From Prorocentrum cordatum (taxonomy: Eukaryota; Sar; Dinophyceae; Prorocentrales; Prorocentraceae): a DNA stretch of 64,000 nt. Below are positions 1 to 64,000 of this stretch, in pieces; positions within the stretch are counted from its first letter, which is position 1, and each line of letters opens with the position of its first letter. A model generated the notes under the pieces. It was not told the DNA's origin and did not search any database. It worked only from the letters and a program-made list of their open reading frames with translations. The position numbers were made by a program, and so were the translations under genes. The DNA is taken from positions 73,501 through 137,500 of the forward strand of contig CAUYUJ010017995.1 of assembly GCA_963575745.1 (NCBI GenBank), read 5' to 3'.

Positions 1-480
1 TTTTCGTAGGGTGTCCCGAAAACAAGACAGAAAGAAGGGCCAGGAGGGTGGGGGTGTCAGACGTGGTGGGTGGCGCGGTGGGGGTCCCGGCGCGTGGTTT
101 CGTAGGGTGGGGGGTCCCTCAAACAGCACACAAAGAAGGTCCAGGAGGGTGGGGTGTCAGGGGTGGTGGTTGGCGCGGTGGGGGTCCCAGCGCGTGTTTT
201 CGTAGTGAGGGGGGTCCCTCAACAGGACACAAAGAAGGTCCAGGAGGGTGGCGGTGTCAGACGTGGTGGGTGGCGCGGGGGGAGGATCGGGCGCGTGTTT
301 TCGTAGGGTGGGGGGTCCCCAAAACAGCACACAAAGAAGGTCCAGGAGGATGGGGGTGTAAGAAGGTCCAGGAGGGTGCGGGTGTCAGACGTGGTGGGTG
401 GCGCGGTGGAGGTCCTTGCGTGTGTTTTCGTAGGGTGGAGGGTCCCTCAAACAGCACACAAAGAAGGTCCAGGAGGGGGT
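1..480. repeat. ~100-bp tandem minisatellite (about 5 copies)
   Basis: The phrase TTTTCGTAG recurs near 1, 99, 197, 298 and 424, and each is followed by a GGGGGTCCCTCAAACAGCAC-type segment, AAGAAGGTCCAGGAGGGTG and TCAGACGTGGTGGGTGGCGCGG. The third-to-fourth interval is longer because an AAGAAGGTCCAGGAGG piece is doubled. The array runs off the left edge. The ORFs across it change frame between copies and look non-coding. Confidence 0.85.
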
Positions 481-636
481 GAAGGTGTGCGCTGGTGGAG
501 GGGTGCAGAGGTCAGACGCGGTGCGTGTCGGGGCGGGGTCCAGGCAGTGATGGGGAAATCGTCGGGAGGGCTGCCTGGTAAGGGGTCGTAAGGGCAGAGG
601 TGGACGAACGAAAAGTTGATCCCACACGCCTCTGGG

Positions 637-1890
637 GTCGGCGGATTGTGTGGCCTATGTTGTAGTCGGCGCCTGCGGCAGGCTTGAACATTGCTTTGCG
701 AATGGTTCTTTCTGAAAGGCCAGTGCCTTCGCTGGTCTTCTTTCTTGGCCGTTATTGCTCGATCCCAATGCAGCCCCTCATTCCTGTCCGCGCCCGCCTG
801 CAGGGGCTCTGGTAGCTCTCCTCCATGGTTTTGGGCCAGTGGCTTTTGCCATGCTGTTTGGGAGCATGCATGCGCACATCTAGCCCAGCCCGGCCACAAG
901 AAGTGCTGCCTTTTGTGCCAGGGTCTGGGTCTCGTGTAAAAACTTAGCGGGCGGTCTCCCAGGGCAAGGGGGAGGAAGGGACCTGCCCGCCACATCCGCG
1001 GAACTCGCCAGCCGAGAGCATAGCTTCTTGTAGCCCATGTGCAGCCGTGCTGGGCCGCACACATCCGCCCACCAGTGCATATATTGCCTTGTGTGCGCAC
1101 GCACGCAGTCAGATATGCACGCGCGTATGTAATATCGGAGCGTCGGAGTCTCCAGGCGCTGTACTGGCCCACCTCCCGACCATCTGGCCCCTTCCCTGTT
1201 GGTCCTCCCGTCCTTCTCCACCTTTCCCCCTGCCCCTGCCCCTCCTCTCGGGCTTGCTGCCCCGCACGCTCTCCCAGCGCCTGCGGGACTGTGGGACCAG
1301 CCAGGACGGCGGCGGCGGCGGGGGCGGCGGCGGCGGCGGCGGCGGCGGCGCAGGGCGGCGGCCAACCGCAGGCGTCGCTCGGCTCGACGTGGTGCGCGTT
1401 GCGCCGCACGCCTCTCCTCGGCAGCGTCCTCGGGCTCCTCCGCGATGGGCGGCCGTCTGCTCGCCATCGCCTGCGTCGCGGCGCTCCTGTGCGCGGCGTG
1501 CCCGGCCTTCCTGGCGCCGTCCGCGCGCGTGGTGCCCCAGCCGCCCCAGCCGGGCGCCCTCCGAGGGGCGGCCGAGGGGGCCGCGCCGGACGCGCCCGAG
1601 GCCACGGCGCGCGCTGGTCGCCTCGCGCTGGGGGCGGCGGCCCTGGGCCTCCTCGTCGGCCTGTCGGGCGTCGCGCGCGCGGAGGAGGGCAAGCAGCAGT
1701 GGACAAAGGGGGGAGTGAAGAAGATCCCGACGAAGGAGGAGCGGCTCCAGAAGGCGAAGGAGAAGATGCAGGCCGAGGCTGCGAGGAAGAGCATGCTGAA
1801 GAAGGACGGCACGTTCAAGAACGGCGCCTGAGCCGGGCCACGGGGCTGCCTGCTCTTTCCCGATGTGCGCGGCGTGCCGCGCGATTTTTT
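637..1890 (+). repeat. Segmental duplication, copy 1 (plastid-protein gene)
   Basis: This block is repeated at 4788-6031 in the same orientation. The first ~130 bases are clearly diverged. From about 769 onward the copies are nearly identical through the 5' leader, the (GGC)n tract, the gene and ~58 bases past the stop; both end at GCGCGATTTTTT. Differences are a few substitutions, a shorter GGC tract and one lost codon in copy 2. The leader holds TGCATATATTG at about 1076, a possible core-promoter element. Repeated near-identical genes are typical of dinoflagellates. Confidence 0.9.
1445..1831 (+). CDS. Small plastid (probably thylakoid-lumen) targeted protein, copy 1
   Basis: A 128-residue protein from the ATG at 1445. 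An upstream GTG extension is arginine-rich translation of the GGC leader and is rejected as the start. Residues 2-21 form a hydrophobic signal peptide ending in ACPAFLAPSAR; a Phe directly after the cleavage site is the usual start of a complex-plastid transit peptide. A second hydrophobic stretch, LALGAAALGLLVGLSG, ends in ARAEE, like a lumen-type (AxA) cleavage site. This leaves a mature chain of roughly 48 residues that is rich in Lys and Glu (repeated KEER and KAKEK motifs) and ends KDGTFKNGA. The targeting reading is inferred from these features. I do not recognise the mature family; a small photosystem or lumenal subunit is possible. No introns are seen. A near-identical copy lies 4.1 kb downstream. 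Confidence 0.7.
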   Translation: MGGRLLAIACVAALLCAACPAFLAPSARVVPQPPQPGALRGAAEGAAPDAPEATARAGRLALGAAALGLLVGLSGVARAEEGKQQWTKGGVKKIPTKEERLQKAKEKMQAEAARKSMLKKDGTFKNGA

Positions 1891-2442
1891 CTCTGCCGGG
1901 GCCGTTGGACTCTGGCATCCTGCGCTCTCGCCTGGCCACTTTGGAGCCACGCGGACGCGTGGAGCCCTCGGACATTGCGGCACGCCCCGCGCTCTTTTGC
2001 CGAGAAGCAATGGTTTTAGAGAAGACATGGCGGTGCCGATTAGCGTCCGTTTTTGTATGTTCCATGTCAGGCCGGGAGCTATCGTGTTGAGCCCTATAGC
2101 TCGTCTTTCCCGTTTGCCCTTTAGGGCTGGTCTTCACCATTCGAGACTTGCGCTGACCATGCATTGACCGACGGGTGCCGATCTTGGGTGTCTTCGGTCT
2201 TCGACTCGACCAGTCTGCGATACGACTACATTGGAGTGAAGGGGTTCCGCTCGCGCGAAATCATATTCTAGCCGCTCGAGGCGAAAAGTTCTGATGCCCC
2301 AGCACCTTACTTTCTCGAGGGCATCAGAACTGATATGGCTGCTGATGTTCCCTCCCTTCCCACCTCCCTTTCCGCCGCAGCCGGACTTGACGCAGCAGCG
2401 CTTTCGGTCCCGTCCTGGCTGCGGCGACGCAAGGGGCAGGAG
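1891..2442. other. Spacer, nothing recognised
   Basis: Unique-looking sequence after the first gene copy. It contains a short inverted repeat near 2290-2330 (CATCAGAACT and its complement AGTTCTGATG). No coding signal beyond short chance ORFs. Confidence 0.5.
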
Positions 2443-2634
<192 letters not shown>

Positions 2635-2725
2635 GTGGAGGGCGAGGACGAGGACGATGGCGACGACGTCGTTTTTTGTTTGATTTCGGCCCTTCCAGAA
2701 CGGTCGCTGGGCCCTGGAACCGTCA

Positions 2726-2940
2726 GCCTCCTTCTCCTCCTCCTCCTCCTCCTCGTCCTCCTGCCCCTCCTCGCCCTCCTCCTACTCAACGTCATCCTGC
2801 TAGTCCCCCTCTTCGCGTTCGTCCTCGCGGGTCTTGTCGTCGTCCTCTCCTGGCTTTTCTTGCGGTTCTTCATTCTCCTCGTCGTCGTCATCTTTTTCCT
2901 CCTCCTCCTTCTCCTCCTCCTTATCTTCCTCCTCCTTTGT
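2726..2940. repeat. CTC-rich pyrimidine tract
   Basis: Long stretch of CTC/TTC triplets with GTC interruptions. The complementary strand is GAG-rich. No coding evidence. Confidence 0.8.
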
Positions 2941-3044
2941 TCCCTTTGGGAGCCAGTTATTCCATTCGGCGGGATAGAGGGCCTGGCAAACATGCTACAG
3001 GGTTTGTGCTCTAAAGCGTTTGCTTTTCCAGCGTCCTTCCCTTG

Positions 3045-4490
3045 CAAGCCAGACCAGACACCGGCCAGACCAGCCAGACCAACCAGACGAGCCAGATCAA
3101 CTTAAGCTAGCTGAAGCTCTAGCAGCGAAACTACAGCGACACTTCAGCTACTACACAAGTGCAGCTGAAGTTCTAGCAACGAAACTGCAGCTTTGCTGTG
3201 GTAGTGGTTGGCGCTGCCTCCCCGGACCTCCCCTAAACCACTGTCGCCCGAATCCCAAGCTAAAGCTTGAGCGATAAGCTCAAAGCAGACCAACCAGACC
3301 AGCCAGACCAGCTACACTAAATGCAAACAAAGCTGCAAAACAAGACAAACTGGAATGTACAACCAACTGTTTTGCTGTGGTAGTGGTTGGCGCTGCCTCC
3401 TTGAAGCGCTCCTAAAGCCCTCTCGCCCGAATCCTAAGCGCAGCCAGACCAGATGCAACAGAAAAGCTGCAACGCAAAGAAAACTGCAAAGCGAAAACCA
3501 ACAACTGCAAATCCCAAGCTAAAGCTCCAGCACTAAGCTCAAACCAGATCGACCAGACCAGCCAGACCATATGCAAACAACAACTGCAACGCAAAATAGC
3601 AATTGCAAAGCTAAGGCGTCAGCACGAAGCTCAAACCATACCAACCAGACCAGCCAGACCAGATGCAAAACAGCTGCAATAGAAGACAAACTTCAAATTT
3701 AGGCTTCAGCACGAAGCTCAAACCAGACCAACCAGACCAGCGAGACCAGATGCAAACACATTTTGTAATGTTAAACAATCTGCCATGCACAAACAACATT
3801 TTTTTTGTCGGTGGCCTCCTTCGACCTCCCTCGCACCACTCTCGCCCGAATCCTAAGCCAAGGCTTTAAGACGACGCTCAAACCAGACCCGCCAGACCAG
3901 ATGCAACAAACAATGCAAAACACAACTGCGAAGCAAACACAACGGCAATGCAGAACAACTGTTTTTCGGTGGTCGTCGTTGTGTTTGGCGTTGCCTCCCT
4001 AGACCTCATCTAAACCACTCTCGCCCCAATCCTAAGCTAAAGCTTGAGCAGCAAGCTCAAACCAGACCAACCAGACCAGCGAGACCAGATGCACCAACAA
4101 TTGCAATGCAAACAACAAGTGCAAGGAAACAACAACTGAAATGCAAACGACAACTGTTGTTCGGTGGTCGTAGTAGTGGTTGGCGCTGCCTCCTTGGACC
4201 TCCCCTAAACCACTCTCGCCCGAATCCTAAGCTAAGTCTCCAGGGCGAAGCTCAAACCAGACCAGCCAGACTAGTCAGACCAGATGCAAAGCAACCTGCA
4301 ATGCAATAAAAAGCTGCAAAGCTACAAACATTGCAATGCAAGAGCAACTGTTTTTCGGTGGTCGTCGTAGTTGTTGGCGCTGCCTCCCTGGACCTCCCCT
4401 AAACCACTGTCGCCCCGATCTTAAGCTAAGGCTTCAGGACTAAGCTTAAACCAGTCCAACCAGACCATCCAGACCATATTAAGCTCAAGC
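3045..4490. repeat. Tandem repeat with CCAGACCAGA clusters (~180-bp units)
   Basis: About seven degenerate units. Each holds a cluster of AGACCAACCAGACCAGCCAG, an A-rich segment with ATGCAAACAACAACTGCAA, and a GGTGGTCGTAGTGGTTGGCGCTGCCTCC-like segment, followed by CTAAACCACTCTCGCCCGAATCC and AAGCTAAAGCTTGAGC. The TCGCCCGAATCC landmark occurs near 3247, 3424, 3842, 4206 and at variant sites between. The array separates the two copies of the plastid-protein gene. Confidence 0.85.
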
Positions 4491-4787
4491 TCAAGCGTGA
4501 GGCTGAAGCTTCATGCTCAAGCTTGAGGCTGAAGTTTCAAGCTTGCTCTTTGGAAGCTTGGCGTCCCGCCGTGCGCTGCACAGCTAAGAACCTTATGGAG
4601 TCGCACGCGCTTTGGCTGGTCCAGGGCGAGCAAAAACCGTCGCTGCGTTTATCTTCTGCCTCTTCTCCTTCCGGCCTGAGGCCCGCTGCCGTCGTGGGGA
4701 CTCCTTAAACAGGTTGGCGGGCGTTTCTATCCCCATGTTGTTTATGATTCGTTCTTCAAGCATAGCGCACACCGTTTGTTGCCGCGA

Positions 4788-6031
4788 GTCGGCAGTTATT
4801 GTGTGGCGTAAGTTGTAATCGGCGCTTGCGGCAGGCTTGATCATTGTTTTGCGGCTGGTTCTTTCTGGAAGACAAGCGTCTTCGCTGGTCTTCAGTCTTG
4901 GCCATTCTAGCTCGAACCCGATGCAGCCCCTCATTCCTGTCCGCGCCCGCCTGCAGGGGCTCTGGTAGCTCTCCTCCATGGTTTTGGGCCAGTGGCTTTT
5001 GCCATGCTGTTTGGGAGCATGCATGCGCACATCTAGCCCAGCCCGGCCACAAGAAGTGCTGCCTTTTGTGCCAGGGTCTGGGTCTCGTGTAAAAACTTAG
5101 CGGGCGGTCTCCCAGGGCAAGGGGGAGGAAGGGACCTGCCCGCCACATCCGCGGAACTCGCCAGCCGAGAGCATAGCTTCTTGTAGCCCATGTGCAACCG
5201 TGCTGCGCCGCACACATCCGCCCACCAGTGCATATATTGCCTTGTGTGCGCACGCACGCAGTCAGATCTGCACGCGCGTATGTAATATCGGAGCGTCGGA
5301 GTCTCCAGGCGCTGTACTGGCCCACTTCCCGACCATCTGGCCCCTTCCCTGTTGGTCCTCCCGTCCTTCACCTTCCCCCCTGCCCCTGCCCCTCCTCTCG
5401 GGCTTGCTGCCCCGCACGCTCTCCCAGCGCCTGCGGGACTGTGGGACCAGCCAGGACGGCGGCGGCGGCGGGGGCGGCGGCGGCGGCGGCGGCGCAGGGC
5501 GGCGGCCAACCGCAGGCGTCGCTCGGCTCGACGTGGTGCGCGTTGCGCCGCACGCCTCTCCTCGGCAGCGTCCTCGGGCTTCTCCGCGATGGGCGGCCGT
5601 CTGCTCGCCGTCGCCTGCGTCGCGGCGCTCCTGTGCGCGGCGTGCCCGGCCTTCCTGGCGCCGTCCGCGCGCGTGGTGCCCCAGCCGCCCCAGCCGGGCG
5701 CCCTCCGAGGGGCGGCCGAGGGGGCCGCGCCGGACGCGCCCGAGGCCACGGCGCGCGCTGGTCGCCTCGCGCTGGGGGCGGCGGCCCTGGGCCTCCTCGT
5801 CGGCCTGTCGGGCGTCGCGCGCGCGGAGGAGGGCAAGCAGTGGACAAAGGGGGGAGTGAAGAAGATCCCGACGAAGGAGGAGCGGCTCCAGAAGGCGAAG
5901 GAGAAGATGCAGGCCGAGGCCGCGAGGAAGAGCATGCTGAAGAAGGACGGCACGTTCAAGAACGGCGCCTGAGCCGGGCCACGGGGCTGCCTGCTCTTTC
6001 CCGATGTGCGCGGCGTGCCGCGCGATTTTTT
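4788..6031 (+). repeat. Segmental duplication, copy 2 (plastid-protein gene)
   Basis: Second copy of 637-1890. The leader, with TGCATATATTG near 5229, is nearly unchanged. The GGC tract is two triplets shorter and a short CT-rich stretch near 5370 is shorter too. The 3' limit is the same GCGCGATTTTT motif, after which the sequences differ completely. Confidence 0.9.
5589..5972 (+). CDS. Small plastid (probably thylakoid-lumen) targeted protein, copy 2
   Basis: 127 residues from the ATG at 5589, nearly identical to the product at 1445-1831. It differs by Ile to Val near residue 8 (LLAVAC instead of LLAIAC) and by loss of one Gln in the EEGKQQW stretch, which reads EEGKQW here. Signal peptide, FLAP transit start, lumen-type hydrophobic segment ending ARAEE and the basic C-terminal tail are all kept, and most other changes are silent, which fits a functional duplicate or recent gene conversion. 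Function unrecognised, as for copy 1. Confidence 0.7.
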   Translation: MGGRLLAVACVAALLCAACPAFLAPSARVVPQPPQPGALRGAAEGAAPDAPEATARAGRLALGAAALGLLVGLSGVARAEEGKQWTKGGVKKIPTKEERLQKAKEKMQAEAARKSMLKKDGTFKNGA

Positions 6032-6433
6032 ATCCGTAAGGGCCTCGCCCCCCTGCCGCCGGCCCCCTCTCTATCATCATGGGATATGCGAGAGTCGCGT
6101 CGGTGCGTCTCGGCGCTGCCTTGGCGCATCTGGGAACAGCATGCGGGGGCGGATAGGAGTCATCAGCGCATATTGAAACGTTGGCGTTATCGAAGACGCT
6201 TATAGCGAATCACCGCCACCCCCTGCCTTTTCGGAAGCGCCTACGTTGCCGAAAAATTGGGTTTGAGCTTGGCCAAGCTATCGGGCCTCGCGTTCCCCGA
6301 GTGGGTTTCGAAAGCCTTCGGGGAACACGGAGTCGGGCGAGCTATCGGACCAGGTGGTTTCTGAGCTTCCGGGCCTCCTGGAGGACGTCTTGGAGGGGTC
6401 TTGGGCCGTCTTGGAGGCTTCTGGCGGGCCTTT
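6032..6433. repeat. Dispersed repeat fragment and CTTGG minisatellite left of the retroelement
   Basis: Bases ~6190-6350 (AATCACCGCC, GGAAGCGCCTA, GAGCTTGGCCAAGCTATCGG, GTTCCCCGAGT) match ~14536-14670 on the same strand. Bases ~6380-6433 are the GTCTTGGAGG/GGGCCGTCTTGG minisatellite that resumes at 13733. The retroelement therefore split a pre-existing repeat. Confidence 0.75.
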
Positions 6434-6642
6434 TGTTTGTGGGGACCACGTGAATGCTCTTGAATAGCTCGACCTGTCGCGACTTGTAAAGTACAGTCGT
6501 CTAAAAACATTGGGTTTTTGCTAATCGCGCCCGGCCTTTGCGCGATTAGCAAAAACCCGATGGTTTTTTGCCCTTGCAGCCTGTCCATCCTTAGTGCACA
6601 TTTGCGATGGCGATCGTCCTCTGCCATCCTGGCTTCAAGCTT
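6434..6642 (+). repeat. Split direct repeat A1 (5' end)
   Basis: 209 bp, starts TGTTTGTGGGGACCACGTGA. It matches A2 (13363-13571) with two substitutions (G/A near 6490 and T/C at 6511) and no gaps. It includes the ATG at 6607 and the first 12 codons of the first ORF. Confidence 0.95.
6508..6562 (+). repeat. 23-bp inverted repeat inside A1
   Basis: Arms 6508-6530 and 6540-6562 (CGATTAGCAAAAACCCG in the right arm) with a 9-base spacer. One position is T here where A2 has C, which would leave a G-U pair in RNA. Confidence 0.9.
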
Positions 6643-7095
6643 TCACGCGCCGAGGGCCTGGCGCCACCTGGGATGGTGGCGAGCCTCTGCGCGGCCGTGT
6701 CGGCGGCGGCTCCCGGCGTGCTGCGGGAGCTGGCGCGCGGGGCGGTGGCCGAGGCGGCGCGGGTGGCGTTCGCGGGGCCGCAGGCGTGTCCGCCGTGCCC
6801 CGACTGCCACCCGGCGCCCTGCCCGGCCTGCCCGAGCTGCCCGCCGGCCCCACCTTGCCCGGCGTGCGTGTGCGCCGAGCCCGCACCGCCCCCAGTGTTG
6901 GCGGCGGCCGCGTGCGAGGCGGAGGAGCGCCCGGAGTGGTGGCTGCTCTGGCTGGTGGCGCTGGTGGTGGCGTTTTTCGTCGGCCGCTGGAGCGCGGCGT
7001 CGGAGGCCCCACGAGGCGGCGCCCTTCGCCAACATGTCGACGCGCGACGAGAGGCGCCCGGGGGCGCGGCTGCTGGTGCGGTTCGTCGGAGATGA
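6607..7095 (+). CDS. Cys-Pro-rich membrane-anchored ORF of the retroelement
   Basis: 162 residues from the ATG at 6607, inside the terminal repeat. Residues ~60-92 are a run of closely spaced cysteines in Pro-rich context (CPPCPDC, CPACPSC, CPACVC). They are followed by the acidic EAEERPE and one strong membrane segment, WWLLWLVALVVAFFVGRW, at ~117-134. Such an arrangement could bind metal or anchor a gag-like protein to membranes; this is inference. The frame is more protein-like than the two overlapping frames, which are Arg/Gly-rich. It overlaps the next ATG at 7034. Whether it is a separate protein or the N-terminus of the gag ORF joined by a frame change cannot be decided here. Confidence 0.55.
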   Translation: MAIVLCHPGFKLSRAEGLAPPGMVASLCAAVSAAAPGVLRELARGAVAEAARVAFAGPQACPPCPDCHPAPCPACPSCPPAPPCPACVCAEPAPPPVLAAAACEAEERPEWWLLWLVALVVAFFVGRWSAASEAPRGGALRQHVDARREAPGGAAAGAVRRR

Positions 7096-8609
7096 GTGGG
7101 CCCATGAGCGGGTGCTGCTCTGGCCGGTCCATCTGGACCGCAGGCACGAGTGCTGGGTCATCGAGAGCGCGGACGGCGACCGCTACGTGGAGCGTCGGGC
7201 CGACTGGGTCTGGCACGTGTCGCTGCTCCACGGCTGGCCCGAGAATTTCAGGGGCAACGGTGAGGTTCCGCGACGAGATCGACCGCGAGACGCTGCAAAA
7301 GATGGTGCTGGAGGGCCGCGAACTGGCGCGCGAGGAGCGGCGCCGACGTCGCCTCCCGTCCGCGCTGGGGGCCCACTTGGGCGAGGAGCCGACGAGCATG
7401 GTGGACTGGCACGGCGACGAGTGCGGCCTGGACATCGGCGTGCTGGAGGCCGCGCGGCGGCGCCTGCGGGGCAAGCGGCCTTTGGCCACGGGCGCTCGGG
7501 TCCCCGAGTCACCCGGGGACGAGGCTGCTAGCCGGCCCGTCCTAGCGCCCCCGCCGCTGGAAGGTGAGGAGTCGGTGCTGCTGGTGGCGGAGGTGCAGGC
7601 AGGCGGCGGCTTCCGGCTGGGCGACGAGGTGGCGCCGGGCCCCGAGGACGTCCAGGCGGGGCCGAAGGTGATCGCGCGGCGGCCCGACGGCCGGCCGGTG
7701 CTTTGCGAGCGGGTGCCAGTCTCCGAGGTCGAGAGGTGGCGGGCCCAGGAATTTGACAACGCCGGGCGGATGGCCGCTCCCTTGCCGGCCCCGTTGTCCC
7801 CGCCGCCAGCCGAGGAGGCCGGACGGCCCAGCCCCTTTGACCTCCGCGAGGCGCTGGCCGACCGGCCGCGCGAGGAGGTGGGTGGCACCCCCACGCCGCG
7901 CGAGGAGACAGCGGGGCCCGCAGCCGACGATGTGCGGACGACCGCGGTGGAGTGGAACGAACAGGGAGTCCGCTTCAAGGAATGGCGCCGAGCGGTGGGG
8001 GAGAGCAGTTCGGAGGCCCTGGACGGGTGCGAGCTGCGCGGGGCCGGCACGGCCCTCCACCTCTGCCATCGGTTCACGCAGCACGGCGGCGACCCCAAAA
8101 CGTGGATGAGCAACTTCTGCCGCGAGTACGGCGTGAGTCAGCGTGACCGGACATGGCACGAGTTGAACTGTCTGGTCACGATCTTCTGGCTGGTCGCGAC
8201 GTTCGACGCGCTGAACCTAGGCGGGCTGGCGTGTCTGGAGGTGGCGGCCCGCCGAGTGGCCCAGATCAGCGAGGCCTATCGCGTGGCTCCTGGTCAGCCG
8301 GCCGCGTTGGAGGCAGGCAGGTTCCTGACGGGGACGAGTGACCCCTTCGACGTGGTGTCGCCCGAGCTCCGCAACTTCGCGAATCGGGCGGCTCGCGACG
8401 AGTCCGAGCGGCTCGCTGCCCTGGGACGCAGTCGAGCGTTGGGGCCTGGCGGCCGCGGGGCTGGCGGTGCCGACGAGGTGACGGGCGCGCTGGAGACAGG
8501 CGGCCTGCCCCGCGCTGGGGCAGATGACGGCGGCAAGGGCGGTGGCGGTCGCGGTCGCGGGCGGAAGACCAAGCCCGGCGAGTCGACAGCCGCCGCCCAG
8601 TCGAAATGA
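7034..8609 (+). CDS. Gag-like ORF of the DIRS-type element (frame-broken)
   Basis: Opens at the ATG at 7034 (MSTRDERRPGARLLVRFVGD) and continues to FRGNG near 7258. One base change of frame follows, and then VRFRDEIDRETLQKMV runs open to the TGA at 8607-8609. The central part is a Pro/Ala/Glu-rich linker. The C-terminal third is a folded-looking segment with conserved Trp and His (TWMSNFCREYGV, WHELNCLVTIFWLVA) and then a Gly/Arg/Lys-rich tail (GGKGGGGRGRGRKTK) suited to nucleic-acid binding. I assign gag by position before RT and by this basic tail; there is no zinc knuckle. The stop overlaps the ATG of the RT frame as ATGA, which suggests coupled reinitiation. Confidence 0.6.
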
Positions 8610-10868
8610 CGGGCAAGGGGCCGGGGGTGAGGCCGCCCCCCGGCCTTGAAGCAGAGGCCACGCTCGGCGGCCAGGTCTACCCTGTCCCAGGGCTGCGCGA
8701 GCTGGACGCCGACGTCGCTTCCCGCCTTGGACGTCGCGATCGGCCACGAGTTCGGCGGCTGGCGAACGAGGGCTTGTCCAGCCTAAATTGGATGCGTGGT
8801 GCTGATCGGCGGCCGCCCCCGGCGGCGCCCAGCTGGGCCACGCGCTGCCGCGTGGCGGAGCTGCGGCGTGAGACGCAGCGACGGGCCCAACTCCTGGCGG
8901 CGAGCTGGGGCGGCCCGGACAGCGCGAAGGATTCGCAGCAGTGCTTGGCGCGCCTGCTGCGGGGCCGAGGCGGCTACGCCCAGCTGGCCCACGCGACGCT
9001 GACCCCCTTCTCCCACGCCCGGCTGTCGACCCCGGACGACCTTGCTGGGTCGCCGAGAGTTTTGAGTCTTCTGTCGGAGGCGGCGCGGATCCAGTTGAAG
9101 GATTTCGAGAGCTACATGCACGCTGCGGTCCAGTTCGACCCTATATGGACCCCATCCTGAAGCGCAAGCGGCCCGCCTACATCGGTCTGGTGAAACGCTT
9201 GCTGAAGGTCGGCCCGGTGAGGATGTCGACCACATGCCGATGCCAGGTCGGGCTCTTCTTCGTCAAGAAGAAGGGCGACCGTCAACGATTGATCTTGGAC
9301 TGTCGTCCAGCGAACCGCCTCTTCAAGAGCCCGCCGGGCGTGGACCTCGTCAGCGGGGGCGGCCTCAGCCGCGTCGAGCGGGGGTGGCCGCCGGGCGACG
9401 GCGAGTCGGGGGGGGCCAACGCGGCGCTGGCGGGCCTCGACACCTGGCTCGGAGTCAGCGACGTGAAGGACTGCTTCCACCGGCTGCTGCTGGAGGACGG
9501 CCCGGGCCTGCAGGAGTACTTCGGGCACCCTCCCCTGCGGGCCGCCGACCTGCGGCTGACGGAGCTGGACGGCGCGCGGCTGGCGCCGAGCACGCTGGTC
9601 TACCCGCTTGCGCGGGCGCTGCCGATGGGCTGGGCCTGGTCGCTGTTCTTCGCGCAGTCGGCCAACTCGTGCCGCATGCTGAAGGTGCCCTCCTTGCAGG
9701 GCGCGCCCGTCATGACTGACCGCGGGCCTCCCCTCATCCTGGATCGCCCGAGCTCCATGGGCCACTACGCCTACGTGGACAACATGGGGGTGCTGGGCAC
9801 GACCGAGGGCGCGGTCCGCCGGGGCCTCGAGGGGGCCATCTCGTCCTTCGGCGGGGTCGGCCTCGAGGTCCATGAGACCGCCGTGACGAATGAGGGTGGC
9901 GAGGCCTTGGGCGTGCAGCTCGATGGCCGCGCTGGGTGCACCCGCCCTACGCCGGCTCGGTTCTGGCGGATCCGCGGGGCGGTACAGGCCCTGCTGCGCC
10001 GTCGAGCTGTCAGCAGGCTCGAGCTGGAGATCGTGGTGGGCCACCTCACCTTCGTGGGCCTGGTGCGGCGCGAGAGCCTCAGTTGTTTCCATTGCATCTA
10101 CCGCTTCATCCAGCGGCACTACTTCGAGCGTGTTGGGCTGTGGCCCAGTGTGGCTGAGGAGCTGCGCGCCTTCCTTGGTCTGATGATCTTTTTGCAAGCT
10201 GACTGGGACGCCCGGTGGCTGCTGGGCGTCTACCAGTCGGACGCCTCCCTCGATGGCGTCGGGCTGGCCTACTCGGTGTGGGGCCCGAAGGACGTGGGGC
10301 GCGTGGGCCGCGTGACAGAGCGGTCGCGCTACCGCCTGGTTGCCGAGGCGGCGCGGCAACGCGCCGTGGAGGCCGCGGGGCTGCAGGTGCTGGCCGACGG
10401 GGCCGTCGGCCCGCCCGAGGCCCGGCCGCCAGGCATTCCCGAGGTGGAGGTAGCGCGCTGGAGTGTCGACCCCGACTTCGAGGAGGTGCCCGCGGAATTG
10501 CTGCGCCGCGATCGCTGGCGGACGGTCTTGGCCGATCGCTGGGCCTTCGACGAGGGGATCGTGCACCTCGAGGGCCGGGCTGTGGTGAAGGCCGTGGAGC
10601 GCGTGGCCAGCTCGCGCGCAGGGCGGGACGGCCGGGTCCTTCTGCTGGGGGACAACATGGCCGTGACCCTCGCCTTTTCGCGCTCGCGGGCCCGCGACTT
10701 CAAGCTGCTGACGATGATTCGGCGGACGGCCGCGTGCGCCTTCGCGCGCGGCCTGCGGTTCAGTTATAGGTGGATCCCTTCGGAGTTCAACGGCAGCGAT
10801 GAGGGGGGCAGATTGTTTGCGAGAGAATATGAAGCTAAAACATGTGTCACTCACCTCCTGCCGAAAGG
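8606..10868 (+). CDS. Reverse transcriptase - RNase H (DIRS type), frame-broken
   Basis: Starts at the ATG at 8606, overlapping the gag stop. The first frame runs to about 9140; the RT core then continues one frame over from YMDPILKRKRPAYIGL. RT blocks: VKKKGDRQRLILDCRPANRL (~9265), motif A SDVKDCFHRLLL (~9460), motif B LPMGWAWSLFFAQ (~9617) and motif C YAYVDN (~9768), where the second Asp of YxDD is Asn. RNase H follows, with Asp in YQSDASLDGVGL (~10230), Glu in HLEGRAVVKAV (~10563), Asp in LLLGDNMAV (~10640) and the DIRS-typical end RWIPSEFNGSDEGGRLF (~10768-10815). It acts in copying the element's RNA; RT of this order plus RWIPSE-type RNase H separates DIRS-like from LTR elements. The boundary with the recombinase frame near 10868 is approximate. 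Confidence 0.82.
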
Positions 10869-12428
10869 GCCGAGAGCCTCGCAAGCTGGACGGCCGAGAG
10901 CCGGGACCACACTCGAGCTTGGACATATTCCGGAGCCGTCTGAGCTCAACGCAGCGGCTCGCCAAGCCGCCGCTCCCGCCTCCCCGCGGGCCGCCGCCTC
11001 AGCCAGGGATTCGGCCGCCGAGCCGGGCGGCGCGGGCGAGGGTGCTGACGCGGGGTCTGCTGGCACAGGGCCCCGCGCCGAGCCAGCCAGCGGCGCAGGG
11101 GGCGCAGACGGGGCCGCCGGGGCTGCCGCCGGGCTGCGCGAGGGGCCGCCGGGCGGCCTCGCGGGGCCGCAGCCCGCGCCGAGCGCGGAGGCTGAGCCGA
11201 GAGGCCTGCAGTGGATTGGCGAAGCGCGCGAGCGCGGGGCCGGTGCCCCGGCCGTCCTGCCTGGAGCAGGCGCCCCAGACAGAGCGGGGCCGCGCGGCGG
11301 CCAACCCCTTCCGCGACGCCAAGGCCGCGGCCGCGACCGCCGCTTCCGCCGAGGGCGACAGCGAGAGCAGCTGCGAGGAGGAGCTGCCAAGCCGGGGGTC
11401 GGCGCAGGCCGATGCCCGCCGCGCCGCGGCGCGGGTGCGGCGCATGGCCTTCGAGGAGCTGCCGCCGGGCCAGACTTACTTGGAGGCCCACAGCGTGAAG
11501 GCGGCCACGCGGGCTCGGTACCAGACGCACGTCGGCGAGCTGGTGGCCTACGCGGACAAGATCTCGGCCCCCCTCGGCGCGGATGCCGAGGTCGACGATT
11601 GCATCGTGCGCTGGGTGAACGACGAGTTCCGCGCGGGCCGCAGGGCCTGGCGCGGCGAGAGCACGCTGGCGTCGGTGATGTTCGTGTTCCCGGCCTTCAG
11701 CTGCAACGGATGGAGGAAGCTCGTCTGGGCTTTCCGCTGCCTGAAAGGCTGGCGGACCCTCAGCCCGCCCATGAGCCGGAGGCCGCTGCCGTGGCCCGTG
11801 TGGGCCGCCCTGGCGCTGCAGCTGATGCGCATGGGGTTCGGGCTCGCCGCGGTCGCGGTCCTCGTGATGGTGGAGGCCTGCCTGCGGCCGTCGGAGCTCC
11901 TGTCGCTCCAGCGCCGGTCGCTCCTGCCTCCGGCCCGCGGCGGGCTGACCAGGTGGGGCCTTTTCCTTTTCCCCAGCCGCGCGGGCGTGGCGAGGAGCAA
12001 GACAGGGGAGGCGGACGACACGGTGGTGATGGACTCGACTCGGACGCCCTGGCTGGACCACGTGTTCGAGCATCTCAGCCAGGGGCCGGGCGAAGAGCGG
12101 ATCTTTCCTTGGGACTACAGCCAGTTCTACCAGATGTTTTGTGCAGGCTGCCTCGGCCCTCGGCTACAAGATGGTGCCGTGCCAGGGCCGCCGCAGCGGG
12201 ATCTCGATCGATCGAGCTCACCGCGAGCGCAGCCAAGACGAGTGCATGAAGAGAGGCCGATGGCGAGCGGCCAAGAGCGTGGCCCGCTACGAGAAGGCGG
12301 GCAGGCTCAACGACGCCTGGCGGGAGCTCAGCTCGGAGCAGCAGGCCCACGCCCTCGACTGCGAGCGCCTGCTCGAGGAGTGCGTCGCGCGTGGGCGCCC
12401 GCTGCTGGCGCCGGCTCTGAGGCCTTGA
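10868..12428 (+). CDS. Tyrosine recombinase (integrase) of the DIRS-type element, frame-broken
   Basis: After a Pro/Ala-rich linker, a core-binding region (YLEAHSVKAATRARYQTHVGEL, ~11480) leads into the catalytic domain. The first Arg lies in VEACLRPSELLSL (~11870-11910). About 12140 the frame changes, and the second half (ALGYKMVPC, GRRSGISIDRA, MKRGRWRAAKSVARYEKAG) ends at the TGA at 12426-12428. RGRW followed by SVARY gives the nucleophile Tyr. The usual HxxR box is represented by the Arg of GRRSG, with the His not evident. This enzyme would integrate a circular cDNA by site-specific recombination, which matches the split direct repeats. The one-base break inside the catalytic domain implies this copy is inactive unless it is a sequencing error. 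Confidence 0.78.
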
Positions 12429-13144
12429 CGCCTTTCTTCGCCGAGCTGTTCAGCGGCGCTGGCCGAGTGGCCGCGGCGGCGCGGCGCGTCGGGTACTGCT
12501 CGCGGGAGTGGGGCATCAAGGCCGGCCCCGCGGGCAACGTGCTGCGCCAGTGCGTGGAGGCCGGGCTGTGCGCGAGCATCCTCGCCGGCCTGGTGCTGGC
12601 CGTGATGCTGGCCCCGCCCTGCACCTCTTTCTCCGTGGTGCAGAATGTCAACGTGCCGCTGCGCAGTAGAGAGTTTCCTCGAAGCTTGCCGGGTCTTCCT
12701 GAGGCGCAGCGAGAGAAAGTGAATTTGGGCAATGCGTGCTTGGACCTTTCGCTCCGTGTGATCAGACTTTGCATCAGAATGCGCGTCCCCTTCTGTCTCG
12801 AGCATCCTCACAGCAGCTACGTCTGGCACGATCCCTCTTTGAAATCTTTGTTGGCTCGCGCCATTAGCCGCGCTGTCGTTGTGAATCGCTGTAGTTTCGG
12901 GTCTCCCCATAGAAAGGCCACTAGACTGGTTTTCGGAGGCGCCGATCTCGACCTGGGGTTCCTGGATCACCCAGGCACGGTCCTCTGCACAGGTCGGCGC
13001 GGTTTCTGCTCTTTCTCTGGTAAGAAGCACGTAATTTTGGAGGGGCGGAGCGCGCGCGAAGCCGCGGCCTACCCGCCGAAACTTGCCGCCGCCCTGGCTC
13101 GTGCTTTGTTGTCGCCGATTTGGACTGAAAGGAGCTGGATATGA
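12425..13144 (+). CDS. C5-cytosine DNA methyltransferase-like domain at the 3' end of the retroelement
   Basis: About 240 residues in the frame of the recombinase first half, reached again after the TGA at 12426, and ending at 13142-13144. Motif I is FAELFSGAGRVAAAARRVG. A motif IV-like APPCTSFSVV places Cys after Pro-Pro, as in the catalytic PC of C5 enzymes. A motif VI-like PFCLEHPHSS has Glu followed by His-Pro instead of Asn-Val. SFGSPHRKATRLVF resembles the Arg/Lys-Thr segment of phage-type C5 enzymes. YPPKLAAALARAL resembles motif X. It lacks a clear target-recognition domain, so it could be minimal or degenerate. No ATG starts the frame, so production by frameshift from the recombinase ORF is likely. 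It could act on element or host DNA; this is inference. Confidence 0.68.
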   Translation: MTPFFAELFSGAGRVAAAARRVGYCSREWGIKAGPAGNVLRQCVEAGLCASILAGLVLAVMLAPPCTSFSVVQNVNVPLRSREFPRSLPGLPEAQREKVNLGNACLDLSLRVIRLCIRMRVPFCLEHPHSSYVWHDPSLKSLLARAISRAVVVNRCSFGSPHRKATRLVFGGADLDLGFLDHPGTVLCTGRRGFCSFSGKKHVILEGRSAREAAAYPPKLAAALARALLSPIWTERSWI

Positions 13145-13224
13145 TTCTCGTCCTTTTTTCGCTGAGGCCTGCCGGCCCCCCGCCCCCCCTGGGCTGTGAA
13201 CTTCGGCCTGGGTCCTAATGGTTT
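13145..13224. other. Non-coding tail before repeat B1
   Basis: 80 bases between the methyltransferase stop and the B1 repeat; no feature seen. Confidence 0.4.
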
Positions 13225-13364
13225 GGGGTGTTGAGCAGTCTGTCAATTCGAATTGTATCGCGAGCTGGCCCCACAGTCGGGCTGGTTCCAACCGTCAGCA
13301 GTAGCAAGGCTCTGGTCCAGTCTCGCAACAGAAACCGTTCGCCGCCAAGAGCAAAAAGAGCATG
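13225..13364 (+). repeat. Split direct repeat B1
   Basis: 140 bp beginning GGGGTGTTGAGCAGTCTGTC. It matches B2 (13593-13732) at offset 368 with two substitutions. It shares its last two bases (TG) with the start of A2. Confidence 0.95.
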
Positions 13365-13571
13365 TTTGTGGGGACCACGTGAATGCTCTTGAATAGCTCG
13401 ACCTGTCGCGACTTGTAAAATACAGTCGTCTAAAAACATCGGGTTTTTGCTAATCGCGCCCGGCCTTTGCGCGATTAGCAAAAACCCGATGGTTTTTTGC
13501 CCTTGCAGCCTGTCCATCCTTAGTGCACATTTGCGATGGCGATCGTCCTCTGCCATCCTGGCTTCAAGCTT
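13363..13571 (+). repeat. Split direct repeat A2
   Basis: Second copy of A1, offset 6929, joined directly to B1. It contains a perfect 23-bp inverted repeat (13437-13459 with 13469-13491). Confidence 0.95.
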
Positions 13572-13592
13572 CCCTCCCACGCCTCCCTTCTG

Positions 13593-13732
13593 GGGGTGTT
13601 GAGCAGTCTGTCCATTCGAATTGTATCGCGAGCTGGCCCCACAGTCGGGCTGGTTCCAACCCTCAGCAGTAGCAAGGCTCTGGTCCAGTCTCGCAACAGA
13701 AACCGTTCGCCGCCAAGAGCAAAAAGAGCATG
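13593..13732 (+). repeat. Split direct repeat B2 (3' end)
   Basis: Second copy of B1; ends AAAAAGAGCATG at the junction with the flanking minisatellite. A 21-base spacer separates it from A2. Confidence 0.95.
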
Positions 13733-14395
13733 GACAGTCTAAGGCCATCTTCAGGCCATTTGAGGTCGTCTTGGGTGCATCTTGGGGCCATCTTCGCCGT
13801 CTTGGAGGCCTTCTTGGCAGTCTTGGGGGCATCTTGGAGGCCATCTTGGCCGTCTTGGAGGCCATCTCGGGCGTCTTGAGGGCCTCTTGGGCCGTCTTGG
13901 GGTCTTGTTGGGGCCCTCTCGGGGGCCTCCTGGCTTGTCATGAGGCCACCTTGGAGGCCTCTTGGGCGCTCTTGGGGCGATGTTGGGGGCTTCTTGGGCC
14001 GTCTTGGGCTTTTTGAGAGCTGAAAAGAGGAATAATAAGAAGAAGAAAAAGAAAACTATTCCCAAATCCTTCAAACACCAGAGGAACATCAATGCTTTTG
14101 GCCTCTTCGGGCCTTCCTGGTGGAGCTCTTGGAGGCCTCTGGGGGCCCTCTTGGGTAGTCTAAGGCCATCTTGGAGCCATCTTGGGCCGTCTTGGAGGCT
14201 TCTTGGACGAACTTGAAGGCATCTTGGACTCTCTCGGGCCGTCTTGGAAGCCATCTTGGACCATCTTTGACGACTTGGAGGCCATCTTGGGCCATCTTGG
14301 AGGCCATCTTTGGCGAACGTGACCATCGTAGAGGCCATCTTGAGCCGTCATGGAGAATGTTTTTGGAGGTTGGGGTGGTTTAGGCTGCCTTGTGC
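13733..14395. repeat. CTTGG minisatellite (12-15 bp units)
   Basis: Imperfect units of the type GCCATCTTGG, GCCGTCTTGGAG and GGCCTCTTGGGC. At ~14025-14110 it is interrupted by an A-rich module (CTATTCCCAAATCCTTCAAA and AACATCAATG, then TTTTGGCCTCTTC) that recurs near 61115 and 61450. It is the interrupted right half of the target of the retroelement. The reverse-strand ORFs (KTAKMASKMAPRRP style) are repeat translations. Confidence 0.85.
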
Positions 14396-14700
14396 GGCCT
14401 TTCGGGTGGCCGGCGGGACGGGCCGAAGCCCCATGGGGAGTTCTTTTGGAAACGAACCAAGACCAAAAGCGAAAGGGTTCAGCACACCAGGCACCCCTGC
14501 GATGAACCAACAGGGGTCAACGGGGCGGCGGATCGAAGACGCCTACGGCGAATCACCGCCGCCCCCTGCGCTTGTGGAAGCGCCTATGTGTCCGACAGCT
14601 GGGCTAGAGCTTGGCCAAGCTATCGGACCACGTGTTCCCCGAGTCGGTTTGGAAAGGTTTCGGGGAACGCGGGGGGGAGCAAGGGGAGGAGGAGGAGAAG
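14396..14700. repeat. Dispersed repeat core (GGCCGGCGGGAC ... CAGGCACCCC)
   Basis: TTTCGGGTGGCCGGCGGGAC, GAGTTCTTTTGG, CACCAGGCACCCC and CAACAGGGG-GCGGCGGATCGA recur at ~61800-61930 and in a diverged form at ~34350-34510. The following GGAAGCGCCTA and GCTTGGCCAAGCTATCGG segment matches 6190-6350. Together with the adjoining minisatellite this forms a composite repeat of unknown origin. Confidence 0.7.
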
Positions 14701-15208
14701 GAGGAAAAAGGAAAAGGGGGAGGATGCCTCTTCGGAGCCTCTTGAGGCACTCTTGGGCTCGATTGGACCATCTTGGGACCGTCTTGGGTCGCTATCCATG
14801 TCAGACTCCCAGAGCGTGGCAGGCGTGGCTCTTGCCCGACGCCAGAGGCGGTTCGCGTGCTCGGAGGCTTTATGCTGAAAATCTGCGGGACGCTGTCGCA
14901 CCGCTACAGCTGTTTGAAAGTGAAGGAGGGCGGAGAGCACAGGGGAGCGTAGGGAGCTGATTCGGAGCCGCATCAGCGGCGGCCCCGGTGCAGGGGAGAG
15001 TCGGGGGGGTGGCGCAGGGGAACGTGCGAGAGCGTAGTGGAGCGTAGGGAGTTGATGCTGAGGGTCTGCTTCCTTCTCTTCTCTCATCGAAGGGCCCCCT
15101 CCTTGAAGGTTCCTCGATTGGCACGCTTGCATCCCCATCGCATCGGCTGGCGGCCTCCCCGAGTTCGTCGTCCGCATTCGGAACGGCACAGGCACCGCGT
15201 CTCCGTGC
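14701..15208. other. Spacer, no gene recognised
   Basis: A short GGA-rich patch at ~14670-14730, then unique-looking sequence. It includes a doubled phrase (GGGGAGCGTAGGGAGCTGA near 14942 and GTGGAGCGTAGGGAGTTGA near 15036). No motif that supports a gene. Confidence 0.4.
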
Positions 15209-15661
15209 ATGCTTCCAGTGACGACGCCTGACGAACTGCATTTCGAGGTTGAGGTCGTGGCCGCGGGCGGCCGCGCAGCGCGGGGCCGAGGCGCGACGCC
15301 AGCCGCACCGCTGCAGAGGCCGTCGCGGCAGCCGCCTGCGCCGTATCCGTCTGCTGCGCAGGCTCTCGACCCGACTCTGGCCTCGCGGGGAGTCGTCGAC
15401 GTGAGCGACGCTACCGCCGAGGCGCCCGAGCAGGTTCAGAGCCCGACCCACCATCGGTTGTCCCCATCGCCCAGTCACGAGCAACGGCAAGGGGGGGCGA
15501 GACCGTCCGACAGCATGGACGAGTCGATTGAGAAATGGAGGCGCCGCGTTGCCGCGCGTGGTGGGTCGACGACGGGCTCGCTGCAAAGTCATCCCAGGTC
15601 GGCCAGTGGCCCTCCGAAGACCACGCGAGGCGCGAGCTTGCTGAGGGGCTTCGAGGGATGA
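15209..15661 (+). CDS. Hypothetical 150-residue ORF, low support
   Basis: ATG at 15209 to stop at 15659-15661. It starts MLPVTTPDELHFEVEVVAAGG and continues with an Ala/Pro/Ser-rich disordered stretch and a short charged segment (SMDESIEKWRRRVAARGG). Composition is protein-like rather than repeat-derived, but no domain is recognised and there is no neighbouring homologous copy. It could be a fragment of a retroelement gag or an exon of an unknown gene. Confidence 0.25.
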   Translation: MLPVTTPDELHFEVEVVAAGGRAARGRGATPAAPLQRPSRQPPAPYPSAAQALDPTLASRGVVDVSDATAEAPEQVQSPTHHRLSPSPSHEQRQGGARPSDSMDESIEKWRRRVAARGGSTTGSLQSHPRSASGPPKTTRGASLLRGFEG

Positions 15662-16560
15662 TCCCCCCGAAGCCAAATCGCTAGAGTTCAAGATTCTGGC
15701 TGCACGTCACGGATATCCCCTCGATGCGCTGGGCACTGTCGCACAGCGGCGCAGATGCCGATGTTGATGGATTTCCGCTGTGCTCTGTGCGCCTCAGGAG
15801 ACTATATGTCGAATATGGCTTCGTCAGCGACTGCGTGCTCTATACGCCTCTGGTGTCTCTATGTCGAAGGTGGATGTATCTTTTCGGATACGTACACATG
15901 GTTCATTTCTAAGTATTCGAAAGTTCTTTGATTTTTTTGGGGCCAAGATCCTTTCATTTCTAATTGTTCTATCCTGGGCCTCTTCCTGGCCACTAGAGGC
16001 CAGGAACAATGAGAAACGAGCACAATTAGAAATGAGCACGATTAGAAATGAACGACGTGTATTTTGCACGTGCAGATCGCAGACTATGCGTCGAACAGCT
16101 GCGAGCTAGTATTTTTTCCGCGTCCTTCGTTCCTCTTTCGTCGCCGGAGGAAGAGGAGGACAAAATGGGGGAGGGGGGACCGAAGAGGCGGGGGAGGGGA
16201 GGAGGAGGATGTACAGGAGGAGGCAGCGTGGATGACGACAGTCTCCAGAGCACTCGCATGGATTGCTCGGAAGTGCAGGAGACGACTCGGCATACGAACG
16301 CGCAGGACGTAACATGAGTGTGTGTGTGTGTGTGTGGTCTCTCGGTAGTGCAGCTTGTTGGCTCCCTGTCATCCCTCCTCGGACATCGGGCGCCCCGAAG
16401 TCTTCCCCGCCGGTGGGGCTGAGGAGCTCGAGGACTCTGCGCCGCGGGCCGCTCCTCGTGGGCATCGGCGCCTGGACACCCGCGTGTGGGCGGGGGCCAC
16501 AGTCTCGAAGGAGCCGCCGCCCAGAGTTTCCCAGGACGCCAGAGGTCTGTGCCCTCCAAG
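15662..16560. other. Spacer with inverted and simple repeats
   Basis: No gene recognised. Holds related ATTAGAAATGAGCAC/AATTAGAAATGAACG phrases near 16025-16050, near-complementary to TTCATTTCTAATTGTTC near 15953, so an imperfect inverted repeat spans ~15900-16055. A (TG)9 run is at ~16318-16336. Confidence 0.45.
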
Positions 16561-16706
16561 TCTGTGCCCCCTCCTCGTCCTCCTCGTCGTCCTCCTCCGC
16601 TGCCTCCTCCGCCTCCGCCGCCTCCTCCTCCTCCTCCTCCTCCTCCTCCTCCTCCTCCTCCTCCTCCTCCTCCTCCTCCTCCTCCTCCTCCTCCTCCTCC
16701 CCCTCG
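16561..16706. repeat. (CTC)n array
   Basis: About 40 CTC/CCT triplets with a few GTC and GCC changes, immediately upstream of the dikinase exons. Poly-Leu, poly-Ser and poly-Pro ORFs over it are not evidence of coding. Confidence 0.95.
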
Positions 16707-16824
16707 TAAGACCTAAGGGACAGCGAGCTACGTGCGCTCCTCCTCCTCCTCTCCCTCCTGCCTTCTCCTGGCTCGCGCGGGGGCGCTAGCGTTCACCCCT
16801 CCGCCCTGCGTCGGCGGCCCTGCG

Positions 16825-17200
16825 ATGCCGACCGTGCAGTTCCAGGTGAAGTGCAAGTCCACACAGCCTGGGGAGAGCGTCTTCATCGTGGGGTCCGCGT
16901 CCGAGCTCGGCAGCTGGAAAGCCGAAGGTGGCCTGGCTTGCACCACCACCGCCGCCACCTTTCCTACCTGGGCCTCGAAGGACGTGGCCATCGCATCTGG
17001 CGAGTTCGAGTTCAAGGTGGTCATCGCGAAGGCGAACGGCGAGGGGGCCAAGTGGGAGGCCGGGGACAACAAGAAGCTCAGCCTCGGCCCCGCGCCTAGC
17101 GCCACCGTCCGCTGCGAGTATGGCAAGCCTGGCTGCGAGCACGGCCAGCAGGGCGCGGGCGCCGCTGCTGCGCCTCTCCAGCCGCGGCCCCGGCCGGCGC
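16825..17200 (+). CDS. Dikinase segment 1: first CBM20 starch-binding module
   Basis: From the ATG at 16825 the protein reads PTVQFQVKCKSTQPGESVF, then IVGSASELGSWKAEGG, FPTWASKDV, EFEFKVVIAK and KWEAGDNKKLSL. This is the full CBM20 pattern: the G-x-W after the fourth strand and the W-E-x-G-x-N-(K/R) signature with the carbohydrate-contacting Trp. A Pro/Ala-rich linker (PLQPRPRPAPDAKTPPP) follows and the frame stays open to 17409. The 3' boundary given here is approximate because the linker has no landmarks. The same frame is open upstream to a stop near 16708, so an upstream exon with a plastid or other leader may join before the ATG. Confidence 0.8.
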
Positions 17201-17415
17201 CCGACGCGAAGACGCCGCCACCGGCCGCAGGCCAGGCGCCTGCCCAGCATCCGCAGAAGGCACCCGCGCATCGCCGCCGTGCCTGGCCAGGCGCAGGCCG
17301 TCCCGCTCGCCGCTGCACCGGCGGGCGCCGGGGAGTGGCATCGCGCGGGGAGCCCTGCGCTGTCGTGGGGAGGGGACGGCGACCCCGCCCTGGCCCGGAG
17401 CGGTGGTGATGTGCA

Positions 17416-17687
17416 GGGGTGCCTTCTGCGTGCAGCAGCCCCCGCCGAGATCGACGGAGCCGCTCGGGACCGTGGAGGGGGCGGTCCTGAAGCTGCGCCT
17501 GGCGAAGGGGCAGGACCTGCCCGGCACCTGCGTGGCCGTCTGTGGCGACGCCGTGGGCCTGGGGTCCTGGAGCCCGCCGTCGGCGCGCGCGATGCAGAGC
17601 GTCGACGGGCTCTGGATCCTGCCGAGCCTGCCCGCGGGGGTGGGCCCGGGCACGCTCTTCAAGTACGTCGTGTTCAGCCCCGGGAAG
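17416..17687 (+). CDS. Dikinase segment 2: second CBM20-like module
   Basis: Read in a different frame from segment 1, so an intron or a frame break lies in the linker; an AG at 17415-17416 is a candidate acceptor. The protein has TEPLGTVEGAVLKLRLAKG, VAVCGDAVGLGSWSPPSA, DGLWILPSLPAG and TLFKYVVFSPGK, the first four-fifths of a CBM20 module. The remaining W-E-G-I-E-N-R signature is supplied by segment 3 after a 166-bp intron. Plant PWD has a single CBM20, so tandem modules are unusual for the family. Confidence 0.72.
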
Positions 17688-17853
17688 GAGCTGCCGCCAG
17701 AAGGTGTGCACACCCACGGCTCCGGAGTGTCGTGCCCTGGGATCTCGAGGAGTGGTGGATGTGGATAGTCGGTGCCCACATATCCACCACTCCGCGAGCC
17801 CTGAGGGCACGGCCCCGCGGCAGTGGACGTGGACACGTCCTGGCGGCGCCGAG
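17688..17853 (+). repeat. 166-bp GA-AG intron built on an inverted repeat
   Basis: The join SPGK|EPRWEGIENRRW restores an uninterrupted CBM20, so the intron is 17688-17853 with a GAG donor and a GAG|G acceptor (GAG is repeated at both ends). Its centre is an imperfect hairpin: CTCGAGGAGTGGTGGAT near 17742-17758 against ATCCACCACTCCGCGAG near 17782-17798, with GTGCCCT and AGGGCAC extending the arms. Hairpin introns of this kind resemble introner-type transposable introns known from algae including dinoflagellates. Confidence 0.7.
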
Positions 17854-18442
17854 GAGCCCCGCTGGGAGGGCATCGAGAACAGGCGCTGGGGTGCGGCCGG
17901 CGCCCCGGTCGGCGTCCACATGTTCGACCGCACGGGCGTGGAGCGCGCCAAGCGGCCGCCGGGTCAGGGCCGGGTGCTTGCGGCGGGCGGCTCGTCCATC
18001 GACGAGTTCGTCGCCCACGTCGCGGAGGAGGACCGGTCGCGCTCCAGCTACCGGCTGAAGCTGGAGCTGCCCCGGCAGCTGCTGGAGGAGGACCGGCTGG
18101 GCTCGCTCGGCGAGCTGGCCTGCCTTCAGGCCTACCTGACCTTCATCGCCAGTGGGCAGATCGTCTGCAAGGAGGACGGAGGGCACCATCGGCCGAACGC
18201 GGCAGCGAAGGCCGCTCAGGTGGTCACCGAGGCGCTGTGGGACGTGGCGAAGCAGGGGGACGCAGAGCTCTTCGTTGCACGGCGGATATTCCCGTCGCTC
18301 CCGTCCTTCAGCGACGAGTTCACCTGCGCGGTTCCCATGACCCGGATCCGGGACATCGCGCATCGCAACGACATCCCGAAGGACATTAAGCTCTACATCA
18401 AGCACGAGATTCAGAACAAGCTACACCGGTGCGCTGACCCTG
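17854..18442 (+). CDS. Dikinase segment 3: end of CBM20 and start of the PWD helical region
   Basis: Opens with EPRWEGIENRRW, the CBM20 end. It continues with a linker (GVHMFDRTGVERAKRPPGQG) and the conserved PWD region: SLGELACLQAYLTFIASGQI, CKEDGGHHRPNAAAK, ELFVARRIFPSLPSFSDEFT, VPMTRIRDIAHRNDIPKDIK and IKHEIQNKLHRCADP. The GELACLQ, EDGGHHRPN and RIRDIAHRNDIP blocks are shared by all GWD and PWD proteins and identify the family with little ambiguity. CBM20 in place of CBM45 favours PWD/GWD3 over GWD1. The exon end at 18442 follows from the family alignment (DP|GDLV) and gives a GC donor. Confidence 0.9.
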
Positions 18443-18849
18443 GCGAGCAGCGTGGTGGCGTAGCGCTCACCCCCTCGACCTCTTCCTTGTTGCGGGGCGG
18501 AGCGCAGCAGGAGAGGCCTCCCTCTGCCCTCCCCTCCTTTTCGCTAGTGGCACGTCATCCGGGGAGGAGGGGGAATGGAGGGGACAGGGGGAGACGGAGG
18601 TGAGACTGGGATGAGGCATTGGGTATCAAAGACCGGGATGGAGGAGGCGAGGGGAGAGTGCAGAAAGGAAAAGGTAAGGAGGCGGATGAAAAAGAAGGGC
18701 GCGTGTAGTCAGACCAACGAGGGGTTCCATTCCTACGCCCCCTACACGCAACCCTTGGCCAGGTCCCTGGGGCGCGCCCCCTCGTAGATCTTCTGCTGAG
18801 CTGCTGCTTCCGCAGCCGCTCTTGCGGGTAGGATGGCGCGCCTGCCCAG
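18443..18849 (+). other. Dikinase intron (407 bp, GC-AG)
   Basis: Begins GCGAGCAGCG and ends CTGCCCAG before G. The frame is broken by stops inside, and the join restores the family sequence HRCADPGDLV. Only non-coding sequence seen, with a purine-rich middle (~18570-18700). Confidence 0.8.
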
Positions 18850-18941
18850 GCGACCTCGTGAAACTTGACAGGCTGGTGGAGCGGATCGACCGGGAGGGCG
18901 GCTACTCCGAGGGGTTCGTGCACGAGATCCACATTTTCCAG
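18850..18941 (+). CDS. Dikinase segment 4
   Basis: 92 bases coding GDLVKLDRLVERIDREGGYSEGFVHEIHIFQ-type sequence (31 residues), ending in phase 0 with CAG|GT. It aligns without gaps to the plant PWD segment that follows the LHR(C/N)AGP motif, including the YSE and FV-x2-I-x-IF pattern. The next residues of the protein are 13.8 kb downstream. Confidence 0.85.
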
Positions 18942-18954
18942 GTCCCCTCCTTCC

Positions 18955-19007
18955 CCCTTCCTCCTCCTCCTCCTCTTCCTCCTCCTCCTCCATCTCCTCC
19001 TCCTTAG
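18955..19007. repeat. (CTC)n tract at the 5' side of a decayed LINE
   Basis: CTCCTC runs with TTC and ATC interruptions ending CTCCTCCTCCTTAGG. The two other LINEs in this window also begin next to CTC tracts in their own sense direction. Confidence 0.85.
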
Positions 19008-19254
19008 GCCCGAACCGTCGGAGGCATTTCCTGGCGGTGCGTTGTGTTTCTGGCGATTTTGAATTTTTCCCAGTCAGATCTCCGTGGGCCTAGCGCGCCA
19101 GCCGCTAGTCCAGTGGCCAGCCGCGATTCCAAGAGACGAGCCAGAAGGAGCCTGGCACAGACGAGCCAGACAGCGCAGGACTGACGACCGTTTGTTGTTG
19201 AGAGTTGCCGCTGCACAAACTCGTCTTCTAAGTCATCATTCTGCCCAACGTCAG

Positions 19255-20300
19255 ATGCAAGACAATTGGCTGTGTGAGATATGTGGCCCTGTCTACCCCC
19301 TTGGCTGTCAGTTTTGTACGGGGTGTATGCCCGATCAGTCCAATTCGTTGCTTAGTGGCCGTGGACAAGCACTCAATCTATCTAACGTTCCTTCTCGGCA
19401 GCGCCCCAGTGAGGCGGTGCAGTTTCCCAGTCAATCGGTGCCCATGGCGTACGGTATGGTTCGAGATCCGTGGGTGAGGCAACAGTAGTCGGACGAGCAA
19501 CAGCCTACTCAGCGGAATACAGCCAGACGATTTTCCAGAGGACGAAGGAACCAGCCAGATCGTATGAGACAGAGATCGTCGTCAGTCACTTTCGTAGACG
19601 AGGAAGAGGATTCCAATCAAGGATCTTCCCCGCTCAACAGTCTTCCTGCCCTCCCCGCTCATGATGTCTATCATCTTCGCTTCCCACAGCTGCCAGAGGA
19701 TAATGCATCCGATGCAGAGAGGAAGCAGTCTATTTCGCGGAGGAGAACAGACATGAAAGTTTTGGCGGCAGCCATTCGCATGAAGGGGACGGCCGGCGAC
19801 GCAGGAGAGGAGGAGCGAGAGTGGTACTCCGTCCTGTTGACTGCAATACACCTCTGCCGCCCTTAGGAGCAGCAGAAGGAGCGCCAGCGGGCTGCATTGC
19901 AGCGATCGCAGGCGCGCATGGATTCGCAGGATCAGGCCATACTAGCCAAGGAACTCGAGCTCGACGCCCTTCGTGCACAGAGAGAAATTTCAGGCACCAG
20001 CAGGCGTTGGCGGAAATCGAGAGCATGGAGCCGACCGATCAAGAGCCTCAGGGGGAGCCAGCGGCCACGATGGAGACCGATCACGAACAGGTGGACAATA
20101 CAAGAAGGATAATGCCGACGAGCGCTATGCCTGCTACGCCTCTTGTGCAGCCAGCCCAGGTCATAGACTTGTCGGTTGTGCAGGCGCAGATCTCGAGCCT
20201 TTCGAGGAACCTGATTGCGTTCAGGAGCGTATCGATTCCAGTGTGAACAGCCTTGGCACGCAGTTCAACACATTGAACGCCAAGCACGAGGCGCTACTGG
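19255..20300 (+). pseudogene. Decayed LINE: ORF1 (gag-like) remnants
   Basis: ATG at 19255 begins MQDNWLCEICGPVYPLG followed by CQFCTGC, a cysteine cluster close to the one in ORF1 of the LINE at 26.4 kb. The reading continues through frame changes near 19490, 19865 and 19990. It passes through an acidic/Ser-rich stretch (SVTFVDEEEDSNQG), a helical block (RTDMKVLAAAIRMKG) and a coiled-coil-like run (EQQKERQRAALQRSQARMD, KELELDALRAQ). An in-frame TAG at ~19864 and the shifts show it is dead. Assignment as ORF1 rests on the Cys cluster, the coiled coil and the endonuclease downstream. Confidence 0.5.
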
Positions 20301-20449
20301 CGGCGACGAGGTTCCCGCCGCAGGGCATGATTCTGCCACCTCGGTTTCTGATGCCAGCTCAGTTGCCCGTGGCAGGGACACCACTGGCCTTTTCGGCCGT
20401 GCCTGCGTCAGCCGCTGCAGGAGTGCTCGACTCGGATGCTCTGTCTATT

Positions 20450-20755
20450 CCCCCTGCCCATGCTGCTAGTTTGGCGGCAGAGACTGTCGCTATGATTTGG
20501 ACCACCTCATGGGCCTTGCAGTCCAACTGCGAAGATTTTAACTTTCACGTTTGTAGTCTTGCGGTTGTCAATGCAGCAGCAGGTGAAGGTGGATTGCCAG
20601 ACATTGCGGGCCTGTCCAGATGCCTTCGATCCCTACCCCCCGCTCTGCAAGTCTGTTCCCCTACTTCCTTCCACCGCGTCCGGTCCCACCTGGGGGATCC
20701 TCTTAATGAGATGGCAGATGCCCTTTGCGTTTTAAGCTGCCCTGAAGTTTGTTGA
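20450..20755 (+). pseudogene. Decayed LINE: RNase H-like domain
   Basis: The frame gives HAASLAAETVAMIWTTSWAL, which aligns with the AE-x2-A-(L/I)-x-WA helix of LINE RNase H, and after ~55 residues FHRVRSHLGDPLNEMADAL, the terminal H-V-x-S-H-x-G-x-P-x-NE-x-AD block. The central catalytic Asp is not evident (VCSLAVVNAAAGEGG where DS is expected). The domain ends at the TGA at 20753-20755 and lies upstream of the endonuclease, which is the reverse of the order in the LINE at 26-32 kb. Confidence 0.5.
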
Positions 20756-21019
20756 GTTCCCCCTGTGTGTCCCTAGACCCCTTGGGCGTCTAACCTTCGA
20801 GCTGCCGAGTGGGCGTGGATGGATGTGCTGGATATGCGCACTCGTGTCCAATTCCCCAGACTGTGCCAATGCAATTTCGTTCTTGTCTCTGATGCTCTGA
20901 GCGCGAGGGGCATTTGCCCGCCTCGCATCTCCCCTCGCGGCTCTCAGCATGACCCCCCTTTAGCGAGGACTGCGATCGGAGGTTCTGCTACTGTCCTGTC
21001 CCGCGGATTTGTGCCGCAG

Positions 21020-21830
21020 TCCAAGCTAGATATAAGAATGGCTTTCGCCAATGTGTTGAGTTTGCGTGCATCAGGGGCTGGCAAGAAGGTGACAGTCGGG
21101 CTCTATGCGTCGGTTAGGCCGCGGATGTTGGCGGCCCAGTTCGAAACGGCCAATATACTAGTTGCTGGTGCCGCAAAATCGAAGTTCCCAGGCAAGGCTG
21201 GGCTGAGATTGGCAACTTCCTCGTCGTGCATGGACCTGCCACCCCCCGGGGTGTGGCTCCGCCAGCGCGTCCTTTTGGTCCCTAACCTACCAGACAGTGC
21301 GGTCAAAAGGCATGTAGTCACCGCTGCCGTGGCCGAGCCTACCATGCTCGTCGTTAACGTTGCGGTTGGCTCGGTTTCGCGTTCCTTCTGCGGGGGTCAT
21401 GCTCCACATTCCAAGCATGACAAGGGGGGCATCGAGGCTTGATGGAACAGGTTCGCTAGCGTTGTTCAGGAAACCTCGGAGGCCACCCCCTTTACTTTCC
21501 TGCCGTGGGATGCCAGTGCCACCGTTGGGGGCATTCCGTCAGAAGCAGTCGGGCCCATCGCGCGAGATAGTGCACATTTTAACGGGGCATGCTTCCATAG
21601 GTTCCTCCTCGCGTGCTCGTTTATGCTTCCAGCGAAGTCCTCAGGTGACCCGCTTGCCTCTAAAACTTGGACCCCGACACGAGGAGGCGTGGCGACGAGG
21701 AGGATTGATTCCGTTTCAGTCCCCGCTGCGTTGAGTATGCTTGCCGCCAGCCATGTTGTCAACAGAAGCGTCGAGCTGGCTATCGCCAGGCCTGATCATG
21801 TCCTTGTTCAATTAGATTTCCGCATGCCCA
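21020..21830 (+). pseudogene. Decayed LINE: APE-type endonuclease domain
   Basis: KLDIRMAFANVLSLRASG opens the domain (the NVLSL first strand). PRMLAAQFETANILVAGAAKSKF corresponds to the QE-x-R helix, with the catalytic Glu apparently lost. After one frame change, LASKTWTPTRGGVATRRIDSVSVP and ARPDHVLVQLDF supply the RIDxVxVP and DH blocks. The frame changes near 21440-21610. In the family this enzyme nicks target DNA to prime reverse transcription; here it is a broken relic. Confidence 0.6.
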
Positions 21831-23420
21831 TGCCGGACTTCAGGCCTTTCCAGGGGGTCGTTTCCTCTGGGCCACGGCTGGATTGCTCGAAGCTGGCGGG
21901 CCCAGGGGGGCAAGCTGATTTTGCTCGTTTTATTGAACGGCCCCCCGAGCCTGATTGGTCTGTCTGTCCGTCTCGACATTGCTCGATTGTGTCGCAATAT
22001 GCGCGGCTAGGTGTGATCCAGTTCTTTGAAATAGTTCATGGAACGAAGGCCGCGGGATTTTCAAACAGCACACGGGAGCAGGTTCTAGCTCTTCATAGGT
22101 CAAGAAGAGCGTTGGCACAGATGCGTGGGTTGGCGGCCCAGCTATGGGCGCGCGTCGTCTTGTGGGCTTGGCGCCTGTCCTGTGCCATCCCTACCAGGCT
22201 GCCATCTTGCAAAGTTCTATACGCTTCGCGTATTCCCACCAGCTCGGCATTTTGTCCCTGGCATGTGCATGCGCCACTGCGTGTGTTGTCCGCTGGAGTC
22301 TGCGGCAATCTCGCGCCAATTTACATCGTACCGCGCCCCCGGACGTTGTGCCCCCTCCATGTCCCTCGCTTTGGAGCCGCGAACCAAAAAAGTACCCCCA
22401 CCAGCTCCGTAGCCTTTGGCTCAAGGGCCGCCTGCTTTCTCTCTGGCATCTTTTCGCGCGAGCTTTCAGCCGCGATCTTCATGACATCGGGGGCGGGCTA
22501 CGTGACTCCCTGATTCCGCCTATGCCGAGTCGGGCCAACGACTTGGCAGCCTTGGTTCGCATCCTGGAACAGTGGCGATTTGGGCGCACCCGGAACGTCG
22601 ACGACGAGTACTGCCGCCTGCATCGGGACAGCCACCCAGCGCACCTGGACCACAGCGCTTTGCTAGGCTGGTGCCTGCCATCCCCGAGCGAGACGGCCAC
22701 TCTGGTTCGCGCACAGCTGGGCCGTGACAGTTATCGACGGGCTCGGCGCGTCCATGGACGTACCAGTGCTGCTCGGCATCCGCGCGGCCCAATGACGGCC
22801 TCTCAGGAATCGGGCCCCCGCTGGCAGACTGCGCATCGCCTCGGCGCCGAGGCCCCCGCTTTCCATCCTTGCGGCCCCGAGGCGACCCGTTGTTTGCCTA
22901 GCATCAGGTGGCAGAGCTCAGTGGCGGACTGGATGCTGGACTCGGCGGGTGGCGTGGTAAGGCTGTTCGAGTGCTGCAACGTGCTGTCCGCGTTTCTCAG
23001 TGTAGACGACGAGCCTTGCGCCTAGTCCCGGAGGCGCTGCCACGGCGAGCCATTGACGCATCGTTTCTCCCGCCCCCTCCGCGTCTGGACTGCGCGGGCT
23101 CGCGACAGCCGCGCTGGCCATCCAGAGACGCGTCCTGAGTTTCTTGCGGCAGCGGGCGGTGGCGCCACTCCCTGGAGACGGTCCAGCCGAAGGCGACCAT
23201 GCAGCAGTCTGTCGGCGGCCCCCGCGGTTGGCAATCGCTCGGGCGCAGCCGTGCCGCCGTGAAATGCAGTGCCCGTGGCTTGCTTCTGGTGCGTGCCGAT
23301 TCTGGCATTCACCTCAGGAGCAACCGAGACTGATGGCGCCCCGACTGCTGTTGTACAGGATCCTCGCTGCAGGTGAGACGAACGTGGGCTACGACGCGCT
23401 GTTCCGTTCATAGGCTCAGC
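21831..23420 (+). pseudogene. Decayed LINE: region downstream of the endonuclease
   Basis: Fragments such as QVLALHRSRRALAQMRGLAAQLW and LFARAFSRDLHDIGG look like the linker and early RT region of LINE ORF2, but no RT catalytic motif (YxDD) is visible and frames switch often. The piece CCGTAGCC-TTTGGCTCAAG at 22407-22425 resembles the spliced leader with two bases missing and is probably chance. The 3' end of this LINE is not identified. Confidence 0.35.
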
Positions 23421-25389
23421 AGGCCCAGTCGCGCATTGTTGAACTGAGCGATCCGTGCCTAGAGTCCCTCCGCAGAGCGGAGTTTTTGTGACTAGTTCAG
23501 AGGCCCTCCCAAACATCGCGGCTAGAGCATTGGGGGACAATTCGAGCCATCGTTTCGTCCGTGAGCTGGTTGGGGTCTCGCGGCCGGTTTGTCCCAGGCT
23601 ATCGGTGCTGAAGCTCCGTCTTCGTGGCGATATGATGCGCGACCGCGGGGCGAGTCTCGACGGTGCCGCCGCCGTCCAGCGGCGGGGAGGCATTCCAGAG
23701 CGAGTTGAATGAGTTCCACATCGAGCTCCAGCTGGTTCTAGATCCAACAGTGCACGCCAGGTCCTGCATCCTCCGCGGGCTTCCGTCGTCGAAGTGCGCG
23801 CGGGGTGGGGTTTGGATTTTCTTCAGGCAGGGATCCGCGCTGATCCTGCCGAGCGGCCCGCTCGCCTTACAGAAGTGCAGGCCCTGCAATTCCCCGGCGA
23901 CGCGGAGGCCAGTGCCGCGGAGAACCACCAGGTGGACGCCGCTCATCTTGACAGCCACGGGCGTGCGAGTTTGCAGGCGGACCTGCACGAGTTCTGCCCG
24001 CGGCACGGCACGACGCTGCGGTGCGGCCGCAGCATGGCTCTCCAAGGCGCTCTGACGGCAGCAGCAGCTGGGGAGCTGGACGACACCCTTCGGTTCTACC
24101 AGCCGTCGCCCCAAAACTCTCGAGACAGGCGAGTCTCGGCATCTGGCCCCCTCACACCTCAGCAGAACGTGGTTGGTGAAGCTGGAGCTTGCCGTCATCT
24201 GCTACAACGCCGCGATCGCCATGCGCCATCATCAGCCTCGCAGCTTCCGCGGGCACCACGTCGCGGAGCACGGCGAGGGGAGGCCTCATCGTCGGGTGCT
24301 CGCCCTCAAGGTGGCGAAAACGCGGCGTCACTAGCCCGAGACGCGGGCGTTCGGCGTCGTCGCCGGCGCGGGGGTGGCGACGTCGCCCCTGGCGCAGCCG
24401 CGGCGCAGGAGACCGACCCGGCTGCCGCCGCGATCCCCCTGCTGGAGCACCTGCGGCGCCAGACCTGGCCGACAGCACGCCGGACTCCAGTTCGATGGTT
24501 TCTGGCCGAGAATCACGGCCCGCGCGGCGCGGGCCCCTTGGCTTGCGCCGCTCGCTTTCTGACCCTCGACGTCGGCATGTGTTTCGGCCCGCCGCGGGCT
24601 CGCGAGCAGCAGGCCAGGGCTCCCGACATTTTCCCCCGCCAAGCATTGCGAGTGCTGCAGCCATCTGTGCGAGAAGGGCGGGCAGTGGATGTTCGGGGCG
24701 TCGGCAGTGGCAGCGTGGCGGGCCAGGCGGGGAGCCACGGCAGCAGTGACACGCCAGTGGATGCGGCCGTTAGCCACCCCCCCAGGGAAGACGACGGCGA
24801 CGTGACGTTACGGCTCGACATCGGCGACCACTCTTCACCAGTGCTTGTGGCCGTTAGCCCCCCCCCTGGTGCAGCCGATGGCAGCGCTGTGTCCATGACG
24901 GACGACTGTCCCCGCACACCGGAGGGGACAGCTCGTCAACCCCCAGCAGAGGCCCCCCCGCACGGAGGATACTCGCCTCCACCGCGCGGACGCGTCGCCG
25001 AGAGGGAAGACGACATCACCGGCGCGGCAGCAGGGAGGAACGGCAGTGGCAGCACATCGGTGGGCAGGCATGCGAGGAGTGACGGCAGTGGCAGAGTGAG
25101 CAGGGACGGCAGTGGCGGCATCGAAGGGGGGAAAGGCGCGGGCATTTTGGCGGGAAGAGGTGGAGGGGACTGTGGCGGCAGTGGCAGTTTCAGCTATGGA
25201 GGTCCTGTAGGAGGAATGGGAGGGGACGGCGGTGGCAGCAGCGTGGAGGCTAGGCGGGACGACGGCAGTGGCGGCATGACGACGCTAGTGGGAGCGAGGA
25301 GGGAGGGCAGTGGCGGAGGTGGAGAGGGAGGGCCAGGAGGAGGAGGAGGAGCGAGGAGGGATGGTTTCGGCCAGCGGCGGCTGCCAGCC
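23421..25389. other. GC-rich intronic sequence, no gene recognised
   Basis: A long open frame (23794-25449) crosses this stretch. It is Ala/Arg/Gly-rich and turns into Gly-Ser-Gly repeats after ~24990, where GGCAGTGGC-type triplets dominate. No domain is recognised. It may include the tail of the decayed LINE. Confidence 0.4.
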
Positions 25390-26095
25390 GGCCCTGGCAC
25401 TGCCCAGCGAGATGTTGGGAGCGGAGCTGGTGCGCAGCGTCACATGTGAGAAGGGCGGGCAGCGGCAGCCGGCCCAGGCACTGCTCAGCGAAATGTCGGT
25501 GGCGATGTTGGTGGCCAGCCTCGTGCGAGAAGGGCGGGCAGTGGTTGCTGGCCCGACCGCTGCTCGGCGAGATGTCGGTGACGACGCTGGTGGCCAGCCC
25601 CACGTGCGAGAAGGGCGGGCAGTGGCAGCCGGCCCAGGCACTGCTCAGCGAGATGTTGGTGACGACGCGGGTTGCCAGCCTCACGTGCGCCTAGGGGGGG
25701 CACTGGCAGCTGGCCCAGGCACTGCTCAGCGAGATGTTGGTGGCGACGCTGGTGGCCAACTTCACGTGCGAGAACGGCGGGCAGTGGCAGCCGGCCCAGG
25801 CACTGCTCAGCGAGATGTTGGTGGCGACGCTGGTGGCCAACCTCACGTGCGAGAACGGCGGGCAGTGGCAGCTGGCCCAGAAAGGGCTCAGCGAAATGTC
25901 GGTGGCGATGCTGGTGGCCAGCGTCACGTGCGAGAAGGGCGGGCAGCGTCAGCCGGCCCAGGCGCTGGTCAGCGAGATGTCGGTTGCGATGCTGGTGGCC
26001 AGCCTTGCGGGCGAGAAGGGCGGACAATGGCAGCCGGCCCAGGCACTGCGCAGCGAGATGTTGGTGGCGATGCTGGTGGTCTGCCTTCAAACCTT
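25390..26095 (+). repeat. 81-bp tandem repeat derived from PPR coding sequence (9 copies)
   Basis: GAGATGTTGGTGGCGACGCT-type landmarks recur near 25409, 25490, 25569, 25650, 25731, 25812, 25896, 25974 and 26057. In the main frame each unit reads about SEMLVATLVASLTCEKGGQW followed by QPAQALL, 27 residues. Dinoflagellate PPR proteins typically repeat ISACEKGGQWQ and ALLSEM at 35 residues; these units look like that repeat with eight residues missing. A stop at ~25692 and a one-base shift break the frame, so it is probably a PPR fragment turned minisatellite. Confidence 0.65.
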
Positions 26096-26210
26096 CGTTG
26101 CTGGATGGCCCAGCCTTGCTCTCGAAGTTTTCAATCTAATCGTCCTGCTCCTGTGCTGCCGCTGCTCCTCCTGCTGCTGCTGCTCCTCCTCCTCCTCCTC
26201 CTCGTCCTCC

Positions 26211-26231
26211 CCGTCGCCATTTTGGCTCAAG
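26211..26231 (+). other. Dinoflagellate spliced-leader relic
   Basis: 20 of 21 bases agree with the conserved part of the DinoSL 22-mer: CCGT, then C where the leader has A, then GCCATTTTGGCTCAAG. It sits exactly at the 5' end of a LINE, in sense orientation. In dinoflagellates the leader is added to mRNA by trans-splicing, so a genomic copy outside SL genes marks DNA made from a processed transcript. Confidence 0.8.
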
Positions 26232-26410
26232 ACGGAGCTTACCTCCCGTCCCGACTCCAGAGGCTCGAGGCCGAGGTGGAAGGGCAGCCCCTTCCTGAGG
26301 CCTGGCTGCCTCGGCCAGCTTTGAGGTCCCTGCGGAACCGAAACCATTCCGCTTTCCGTGAGCTCCTGTTGGAGCACCTGGCTCGATCCCATCCAGTGCG
26401 CAGTTGGGAG

Positions 26411-27685
26411 ATGGGCTGGGTCTATGCGCCGTGGACCAAGCAGCAACCACCTCGGCGAGGTGGCCTTGGCCCGCATGCGAAGCAGACGTACAGCGTATGT
26501 GCGATCTGTGGGCACTGGGAGTACGATTTCCATGGACACAAGTGCTGCTCCAAGTGCAAAGGTGAGTACCTCGGCCAGCCGCATGGTGGTGTTCGTGATT
26601 CTGGTGACAAGCGCGGCGTTGGCCGTTGGCGCAAGAGCAGAGGGCATGTGCAAGGCCCTTCGCTTGATGACGAACTTGAGCGGCTGGCAGGCCTTTTCCC
26701 TGAACGTGCTGAAGCTCGTCGTGGTGCGCGCGGCCAACTTCCTCATGCTCCTGGCCCTGAGCCTGTGGCTTCGTCTGACAATGAGTTGGACAGGAAGGTG
26801 GCCAAGCAGCGCACCGCCCTTGCCATGGCAGTTGAGCGAGATTCTAAGGCTGAGCGATTGGCACTTCATGAGGTGGAACAACGTCTGCCGGCGGTCCTAC
26901 GCCATAAGGACGCCCTGGCCAAGGCGGAGGTGGCGCACGCCGAGGCTGTCCAGCATTTGGAGAGCGCCGCCGCTGCCTACAAGGCCGCCTACGAGGAGAT
27001 GGATAATTTCGACCCACTGGAGTTCCGACGGCAGGTTTTGGCTGAAGAACAAGCAGAGCGAGATCTACATGAGCGTGAGCGCCGTGCTGCTGATGCACGT
27101 GCCCATGCTGCCCCTGCCGCAGGTGCTGCTGCCCATGTGGCACCTGGCCCAGGAGGTGTTCAAGATATGCAAGTTGATTGTGATACCCTACCTGCTCGGC
27201 CTGGGCACGTGCAACCCCCTGCTGGTGGCCATCCTGCTGCTGGTGAGGTTGGTGGAGTTGCTGGCCCTGTTCCTGAGCCCCCAGGCATTGTGGGTATGTC
27301 TCGAGAAGAGTTGCAGGATTGGTGCACCAAGAACAACCAGCGTTTCGAGTTCTGGTTGCAGATCAAGGAGTTCAGGACCCACCTGGACCAGGATGCGGCT
27401 TCTGAAGCTCCTTCTGATTTGGGCGATGAAGAGCAGAATCGCGCCGAGCTCGAACAACCCAAGAAGCGTAGCATCGATGCTGCCCTTTCCCCAGAGGACT
27501 TGGACAAGTTCGAGAAGCTCATGCAGGAGCAGTCCCACATCAAGGCCGCCAAGCGCCTCCGTACCGTCCGAGACGGCGCCGCGGCCTCTTTCAACCGTGT
27601 GCTGGAGCAGATGCAGCCTGGTGCCGCTGGACCCGTGCGATCACAAGCTGGCGGTGGGCAAGCATCTGGCCTACAACGTTCCTAG
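26411..27685 (+). CDS. LINE ORF1 (gag-like, Cys-cluster and coiled coil)
   Basis: 424 residues from the ATG at 26411, intact. Near the N-terminus (about residues 22-48) is CAICGHWEYDFHGHK followed by CCSKC, a C-x2-C-x12-C-x2-C pattern that may bind zinc and nucleic acid. A long Ala/Glu/Arg-rich coiled-coil-like region follows (ERDSKAERLALHEVEQRL, HAEAVQHLESAAAAYK, FRRQVLAEEQAERDLHERE). The C-terminal part is acidic then basic (PSDLGDEEQNRAELEQPKKR, AKRLRTVRDG). The ORF is open ~200 bases upstream, giving a short 5' UTR after the spliced-leader relic. The role in RNA packaging is inferred from LINE ORF1 proteins in general. Confidence 0.7.
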   Translation: MGWVYAPWTKQQPPRRGGLGPHAKQTYSVCAICGHWEYDFHGHKCCSKCKGEYLGQPHGGVRDSGDKRGVGRWRKSRGHVQGPSLDDELERLAGLFPERAEARRGARGQLPHAPGPEPVASSDNELDRKVAKQRTALAMAVERDSKAERLALHEVEQRLPAVLRHKDALAKAEVAHAEAVQHLESAAAAYKAAYEEMDNFDPLEFRRQVLAEEQAERDLHERERRAADARAHAAPAAGAAAHVAPGPGGVQDMQVDCDTLPARPGHVQPPAGGHPAAGEVGGVAGPVPEPPGIVGMSREELQDWCTKNNQRFEFWLQIKEFRTHLDQDAASEAPSDLGDEEQNRAELEQPKKRSIDAALSPEDLDKFEKLMQEQSHIKAAKRLRTVRDGAAASFNRVLEQMQPGAAGPVRSQAGGGQASGLQRS

Positions 27686-28771
27686 CAAGCTGGGCGCGCT
27701 GGAGACGTCGAGGATCCGTAAGCAGTCCTCGGCTATTGAGTTGATGTTCTGCGCTATCACATCATGGAATCAGGTGACATTGGATTTCCTGCAGGAGATT
27801 CAGCCCTTGTGCGATGGCTTCTTCGTTGCTGAACATCATCTTTTGAAGGGCCTCTCGCGCGCCAAACGCAATGCAGCTCAGATCGGCTGGAGGCCGCATC
27901 TGAGACCAGCCCTCCCCTCCCCTGGAGGGGGTACTCATGGAGGAGTAGGAGCTGTGGTTTCCAAAGGTTTATGTTTCCAGCGTTTTTTGTCCTCGGATCC
28001 GAGCTTGTCAGATTTTGGCAGTGGCCTCAACTGGCAATTTTTGGAGCTCAGAACCAAAGAATGTATCATTGCTGTAGGTGTGATCTATTTGATTGCTGAC
28101 CTGGTTTTTCTGGGGAAAACATCGAGCGTATCCGTGCCGTTTCCGAGTTCCTTGGGGCCCTCGCTATCCCCTGGCTTTTGATGTGAGATTTCAACGTACC
28201 TGTGAGCGACATGGACTTGTCTGGTTTCCCGAAGCTTGCACGTGCACGCTGCTTAGTACCTGATGATGTCGAGGTTACTTGTACCCAGGGACGTGGCACA
28301 CTTATTGACTATGTTATAGCTTCGAGCGGCTTGGCCGATTTTGTACATGTAAGTACATGTACTCACAGCCCTTTCAAAACGCATGTCTGCCTTAAAATTT
28401 GTATACAACATGAAGCTCTTGAACAACATATGTGGCAACGTGGTAAGCCTGTACCTTTCCCTAACTGTCCTGGGCCTGATTTACCCTGGTCACAGCATCT
28501 CCTAACGGCCGCTGCTCAACTCGGGCGTGAAGGAGTGCTGCCTGAAGTCCCTGGGTATCTTTACAATGCACTGGTGCCGCATGTTCAGGACAATTTAAGT
28601 GAGAGGCTTACCGCTATGTACCGCACTTGGTCTAGAGCGACCGAAGCCATGTTTGAGTCTCGTGCGGTTGCAGTTGACCGCAGTGTGAGCCGGGTAAAAC
28701 GAGGTGAATTTCTTGTTTTTCGACGTTCAACGACTGGACGGACGGGGCCCTGCTGGCCAGAGTTTTCGTGA
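27630..28771 (+). pseudogene. LINE ORF2: APE-type endonuclease (frame-broken)
   Basis: The frame containing the ATG at 27744 gives IELMFCAITSWNQVTLDFL and FFVAEHHLLKG, the TSWN first strand and (Q/A)E-H-H catalytic helix, then GGTHGGVGAVVSKGL. About 28100 the frame shifts to ENIERIRAVSEFLGALAIPW, followed by LLM-stop-DFNVP, where a TGA at 28184-28186 replaces the Gly of GDFN. GTLIDYVIASSGLADFV and THSPFKTHVCL give the last two blocks, the D-x-V and S-(D/K)-H positions. The upstream part of the frame overlaps the end of ORF1, so ORF2 probably depends on reinitiation or frameshifting. Confidence 0.7.
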
Positions 28772-30865
28772 ACCTGAACTTGCTTTTTGGGCCCAGATGT
28801 CTCAAAACATGTACGAATATCGATTTTACCTGACACGAAAGTCTTTGCAGATGGTCGCGAGCTTAGGTAGCGCCCTTCAAGGTTTAGCTTTGCAGCTGGA
28901 CAAATGCATCTGTGCCGACGATGCGCGCGGCATTGGCTGGTGGCGCGCCCATTTTTGTTCTCTTCCCACTGAGGTCGAAGGACTCGACACCTTGACGGGA
29001 GCTATTTCTACTCGCGTGATTGCTGCCTGGAAGGCCGCAAGGAGCTTGTCCAGAGCTCGAATGAAAGACTGGCTCCTGAAAGCCCTTCCCAAAGGTGCGA
29101 AAAAGGTGCACGCTTGGTTGAAACACGACCTTGGGGAACCGCCCCAAGTCTTGTTGGCCCCTCAAGGGGTCCGTCAGCTTCCTGGGGATCTCTTGGATTA
29201 TCGGCAGGCTTTCTGGAGCCAAGTTTGGCACTCCCCCGACGGTATGTCTTTGCTCTCTGGAGTGCTTGGCGCGCTCAGGCCTCGAGCTCTCGTGTCCCTT
29301 GAGATGTTGGACCCCGTGGAACCCATTGATGTGTTGAGAGCTGCGAGGTGTTTTTCCAACTCGACTGCGGTTGGGGTCGACTCTTGGGCTCCCAGGGCGT
29401 CGGTTGATTTACCTCGGGATGCTGTTTTGGGGTGCGCGCATCTCCGTAATCAGTGTGAAACTTCTCTGTCCTGGCCGTCCCAGGTTTATCTGAGTGGTAT
29501 TGCCTTACTTCCCAAGAATATTGAGTGTGATCGCCCTATTTGTAAATGCCCTACCCTTTACAGGGTCTACTGTAAGGCTCGGAATTCTGATCTTGATAGA
29601 TGGACTCTAGACAGGTACAATTATTGGGACACCGCTGTGAAAGGATCCAGCGCGCTCCAGGCCGTCTTACTTCGTGAGCTCGGCCACGAGATGGCTCGTA
29701 TGCTTGGGCTCTGCTCGGTCGGAGCCCATTGGGGCCTCAAGCGTTTTTTTTTCGACTCGGTCCAGCCGCGCAGGCTGCTTGAGTTGGCTGTGAAGATGGA
29801 CTACCCGCTCCACCTCCTCTACCTTGGTGTTCTGATTCATGAATCCCCACGTGTGCTAGAGGTTGGTGGTTTTGTTTCGGATATTATTCCCCCTGGGCGG
29901 GGTATCCTGGCGGGATGCATGCAATCCATGTCATGGGTTAAGATTTATTTGTATGATATCCTGGATTTGGCTCATGTCAAATACCGTCCCGTCCAGGTTA
30001 AATCGTATGTCGACGATATTACCCAATCCCAGGTTGGAAATATGAAGGATATACTGAACTCTCTAGTGCCTGCCGCCATGCTGTTGACCCACCAGCTTGA
30101 AGAAGTTGGTTGCACGATCTCTGCCAAGTCTGCTCTTGTGTGCAGCCATACAGACCTTGGACGTGAGTTGGCCGCCCGTTTCAGGGCGACAGGGTTGCAT
30201 ATCCAATTGCACGCGGCAACTCGAGATCTGGGGGCCATGACTACGGCAGGAAAAAAAGAGATCTACTGTGAAGTTAATGCAACGACGCAGCCAGGCCTCC
30301 AAGAAGGCCAAACAGGTTGCTTTCCTTGCCCGTATTGTGGGATCCGCGAGGCGATTGTACGAACCTGGGGTCCTCGCTGTCGGTTCGTGGTCCCACCGGG
30401 TGTTGGGGCTTACTCCAGGGCAAATCCAGTCTATGAGAGCCCAAGCGGCCATGTGCAGTGGTAGATGGAACCCTGGGGCCTGCACTACCACCGTCTTGGG
30501 GCTCATCAGTCCTGCCAAGGATGACCCCCATTTTAGGCTTCGCTATGGGCAGCTTGTGAGTTTCTACGATGTTTGGCAAGACCTTGCGCACGCTAAAAGA
30601 ATGGAGGTTTCTCGGTGCTGGGACATTATTGTTGCGAAGTTTAGCAATACCAAACATCGGTGGCAATGTGTTCGCGGCCCGTTGGCGGCTACAGTAGCGG
30701 TGCTCCTCGACCTCAATGTGGTACCGCAGAGCCCAGCGTGTTGGATTTTTCCCAATGGAGTGCACATCCGCTCCAGCGACCAGGCTTTCCCCCCACACCC
30801 TCTGGAGCGCGCTCATGGAGGTGTGCGGGGGCATGTCGTGGAGCGGGGCTGCTAAACACTATGAA
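28690..30865 (+). pseudogene. LINE ORF2: reverse transcriptase (frame-broken)
   Basis: After a frame change near 28700 the frame is open to 30466. KDWLLKALPKGAKKVHAWLK is a family-typical linker. AARCFSNSTAVGVDSWAPRA starts the RT fingers. SGIALLPKNIECDRPICKCP and YRVYCKARN follow; VKMDYPLHLLYLGVLIHESPR, PPGRGILAGCMQSMSWVKIY (motif B) and VKSYVDDITQSQVGN (motif C, complete YVDD at ~30008) complete the palm. At an A-run near 30250 the frame moves by one and continues as ASKKAKQVAFLARIVGSARRL to about 30855. The catalytic core has no nonsense codon, so the copy decayed mainly by indels or contains sequence errors. Confidence 0.8.
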
Positions 30866-32384
30866 GGGTCTGGTTTAGGAGGGGGAGTGGAATTTACTGC
30901 CCCTTCGGATGTTTTTGAGGAAACTTGAAAAAGAGGGCTCTTTCGAAGCCGCTGGTATGATCCGTAACGTTTTGACTGCTGGTTTTTGGACCGAGGACCG
31001 TCTTGCTAAGGCTGGCTACGAGTCTTCTACGAATGGCAAGTGGCCTAGGTGCGGCCTCGAGGCCGAAACTGCTGCCCATCGCTTTTGGTCCTGCAGATGT
31101 AATGATGATATCCCAGACAGCGCGATCGACCGATCGAATGATTCTAAGGCCGAAGCTTTGGGTTCTCCCGAATCCTCCTGTTTCTGGATGCGTGGGCTCC
31201 CGCCCTTATCCGCCGGTGTTGGCCACCTCCCTGAGCCCGTGGACCTCTCCTGGGATTGGGGAAAGTTGAGTGCGGGGGCCCGTGTGAACGGGGGTGTCTG
31301 GGGAATCGATGGCAGCGGGGGTAAGTATCATAAAGATTGGCGACTAAGGCGATGTGGATGGGCTATCGTCCACCAAGGTCCTGCAGGCCATTTTGACGGC
31401 GTAGCCAGCGGTGCACTGCCGACTAAGGTGCAGTCTGCTGGTCGAGCCGAATTGTATGCACTTGTACAGCTGGTTATGCGCTCAACTGGCAATGTCAGAG
31501 TATATTCAGACAATATGGCCGTTGTGAAAGGTGTTCGTCGCCCCCTAAGTATGAAGGCTAAATCGTCTATGCTTGATCTTTGGAAGATATACCATGAGGT
31601 CCTGGGGGCTCGGGGCGGCACGGTTGATGTTCGTTGGACCAACGGTCACCCCACCCAGGCCCAGGCGTTTCACATGGTTTTGAGTGACACTAAAATTTAC
31701 CTCAATGAAGCTGCTGATTTTTTCGCGGGAAAGGCTGCTGATGCTGGCCAGGTGACAGAAGATGCGGCCCGTCGCACCCTTCTGGCCGATGAGCGGGCAT
31801 TCAAGGTTGTGGGCCGCCTTCTGTCTGTCCAGAGAGAGGTTTTGTTTTGCTCCGATCGTGAGAATGTGCGGCGACTCGGACGCACCCGTACGTCTGTGAG
31901 ATCTCTGGATGAGCGCCTTTGCAGACTCCGTGACTCGGGTCATGACTGTGTGGTGCGTTCATCGTCCTTTAAGTGTCGTTTGTGCGCCCGCTCGTTCGGA
32001 CGTCGAGGCCCTCTCTGTGAATTTTGGCCTTGCATTTGCAAACCCCGTGCAGAGATAAATCAGCGAATTCAGGCCCTCCCTGCTAGGAGTGCACCTGCCC
32101 CTCCTGGTAGGGGGCCCTCACCTCCTCCTGATGATCTTGGGCCTTTCGAGGCCGGAGTGGGTGGGGGAATGGATCATCCTGTGGCCGAGCTTTGCCATGC
32201 CTCGCATCAGCTCGCCACTCTCAGAGGAGTTTTGTTTTGTCAGGTCTGCGGGTGCCATTGTGTTGAGAACCCGAGGAACCTCAGGTTGGAGTGTATGCCT
32301 CCCGCCCGTGCTGGCCACGAAGTGCTCAGCCGTCTGAAGAAGGGATTGCCTCCTAAGTCTGGAGGAAGGTTCCCTGATTTGTGA
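30866..32384 (+). pseudogene. LINE ORF2: RNase H and Cys-rich C-terminus
   Basis: From about 30909 the frame gives a linker with a Cys cluster (KWPRCGLEAETAAHRFWSCR). A full RNase H follows: Asp in GVWGIDGSGGKYHKDW (~31295), Glu in GRAELYALVQLV (~31442), Asp in YSDNMAVVKG (~31503) and the final Asp in YLNEAADFFAGKAADAG (~31700). Two further Cys motifs (FKCRLCARSFGRRGPLCEFW and LFCQVCGCHC) and a basic end, LSRLKKGLPPKSGGRFPDL, lead to the stop at 32382-32384. The order endonuclease-RT-RNase H is the normal one for RNase H-bearing LINEs. Confidence 0.8.
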
Positions 32385-32447
32385 GTTGGCCCAGCGTGCC
32401 CCGCCTAGCTGCAGGTCACCACGCATAGAGGTAGAATAGAATAGAAT

Positions 32448-32734
32448 CCTCCTCGTCCCCCTCTTCCTCCTCCTCCTCCTCGTCCTCCTCCTCCTCTTCC
32501 TTTTTTTGCAACGTTTATGTTAGCTCGTGCCAATGCTCCTCTCCTTCAACTCCTCCCTTCTCCCGTTCCCTTTCCGTTACCCCCCCCTCGTCTTCAAACG
32601 TCCCGTTCTCCCCCGCGGCAAGTGTGCAGGCGAGGCGCCATTGCCCGCTTCGACGAGATCGTGCCAGTGCGAACTTTCTGCTCTCCGCACTGGCCGCGCA
32701 GAGACGACGACGACGACGTCGCCCCGGCCCCGAG
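32448..32734. repeat. CTC tract and intron end
   Basis: CTC/TTC triplets to ~32505 following the LINE tail, then pyrimidine-rich intron sequence up to the acceptor GAG|G at 32732-32735, which includes a short GAC run (32703-32718). Confidence 0.75.
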
Positions 32735-32800
32735 GTGGAGCTGCGGAGCTTCTTCAACGCGTCCGGCCTGGACGACTCCGCCAGGCAGCTGGCCGCTCAG
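32735..32800 (+). CDS. Dikinase segment 5
   Basis: Codes VELRSFFNASGLDDSARQLAAQ, starting in phase 0 after the 13.8-kb intron. Joined to segment 4 the sequence reads IHIFQ-VELRSFFNAS, which matches the plant PWD IFYNELKDFFNA block residue for residue in spacing. The exon end is placed at CAG|GCCGGT (GC donor) because this keeps phase 0 with the next segment; CCG|GT four bases later is the alternative. A (GTC)n array starts directly after the donor. Confidence 0.85.
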
Positions 32801-32810
32801 GCCGGTGTGT

Positions 32811-32949
32811 CGTCGTCGTCGTTGTCGTCGTCGCCTTCGTCGTCGTCGTCGTCGTCGTCGTCGTGTTGTTTTCGCCGCCGCCGCCGCCGCCGTCGTCGTC
32901 CGTCGTCGCCGCCGCCGTCGTCGTCCGTCGTCTTCAGTCGTCGTCGTCG

Positions 32950-32993
<44 letters not shown>

Positions 32994-33110
32994 CGTCGTC
33001 GTCCGTCATCGTCGTCGTCGGCGTCGTCGACGACGACGACGTCGTCGACGTTCGGAGGACGAGGAGGTGGAGGAGGAAGAGGAGGAGGACGAGGAGGAGG
33101 AGGACCTAGC
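32811..33110. repeat. (GTC)n/(CGC)n array and GGA tract
   Basis: About 80 GTC/CGC triplets to ~33050, then GAGGAGGAG-type purine triplets to ~33107. Sequences around it code for poly-Arg, poly-Val or poly-Ser depending on frame. Confidence 0.9.
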
Positions 33111-33640
33111 ATGGATCTAGCTCAACGGCGCATCAGAAGTTTGCGAGCCAGCTGCCGTCCGAACGAGGACGCAGTGTCCACCCCCTGGCCGACACTGGGT
33201 GACAAAGCTCTAAACGGCATTCCTGCTTTGCGGTGCCTACCTTCCTACAGACTCCCGAGACGGCCAGCCATCACACGAGGGTCCCTCCCAGGACAACAGC
33301 TGAACAACTTGACCCAGACGGGGGTTCGGGGGGTTAGGTTGGTTCGACTCCTGCTGCGGACACGAGTACGCACATCGACATCACTGAACATTTTTCTTGT
33401 CATGAGGTTTCTGGTGCCGACGTTCATGCTAACAAAAACGATGCGGACGGTGCAGATGCTGACGATGAAGCGTGTTACGAAGATGGCGTTGCTGCTGATC
33501 ATGATGCATCTGGTGCTGATGATGATGGTGATGATTGTGGGTTAGGGTGATGGTGATTCTGATCACGATTCTGAGGACGACGATGGCGCCGGCGGCGAGG
33601 CGCGCGCACCCCACGCGCGGCGCTCCAACCGCTGGGGGAG
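33111..33640. other. Intron sequence, nothing recognised
   Basis: Unique-looking sequence to ~33480, then GATGATGGTGATG-type triplets (33480-33590) and a short GC-rich lead to the acceptor at 33639-33640. Confidence 0.45.
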
Positions 33641-33753
33641 GTGCCGAGCATCCGTCCGGCGGTGGACAATCTGCTCTTGCTGAAGGGCCAGCCTGCGCCC
33701 GCACCCGCGCAGCTTGAGGCGCTTGCCGCCTTGCGGCGCGTGGTGGCCCCCAG
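33641..33753 (+). CDS. Dikinase segment 6
   Basis: Follows GGGGGAG|G and codes VPSIRPAVDNLLLLKGQPAP and QLEALAALRRVVAPR. It aligns with the plant PWD region KPSLDEQALTALALFLECKQ and the following LNSLRDVI helix. The 3' end is uncertain: CCCAG|GACG (GA donor) at 33753 gives the phase needed by segment 7, but about 15 residues of the family alignment are then missing, so a further small exon may lie between. Confidence 0.6.
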
Positions 33754-33761
33754 GACGTCAG

Positions 33762-33987
33762 CGGTCGCCGCCGCGGCCGCTGCCGCGGTTGCAGCCGCGG
33801 TCGCAGCCGCGGTCGCCGCCGCGGTCGCCGCCGCGGTCGCCGCCGCGGTCGCCGCGTCGACGGCGGCGACGGGGACGACGGTGCCGACGACGGAGATGGC
33901 CACAGCGACGACGACGGCCACGGCAACGGAATTGTCGTCGATGTCCGTCGTCCGTCGTCCGTTGTCCGCCGCCGCCGCCGCCGCTGG

Positions 33988-34020
<33 letters not shown>

Positions 34021-34162
34021 TGTCGTCCGTCGTCCGACGTCTGTCGTCCGTCGTCCGTCGTGCGTCGTGCATCGTCCGTCGTCGTCGTTTGTCGTCCGTC
34101 GCCGTCGTGCCGTCCGTCGTCTGGCGTCCCTCGTCCGTCGTCCGTCGTCCGTCGTCCGTCGT

Positions 34163-34195
<33 letters not shown>

Positions 34196-34200
34196 GCTCT
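33762..34200. repeat. GCCGCGGTCGCC repeats and (CGTC/GTC)n array
   Basis: A 12-bp repeat (GCCGCGGTCGCC, about eight copies, 33762-33860), then GAC/GTC triplets and a GTCGTCCGTC array to ~34195. Poly-Ala/Val ORFs over it are not considered genes. Confidence 0.9.
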
Positions 34201-34700
34201 CTGGAGCCTATCTTGGTTGGCCGTCTTGGAGGCATTTGGGGACCGTCTTGGAGGCCATCGTGGGTCATCTTGGCCATCTTGGAAGCATCTTGGATGCCAT
34301 TCATCTTGGACGCTTCGAGGCGATCGGGCTTATGGAGTCGGATTTTGCGGGAAGTTCTGGGTGCCCGGCGGGTTCGGCCAAGACCCCACTGAGAGCTCCT
34401 TTTCAGCAAAAAACCGAACCCCTGCCAGACGTTCGGCACGCCGTGCACACCTGTGGCAAGACAGCAGGGGGCGGTGGATCCAGTGGCCTTCGGCTCATCC
34501 CGCCACCCCACCGTGCCTGGGTCGTGGACGCGAGGCCCTTGAAGGCCTCCTGGGGTCTCTCCGGATGCCTCTCAGGGCCTCCAGGAGGCCCTGGGAGGTG
34601 ATGTTGATGATGCCGATTCTACGGGCGACGATGATACCGATATTGTCGGGGCGTTCGCCAAGGAAAGTTCTCATAAGGTTTCAGACCCTGGAGGGCTCCT
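34201..34700. repeat. CTTGG minisatellite and diverged dispersed core
   Basis: 34215-34320 has GTCTTGGAGGC and ATCTTGG units. 34345-34510 (GGTGCCCGGCGGGTTCGGCC, GGCACGCCGTGCACACC, GCAGGGGGCGG) is a diverged copy of the core seen at 14396 and 61800. Confidence 0.65.
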
Positions 34701-34839
34701 TGTCCAATCAGGGCGGCGGTGACATCCTTGGCAACTCCACGACTGGGGTTCCGCCGGCTTCCAGACCCTGGATTTCTTTTTGGTTCCTCATCCAATGTCC
34801 TCACCGTGATCAGGGTGAGGGGGCCGAGCGGTCTTAATT

Positions 34840-35215
34840 TCTCCCTGCGCGCGTGGCTGGACGGGGAGGCGGATATGCGCGCGCACAGGCGAAAGCCACA
34901 TTTTGAAAACGAGCCGCCCTCCACAAATGAAGCCGGTACAAACTTTGCAGAGGAATGTGCAGGGCCCTGAGGCGGGAGCCACACAATCGTCTCGAAAGTT
35001 TGCAAACTTAACAGTTTGCAAACTTTCGAGACGATTGTGCGCGACGCTGAGGCGAGAGCAACGTTTTGAAAACCGCCCGCCCTCCATCCCTGAAGCTGTT
35101 GCAAGCATTAAGCTTCAGGATCATGCTGGTGAGGCAGTTTCAGGCGAAACGCTTGGCCTTCCCTGCCGACACGTCTTGGGGTGCGACAGGGAGGAGTTAT
35201 TTATGAGGTAAAGGG
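34840..35215. repeat. Dispersed repeat family (ACATTTTGAAAAC cores), copy 1
   Basis: Units with GCGAAAGCCACATTTTGAAA, GAGCCGCCCTCCA and AAGCCGGTACAAACTTTG; it ends with GCCGACACGTCTTGGGGTGC and GACAGGGAGGAGTTAT. The same 3' end closes copies at ~55085 and ~59010. A perfect 27-bp inverted repeat lies inside at 34982-35039. Confidence 0.75.
34982..35039. repeat. Perfect 27-bp inverted repeat with a 4-base loop
   Basis: Arms 34982-35008 and 35013-35039 (right arm contains GCAAACTTTCGAGACGATTG) are exact reverse complements, with the loop TAAC at 35009-35012. Confidence 0.95.
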
Positions 35216-35399
35216 ATGGAGGTTGAAGAGGAGGAGGAGGAGGAGGAGGAGGCGGAGGAAAAGGAGGAGGAGGAGAACGAGGAGGGGGAGGGAGGAGGTG
35301 GAGGCGGGGAGGAAGTAGGAGAGAATAATCAGGAAGATGAGGATGATTAGGCATTGTCTTAACACCATGCTGTGCCACGCCCCCTCCCTCCCGCGCCAG
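35216..35399. repeat. GGA-rich purine tract and intron end
   Basis: GAGGAGGAGG runs (35225-35320), then a short unique sequence ending in CCGCGCCAG before segment 7. Confidence 0.7.
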
Positions 35400-35472
35400 G
35401 GTAGAGGAAGAGCAGAACTGGCTGCGCCTCGACGTCGAGCTGGACAGGTACGCGTTCGTGCTCCTGAGCCAG
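35400..35472 (+). CDS. Dikinase segment 7
   Basis: After GCGCCAG|G the frame codes VEEEQNWLRLDVELDRYAF and VLLSQ, ending CAG|GC in phase 0. It matches the family block [21 protein letters not shown]. The short C-rich intron that follows (35473-35523) ends GGAG|G. Confidence 0.8.
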
Positions 35473-35523
35473 GCCCCCCCCCCCCTCACCGCAGCTCCTT
35501 CCCCTCACCCTCTTACGTTGGAG

Positions 35524-35680
35524 GGCCCTGGCTGGCTCGCTCGCGCTGCCGAGCTCGGCGCCTGCCGCAGTTGGGAAGACGACCCCGCTGGGAGTATGTC
35601 ACGAGCTGGTGCACGGAGGCGCCCTCCAGCGCGGCCCCGCGTTGTGCCTGCCTCCGGCTCGACAGTGGATGCCCATCTGC
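35524..35680 (+). CDS. Dikinase segment 8, with an apparent one-base frameshift
   Basis: Codes GPGWLARAAELGACRSWEDDP in phase 0, corresponding to the GGADWLAENVESKN-x-SSWNDP region of plant PWD. From about 35582 the matching sequence moves to another frame: PLGVCHELVHGGALQRG would follow the DPL of the family. This implies a one-base indel, or an unrecognised splice. The 3' limit is approximate. If the indel is real this dikinase allele is broken; if it is a sequence error the gene may be intact. Confidence 0.6.
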
Positions 35681-35929
35681 TCCGCCCGTCTCTCTTCCCC
35701 TTCCCCCCTTCACAATTACACAGTATGAATAAAACTCTCATCTCGTCCCTGATGACGTCTGGAAGATGTCTGGCCCTCCTCCGCGTACGGTTTTTTACGC
35801 AGTATTCCCGGGAGTTTTTTCCCAACCCTCCTTGGTTGGGTATTCGTTTTGAATAGAGCAGTGTGGTCGCGTCCTTCCTCCTCCCGCCTCCCGCCTCTTT
35901 CCTGCCTCTTTCTGTCTTGCCTGCGGGGG

Positions 35930-36370
35930 GCTGTGAAACTGTCGCCACTTTCGAGGCCTGCTGGGGGGCTCAGCATAGAGGGTAATCGCGGCAGATTCAA
36001 ATTAGACCTCGCCATCCCTGGGGGGCTGCGATCTGTGAAACTGTCGCCACTTTCGAGGCCTGCTGGGGGGTCCAGCATAGAGGGTAATCGCGGCAGATCC
36101 AAATTAGACCTCGCCCTCCCTGGGGGGCTGCGATCTGTGAAACTGTCGCCACTTTCGAGGCCTGCTGGGGGGCCCAGCACAGTGAGGGCCACGCGCGGAT
36201 TCAAATTAGACCTCGCCATCCCTGGGGGGCTGCGATCTGCGAAACTGCCGCCATTTTCGAGGCCTGCTGGGGGGCCCAGCACAGTGAGGGCCACGGGCAG
36301 ATTCAAATGAGACCTCGCCGTCCCTGCGGGGCTGCGATCTGTGAACCTGTCGCCACTTTCGAGGCCTGCT
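35930..36370. repeat. ~100-bp satellite, array 1
   Basis: Units of 100-102 bp built on GGGGGGCTGCGATCTGTGAA, ACTGTCGCCACTTTCGAGGC, CTGCTGGGGGG, a variable CAGCATAGAGGGTAATCGCGG or CAGCACAGTGAGGGCCACG piece, and ATTCAAATTAGACCTCGCCA. About four units. It is preceded by the hairpin phrase CCCAACCCTCCTTGGTTGGG. Confidence 0.95.
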
Positions 36371-36690
36371 GTGATCCCCGTTTTCGAAGTGGCTAGGAGT
36401 GCTCAGGAATTGTAAATCATCAGCTTTATCAAGCCCTTTTCCTGTAGCCAGTGTCCTGCGAGTCTCCCGAATTCCGTCTGCAGACATATGTAACCCTCGC
36501 TCCGTCATCGCCCCCTTATAAAGTATCCTAAACTATTTGCGCCCCGCTTTTGCGCAGGGGTTGGGTACGTCGCCAGGGTAATTCCCAACCCTCCTTGGTT
36601 GGGTATTCGTTTTGAATAGAGCAGTGTGGTCGCGTCCTTCCTCCTCCCGCCTCCCGCCTCTTTCCTGCCTCTTTCTGTCTTGCCTGCGGG
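36371..36690. repeat. Higher-order spacer of the satellite
   Basis: From GATCCCCGTTTTCGAAGTGG, through TCCCGAATTCCGTCTG, CATATGTAACCCTCGCTCCG, CCCTTATAAAGTATCC, GGGGTTGGGTACGTCGCCAG and the CCCAACC/GGTTGGG hairpin, to GAATAGAGCAGTGTGGTC. Full copies also at ~38033-38350 and ~38921-39200; partial copies at ~35815, 40955 and 43800. Confidence 0.9.
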
Positions 36691-38035
36691 GGGCTGCGAT
36701 CTGTGAAACTGTCGCCACTTTCGAGGCCTGCTGGGGGGCTCAGCATAGAGGGTAATCGCGGCAGATTCAAATTAGACCTCGCCATCCCTGGGGGGCTGCG
36801 ATCTGTGAATGTCTGCCAGCCGAGGCGAAAACTGTCGCCACTTTCGAGGCCTGCTGGGGGGTCCAGCATAGAGGGTAATCGCGGCAGATCCAAATTAGAC
36901 CTCGCCATCCCTGGGGGGCTGCGATCTGTGAAACTGTCGCCACTTTCGAGGCCTGCTGGGGGGTCCAGCATAGAGGGTAATCGCGGCAGATCCAAATTAG
37001 ACCTCGCCCTCCCTGGGGGGCTGCGATCTGTGAAACTGTCGCCACTTTCGAGGCCTGCTGGGGGGCCCAGCACAGAGGGCCACGCGGCAGATTCAAATTA
37101 GACCTCGCCATCCCTGGGGGGCTGCGATCTGTGAAACTGTCGCCACTTTCGAGGCCTGCTGGGGGGCCCAGCACAGTGACGCCACGGCGGATTCAAATTA
37201 GACCTCGCCATCCCTGGGGGGCTGCGATCTGTGAAACTGTCGCCACTTTCGAGGCCTGCTGGGGGGCCCAGCACAGTGACGCCACGGGCGGATTCAAATT
37301 AGACCTCGCCATCCCTGGGGGGCTGCGATCTGTGAAACTGTCGCCACTTTCGAGGCCTGCTGGGGGGCCCAGCACAGTGACGCCACGGCGGATTCAAAAT
37401 TAGACCTCGCCATCCCTGGGGGGCTGCGATCTGTGAAACTGTCGCCACTTTCGAGGCCTGCTGGGGGGCCCAGCACAGTGACGCCACGCGGATTCAAATT
37501 AGACCTCGCCATCCCTGGGGGGCTGCGATCTGTGAAACTGTCGCCACTTTCGAGGCCTGCTGGGGGGCCCAGCACAGTGACGCCACGGGCGGATTCAAAT
37601 TAGACCTCGCCATCCCTGGGGGGCTGCGATCTGTGAAACTGTCGCCACTTTCGAGGCCTGCTGGGGGGCCCAGCACAGTGACGCCACGGGCGATTCAAAT
37701 TAGACCTCGCCATCCCTGGGGGGCTGCGATCTGTGAAACTGTCGCCACTTTCGAGGCCTGCTGGGGGGCCCAGCACAGTGACGCCACGGCAGATTCAAAT
37801 TAGACCTCGCCATCCCTGGGGGGCTGCGATCTGTGAAACTGTCGCCACTTTCGAGGCCTGCTGGGGGGCCCAGCACAGTGACGCCACACGCGATTCAAAT
37901 TAGACCTCGCCATCCCTGGGGGGCTGCGATCTGTGAAACTGTCGCCACTTTCGAGGCCTGCTGGGGGGCCCAGCACAGTGACGCCACGCGCGGACCCAAA
38001 TTAGACCTCGCCATCCCTGGGGGGCTGCGATCTGA
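36691..38035. repeat. ~100-bp satellite, array 2
   Basis: About 13 units of 99-102 bp, mostly the CAGCACAGTGACGCCACG subtype. One unit carries an 18-base insertion (CTGCCAGCCGAGGCG near 36813). Neighbouring units differ by a few bases, mainly in the GCCACG(C/G)GCGG stretch. Confidence 0.95.
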
Positions 38036-38925
38036 GATCCCCGCTTTCGAAGTGGCTAGGGTTGCTCAGGGATTGTAACGAATCAGCTTTATCTAGTCCT
38101 TGTCCTGTAACCAGTGTCCTGTGAGTCTCCCGAATTCCGTCTGGAGGCATATGTAACCCTCGCTCCGTCATCGCCCCCCTTTATAAAGTATCCTAAACTA
38201 TTTGCGCCCCGCTTTTGCGCAGGGGTTGGGTACGTCGCCAGGGTAATTTCTTTTTTCCCAACCCTCCTTGGTTGGGTATTCGTTTTGAATAGAGCAGTAT
38301 GGTCGCGTCCTTCCTCCTCCCGCCTCCCGCCTCTTTCCTGCCTCTTTCTGTCTTGCCTGCGGGGGGCTGCGATCTGTGAAACTGTCGCCAGTTTCGAGGC
38401 CTGCTGGGGGGTCCAGCATAGAGGGTAATCGCGGCAGATCCAAATTAGACCTCGCCATTCCTGGGGGGCTGCGATCTGTGAAACTGTCGCCACTTTCGAG
38501 GCCTGCTGGGGGGCTCAGCATAGAGGGTAATCGCGGCAGATTCAAATTAGACCTCGCCATCCCTGGGGGGGGGGGCTGCGATCTGTGAAACTGTCGCCAC
38601 TTTCGAGGCCTGCTGGGGGGTCCAGCATAGAGGGTAATCGCGGCAGATCCAAATTAGACCTCGCCCTCCCTGGGGGGCTGCGATCTGTGAAACTGTCGCC
38701 ACTTTCGAGGCCTGCTGGGGGGCCCAGCACAGTGAGGGCCACGCGCGGATTCAAATTAGACCTCGCCATCCCTGGGGGGCTGCGATCTGCGAAACTGCCG
38801 CCATTTTCGAGGCCTGCTGGGGGGCCCAGCACAGTGAGGGCCACGGGCAGATTCAAATGAGACCTCGCCGTCCCTGCGGGGCTGCGATCTGTGAACCTGT
38901 CGCCACTTTCGAGGCCTGCTGTGAT
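38036..38925. repeat. Satellite spacer and array 3
   Basis: Spacer copy at 38036-38350 followed by about six units (38360-38925). The order of unit subtypes largely repeats array 1 and its spacer, consistent with duplication of a ~900-bp block. Confidence 0.9.
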
Positions 38926-40440
38926 CACCGTTTTCGAAGTGGCTAGGAGTGCTCAGGAATTGTAAACCATCAGCTTTATCAAGCCCTTTTCCTGTAGCCA
39001 GTGTCCGGCGAGTCTCCCGAATTCCGTCTGCAGACATATGTAACCCTCGCTCCGTCATCGCCCCCTTATAAAATATCCTAAAGTATTTGCGCCCCGCTTT
39101 TGCGCAGGGGTTGGGTACGTCGCCAGGGTAATTTCCCAACCCTCCTGTGTTGGGCACTCGTTTTGAATAGAGCACTGTGGTGTGGTCTCCACCTTCCTCC
39201 TCCTCCCGCCTCCTCTCTCCCCTCTTCGTCTCTTCTCTTGCTCTTACCTCCTCATCCTCTTCTCTTCGCTCCTCCTCTCCTCGCTTGCTTTTTACCTATC
39301 TTTACCTCGCCATCTCTGGGGCGCTGCGATCTGTGAAACTGTCGCCACTTTCGAGGGCTGCTGGGGTGGCCAGCGAAATGACGCCCCACGGGGACTCAGA
39401 TTAGACCTCGCCATCCCTGGGGGGCTGCGATCTGTGAAACTGTCGCCACTTTCGAGGGCTGCTGGGGTGGCCAGCGGAGTGACGCCCCACGGGGACTCAG
39501 ATCAGACCTCGCCATCCGTGGGGGGCTGCGATCTGTGAGACTGTCGCCACTTTCGAGGGCTGCTGGGGTGGCCAGCGCAGACGCCCTACACTCAGATTAG
39601 ACCTCGCCATCCGGGGGGGGCTGCGATCTGTGAAACTGTCGCCACTTTCGAGGGCTGCTGGGGTGGCCAGCGGAGTGACGCCCTACGGGGACTCAGATTA
39701 GACCTCGCCATCCCTGGGGGGCTGCGATCTGTGAAACTGTCGCCACTTTCGAGGGCTGCTGGGGGGCCAGCGGAGTGACCCCTACGGGGACTCAGATTAG
39801 ACCTCGCCATCCCTGGGGGGCTGCGATCTGTGAAACTGTCGCCACTTTCGAGGGCTGCTGGGGGGGCCAGCGGAGTGACGCCCCACGGGGACTCAGATTA
39901 GACCTCGCCATCCCTGGGGGGCTGCGATCTGTGAAACTGTCGCCACTTTCGAGGGCTGCTGGGGGGCCAGCGGAGTGACGCCTACGGGGACTCAGATTAG
40001 ACCTCGCCATCCCTGGGGGGCTGCGATCTGTGAAACTGTCGCCACTTTCGAGGGCTGCTGGGGTGGCCAGCGCAGTGACGCCCTACGGGGACTCAGATTA
40101 GACCTCGCCATCCGTGGGGGGGCTGCGATCTGTGAGACTGTCGCCACTTTCGAGGGCTGCTGGGGTGGCCAGCGGAGTGACGCCCTACGGGGACTCAGAA
40201 TAGACCTCGCCATCCCCGGGGGGGCTGCGATCTGTGAAACTGTCGCCACTTTCGAGGGCTGCTGGGGTGGCCAGCGGAGTGACGCCCCACAGGGACTCAG
40301 ATTAGACCTCGCCATCTCTGGGGGGCTGCGATCTGCGAACCTGTCGCCACTTTCGAGGGGTGCTGGGGTGGCCAGCGGAGTGACGTCATACGGGGATTCA
40401 GATTAGACTTCGCCATCCCTGGAGGGCTGCGATCTGTGAA
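38926..40440. repeat. Satellite spacer and array 4 (second subfamily)
   Basis: Spacer at 38926-39190, a CTC-rich patch, then about 11 units of ~100 bp in which the variable part is GGCCAGCGGAGTGACGCC and CTACGGGGACTCAGATTAGA, and GAGGGCTGCTGGGG replaces GAGGCCTGCTGGGG. Confidence 0.95.
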
Positions 40441-41085
40441 AATGTGTCATTTCCCGCGGGCCGCCCGCAGACCTGGCGGCGCGCCTGCGAACGTTCAGCT
40501 CCCGCACTAAATGTGCAGGGATGAGGCGGAGAAGCTAGCGGGCGAGCTACGTCTCGCTCGCTTCTTGCACTTACTATAAGCAGGTTTGAGCCTGTGGAAC
40601 GCTGCGGCGACATGGCGCAGGCAGCGCTCAGTGTTTAGCGTGTACCTGAAAACGCGGCGCTTTTCTGTCTCCTCCCGCCACCTTCATTGTCGTCCTATTC
40701 CCCGCTTCGCCTGCTCCATGCATGCTGCTGCTGCCGCGATGGCCTTTCGCCCCCCCCATTCCATCCTCCTCCTGCCCCTCGTTCCCGTCCCCGTTCTTCT
40801 TCGAGCCTGGGGCCTCGATCCTCGTTCTTTCGATCGTCGTCCTGTGAGTCGTGCAACGCATGCGCGTCCCATGTAGATTGCGCAACAAACCACCGTGTCT
40901 ACATTGTCGTTGTTCCTGCTAATGTTGGCCTACTCCTCTTGCCACTTGATGCACATGGGTTGGGTACGTCGCAGGGTAATTGTTTTTTCCCAACCCTCCT
41001 TGGTTGGGTATTCGTTTTGAATAGAGCAGTGTGGTCTCCACTCTTTCCTTCCTTCTTCCTCCCTCCCTCCCTGCCTCTTCCTGTC
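40441..41085. other. Unique-looking insert between satellite arrays
   Basis: No gene recognised. A C/T-rich patch (40680-40800), then the satellite spacer end (GGTTGGGTACGTCGCAGGG, ~40960) and the CCCAACC/GGTTGGG hairpin. Confidence 0.45.
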
Positions 41086-42665
41086 TTGCCTGCGGGGGGC
41101 TGCGATCTGTGAAACTGTCGCCATTTTCGAGGCCTGCTGGGGGGCTCAGCACAGTGAGGGCGACGCGCAGATTCAAATTAGACCTCGCCATCCCTGGGGG
41201 GCTGCGATCTGTGAAACTGTCGCCATTTTCGAGGCCTGCTGGGGGGCCCAGCACAGTGAGGGCCACGCGCGATTCAAATTAGACCTCGCCATCCCTGGGG
41301 GGCTGCGATCTGTGAAACTGTCGCCATTTTCGAGGCCTGCTGTGGGGCCCAGCACAGTGAGGGCGACGCGCAGATTCAAATTAGACCTCGCCATCCCTGG
41401 GGGGCTGCGATCTGTGAAACTGTCGCCATTTTCGAGGCCTGCTGGGGGGCCCAGCACAGTGAGGGCCACGCGCAGATTCAAACTAGACCTCGCCATCCCT
41501 GGGGGGCTGCGATCTGTGAAACTGTCGCCATTTTCGAGGCCTGCTGGGGGGCCCAGCACAGTGAGGGCGACGCGCGGATTCAAATTAGACCTCGCCATCC
41601 CTGGGGGGCTGCGATCTGTGAAACTGTCGCCATTTTCGAGGCCTGCTGGGGGGCCCAGCACAGTGAGGGCCACGCGCGGATTCAAATTAGACCTCGCCAT
41701 CCCTGGGGGGCTGCGATCTGTGAAACTGTCGCCACTTTCGAGGCCTGCTGGGGGGCCCAGCACAGTGACGCCACGCGCGGATTCAAATTAGACCTCGCCA
41801 TCCCTGGGGGGCTGCGATCTGTGAAACTGTCGCCACTTTCGAGGCCTGCTGGGGGGCCCAGCACAGTGAGGGCCACGCGCGGATTCAAATTAGACCTCGC
41901 CATCCCTGGGGGGCTGCGATCTGTGAAACTGTCGCCACTTTCGAGGCCTGCTGGGGGGCCCAGCACAGTGACGCCACGCGCGGACCCAAATTAGACCTCG
42001 CCATCCCTGGGGGGCTGCGATCTGTGAAACTGTCGCCACTTTCGAGGCCTGCTGGGGGGCCCAGCACAGTGACGCCACGGCGGACCCAAATTAGACCTCG
42101 CCATCCCTGGGGGGCTGCGATCTGTGAAACTGTCGCCACTTTCGAGGCCTGCTGGGGGGCCAGCACAGTGACGCCACGCGCGGACCCAAATTAGACCTCG
42201 CCATCCCTGGGGGGCTGCGATGACTTAGACCTCGCCATCCCTGGGGGGCTGCGATCTGTGAAACTGTCGCTATTTTCGAGGCCTGCTGGGGGGGCCAGCA
42301 CAGTAACGCCACGGGCAGACTCAAATCAGACCTCGCCATCCCTGTGGGGCTGCGATCTGTGAAACTGTCGCCACTTTCGAAGCATGCTGGGGGGCGCAGC
42401 ACAGTGATGCCACGCGCGGACCCACATTAGACCTCGCCATCCCTGGGGGGCTGCGATCTGTCAAACTGTCGCCACTTTCGAGGCCTGCTGGGGGGCTCAG
42501 CACAGTGACGTCACGCGCTGACCCAAATTGGACCTCGCTATCCCTGGGGGGCTGGGATCTGCGAAACTGCCGCCACTTTCGAGGTCTGCTGGGGGGCTCA
42601 GCACAGTGACGCCACGCGCGGACCCAAATTAGACCTCGCCATCCCTGGGGGGCTGCGATCTGCGA
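41086..42665. repeat. ~100-bp satellite, array 5
   Basis: About 15 units of the CAGCACAGTGAGGGC(G/C)ACG and CAGCACAGTGACGCCACG subtypes. Units at the start read GCCATTTTCGAGG and those later GCCACTTTCGAGG. One truncated unit lies near 42215. Confidence 0.95.
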
Positions 42666-43720
42666 AGCTGTCGCCACTTTCGAGGGCTGCTGGTGGGTCC
42701 TGCGGAGCGGGGCACCGCGCGGACCTGAGCGGGACCTCGCAGTCCCTGAGGGGCTGTGATCTGCGAAGCTGTCGCTATTTTCGAGGGCTGCTGGTGGGTC
42801 CTGCGGAGTGAGGCACGGCGCAGATCTGAGCGGGACCTCGCCGTCCCTGCGGGGCTGCGATCTGCGAAACGACTTTCGCTGCTGGTGGGTCCTGCGGACT
42901 TTCGATCTGCGCTCGCCACTTTCGAGTGCTGGTGGGTCCTGCGGAGTGAGGCACCGCGCGGACCTGAGCGGGACCTCGCCGTCCCTGGGGGGCTGCGATC
43001 TGCGAAACTGTCGCCACTTTCGAGGGCTGCTGGTGGGTCCTGCGGAGTGAGGCACCGCGCGGACCTGAGCGGGACCTCGCCGTCCCTGGGAGGCTGCGAT
43101 CTGCGAAACTGTCGCCACTTTCGATGGCTGCTGGTGGGTCCTGCGGAGTGAGGCGCGGCGCGGACCTGAGCGGGACCTCGCCGTCCCTGGGGGGCTGCGA
43201 TCTGCGAACCTGTCGCCACTTTCGAGGGCTGCTGGTGGGTCCTGCGGAGTGAGGCACCGCGCGGATCTGAGCGGGACCTCGCCGTCCCTGCGGGGCTGCG
43301 ATCTGCGAAATTGTCGCCACTTTCGAGGGCTGCTGGTGGGTCCTGCGGAAGCGCACGAGGGCTGCTGCGGACTGAGCGGAACCTCGCCGTCCCTGGGGGG
43401 CTGCGATCTGCGAAGCTGTCGCCACTTTCGAGGGCTGCTGGTGGGTCCTGCGGAGTGAGGCACCGCGCGGACCTGAGCGGGACCTCGTCGTCCCTGGGGG
43501 GCTGCGATCTGTGAAACTGTCGCCACTTTCGAGCGTTGCTGGTGGGTCCTGCGGAGTGAGGCACCGCGCGGACCTGAGCGGGACCTCGCCGTCCCTGCGG
43601 GGCTGCGATCTGCGAAACTGTCGCCACTTTCGAGGGCTGCTGGTGGGTCCAGCGGAGCGAGGCACCAGGCAGATCTGAGCGGGACATCGCAATCCTTGGG
43701 GGGCTGCGAGCCTCACGAAT
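42666..43720. repeat. ~100-bp satellite, array 6 (third subfamily)
   Basis: About 10 units in which the variable part is GGTGGGTCCTGCGGAGTGAG and GCACCGCGCGGACCTGAGCG, with GACCTCGCCGTCCCTG. Includes a scrambled stretch of short units (42865-42930). The long reverse-strand ORFs over it are repeat translations. Confidence 0.95.
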
Positions 43721-44780
43721 GCCGCTCGCAGAAGTATATGCGCCCATGTCACGTCAACACCTCCGTATAACGTCTCCCAAGCTACTCATGCCCCACATTA
43801 CGCAGGGGTTGGGTACGTCGCCAGGGTAATTTGTTATGTTTTTTTTTTTGTTTGTTTGTTTTTTGTCAAAATGTTGCTCCCGCTGAGGCGCTCGTCCCAT
43901 TTTTGCGCCTCTGGTTGTTTCACTCCTTCCAAATAGGCCCCAACATCTAGAAACTGCCCACCCGAAAAAACCATCGGAAGTGATCATACATTCGGTGTCA
44001 GTTCGTTGATTCCTTGATCGTTTTCAGGAAGTATCAAGCGGGAGCCCCGTTACTGCTTTGAGAAGGCGATTTCGAAAGCAGAGCCAGCGGGTGCTCTCCA
44101 TCAGCTCCGCCTTGTGTCGAGCTTTCGGGGAGCCCCAGGAGCTAGACATGGAGCCACGACTCCAGACTGGCCCAGACCTCTCGAAGACGATCCAATTACC
44201 CTCCAAGGAACCCGGCGCCATGCCATGACATGATGTGCGGTGTTGTGTTTTGCGCCGCTGTGCGATGCCATGCTTGGCGTTGCAATGCTTCATTGCGCAA
44301 TGCCGCGCCATGCTATGGCATGCTACGCTCTGCCGTGCTCTTATACGTTATGCCATGCCGTGCTCTACCATGCATCGCATACCCTCTCACGATCATTGCC
44401 CTGCTTGGCATCCGATTGTGCGAACAGAGAGGATATGTACGTCATGGTCAGGGATGGGTGGGTCAGGTCAGATCAGAAAGTCCTCGAAGCTCCTCGAGAG
44501 AAGCCTACCGGGGGGAAGCACTTAAGCCCCAGCCCGTCGGGGGCACCCAAACGGGGTGGTGAGCACACCGTGTGGTGAGCCTGTGGGGATTAGGGTTCAC
44601 CGCACGGTTTTGGGACTTGGGTCGTTCTCCGAGGACGTCTCGGGAGACTGGGACGGTGCGATGAGGTCTTGTGGGATTTCGAGGTCACCGCACGGTCTGT
44701 CACCGCACCGTTTCGGGACTCCACAGCCCGGGATGGGAGGGAGGGGTAGGACGTCAGATATGACGCGAGCGTACCTAGCT
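43721..44780. other. Spacer, no gene recognised
   Basis: Starts with a partial satellite spacer (43795-43830) and a T-rich run. 44215-44390 is rich in degenerate TGCCATGC and ATGCTATGGC words. 44545-44720 has related phrases CACCGTGTGGTGAGC, CACCGCACGGTTTTGGGACT and CACCGCACCGTTTCGGGACT. No coding signal. Confidence 0.5.
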
Positions 44781-45050
44781 TGTCCTCACCCCTCCCTTTC
44801 CCTTCCGTCCCCTCCCTCCCTCTCTCCCTCCCTCCCTCCCCTCCTCTCCCCTCCCCTTCTCTCTCCTCCCTCCTCCCTCCTCGCTTACTCCCCATCCCCT
44901 CCCCTCCCCCTCACCCCTTTTCTCCCCGCCTTCACCATCCTCCCCGTCCCACCCTCTCCCTTTCTCCCCCCGCCCCCCTCCCCCCTCCCTCTGCCCCTTC
45001 CTCGCTCCCCCCCGCCAGTCCCCATTCCCTCCCCCCTTTCTCGCCCCTCA
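44781..45050. repeat. CCCTC pyrimidine tract
   Basis: Almost pure C/T, with CCCTCC and CTCCC units of irregular period. Confidence 0.85.
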
Positions 45051-45105
45051 GTGGCCAGTGGGCAGCACAAGGGTCCGTCCAGCATCGATGCAGTCACAGC
45101 GGTGG

Positions 45106-46856
45106 AGACATCTGGTGGTGATGATGGTAATCATGTTGATGATGATGGCGATGGTGATGGTCTTGATGATGGTGATGGGCTCGATGGTGATGGTGTTGAT
45201 GATGCTGCTGCTGATGATGATGTTGACCATGCTGCTGATGATGATGATGCTGGTGGTGATGATGAAATTAATGATCGCACTGAAGATGTAGCTGATGCAG
45301 ATGTTGATGATGCTGGTGTTGATGATGATGATGATTGCGATGATGATGATGTTGAGGTTGAGTGTGATGAGTAAGTTGATGATGGTGATGTTGTTACTGA
45401 TGCTAAAACTGATGGTAACGATGATGACGATGCTGGTGATGATTATGCTGATACTGCTGATGCTGAGGCCGATAATTCTGCTGCTGCTGGTGCTGATGAT
45501 GATGGTGGTGGTGACGATGATATGGACGATTGCGATGATGGCGGTGATGCTGATGCTGGTGATGATGATAACGACGATGTTAATGATGCTGGCGATGAGG
45601 CTGGCGATTATTATGCTGATGCAGCTGATGATGATGGCGATAGCGATGGCGATGATACTGATGATGATGGTGGTGACGATCATGATCACGATGACGATAT
45701 TCCTGCTGCTGGTGATGATGATGCTGATTAGGGTGATGATGCTGATGCTGATTCTGATTTCGATGATGATGATTGTGAGGACGATGATGGTAGTGGTCGT
45801 GATGATGCTGGTGATGCTGTTGCGGCTGATGATGGTGATTATTATGATGCTGATGATGCTGATGATGCTGGTGATGCTGATTGTGTAGATGGTTATGGTG
45901 CGGATGATGATGCTGATGAGGATGATGCTGATACTGATGATGATCAGGAGGAGCAGGAGGGGGACGAGGATCGTGGCGCTAATGCTGAAGCTGCTGCTGC
46001 TGATGATGTTGGTGATCATGACCATGCTGGCGATGCCGATGTTGCTGCTGGTGGTGACGATGTAGCTGCTGATGGCGATGGCGGCGATGCTGGCGATGAT
46101 GATGTCGATGGTGATGAAGATGAGGATCATGACGACGGTTGCTTTGACGATGATGGTGAGGATGACGAGGTGGACAAGGAAGGAGGACTGCGGCACCACC
46201 TCGATCGGCGCGCAGCGACACCATGCGCATGAGAAATAGCGAGATGAGACGTAGCAGAATGGGATATGATCAGGGCAAGGGGTGATTGTGATGCTGATGC
46301 GGATTATGTTTATGATGATGGCGATGATGATGCTGCTGCTGCGGATGATGATGACGATTCTGATGACGATGTTGCTGTTGTTGATGATGATGATGCTGCT
46401 GATGATGCTGATGATGATGCTGCTGATGATGATGATGCCGACGATAACGATGTCGATGCTGGTGCCGTTGACGATGCTGATGCTGATGATGGTGCTGGTG
46501 CTGGTGCTGCCAATGGTGATGCTACTGATGATGATGGGTGGTGGTGGTGACTGTGATTTGTGATGGTGATGATGGTGAGTATGATGATGCTGATGCTGCT
46601 GATGACGATGATGACGATGCTGCTGATGATGATGATGCATACTATTACTAGTGCTATGGTCGTAATGTTGCAGATGATGAGGATGATTATGATGGTGATG
46701 ATGCTGATGATGATGTTGTTGATGATGATGGTATGCTGATGACGGTGATGATGATGATGCTGATGGTGTGGACGATGATGGTGATGATGCTGATGATGAT
46801 GTCGCTGATGCTGATGCTGCTTATGATGCTGATGATGACGATGATGGTGATGCTGT

Positions 46857-46901
<45 letters not shown>

Positions 46902-46913
46902 CGACGATGATGC

Positions 46914-46946
<33 letters not shown>

Positions 46947-46960
46947 GGAAGAGGAGGAGG
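45106..46960. repeat. GAT/GCT triplet array 1
   Basis: Over 1.8 kb of triplets in which GAT dominates and GCT, GGT, GTT and GAC alternate, ending in pure GAT and GAG runs near 46860-46960. Frames give Asp/Ala-rich or Met/Leu-rich translations broken by stops, and the longest ORF is not conserved in phase. Between ~46140 and 46270 is a short non-triplet island. Confidence 0.9.
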
Positions 46961-47630
46961 GTGAGGATAAGGAGGAGGGAGGAGTAGGAGAGAGGAATGA
47001 GGGAGAGCCCGAGGAACTTCGAGAAACAGTAGGCATAACAGGAAGGGGGATGACTAACGCCTACTAAGTCTTGTTTTCTTCTTCACTGCTCGAGTCTGGG
47101 ATGATTTGGGGTGGTTTTGGGAGGTGGAGTGGGCGGAAGTGGAGGCGGAGGATGATGATGAGGACAAGGAGCATGAGAAGGCTGCTCTCCGAGACTCCAG
47201 AGCCGTCAGCTGGAGGAGTATGCGTACGAAGATGCAGACGGAGATTGAGATGCATGTGCAATACGAGAGTAACGAGACTGGAGGAGGAGACGGGGGAGGA
47301 GGGGGAGGAGGGAGAATCGGATCTGATCGACTCGGCAGGAGGAAGCGTTAAGTGCCGCAGCGCCGTTTGCTTCTCCCCTTCGGGGGGGGGGCACAAGTGT
47401 GGAGCCTTACACTCAACAACAGTGGTGCCAGTATTGATATCCCGCCCTGCCTAGCGGACGAGGAGGGAGGAGGGAGAACGGAGGAGGTAGGAGGTAAGAG
47501 GGAGGAGGAGGGAGCGAGGGAGCGAGGGAGCGAGGAGCGAGGGAGCGAGGGAGCGAGGGAGCGATGGAGCGAGGAAACGAGGGAGCGAGGCAGGAGGAGA
47601 ATGAGGAGAAGGAGACGGAGGAAGAGGATG
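46961..47630. other. Spacer between triplet arrays
   Basis: Purine-rich. 47070-47340 is less repetitive (GGAGGAGTATGCGTACGAAG and GAGATGCATGTGCAATACGA) but no domain is recognised in any frame. 47500-47590 is a GAGCGAGG repeat of 8 bases. Confidence 0.45.
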
Positions 47631-47663
47631 ATGATGATGATGACGATGATGATGATGAGGATG

Positions 47664-47720
<57 letters not shown>

Positions 47721-47751
47721 CTGCTGCTGCTGCTGATGATGATGATGATGC

Positions 47752-47783
<32 letters not shown>

Positions 47784-47790
47784 CTGCTGC

Positions 47791-47826
<36 letters not shown>

Positions 47827-48659
47827 CGAGGAGGAGGAGGAGGAGGAGGAGGAGGAGGAGGAGAGACCAACGATGAACGAACGAGGACGATGAGGATGCG
47901 GAGGCGGAGGGGGAGGAGGAGGCCGAAGGAAGAAGAGGGTGAACTACGGCCGAGGGACTGGACCTGATGGTGCTGATGATGATGGTGTTGATGACGATGC
48001 TGGTTATGATGTTGATACTCATGGGGGTTGTGGTGGAGGCGATGGCTTGATGGTGGTGATGATGCTGCTGATGACCTGGGCGATTACGATGATGACGATG
48101 TTGACGAGGATCATGACGATGACGATGGCAACTGTGGTGATTACCATGACGTTTATGATCGGGATGCCAACGATGTTGCTGATGCTGCTGCTGATGATGA
48201 TGCTGGTGCTGGTGATGGTGGTGGTGATGACGACGACAACGATGACGATGCCGATGGTGGCCATGATGATGCTGATGCGGTTGATGAGACTGTTGATGAT
48301 GGCGAAGCTGATGCCGATGATGATGATGATGGTGGGGATGTCGGTGAGTATGATGCCGATGGTGTTGGTGGTAATGCTGATGCTGCGGATGATGCTGATG
48401 ATGATTGTGATGATGATGCCGATGATGACGATGGTGATGCTGATGCTGATGATGATACTCATGATGCTGATGATGATGCTGATGGTGGTGATGATGATGC
48501 TGATGATCATGTTGGTGGTGAATATGATGCTGCTGATGCTGATGATGATGCTGATGCTGACGATGTGGATGCTGCTGCTGATGATGCTGACCATGATGGT
48601 GATGCTGCTGCTGATGATGATGCTGATGATGCTGATGATGGGGATGATGATGATGATGC

Positions 48660-48705
<46 letters not shown>

Positions 48706-48725
48706 GATGATGATGATGCTGATGC

Positions 48726-48779
<54 letters not shown>

Positions 48780-48812
48780 CGATGTTGATCGATGATGCGG
48801 CTGATGATGCTG
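47631..48812. repeat. GAT/GCT triplet array 2
   Basis: Same composition as array 1, with pure (GAT)n runs at 47665-47720 and 48740-48780, a GAG run near 47828-47865, and mixed GAT/GCT/GGT between. Confidence 0.9.
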
Positions 48813-49050
48813 TGATGATTGATGTACTGATGCGGCTGATTCTGGTACTGTGCGGAGTAGGGAGGGGGAGGCGGAGTAGGACAAGAAATCGGAAGAGGAA
48901 GAAGGAGGATGATATGAAACACGAAGGGAGATAGTCAGAAGGATACGGAAAAGGAGGAGGAATGAAGAGGAGGAGGAGGAGATAGATAGAGCGGCCTAGG
49001 GGGGCGGAGCAGTGCGTTCGGCCGCAAGGATGGGCCCCCGCCGTCGCCGC

Positions 49051-49420
49051 TCAGAGCGGCACCTTCATCGTGATCACAGCGCCACGCACGCCGATCACCT
49101 TGCCGAACGAGGCGTAGTCGAGTCGGCCATCCATTTTCTCATAGCCATAGCCCTGCCAACCACGCAGCCAGCTCATCCTCCATGACTCCCGCTGGTGGTT
49201 TGCCCGTCTTCACCGTGGCTCCCGCTTGGATCAGCGCTCTGTGGATGCTGTCCTTGATGTTGCTCTGCTGCTTCTGCTCCTCTGAAGGATCCTCCTCGGC
49301 CTCCGCGTCGGTCCAGGGCCCCTGCTCGATATACAGTGTGATCTTCGCCTGGTTGCTGTCGTAGCACTTGCTGATCTTCAGGTGCTTCACCTTGTTGAGG
49401 ACTGGGTCTTGGCGCCCACG
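49051..49420 (-). pseudogene. C-terminal continuation of the reverse LINE protein (two frame changes)
   Basis: After TLISTLCSEDVGAK near 49400 the sense sequence continues in the next frame as NKVKHLKISKCYDSNQAKIT, LYIEQGPWTDAEAEEDPSEE and IHRALIQAGATVKTGKPPAG to about 49160. After one more change it reads WLRGWQGYGYEKMDGRLDYA and SFGKVIGVRGAVITMKVPL with a stop at 49053-49051. Both pieces are protein-like and continue the same domain, so the intact protein would be about 1560 residues. Function of this domain is unknown; an RNA-binding role like LINE ORF1 is a guess. Confidence 0.55.
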
Positions 49421-52400
49421 TCCTCGGAGCAGAGGGTCGAAATAAGCGTGACGTAGAGGTGCCCTTCTGGTGGTCCCAGCGAATGTCCCTTGCCCGCGTA
49501 GATCTTCCTGCAGGCTCGGAGCGCCTTGATCATCTTGGTCTGGGTCGGCATCAGGTACGTGCTGTAGACCGCGGAAACGACCCAGGCGATCTGCTGCGTG
49601 TTGGCCAGCACTTGCTTGATCAGCACCGTGAGCAACTTCTTCAGCTTGGGGTCGCACTTGGTCTGGTAGGCTTCCCCTCTCGTTGTTGGCGTCGTACTTG
49701 CTGGCCTGAAGCAGCGGCTGCTCCTGGGCTTGCCACGCCCTGCTGCTCTTCCTCTTCCTTGTCCTGCATGTTGGCGTCCCCGTCCGCGTCCTTTCCCTCT
49801 GCCTTTGCGCCTTTCTTGTGGTGGCCGCCCTTGCCCTTGGGGTGCGTAGTCTTGCGCTGCTTGCTGGAACGTTCCGTATCCGCCATGCTGCTCGCCACCT
49901 CCTCGATGTCCTTCTCGTTTGGCACGCACCAAGTCATCCTGGAAGAGGCCGGTGTCGAGCGAAATCTCGTGCTCTGCGGTGGGGAGGTGATTCGTGCAAA
50001 CGTGGTCCTGGAAGCTTGAGAGATGTGCAAAAGGATGCAGGTGTGGACAGAGAAGACAGACTGGGTGCTCGATCGGTGTCAACGGATAGTGAAGCCTGGT
50101 GTTGTCGGCAATGCAGCGCTTGTGTTTGAGAGATCGCAACAGATGATCTTCGGCTTGGGCTCGATCTAGAAACGCGGTACGACAGAGCGGACACTGATTG
50201 GTGATGGTGACTGCTGCAGCTGCTGATCGAAGCCCATGCTCTCCTCCTTTTGTCGCGGTCTGATGGGTACAGAGCGCTGTCCATGATGGAAAAACTCGGC
50301 CGCAGACTTGTCCCGCGTCCGTTAACAGGTCACACTTGTAGTAACCCAGTTCGTCTCCTGCTCGTTGGTCTTGTTCGTGTGGTTGAGGCTCGAAACCAGG
50401 TGGTGGAATCGGTACTGCTGTTGCCCTGGCTCTGAGCTCTGCCACATCGATCTTGATGAAGGCCGCTGCAACTTCTGCGTCGTTATACAGTTGAGTGATG
50501 CTCCCGTCCCATGCGTGGCTGAACTCCTCGGCGCTGTCTAACTCGAGGATGGAGAGGACGTCGTTGTAGTACTGCTTCGCCATAGGGTTCGCGTCCGCGA
50601 TGAGATGGCCATTGTCGTCAAGCTCTCCGATGTGCTCACGATTGTAGTCGTTCTCGAACTTGATGGTGCCGAAGAGTGCCGTGAGCCACTGATCGTAATC
50701 GGGCGGGTACTTGACAGAGGCCTGTATCATGCGCAGCCTCCTCACTCGCAGCTCAATGTACATCGGGGAGATGTGGCAGTGCTTGAACACTTCGCTGTTG
50801 GCCATGGTGCGGTAGGTGCCCGCTTCGTCGATGTTGGTGGCTTTGCCTTGCATGAGTACGCGCATGTAGGTGGCAATGACGGCGTCGAGGCGCTTGTATT
50901 CGGTGTCCTTGAGGAGGTAGGATTCCATGCCGCTGGTTGCGGCACCAATCACCTTGTTAATGAAGATGATACGTTTGAGGCGCCACGGTACTTTGCGATG
51001 CCAGAACTTGCCCATGATGTGCCAGGCTCGCTTGATGCTTTGAATGCGCATGTCGATCTCGATGGTGTTGCTGCCGCCGTGGTGGAAGTGGCCGCCCGGG
51101 TACTTGCGGGTGCGAAGGACGCGCCCTTGGACTTGATCTGCTACGGCTCGGTTCTCCCTCCGCGCGCGCAGGCCTCCGACGATCTCCTCCTTGTCCCTGT
51201 TCTGGTGGAACCCGCGCTCGGCAAGGCACTGATCGAGGATGGTGTTGCTGTTGGCGAGGGCCGAGGCGGCGTCCCGCGCAGCGCCCGATGGGACAAGGTG
51301 CATCTTGAAGATGTCGTCGACGTACAGGTAGACGGAAAGGTCGAGCGGGGCGTGCGTGATGGGTGACGCGGCCGCGAAGGGGGCGGTGTCCTGCGGGGTC
51401 TCCTCGAGCCATTGCCCCGCTGGTTGCTCGTAAACGAAGTTGAAGGATGTCGGTCCTGTGCTGCAACCTGGCATGACCCCCGATCCGAGGTAGAAGTCGC
51501 CTGTGGAGTCGAACCCGTCGATCTGGACGCTGGCGCGCTGGTGGCGTTGGTGAAATAGACGTTGTCCTGTTGCGCTAAGGGCGGTCGGGATGGTGCTGAT
51601 GGCCTTGTCGATCTTGGTGCTGGGGAAGGCGTTGGTGGCGTCCTTGCTGCCGACGATGAAGTCTGCTTTGGCCCGCTGCAGGCGGTGGGCGACGATGCGG
51701 GGGGCTGCCATGGGGACTTCGCGACGCCTATGAGGCCAGCAACCGTGAGCGTGAGGAGGCGGTGACCACGGCTTGGACTTGCACTGGAGCTGTCTGTAGA
51801 AGCAGCGCCAGAAGGGGCACATCATGCGGAGTATGCGCAAGCCGTGGACCTTGGGCTTGCCGTTCTTCTTGTCGAGGGTGAAGCTCTGGCTGTGGTGGGC
51901 GTTGAGTGGGGCGAAGCCGACGCGGTACACGTGGTTGAGGACTGACTCGAAGCTCTCCTGCGCGAGAGAAGCCTCAGCGAGCTCGTCATCGTAGCCCACG
52001 CCTGTCGTCTTCGGCTTCTGCTTGGTGATGTTGGAGGGCTGGAGGGTCATCTGGAAGATCTCGGCGGGCAGTGGCCAGTCTGGCACGGAGGCGCGCTTCT
52101 TGAAGTACTTGAGCCTCTTGGTGACGCCGTAGAGTGCTCGCTTGATGCCGTCCTTGGCGTCCTCGTATTCCTGGCGAACTTGTAGGTTGTGCTCGGTGGT
52201 GAACTCGTAGGTGGTCTCTTTCAAGATGCGCTTCTCCTCCTCGAGGTCGATCTGGTGAGCTCTGAACCCTCCGTGCTGGCCGTCTTGTGCAATGTGATCT
52301 GCCCACTCCAGCAAGCTGGGGCGTGCTCTGGTCGCGCGGCTGTAGTTGCGGTTGCGCTTGCCGTAGTTGGTGCCGGCCAGGAGTCGAGACAGTTGATGTA

Positions 52401-53748
52401 CTTCAGCGTGTTCTCGTCGTTGCCAAGCCTCGTAGATGCGCTCCTCCAAGTGTTGTCTTCGTTCGGCTTCGTGCTGGCGCTTCTGCTTCTTGAGGGCACG
52501 TGAGAGGACCTCGATCTGGTACTCGATCTCATAGTTGGGGTCGGACCCGACGTACTCCTCTCTGAGCTTGGCGCGCTCCTGAAGTAGCCGCAAACGTTCC
52601 TCCATGAGCTGGTAGTACTGGTCGGGCTTGGACTTCTGGCGCTCGGAGAAGGGTTTGGCTGCCTCCTTCATGATGTTCACGATGAGCTCCCAGTGTTCGT
52701 CCGCTGTGTTGCCCCCTGCCAACTCCTTCAGCTTGTCCTGGTGCTTGCCGAAATGGAACTTCAGTGCGTCGTTGAACTTCTTGCGGTACTTGCCCGTCTG
52801 CAGGGCCAGGGCCATCTTGTCGTAGTCCCAGGCGGTCCTCTCTAGATCTGTGAACACATTCGGGATGATGACGTTGGCGGCTGCTATCAGTGGGACATGG
52901 TCGCGCGGCACGTTGTCGTTGATGAGTTGTAGTGCCTTGGCCGCTCGCCACCAGACTCTGCAAGAAGTAATGTGAGGACATAGTCCTTGAGGCACTGCAA
53001 TGTAGTCGGGACGTGTGGCCTGTCCTTGGGCTCCGAAGTACGTGGGCCCCGCGTTCCAGAAAGTGTTCAGGATGCACATGCCGTGCACGTCGAGCATGTT
53101 ATGGAAGGCAGCGGCTGCCTCGCCAGGTACTCCTGTAGGGCCTGCGTCGCCGATCACGTTGCTGGGCGTGGCTGGAAGCAGTCCGTCCTGGCCGTAGTGG
53201 TCGTTCAGGTCGAGGCCGATGATCGGCGTGCTCCTGGTGGGCGTCTCGTTCAGGGTCTTGTTGATCCACTTGAGCGTCTCGTTGACCGTCTTGGCCCAGG
53301 CGTTGTGGTGCTTGGCGAGCCCTGACCGTGGAGGTAGGTACGCAACAATGAAGGTCATGTCGAGTTCTCCTCGACGCAGGCGAACTGCTCCTGCGCGTCC
53401 TTGAATGCACGGCGGCGGGCTGGGAAGCTCGGTCACGCACTTGAGGCGGTAGCGGTTGCTGATCATGATGGCCACGCCCGCGTGATTGTTGGTGAAAGGG
53501 CCTCTGCCATAGCCCCACGTGAAGATGCGGTGCTTGTAGGCCTGGAGCTGGTCGACGGGGCTGGTGGGGTCGTTCTGCCTCCAGCGAGTGGCTGGTAACA
53601 TGACGACGTCGACAGCGCTGAACTGTCTCGAAATCTCCATGCTTCTTAATGGCGCGACCATGCTGAGCGGATTGTACACGCCCCACCGCATGAATGTCAT
53701 CCAGAAGATCGCCAGAGAAGAAATATGGATGGCCAGCCGCGCTGGCAT
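49387..53748 (-). CDS. LINE polyprotein: endonuclease - RT - zinc fingers
   Basis: 1453 codons without a stop from the ATG at 53748-53746. Endonuclease (~20-300): WGVYNPLSMVAPLRSME, VVMLPATRWRQND, GLDLNDHYG, TRPDYIAVPQG and PRDHVPLIAA give the strand, catalytic and H blocks. RT (~560-900): HHSQSFTLDKKNGKPKVHGL, GSKDATNAFPSTKID (motif A), SGVMPGCSTGPTSFNFVYEQ (B) and LSVYLYVDDIFKMHL (C, complete YVDD). Then thumb-like sequence (HIMGKFWHRKVPW, GMESYLLKDTEYKRLDAVIA). C-terminal fingers: CDLLTDAGQVCGR...CTHQ, CPLCRTAFLDRAQAEDHLL and CLLCPHLHPFAHLSSFQDHV. An RGR-rich linker and a helical domain (KKLLTVLIKQVLANTQQIAW) follow. The frame breaks only at the C-terminus. Confidence 0.85.
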   Translation of the reverse strand: MPARLAIHISSLAIFWMTFMRWGVYNPLSMVAPLRSMEISRQFSAVDVVMLPATRWRQNDPTSPVDQLQAYKHRIFTWGYGRGPFTNNHAGVAIMISNRYRLKCVTELPSPPPCIQGRAGAVRLRRGELDMTFIVAYLPPRSGLAKHHNAWAKTVNETLKWINKTLNETPTRSTPIIGLDLNDHYGQDGLLPATPSNVIGDAGPTGVPGEAAAAFHNMLDVHGMCILNTFWNAGPTYFGAQGQATRPDYIAVPQGLCPHITSCRVWWRAAKALQLINDNVPRDHVPLIAAANVIIPNVFTDLERTAWDYDKMALALQTGKYRKKFNDALKFHFGKHQDKLKELAGGNTADEHWELIVNIMKEAAKPFSERQKSKPDQYYQLMEERLRLLQERAKLREEYVGSDPNYEIEYQIEVLSRALKKQKRQHEAERRQHLEERIYEAWQRREHAEVHQLSRLLAGTNYGKRNRNYSRATRARPSLLEWADHIAQDGQHGGFRAHQIDLEEEKRILKETTYEFTTEHNLQVRQEYEDAKDGIKRALYGVTKRLKYFKKRASVPDWPLPAEIFQMTLQPSNITKQKPKTTGVGYDDELAEASLAQESFESVLNHVYRVGFAPLNAHHSQSFTLDKKNGKPKVHGLRILRMMCPFWRCFYRQLQCKSKPWSPPPHAHGCWPHRRREVPMAAPRIVAHRLQRAKADFIVGSKDATNAFPSTKIDKAISTIPTALSATGQRLFHQRHQRASVQIDGFDSTGDFYLGSGVMPGCSTGPTSFNFVYEQPAGQWLEETPQDTAPFAAASPITHAPLDLSVYLYVDDIFKMHLVPSGAARDAASALANSNTILDQCLAERGFHQNRDKEEIVGGLRARRENRAVADQVQGRVLRTRKYPGGHFHHGGSNTIEIDMRIQSIKRAWHIMGKFWHRKVPWRLKRIIFINKVIGAATSGMESYLLKDTEYKRLDAVIATYMRVLMQGKATNIDEAGTYRTMANSEVFKHCHISPMYIELRVRRLRMIQASVKYPPDYDQWLTALFGTIKFENDYNREHIGELDDNGHLIADANPMAKQYYNDVLSILELDSAEEFSHAWDGSITQLYNDAEVAAAFIKIDVAELRARATAVPIPPPGFEPQPHEQDQRAGDELGYYKCDLLTDAGQVCGRVFPSWTALCTHQTATKGGEHGLRSAAAAVTITNQCPLCRTAFLDRAQAEDHLLRSLKHKRCIADNTRLHYPLTPIEHPVCLLCPHLHPFAHLSSFQDHVCTNHLPTAEHEISLDTGLFQDDLVRAKREGHRGGGEQHGGYGTFQQAAQDYAPQGQGRPPQERRKGRGKGRGRGRQHAGQGRGRAAGRGKPRSSRCFRPASTTPTTRGEAYQTKCDPKLKKLLTVLIKQVLANTQQIAWVVSAVYSTYLMPTQTKMIKALRACRKIYAGKGHSLGPPEGHLYVTLISTLCSEDVGAKTQSSTR

Positions 53749-53839
53749 GACATGAAGGGTGCCCTGAGGGCGGAAGCTGCTCTGCGTGGGCTGCCTGCTG
53801 GGCCGCGAAGGATGAGGCTGGAGCAGGAAACGGCGGCTG

Positions 53840-53940
53840 AGGAGGAGGAGAGAGAGGAGGAGGGAGGAAGGAGGAGGGAGGAGGGAGGAGGAGGAGGAGG
53901 AGGAGGAGGAGGAGGAGGAGGAGGAGGAGGAGGACGAGCC
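53840..53940. repeat. (GGA)n tract
   Basis: GAGGAGGAGG with short AGA and GGG interruptions; the 5' flank (in sense CTC) of the reverse-strand LINE. Confidence 0.9.
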
Positions 53941-54303
53941 CTTGGATCACAAGGAGGAACAACGAAGAAGGACACGGGGAAGGAGGAGGAAGAGGAGCAA
54001 TGAAAGAGGAGGAGGAAATGAGACGTATGATAGTGATGGTGAGAAGGAAAGGAAGTGGATGTGTATGGGGAGGAGGACGAGGATGATGAGGAGGAGGGCG
54101 GAGGAGGAGGAGGATGACGACGACGCCTCCTCCCCGAGGAGGTCGTGCATACTGGTGGTTGTGATAGAATTCGCTATGGCGGCGACGGTTTTGATGGTGG
54201 TGGCGAGCTTGATGATAATGAGGAGGAGGAGGAGGAGGAGGAGGAGGAGGAGGAGGAGGAGGAGGAGGAGGAGGAGGAGGAGGAGGAGGAGGAGGAGGAG
54301 GAG

Positions 54304-54339
<36 letters not shown>

Positions 54340-54720
54340 GGAGAGAAGTTGGAGGAGGAGATGGAGGAGGAGGATGGGGACCAGTACGAACCCACGACGC
54401 ACCAACGATGTTGCAATGAACCCTACCTCAACGTTCCCCCTGTCATAGGTCCCTGCAAGGATTCATCATCAGTTCTGGAAGTGTTCCGTTGGAATGCGGC
54501 CCTCTGGTAATCCTCAATCGTGCCAACACACCACTCTTTGGACGCTGCGAACTGACTGGACTGTTGCGTCCTGACGATCCGTAATCGTGCCAGAACACCA
54601 CTCTGGGGACTTCAACACCGCGAATCCACGTGACTAGTGCGCCTTGACAATCTTAGTTCGTACCGTAACACCGTTCCTGGGACGCCAGACATAAGAATCC
54701 ACGAATATGTTCTAAACTTT
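53941..54720. repeat. Purine-rich region with (GAG)n and (GAC)n runs
   Basis: (GAG)n at ~54218-54303 runs straight into (GAC)n at 54304-54339. After 54460 unique sequence with repeated CGTGCCA-ACACCACTCT phrases (near 54518 and 54588) and related AATCGTGCC words. No gene recognised. Confidence 0.75.
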
Positions 54721-55090
54721 TGCGCAACGAAAGTGCGCGGCGCTAAGGCGATATCATCATTTTGAGTACACGCCGGCTCCCATTGGTGAGACTCCTGCGA
54801 ATTTTTGAGACGAATGTGCGCAGAGCTGCGGCGAGAGTCACATTTTGAAAACCCCCGCCCTCCATCCGGGAAGCTCATGACAACTTTTACGAAGAATGTG
54901 CGCAGAGATAGCCACATTTGGACAAGGAGCCACCCTCCATCCGTAAAGCCCATTCGGACTTTTAATGCGAATGTGCGCGGTGCCGACTGGGAGAGCCACA
55001 TTTTGAAAGCGACCAGCCCTCCATCCGTGAAGCGCCCAGCCCGCCCTACCGACACGTCTCAGGGTGCGACAGGGAGGAGTTATCCATAAG
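54721..55090. repeat. Dispersed repeat family (ACATTTTGAAAAC cores), copy 2
   Basis: Units with GAAAGTGCGCGGCGCTAAGG, GAGAGTCACATTTTGAAAAC and CCCGCCCTCCATCCG plus GAATGTGCGCAG. Ends CCGACACGTCTCAGGGTGCG ACAGGGAGGAGTTAT, the same 3' end as copies at 35.2 and 59.0 kb. Confidence 0.75.
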
Positions 55091-55118
55091 GAGAAGTGAG
55101 AGAGGAGGGGGAGAAAGT

Positions 55119-55222
55119 CTCCACCCCGAAGAGAACGTGCTGGAGGTCATCTCCCGCACGTTGGGGCATCGCGAGAGCGCGCCGCGGTTGCCAAAGGGAG
55201 CCGAAGCCGAAGCCTGCCCCAG
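55119..55222 (+). CDS. Possible dikinase segment 9
   Basis: One frame reads HPEENVLEVISRTLGHRESA followed by PRLPKGAEAEAC and ends at a CAG|GT donor. It resembles the family segment FPDKVMTLGKALGIP and TYTEAEIRAG, which follows the region covered by segment 8. The acceptor is not clear and the exon(s) for about 40 intervening residues were not found, so this is a tentative call. Confidence 0.35.
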
Positions 55223-55930
55223 GTCGCTGGCGGCCTCGACGGCGATGCGAAGGCCTCGGTGGGCCGCGCGGCCGCGCGTCACCTGCTGCACCCTTTGACG
55301 GCGACGAGGACGAGAACGGTGGACGAGGACGAGAACGGTCGACGAGGACTGACGACGACCAACCGACTTTACGTACGACGACTGGCGATGACGATCGGCG
55401 GTCGACGACGACCGACCGAGACCGACGACCGTTTGAGATCACGATCGACCGACTGACGAGCAACGACCGAAAATGACGACGACGACCGACAGGCCAGCCG
55501 TCGGACTGACCGACGACGACGACCACCGACGACGATCGCGACGACAAGGATCGTCGATCGGGGTTTGTTGGACGTTCCCCGCTCTTTCCGGGTCTCCAGA
55601 GACCATCAGGAGGCCCTGGAGACCCCCAGAGAGGGAGGAGAGGGGGAGGAGGAGACGGAGAAGGGGGAGGAGGAGAAGGGGAGGAGGAGAAGGAGGAGGA
55701 GGAGGAGCAGGAGAAGGATGAGGCCGAGGAGGAGCAGGAGGAGGGGAAATGAGGAGGAGGAGGAGGAGGAGGAGGAGGAGGAGGAGGGCGAAGGATGGGG
55801 AGGGGGAGGGCTCTTCTCATGCAACGCTCTCTTTTGCTCCTTTCTCGTCTTCTCCCTTCTCCCCCCTTTCTCCTCGCCCAGCGCGCGGGTGGCCGTCGCA
55901 GCGCGAGGACTGCACGACGACGGTGGTGGT
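55223..55930. other. CGACGA-rich and GGA-rich sequence
   Basis: 55300-55560 is rich in GACGACGA and CGACCGA words; 55625-55800 is a GGAGGAGA purine tract. No gene recognised. Confidence 0.6.
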
Positions 55931-55963
55931 GATGATTTAATGATTATTGTGCTGCTGCTGCTA

Positions 55964-56002
<39 letters not shown>

Positions 56003-56802
56003 CTGATGATGATGCTGATGATGATGATGATGATGATGATGCTGATGATGATGATGCTGATGATGATGATGATGCTGATGATGATGCTGCTGCGGATGAT
56101 GATGCTGATGATGCTGGTGATGCTGATGAGGATGCTGCTGATGAGGATGATGATGCTGATGATGATAATGATGGCGTTGATTTTGAGACCGGTAATACAT
56201 ATGATGTCGATGATGATGGTGATGATGATGCTGCGGATCCTGATGACGATGCTGCTGCTGCTGTTGCTGATGCTGATGGTGATGGTGATGATGATACTCA
56301 TGGTGATCTTGATGACAGTAGTGATAGTGATGATGATGATGATGATGATGATAATGATGATGATGATGATGCCGATGCTGATGCTGATGCGGATGATGAG
56401 GATGCTGATTGCGATGATGATTGCGACTGTGATGATGATGATGATGTTTATGATGATGCATGATTGTGTTGATGTTGAGGCCAATGATCGATATGACACC
56501 GATGATACCGATGACGATGATGCTGCTGATTCTGATGACGATGATGCTGATGCTGATGCTGATGCTGATGCTGATGGTGATGGTGATGCTGATTATGATG
56601 ATGAGTATCATGGTGATCTTGATGATGGTAGTGGTAGTGCTGATGATGCTGATGCGGATGCCGATGCGGATGCTGATGCTGATGATGAGGATGCTGATTG
56701 CGATTATGATTACGACAGCGATGCTGATGTTGATGATGGTACTGATGATGCTGATGCTGATGGTGATGCTGATGATGCTGATGCTTATTATTGTCATGCT
56801 GC

Positions 56803-56840
<38 letters not shown>

Positions 56841-56905
56841 TTGATGGTTATGATGGTGGTAGTGGTGGTGATGGTAGTGGCAATGGTGATGCGGAATCTG
56901 ATGAT
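55931..56905. repeat. GAT/GCT triplet array 3
   Basis: Same triplet mixture as at 45-49 kb (GAT with GCT, GGT, GTT, GCG), with pure GAT runs near 55967-56000 and 56805-56840. It contains two related ~100-base phrases, GATACTCATGGTGATCTTGA (~56293) and GAGTATCATGGTGATCTTGA (~56603), so part of it was duplicated. Confidence 0.9.
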
Positions 56906-57110
56906 GGTGATGGTGGCATTGTTGATCGGAGTGGGACGGGAAGGGGGAGGGAGGACGAGGAAGAGGAGGCTAACGAGTAGGCGCAATATTCACCAACAAT
57001 GCTGCAATGCACCCTGCCGTCCCCAACTATTCGCCTCATAAGTACCTACAGTTTTTCCTTTCCACTAGAAGTTCTCCCTCTTCAAGGACCAGCACCAAAT
57101 GGGTCCGCCA
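56906..57110. other. Spacer, nothing recognised
   Basis: Short purine-rich end of the triplet array then unique sequence; no coding signal. Confidence 0.4.
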
Positions 57111-59015
57111 TTCAGGCGAGAGCCTCGTTCTGAAAGGAATTGCCGCGCAATTGTCTAGCGAACAGTACGGTACGCGAAAAGGTGTGATCATACAATTCAG
57201 CGAGGTGTCCATCGATATCTGCGCTTTCACAGATAGCCGCCCGCTTTGTGTAAGTGCTGCACAAGTCTGCGGTTCTGGTCATGACCCCCGAAGAGGCCTC
57301 AAGGGAGAGCCAGACTTTGGAAATGAGCCGCATTTCACCCACACAATTGTCGCACATGTTCAAACTTTTGGGTCTTGCTGGTTAAGGACGGCTCCAGCGG
57401 AAACTCCATTTCGAAAAAGAGTTGTCTTCCATCGCTGTATCGGCTGAAGTCAACGTTCAAGACGCACGTTCGCGGCGCCAGGGCGAGAGCTCCATTTGAA
57501 AAGCAGCTGCCTTCGATTCTTGTGTCTGCTGCAAGCCTGTAAGACAAAAGGTCCTTGGCGCTGAGGCGAGAACCACACTTTTAAATGTGTGTCCTCCAGT
57601 ATGGTAGCTGCTGCGAACTTTAGAGACGAATGTGTGCGGCAGAAAGGCAAATAGCCCATGTTGTAAACGACCCCCTCCGTCCTTGTAGCGATTTCAAATT
57701 GTCACAATGAATAATGTGCGCTGCGCGGAGGAGGATGATGATGATGAGGAGGAGGAGGAGAAGGACCAGCGTAAACGACATGCAACAGAGGATGCTGAAC
57801 ACACGCTGCCGTCCCAAGTCCTTTCTTCGTTCGCCCCTGCAAGTTTACCTTTCGCTACACCCCCTCTCTTCGAAAGACCAGCGCAGTCGGGCTTGCCATT
57901 TTGGCGGTGGCCCCGTTTTGACAATAAGGAGCCTTGCATCTTACCGGCGCGTAATCAGGAACGCGAGAGACAATGGTCACACAGTTAAGTTGGGTGTCCA
58001 GCGAGATATTCTCTTTCGAAGGAGGACCGCCCCCCATCCGTGTAACGGTTGCATGTGTTTGCATCTGGGGCCATGAATCTCGAGAAGCAGTCAAATGACA
58101 GCTCCGCTTGGAAAAGAGCCACCATGGATCTGTGCAGCGCTACGTGCGTTGACGTTTCGGGCTTTTCAGCTTCGCGGAGCCTCAGGGGATAATTTTCCTT
58201 CTCGGAGCAAGTGTCGTCCCCGATCTTGACCACTCCCGCGTTAAACAAAAAGACTGCGCGCGGCGCCAGGGCGAGAGCCCCATGATGAACACGACCGGTG
58301 CTCAAATCCTTTAAATTGTTGCAGCGTTGTTGAAGCGTTTTGAAGTAAATTGTTGCAACGTTTTGAAACGAAATGTTTCATGTTTGATGGGAAAATAATC
58401 GCCCTCCAACCGTGACGCTAGTGCCAGCTATTAGAGGTCCGACTCGCGGCGCTAAGGCGAGTCCCCATTTTGAAAATAAGCCCTCCATCCGTCAAGCGGT
58501 CGCACATGTTTCAGACGAGTGCTCGCGGCGCGAAGGCGAGAACCGCACTGAATAATGGACAAAAAAGGACCCCCTTCCACACGTGAAGCTGTTGTAAACT
58601 TTGAGATGAATGCGCGCGGCGCTACGTCGAGACCCACATTGAAAACCACCTCCCTCCATCCGCGAAGCTGCTACAGACTGTTGCAACGAGTCTGCGTGGC
58701 GCTGGGGCGAGAGTCACATTCTGAAAAGAAATCGCCCTGCACTGCGACCATTGAAGACAAATGTGCATGGTGCTGGGGCGAGGGCCACATTTTGAAGAGG
58801 ACCTGTGCTCCATCCGTGAAGCGGCTGCAAAAGTCCAAGACGAATGTGCGGGGCGCTAAAACCAGAACCACCTTTTGAAACTGACCCGTCCTCCATCCGT
58901 GCAGCTGTTGCAAATTTCGCGGGTCAGGACTCCATGTGGTGAGGAAATCTCAGGAGAAACGCCCGGCCCGCCCTAGCCACACGTCTGGGGTTGCGGCAGG
59001 GAAGAGCTATGCCCC
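57111..59015. repeat. Dispersed repeat family (ACATTTTGAAAAC cores), copy 3
   Basis: About 15 degenerate 60-90 base units made of GGCGCTAAGGCGAGAGCC, ACATTTTGAAAA or variant, CCTCCATCCGTGAAGC and TTGCAAACTTTGAGACGAATG. The best preserved lie at 58440-58920. It ends CGGCCCGCCCTAGCCACACG TCTGGGGTTGCGGCAGGGA, the same 3' end as the copies at 35.2 and 55.1 kb. No gene found. Confidence 0.7.
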
Positions 59016-59039
59016 AGACTGTGCTTGCATTTGGGGCGT

Positions 59040-59715
59040 CTTGCTTGGGCCACGAAGGAATTGGACGGGTCCGCCGAGGTTTCGCTGCGTCGCCGCCCGT
59101 GGCTGCCTCGTGGCCGCCTCGCTGTGCTGCCGCCCAGTCATTGGTTCGGTCTGCGGAGGTTCGGCCGCCTCGCGGTTGCCTCGTTGCCGCCCAGTCATTG
59201 GTTTGGGTCGCCGAGGCCTCGCCGCGTCGCCGCCCGTGGCCGTCTCGCTGCCGCCCACTCATCGGTTGGGGCCGCCGAAGCTTCGCCGCATCGCCGCCCG
59301 TGGCCGCCTCGTAGCCGCCTCGTTGCCGCCCACTCACTGGTTGGCCCGTTGCCGCCACTTTGCCGCCTCGTGGCCGCCGCGTTGCCGCGTGGGGTGTGTG
59401 GGCCGAGGATTTGCCACGTTCCCGCCCATGGCCGCCTGGGGTCCGCCGAGCACTTGCCACGTTCCGGCCTGTTGCCGCCCGTTGCCGCCTCGCTGCCGCT
59501 TGGGGGGTCCGCCAAGGATTCGCCACGACGCCGCCCGATGCCGTCCGTAGCCGCCGGTAGCCGCCTCTTTGCCGCTTGGGGGTCCGCCGAGGATTCTCCC
59601 CGCTGCCGCCCGTTGCTGTCGGTTGCCACCCGTTGCCGCCTCGTGGCCGCTTGGGTGGTCCGCCGAGGTTACGCCGCGCTGCCGCCCGTTGCCGCCCGTT
59701 GCCGCCAGGTGGCCG
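59040..59715. repeat. GCCGCC-rich tandem repeat
   Basis: Irregular ~80-100 base units with CCGCCCACTCATTGGTT, GGTCCGCCGAGG, TTCGCCGC and GTTGCCGCC words. Ala/Pro/Arg-rich ORFs on both strands are repeat translations. Confidence 0.85.
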
Positions 59716-59875
59716 CGTCACCACATGGCTTACACCACATAGCCTGCACCACATAGCTTATACCACATAGCTTGCACCACGTCGATGCCACCACATAGCT
59801 TACACCACATAGTTTGCACCACATGGCTTGCGCCACGTAGCTTGCGCCATATAGCTGACACGACATAACGTACAC
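59716..59875. repeat. CACATAGCTT tandem repeat
   Basis: About ten 14-16 base units of the form ACCACATAGCTTACACC and ACCACATAGCTTGC. Confidence 0.95.
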
Positions 59876-60960
59876 ATTCACGATGCAGCAGCTCTCTGTT
59901 TGGGGTCCACGCTAGCTAACACTTATAAGGAACATTCGATGGAAGCGGAAGGGAGGGGAGGAAGCCGAGCCTGATTTTCGCATTGATCTGCGGGAGGCTG
60001 GGGGCTCCCAGGTCTCTCCCCCTGCTGCGGGAGTGGGGACACCCCGCGGGGTGAATCCCGCCACTGCAAGTGCCTGACCTCTAGCCCTTGCTCCCTCTCT
60101 CCCTCACTGCCTCCTCCTCTTTCCCCCGCTCCTTCCTCGTCCATCCTGCCCCCCTCTCTACTTCTTGCTCCCTTGACCATCCTTTCTCCCACCTCCCTGC
60201 TCTCTTTCTCCTCACCCCTTCTTCCTCCCATCCGCCTCCCTCCTCACCTCTCCGCGACCGTCTGGCTCAAGTACATTCTACACTCGGTCTCCCGGGTTCC
60301 GGGACACGCGAACATACACTCGCGCAGTGACCTCACTGCCACGTCTTACCACGTCTTAATTGCCACGTTGGTGGCTGAGGCAATGTCCGGTGGATGATGA
60401 CGGGGGGCGGAGACACTTGACCAGGGGGCATTCCGCTGTAGGGGATGAGGAGGAGTACGAGGAGGAGGAAGGGAGGAAGAGGAGGAGGAGGAGGAGGGGG
60501 GGTGGGAGGAGGGAGGATGAATACAAGCCCTACGAGGGGGCAAGGGCAGGGCATGGACGTGGCTCCAAGGTGCCCCCTTGAAGTGACCCGCGCCCGCCAG
60601 CCCCCGTGCCCCCGGAGTGGTGAAACGGCTCGGCGTAGGGCCGGTTTGGCCTGTGCGGAAAACGTGGCTGGGCAGGCTCAGCCGAGGTCTCTCGGGCTGG
60701 CTCCGTCACGTCCTCGAGGGTCCTCCCAGGTCTTCCCATGCTCTCCCAGAATCCGCCGAGGCCCTGATCGCCCCCGCTGAGGCTCGAAACTTGCTCCGTG
60801 ACCGTTGCCCGCCGCCCTCCCCCAGCATCCGGTTTCGCGAACAGAATCTAGCATCGTGATAGATCATGCCAAATCTCCCGATCCCGCCACTATGCATTAT
60901 TCTTGGGCTTACGCCACACCGCCGTGCCCTTGATGAACGGGCGGTCGTGGTGCGCTGCTG
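59876..60960. other. Spacer, no gene recognised
   Basis: 60090-60260 is C/T-rich, 60430-60520 is GGA-rich; the rest is unique-looking. Short ORFs (for example 60617-60859) lack any recognised domain. Confidence 0.5.
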
Positions 60961-62280
60961 ATGAGGGCTCTTAGAGGCCATCTTGGGCGTCTTGGAGGCC
61001 TCTTGGGCCGTTTTGGGGCCCTCTTGGGGCCGTCTTGGGAGTTTTTTGGGCCGTCATGGGGCCATCTTGGAGGCCTCTTGGGCGTTCTTGGGGGCCTCTT
61101 GCGCCGTCTTGAGCCGTTCGAATGCCGAGAAGAAGCAAATGCCAAAATCTTTCAAACACCGTAGGACAATCAACGATTTTGGCCTCTTCTGGAAGACCTC
61201 TTGGACGCCTTTTGGGCCGTCTTGGAGGCCTCTTGGGCCGTCTAGGGCCATCTTGAGGCCATCTTAGGCAGTTTTGGGTGCATCTTGGGCCATGTTGGAG
61301 GCATCTTGGGGCCATCTTAGCCGTCTTGGAGGTCATTTTGGCTGTCTTGCAGGCCTCTTGGGCCGTCTTGGGGCCGTCTTGGGGTACTCTTGGGCCGTCA
61401 TGGGCCATCTTGGCGGCTCGTGGCCGGTCTTGGGGGCCTCTGCGGCCGTCTTAAGCCGTCGGAGACCGTAAAGGAGCAAATGTTAAAATCCTTCAAAAAC
61501 CTAAGGGAAATCAATGATTTTGGCTTCCACGGGCCTTCCTAGAGGACCTCTTGGAGGCCTCTTGGGTCCTCTTGGAGGCCTCTTGGGGGCCTCTTGGGCC
61601 GTCTTGAACCATCTTGAGGCTATCTTGGGCCGTCTTGGGTGCATCTTGGGCCGTGTTGGAGGCATCCTGGGGCCATCTTAGCCGTCTTGGAGGCCATCTT
61701 GGCCGTCTTGGAGGCGTCTTGGAGGCCATCTTGGGCCATCTTGGGGCCGTCTGGAACGGAAAAACCCTTGGCAACCGGCTCCGGGCATCCTGGGCAATCT
61801 TTTCGGGTGGCCGGCGGGACGCGCCGGAGCCCCAGGGGGACTTCTTTTGGACAAGAGCCAAAACCAAAACCGAGATCATCTAGCACGCCAGGCACCCCTG
61901 TGATGAATCAACAGGGGGCGGCGGATCGAATGGCCGTCGGCACATCCCGCCACCGTGCCCGGGCACTGGGTCTGAGGCCGTGCGGACGGCAGACGGGGTC
62001 TTGTGGAAGGCTTCTCGGGGGCGTTTGGGAAACATTTATGGGAGCTTCTTTCTGGCCTCTCGGAGCTCCCTGGGCGCGTGTTGGGGGCTTCTTGGGGTAG
62101 CCGGGGGGCGGTTTGGGGTCGAAGGCTCGAAATGCTGGTTCGGGCTCCCCATCTGGGCCGTTTCTTGGGAGTGTCCTGGAGCAGCCCTGGGCCGTCTTGG
62201 GGGTTTCTTCAACGGCCTTGGGGCCCTCTTGGGCCGTCTGGGGGCCCTCTTGGGGCCTCTGATCAAGGAGGCTTCTTGGG
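60961..62280. repeat. CTTGG minisatellite with repeated modules
   Basis: GCCATCTTGG, GCCGTCTTGGAG and GGCCTCTTGGGC units. A-rich modules at ~61115-61195 and ~61440-61540 (AAATCTTTCAAACACC, AATCAACGATTTTGGCCTC) match the one at 14060-14110. 61800-61960 is a close copy of the core at 14396-14530. The reverse-strand ORFs are repeat translations. Confidence 0.85.
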
Positions 62281-62525
62281 CTATCTTGGACGTTGTGACC
62301 GTACAACAAGCGCATTAGCTGAACATGCACGTTTTCCTACGGCAGCGGGGCGATTGTTACTCTTTGAGGCCGCCTTGGGACGCTTCTGGAGGGTTTCTTG
62401 GAGCGTCTTTGGGGCTTCTTGGGCAGTCTGGAGGCCAGCGTGGGCGTTTTCGATAGATCTTTCAGCGGCTCGCGGCCCTCTTGGACCGTCCGGAGCCTTT
62501 TGGTGCCCTCTTGGCATTTTTTGTT

Positions 62526-62561
<36 letters not shown>

Positions 62562-63480
62562 GAGCTGTCTTTGGGCCCTCTTCGATCGCCTGAGAGCCCT
62601 CTTGGGGGCCTCGTGCGCCGTCTTGGGGCGACCCAGGAGGCTTTTTGGGTTGTCGTGGACGTTGTGATCGCAGAAGCGGCGAATGTGCTAAACAGTGCAG
62701 GTTTTCCGAAATGGACATAGGGCGATTTTTGCTCTTTGAGGCCGTTTTGGATGGTTTCTTGGAGCGTCTTTGGGGCCTCTTGGGCCGTCTGGAGGTCAGC
62801 GTGGGCGTTTTCGATCGATCTTTCGGCGGCTTGTGTCCCTCTTGGACCGTCCAGAGAGCCTTTTGGTGCCCTCTTGTTTTTTTGTGTGTGGTTTTTTGGG
62901 CGGTCTTGGGGCCCTCGTGGGTCGTCTGAGATCCCTCTTAGAGGCCTCGTGGGCCGTCTTGGGGCGACCCAGGAGGCTTCTCGGGCTGTCGTGGACGTTT
63001 TGATCGCGGTTTTCCAGTCGACACGAGGCGATTTTTGCTCTTTGAGGCCGTTTTGGGACGCTTCTGGAGGGTTTCTTGGAGCGTCTTTGGGGCCTCTTCG
63101 GCCGTCTGGAGGCCAGCGTGGGCGTTTTCGATCGATCTTTCGGCGGCTCGTGGCCCTCTTGGACCTCTGCTGCCCTCTTGGTCTGTTTTTTGGAACCTTG
63201 TGGGCCCTCTTGGGGCCTCGTGGGCCGTTTTAGGGCGACTCTGGAGGCTTCTTAGGTTGTCTTGGACGTTGTGATCGCTGACAGGTCAAAGGAAGTAAAA
63301 GTGTAGGTTTTCCTTAGGGAAACGGGCGAATTTTACTCTTTGAGGCCGTCTTGGGACGCCTCTTGGGGGCTTCTTGGGGCGTTTTTGGAGCCCCTTGGGC
63401 CGTCTGGAGGCCAGCTTGGGCGTTTTTCGATCGATCTTTCGCGGCTGTTGGCCCTCTTAGACCTTCCAGAGGGTCTCTAG
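62281..63480. repeat. Higher-order tandem repeat of 300-370 bp (4 units)
   Basis: CTCTTTGAGGCCG recurs near 62361, 62729, 63038 and 63337. Each is followed by GGACGCTTCTGGAGGGTTTC or similar, CTTGGAGCGTCTTTGGGGCC, GTCTGGAGGCCAGCGTGGGC and GTTTTCGATCGATCTTTC. Between units lie TTGTCGTGGACGTTGTGATCGC-like phrases. A (TG)n run lies at ~62527-62560. Confidence 0.9.
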
Positions 63481-64000
63481 GTGTCCTCGTGGCCTCTTTG
63501 GGGGCTCTTTCCCCCCCCCGTGGTGCGCTCGGCCAGTCCCAGGGTGACCCCCCCCTTCCAAATCGACCAGACCGGGCTCCCGGAGGAGGGGTTTGGGGAG
63601 GGGGAGACATCTCACACGCCGATGGACCCCAAGGGGTCGGCGGATTTTTTTTTGGCCATTTTGATCTGTCACGGTCTTGGACCCTGAGACGGAATATATT
63701 CGTGCCTTCTGCTTTTTTGTTGTTGTTGTGTGTGTGTTGTGTGTGTGTGTGTTTGTGTGTGCATCCTGCTCGCCTCTCCTCGACCGCTCTGCCTGACTCC
63801 ACCGCGTCGTTGCGCGCGTGGCCGCGCCGCCAAAAAGTGTGTGTTTCTCGGTCGCTTGACCCTGTCTGCACCGCCTGTGTTTTTGACCCTGGGTCGCCGC
63901 TGCGCGTATCCGGGAGTATCGCCTGGCCGCTCCACTTCACAAGGAGATTTCTGCTCGCGGGTTGGACTCCATGGCACGTCGGGAATACAGGTGTGTTTGT
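63481..64000. other. Right-end sequence, no gene recognised
   Basis: Contains a (TG)n-rich stretch (63718-63766). No coding or mobile-element signal. Confidence 0.5.

Follow-up and report, generated by a model that had tools for sequence, protein, structure and literature searches.

A decayed DIRS-order retrotransposon of Prorocentrum cordatum with a predicted C5-type methyltransferase domain

Organization of the element

Analysis of the 64,000-nucleotide stretch of Prorocentrum cordatum DNA presented above, hereafter the window, reveals a retroelement with split direct repeats at both ends and a methyltransferase-like (MT) domain downstream of a tyrosine recombinase (YR). Its features are as follows:

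6434..13732, + strand: complete element of 7,299 nt, a DIRS-order retrotransposon in decayed form, bounded on either side by split direct repeats
6434..6642, + strand: A1 repeat, left end, 209 nt, 99% to A2; begins TGTTTGTGGGGACCA
7425..8606, + strand: conserved segment within the first ORF (6525-8609), which is gag-like judged solely by its position; matched in 16 of the 20 loci compared
9052..10848, + strand: reverse transcriptase (RT) / RNase H (RH) part of Pol; motifs conserved in relatives
11432..12139, + strand: N-half of the YR, frame 2; shares a frame with the C-half in copies L009 and L010
12140..12149, + strand: spacer between the YR pieces, 10 nt here, 9 nt in L009, L010 and L011
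12150..12428, + strand: catalytic C-half of the YR including the stop, in a different frame from the N-half
12425..13144, + strand: C5-methyltransferase-like domain, 239 aa plus stop, assigned as the last domain of Pol from model and fold matches and from its frame in relatives
13225..13364, + strand: B1 repeat, 140 nt, 99% to B2
13363..13571, + strand: A2 repeat, 209 nt, 99% to A1
13593..13732, + strand: B2 repeat, right end, 140 nt, 99% to B1

The repeats thus follow the order A1 - coding - B1 - A2 - B2, with 2 nt common to B1 and A2, and as the members of each pair diverge by only about 1% the insertion looks young. All four were matched directly in L009, L010 and L011, which are about 96-97% identical to the window element, and were also found by self-comparison in L018, L021, L024, L025, L026 and L027. 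B2 of L011 (7477-8201 oriented) is displaced, lying further downstream than in the near-identical duplicate L010, so that the right ends of these two assembled copies differ. The left end, TG[T/G]TTGTGGGGACCA, is kept in most copies compared. No target-site duplication is evident in the nine copies with both ends, some of whose right ends, taken from self-alignment, are approximate. Inverted terminal repeats of the DIRS1-like kind were not found in the window element, whose sole inverted repeat pair (65 nt, 85%) lies inside the A copies. Degenerate CTTGG-rich repeats occupy the flanks (6250-6433 and 13733-14310) and 6258-6341 resembles 14600-14683 (82%), which places the element in or beside a repeat array. 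Elsewhere the window holds long arrays of a tandem unit of about 101 nt (35931-43709) and long degenerate TGA/GAT/ATGATG simple repeats (45119-46946, 47627-48824 and 55964-56855), with a strong GC skew around the first of these.

A tyrosine recombinase, an RT and an RNase H are all present, as expected of the DIRS order. The YVDN motif of the RT and the D-E-D-D residues of the RNase H (D400/E510/D537/D586) are invariant across four lineages, and Pfam RVT_1 matched in the relative L030 only (E 0.0038, below the curated cut-off). The first ORF gave no Pfam match, and sequence searches of the PDB returned none with the RT and only two unrelated matches with the YR. Structure prediction for the L009 recombinase gives a YR fold; in the window the C-half retains the tyrosine of RYEK, and the histidine invariant in the YR alignment is replaced by arginine. 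Repeats, coding stretches and fold bear out this much of the preliminary description: the locus is a YR retrotransposon whose direct repeats are split, and it carries a methyltransferase domain of C5 type.

Recurrence and reading frame of the methyltransferase domain

The genome (4.13 Gb in 21,875 contigs) was searched with the MT stretch, yielding 43 DNA matches and at least 153 protein matches; since only 150 of 11,187 first-look candidates were scored, the true copy number is probably large. Among the matches listed, at least 36 (our own count) have the MT in an open frame of at least 1000 codons with no stop within the match. Twenty loci were taken around the closer matches; they are 17 distinct ones, the assembly duplicates L010/L011, L015/L016 and L022/L023 staying in the counts, and all carry the MT by construction. 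Upstream of it the order is kept, with the YR in 18, the RT in 15 and the first ORF in 16 of the 20, counts that are not independent because the copies are related. Some of the first ORF is in reverse orientation in L015/L016, as is some of the RT in L026. Eight more distant loci (L029-L036; MT 34-44% identical to that of the window), six of them picked for long open frames, all show the order RT - YR - MT, and seven have a direct repeat pair just 3' of the MT, none being seen in L031. The arrangement is thus more than a chance one. One may point to the frameshifts of the window copy, and to its MT lacking a Pfam model match, to argue that the domain is a chance neighbour or a misreading outside the element; this is ruled out by its recurrence, in order, inside the A-B-A-B repeats, and with a clear fold prediction besides the probability of such an accident is practically nil.

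The preliminary description had the MT follow the recombinase as its C-terminal domain. The DNA order recurs as described, but the frames of the relatives disagree with a fusion. In the window, ORF 10718-13144 joins the N-half of the YR to the MT and skips the catalytic C-half (12150-12425), which lies in another frame; the 10 nt instead of 9 between the two YR parts shifted both overlapping frames and created this misleading ORF. In L009 and L010 both halves of the YR share one frame and the MT lies at -1 to it. Judged in each locus by the MT piece closest to the YR, 14 of the 18 loci with both domains show this -1 offset (exceptions L012, L014, L018 and L028). All eight distant loci read the MT in frame with RT/RH (in L032 and L036, with the 3' part of RT/RH) and have the YR at +1, and a single ORF of 1338 to 1656 aa carries RT and MT in L029, L030, L031, L033, L034 and L035, that of L035 holding all of the RT except its start. 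Against these figures stand the window ORF itself, the loci L014 and L018, where the MT is in the YR frame, and the public protein P0013, in which an MT and a YR-like stretch are joined, although in the opposite order; we reject the reading as a recombinase domain, which is very improbable. In the close, decayed family, on the other hand, the RT piece nearest the YR is in the MT frame in 5 of 15 loci (L009, L017, L018, L026 and L027), which is no better than chance, so that the rule placing the MT with RT/RH rests on the distant loci. Assignment of the MT to Pol rather than to the recombinase is nevertheless supported, as a reading of frames in relatives and not in the broken window copy.

Since the distant loci include six chosen for long frames, the window lineage, for which similarity of the MT was the sole basis of selection, is the fairer set in which to ask whether stops are kept out of the Pol frame where it crosses the recombinase. 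Synonymous codons of the YR ORF were shuffled (1000 shuffles) and stops counted in its alternative frames. Across the YR of L029-L032 the Pol frame holds 0 stops against 6.4-8.8 expected, with 0/1000 shuffles as low in each, whereas the third frame matches expectation (observed/expected 14/14.7, 18/16.4, 17/17.9 and 22/19.9). It is likewise free of stops in L033 (5/1000), in L035 (0/1000) and, over a shorter domain only, in L034 (16/1000); the broken copy L036 has 2 against 4.9 expected (89/1000). In the window copy together with seven loci of its lineage whose YR piece is long, one stop (in L010) is found against about 24 expected, a sum of our own over related copies. The same offset applied to the RT and MT as controls gives values near expectation in most stretches; some controls are also low, namely the RT of L029 (20 vs 31.3; 4/1000), the MT of L029 (7 vs 11.2; 48/1000) and the MT of L032 (5 vs 10.3; 17/1000). 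Between L029 and L032, peptide identity over the overlap is 70% for the YR, 37% for the Pol frame and 38% for the third frame. The Pol-frame peptide being no more conserved than that of the third frame, it seems that openness and not sequence is selected; the Pol frame appears to have been kept stop-free across the YR while its spacer peptide is not conserved, suggesting that read-through from RT/RH to the MT matters.

The same observations bear on the possibility that the MT is a separate small protein outside Pol, produced through reinitiation or a frameshift downstream of the recombinase. In its favour are the -1 position in 14 of 18 loci and the junction in the window lineage, where the TGA stop of the YR and an NTG codon opening the MT frequently overlap (TTGA, GTGA, CTGA or ATGA; 12425-12428 and equivalents in L009-L028), a possible start-stop coupling judging from the sequence. 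However, 5 of 17 junctions read GCGA without such a stop (L017, L018, L020, L024 and L025), that of L027 likewise lacks one, and the Pol frame stays open over the length of the YR, so that we hold a separate product to be quite unlikely.

Identity and relationships of the methyltransferase

The cytosine-C5 motifs quoted in the preliminary description were read as such in the window, and structure prediction of 12425-13144 gave a C5-methyltransferase fold, with a PPC and an E-x-P/V motif. An adenine-type methyltransferase in Pol was therefore not borne out. Detection by sequence is weak: no Pfam C5 match was obtained for the window MT, for eight aligned MT sequences (E <= 10) or for the Pol proteins of L029-L031, NCBIfam gave a single unrelated weak row, and of the PDB searches with MT alignments one gave nothing and the other three C5 rows with E 0.57-1.8. 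A phage methyltransferase profile, phrog_757, matched the MT of L030 with E 7.2e-9, that of the window only with E 0.074. By Foldseek the MT aligns with a Tetraselmis virus 1 protein (TM 0.59/0.64), and the top PDB rows are DNMT3A/3B; VIA-align gave 13.5 for M.HhaI and at most 12.1 for DNMT3, a gap too small to decide alone. Viral contigs searched with the MT alignment yielded 4 pattern stretches, 0 of them confirmed as relatives, and a protein search with the MT region of L029 yielded 0 of 1110 candidates. As predicted from sequence and fold, the MT resembles the compact C5 enzymes of phages and viruses, which share its small fold and are themselves not part of a retrotransposon. P0013 (661 aa) begins with an MT relative, followed by a RIGEAKNPGP stretch and then by tyrosine recombinase-like sequence; with this last part read by eye, it looks like another type of element. 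GC3 is lowest in the MT (0.61-0.74 for 12425-13141 and equivalents, vs 0.74-0.94 in the other domains).

Capture of a cytosine methyltransferase by a DIRS element is already known. The preliminary description placed such captures in dinoflagellates in other retroelement classes; this picture is incomplete, as SymbioDIRS-Dnmt3 elements of Symbiodinium were described by de Mendoza et al. in 2018 with the plan A-coding-B-A-B, a DNMT in the Pol ORF and a separate YR ORF (PMC5890265). According to the same source their enzymes perform de novo CG methylation in yeast, the authors propose self-methylation, Symbiodinium genomes are mostly CG-methylated, and CG depletion is shown only by SymbioLINE elements; the Dnmt3 cases are repeated in PMC12344493 and reviewed in PMC6338049. 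The element described here has the same repeat plan, the MT in Pol with the RT and a separate YR ORF, as judged from frames in relatives, and this likeness, with the DNMT3 rows from Foldseek, would fit a member of SymbioDIRS-Dnmt3 whose fast-evolving Dnmt3 escapes profile searches. Such membership appears unlikely to us, since the published enzymes were found by PF00145 according to that description, whereas none of the MT sequences here has a Pfam C5 match and phage profiles match instead, with the VIA-align scores pointing the same way. A YR lying wholly within Pol, as inferred here, is not mentioned in the passages of PMC5890265 that describe SymbioDIRS-Dnmt3. Titles and abstract openings of the open-access literature gave no non-Dnmt3 methyltransferase in dinoflagellate DIRS elements, and within that scope the sequence-divergent type of MT is the new part. 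The distinct lineage suggested earlier stands in this other sense, that of an MT without a detectable Pfam C5 match, and not as a recombinase fusion.

Of the DIRS/Ngaro-like label originally given, the YR retrotransposon with split direct repeats remains and Ngaro fits poorly. The arrangement A1 ... B1 A2 B2 is that of Ngaro, PAT and VIPER (PMC6681497); according to PMC3266345, Ngaro and VIPER lack an MT and their ORFs as a rule do not overlap, so that the MT and the long overlap in relatives rule out a plain Ngaro. DIRS1-like elements share an MT in a Pol with RT and RH, and a YR ORF that can overlap Pol, sometimes at length (PMC3266345). They differ in having inverted terminal repeats, an MT known as adenine-type and the catalytic YR in a non-overlapping 3' end; here the split repeats are direct, and the MT is of C5 type and follows the YR.

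A model for the element and its implications

Taken together, the locus is probably a decayed DIRS-order retrotransposon with a Pol consisting of RT, RNase H, a long spacer and a C5-type MT, the YR overlapping the spacer in the +1 frame. Several observations count against this reading: the choice of six distant loci for their long frames, an RT piece sharing the MT frame in only 5 of 15 loci of the close family, the MT in the YR frame in L014 and L018, the low-stop controls and the two stops of L036, and further the missing CpG depletion, the marginal phrog_757 match of the window MT and P0013. CpG observed/expected is 1.02-1.10 in nine copies and 0.87 in the rest of the window, and three close copies show only a mild excess of CpG transitions (49/1711 sites vs 56/3064 other C/G sites); as CG depletion is reported only for SymbioLINE elements in PMC5890265, its lack here does not decide.

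Comparison with distant copies gives dN/dS of 0.12-0.36 for the MT, 0.25-0.41 for the RT, 0.23-0.77 for the YR and 0.16-0.49 for the first ORF, the low MT values partly reflecting its high dS (0.9-2.1, one row saturated) and not a dN lower than that of the RT. Among close copies the ratios (MT 0.7-0.95, RT 0.7-1) approach 1, in keeping with copies that decayed once inserted. Distances between MT sequences track the corresponding distances for the first ORF, RT and YR (Mantel r 0.83, 0.76, 0.78, 0.67; 0/999 permutations each) and the RT, YR and MT trees show no supported conflict. Both results favour a single old acquisition that preceded the divergence of the lineages sampled.

By analogy with known YR retrotransposons, the Pol polyprotein would make cDNA, a double-stranded circle could form by way of the A/B split repeats, and the YR would insert this circle without target duplication. 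The predicted MT, tethered to the RT, would methylate cytosines of the new cDNA or of the circular intermediate, these being its most likely targets, and a copy so methylated would resemble the methylated DNA of the host or be tolerated. A fuller history, for which we would give slightly less than even chances, is that an ancestral DIRS-order element captured a phage- or virus-type C5 MT apart from the Dnmt3 captures and gave rise to an abundant family, its YR being overprinted on a disposable Pol spacer whose second frame is kept open only to tether the MT to the RT.

A retroelement with its own DNA methyltransferase reverses the usual silencing story, and a second, sequence-divergent and abundant dinoflagellate case would make methylation of the new copy look like a solution reached more than once. 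With a layout inferred as RT-RH-spacer-MT and a recombinase overprinted on it, the question arises of enzyme action on cDNA before integration. A further implication is that methyltransferases borne by transposons are undercounted wherever a survey relies on PF00145; as Pfam does not recognize this MT, DIRS elements reported without a DNMT may carry one.
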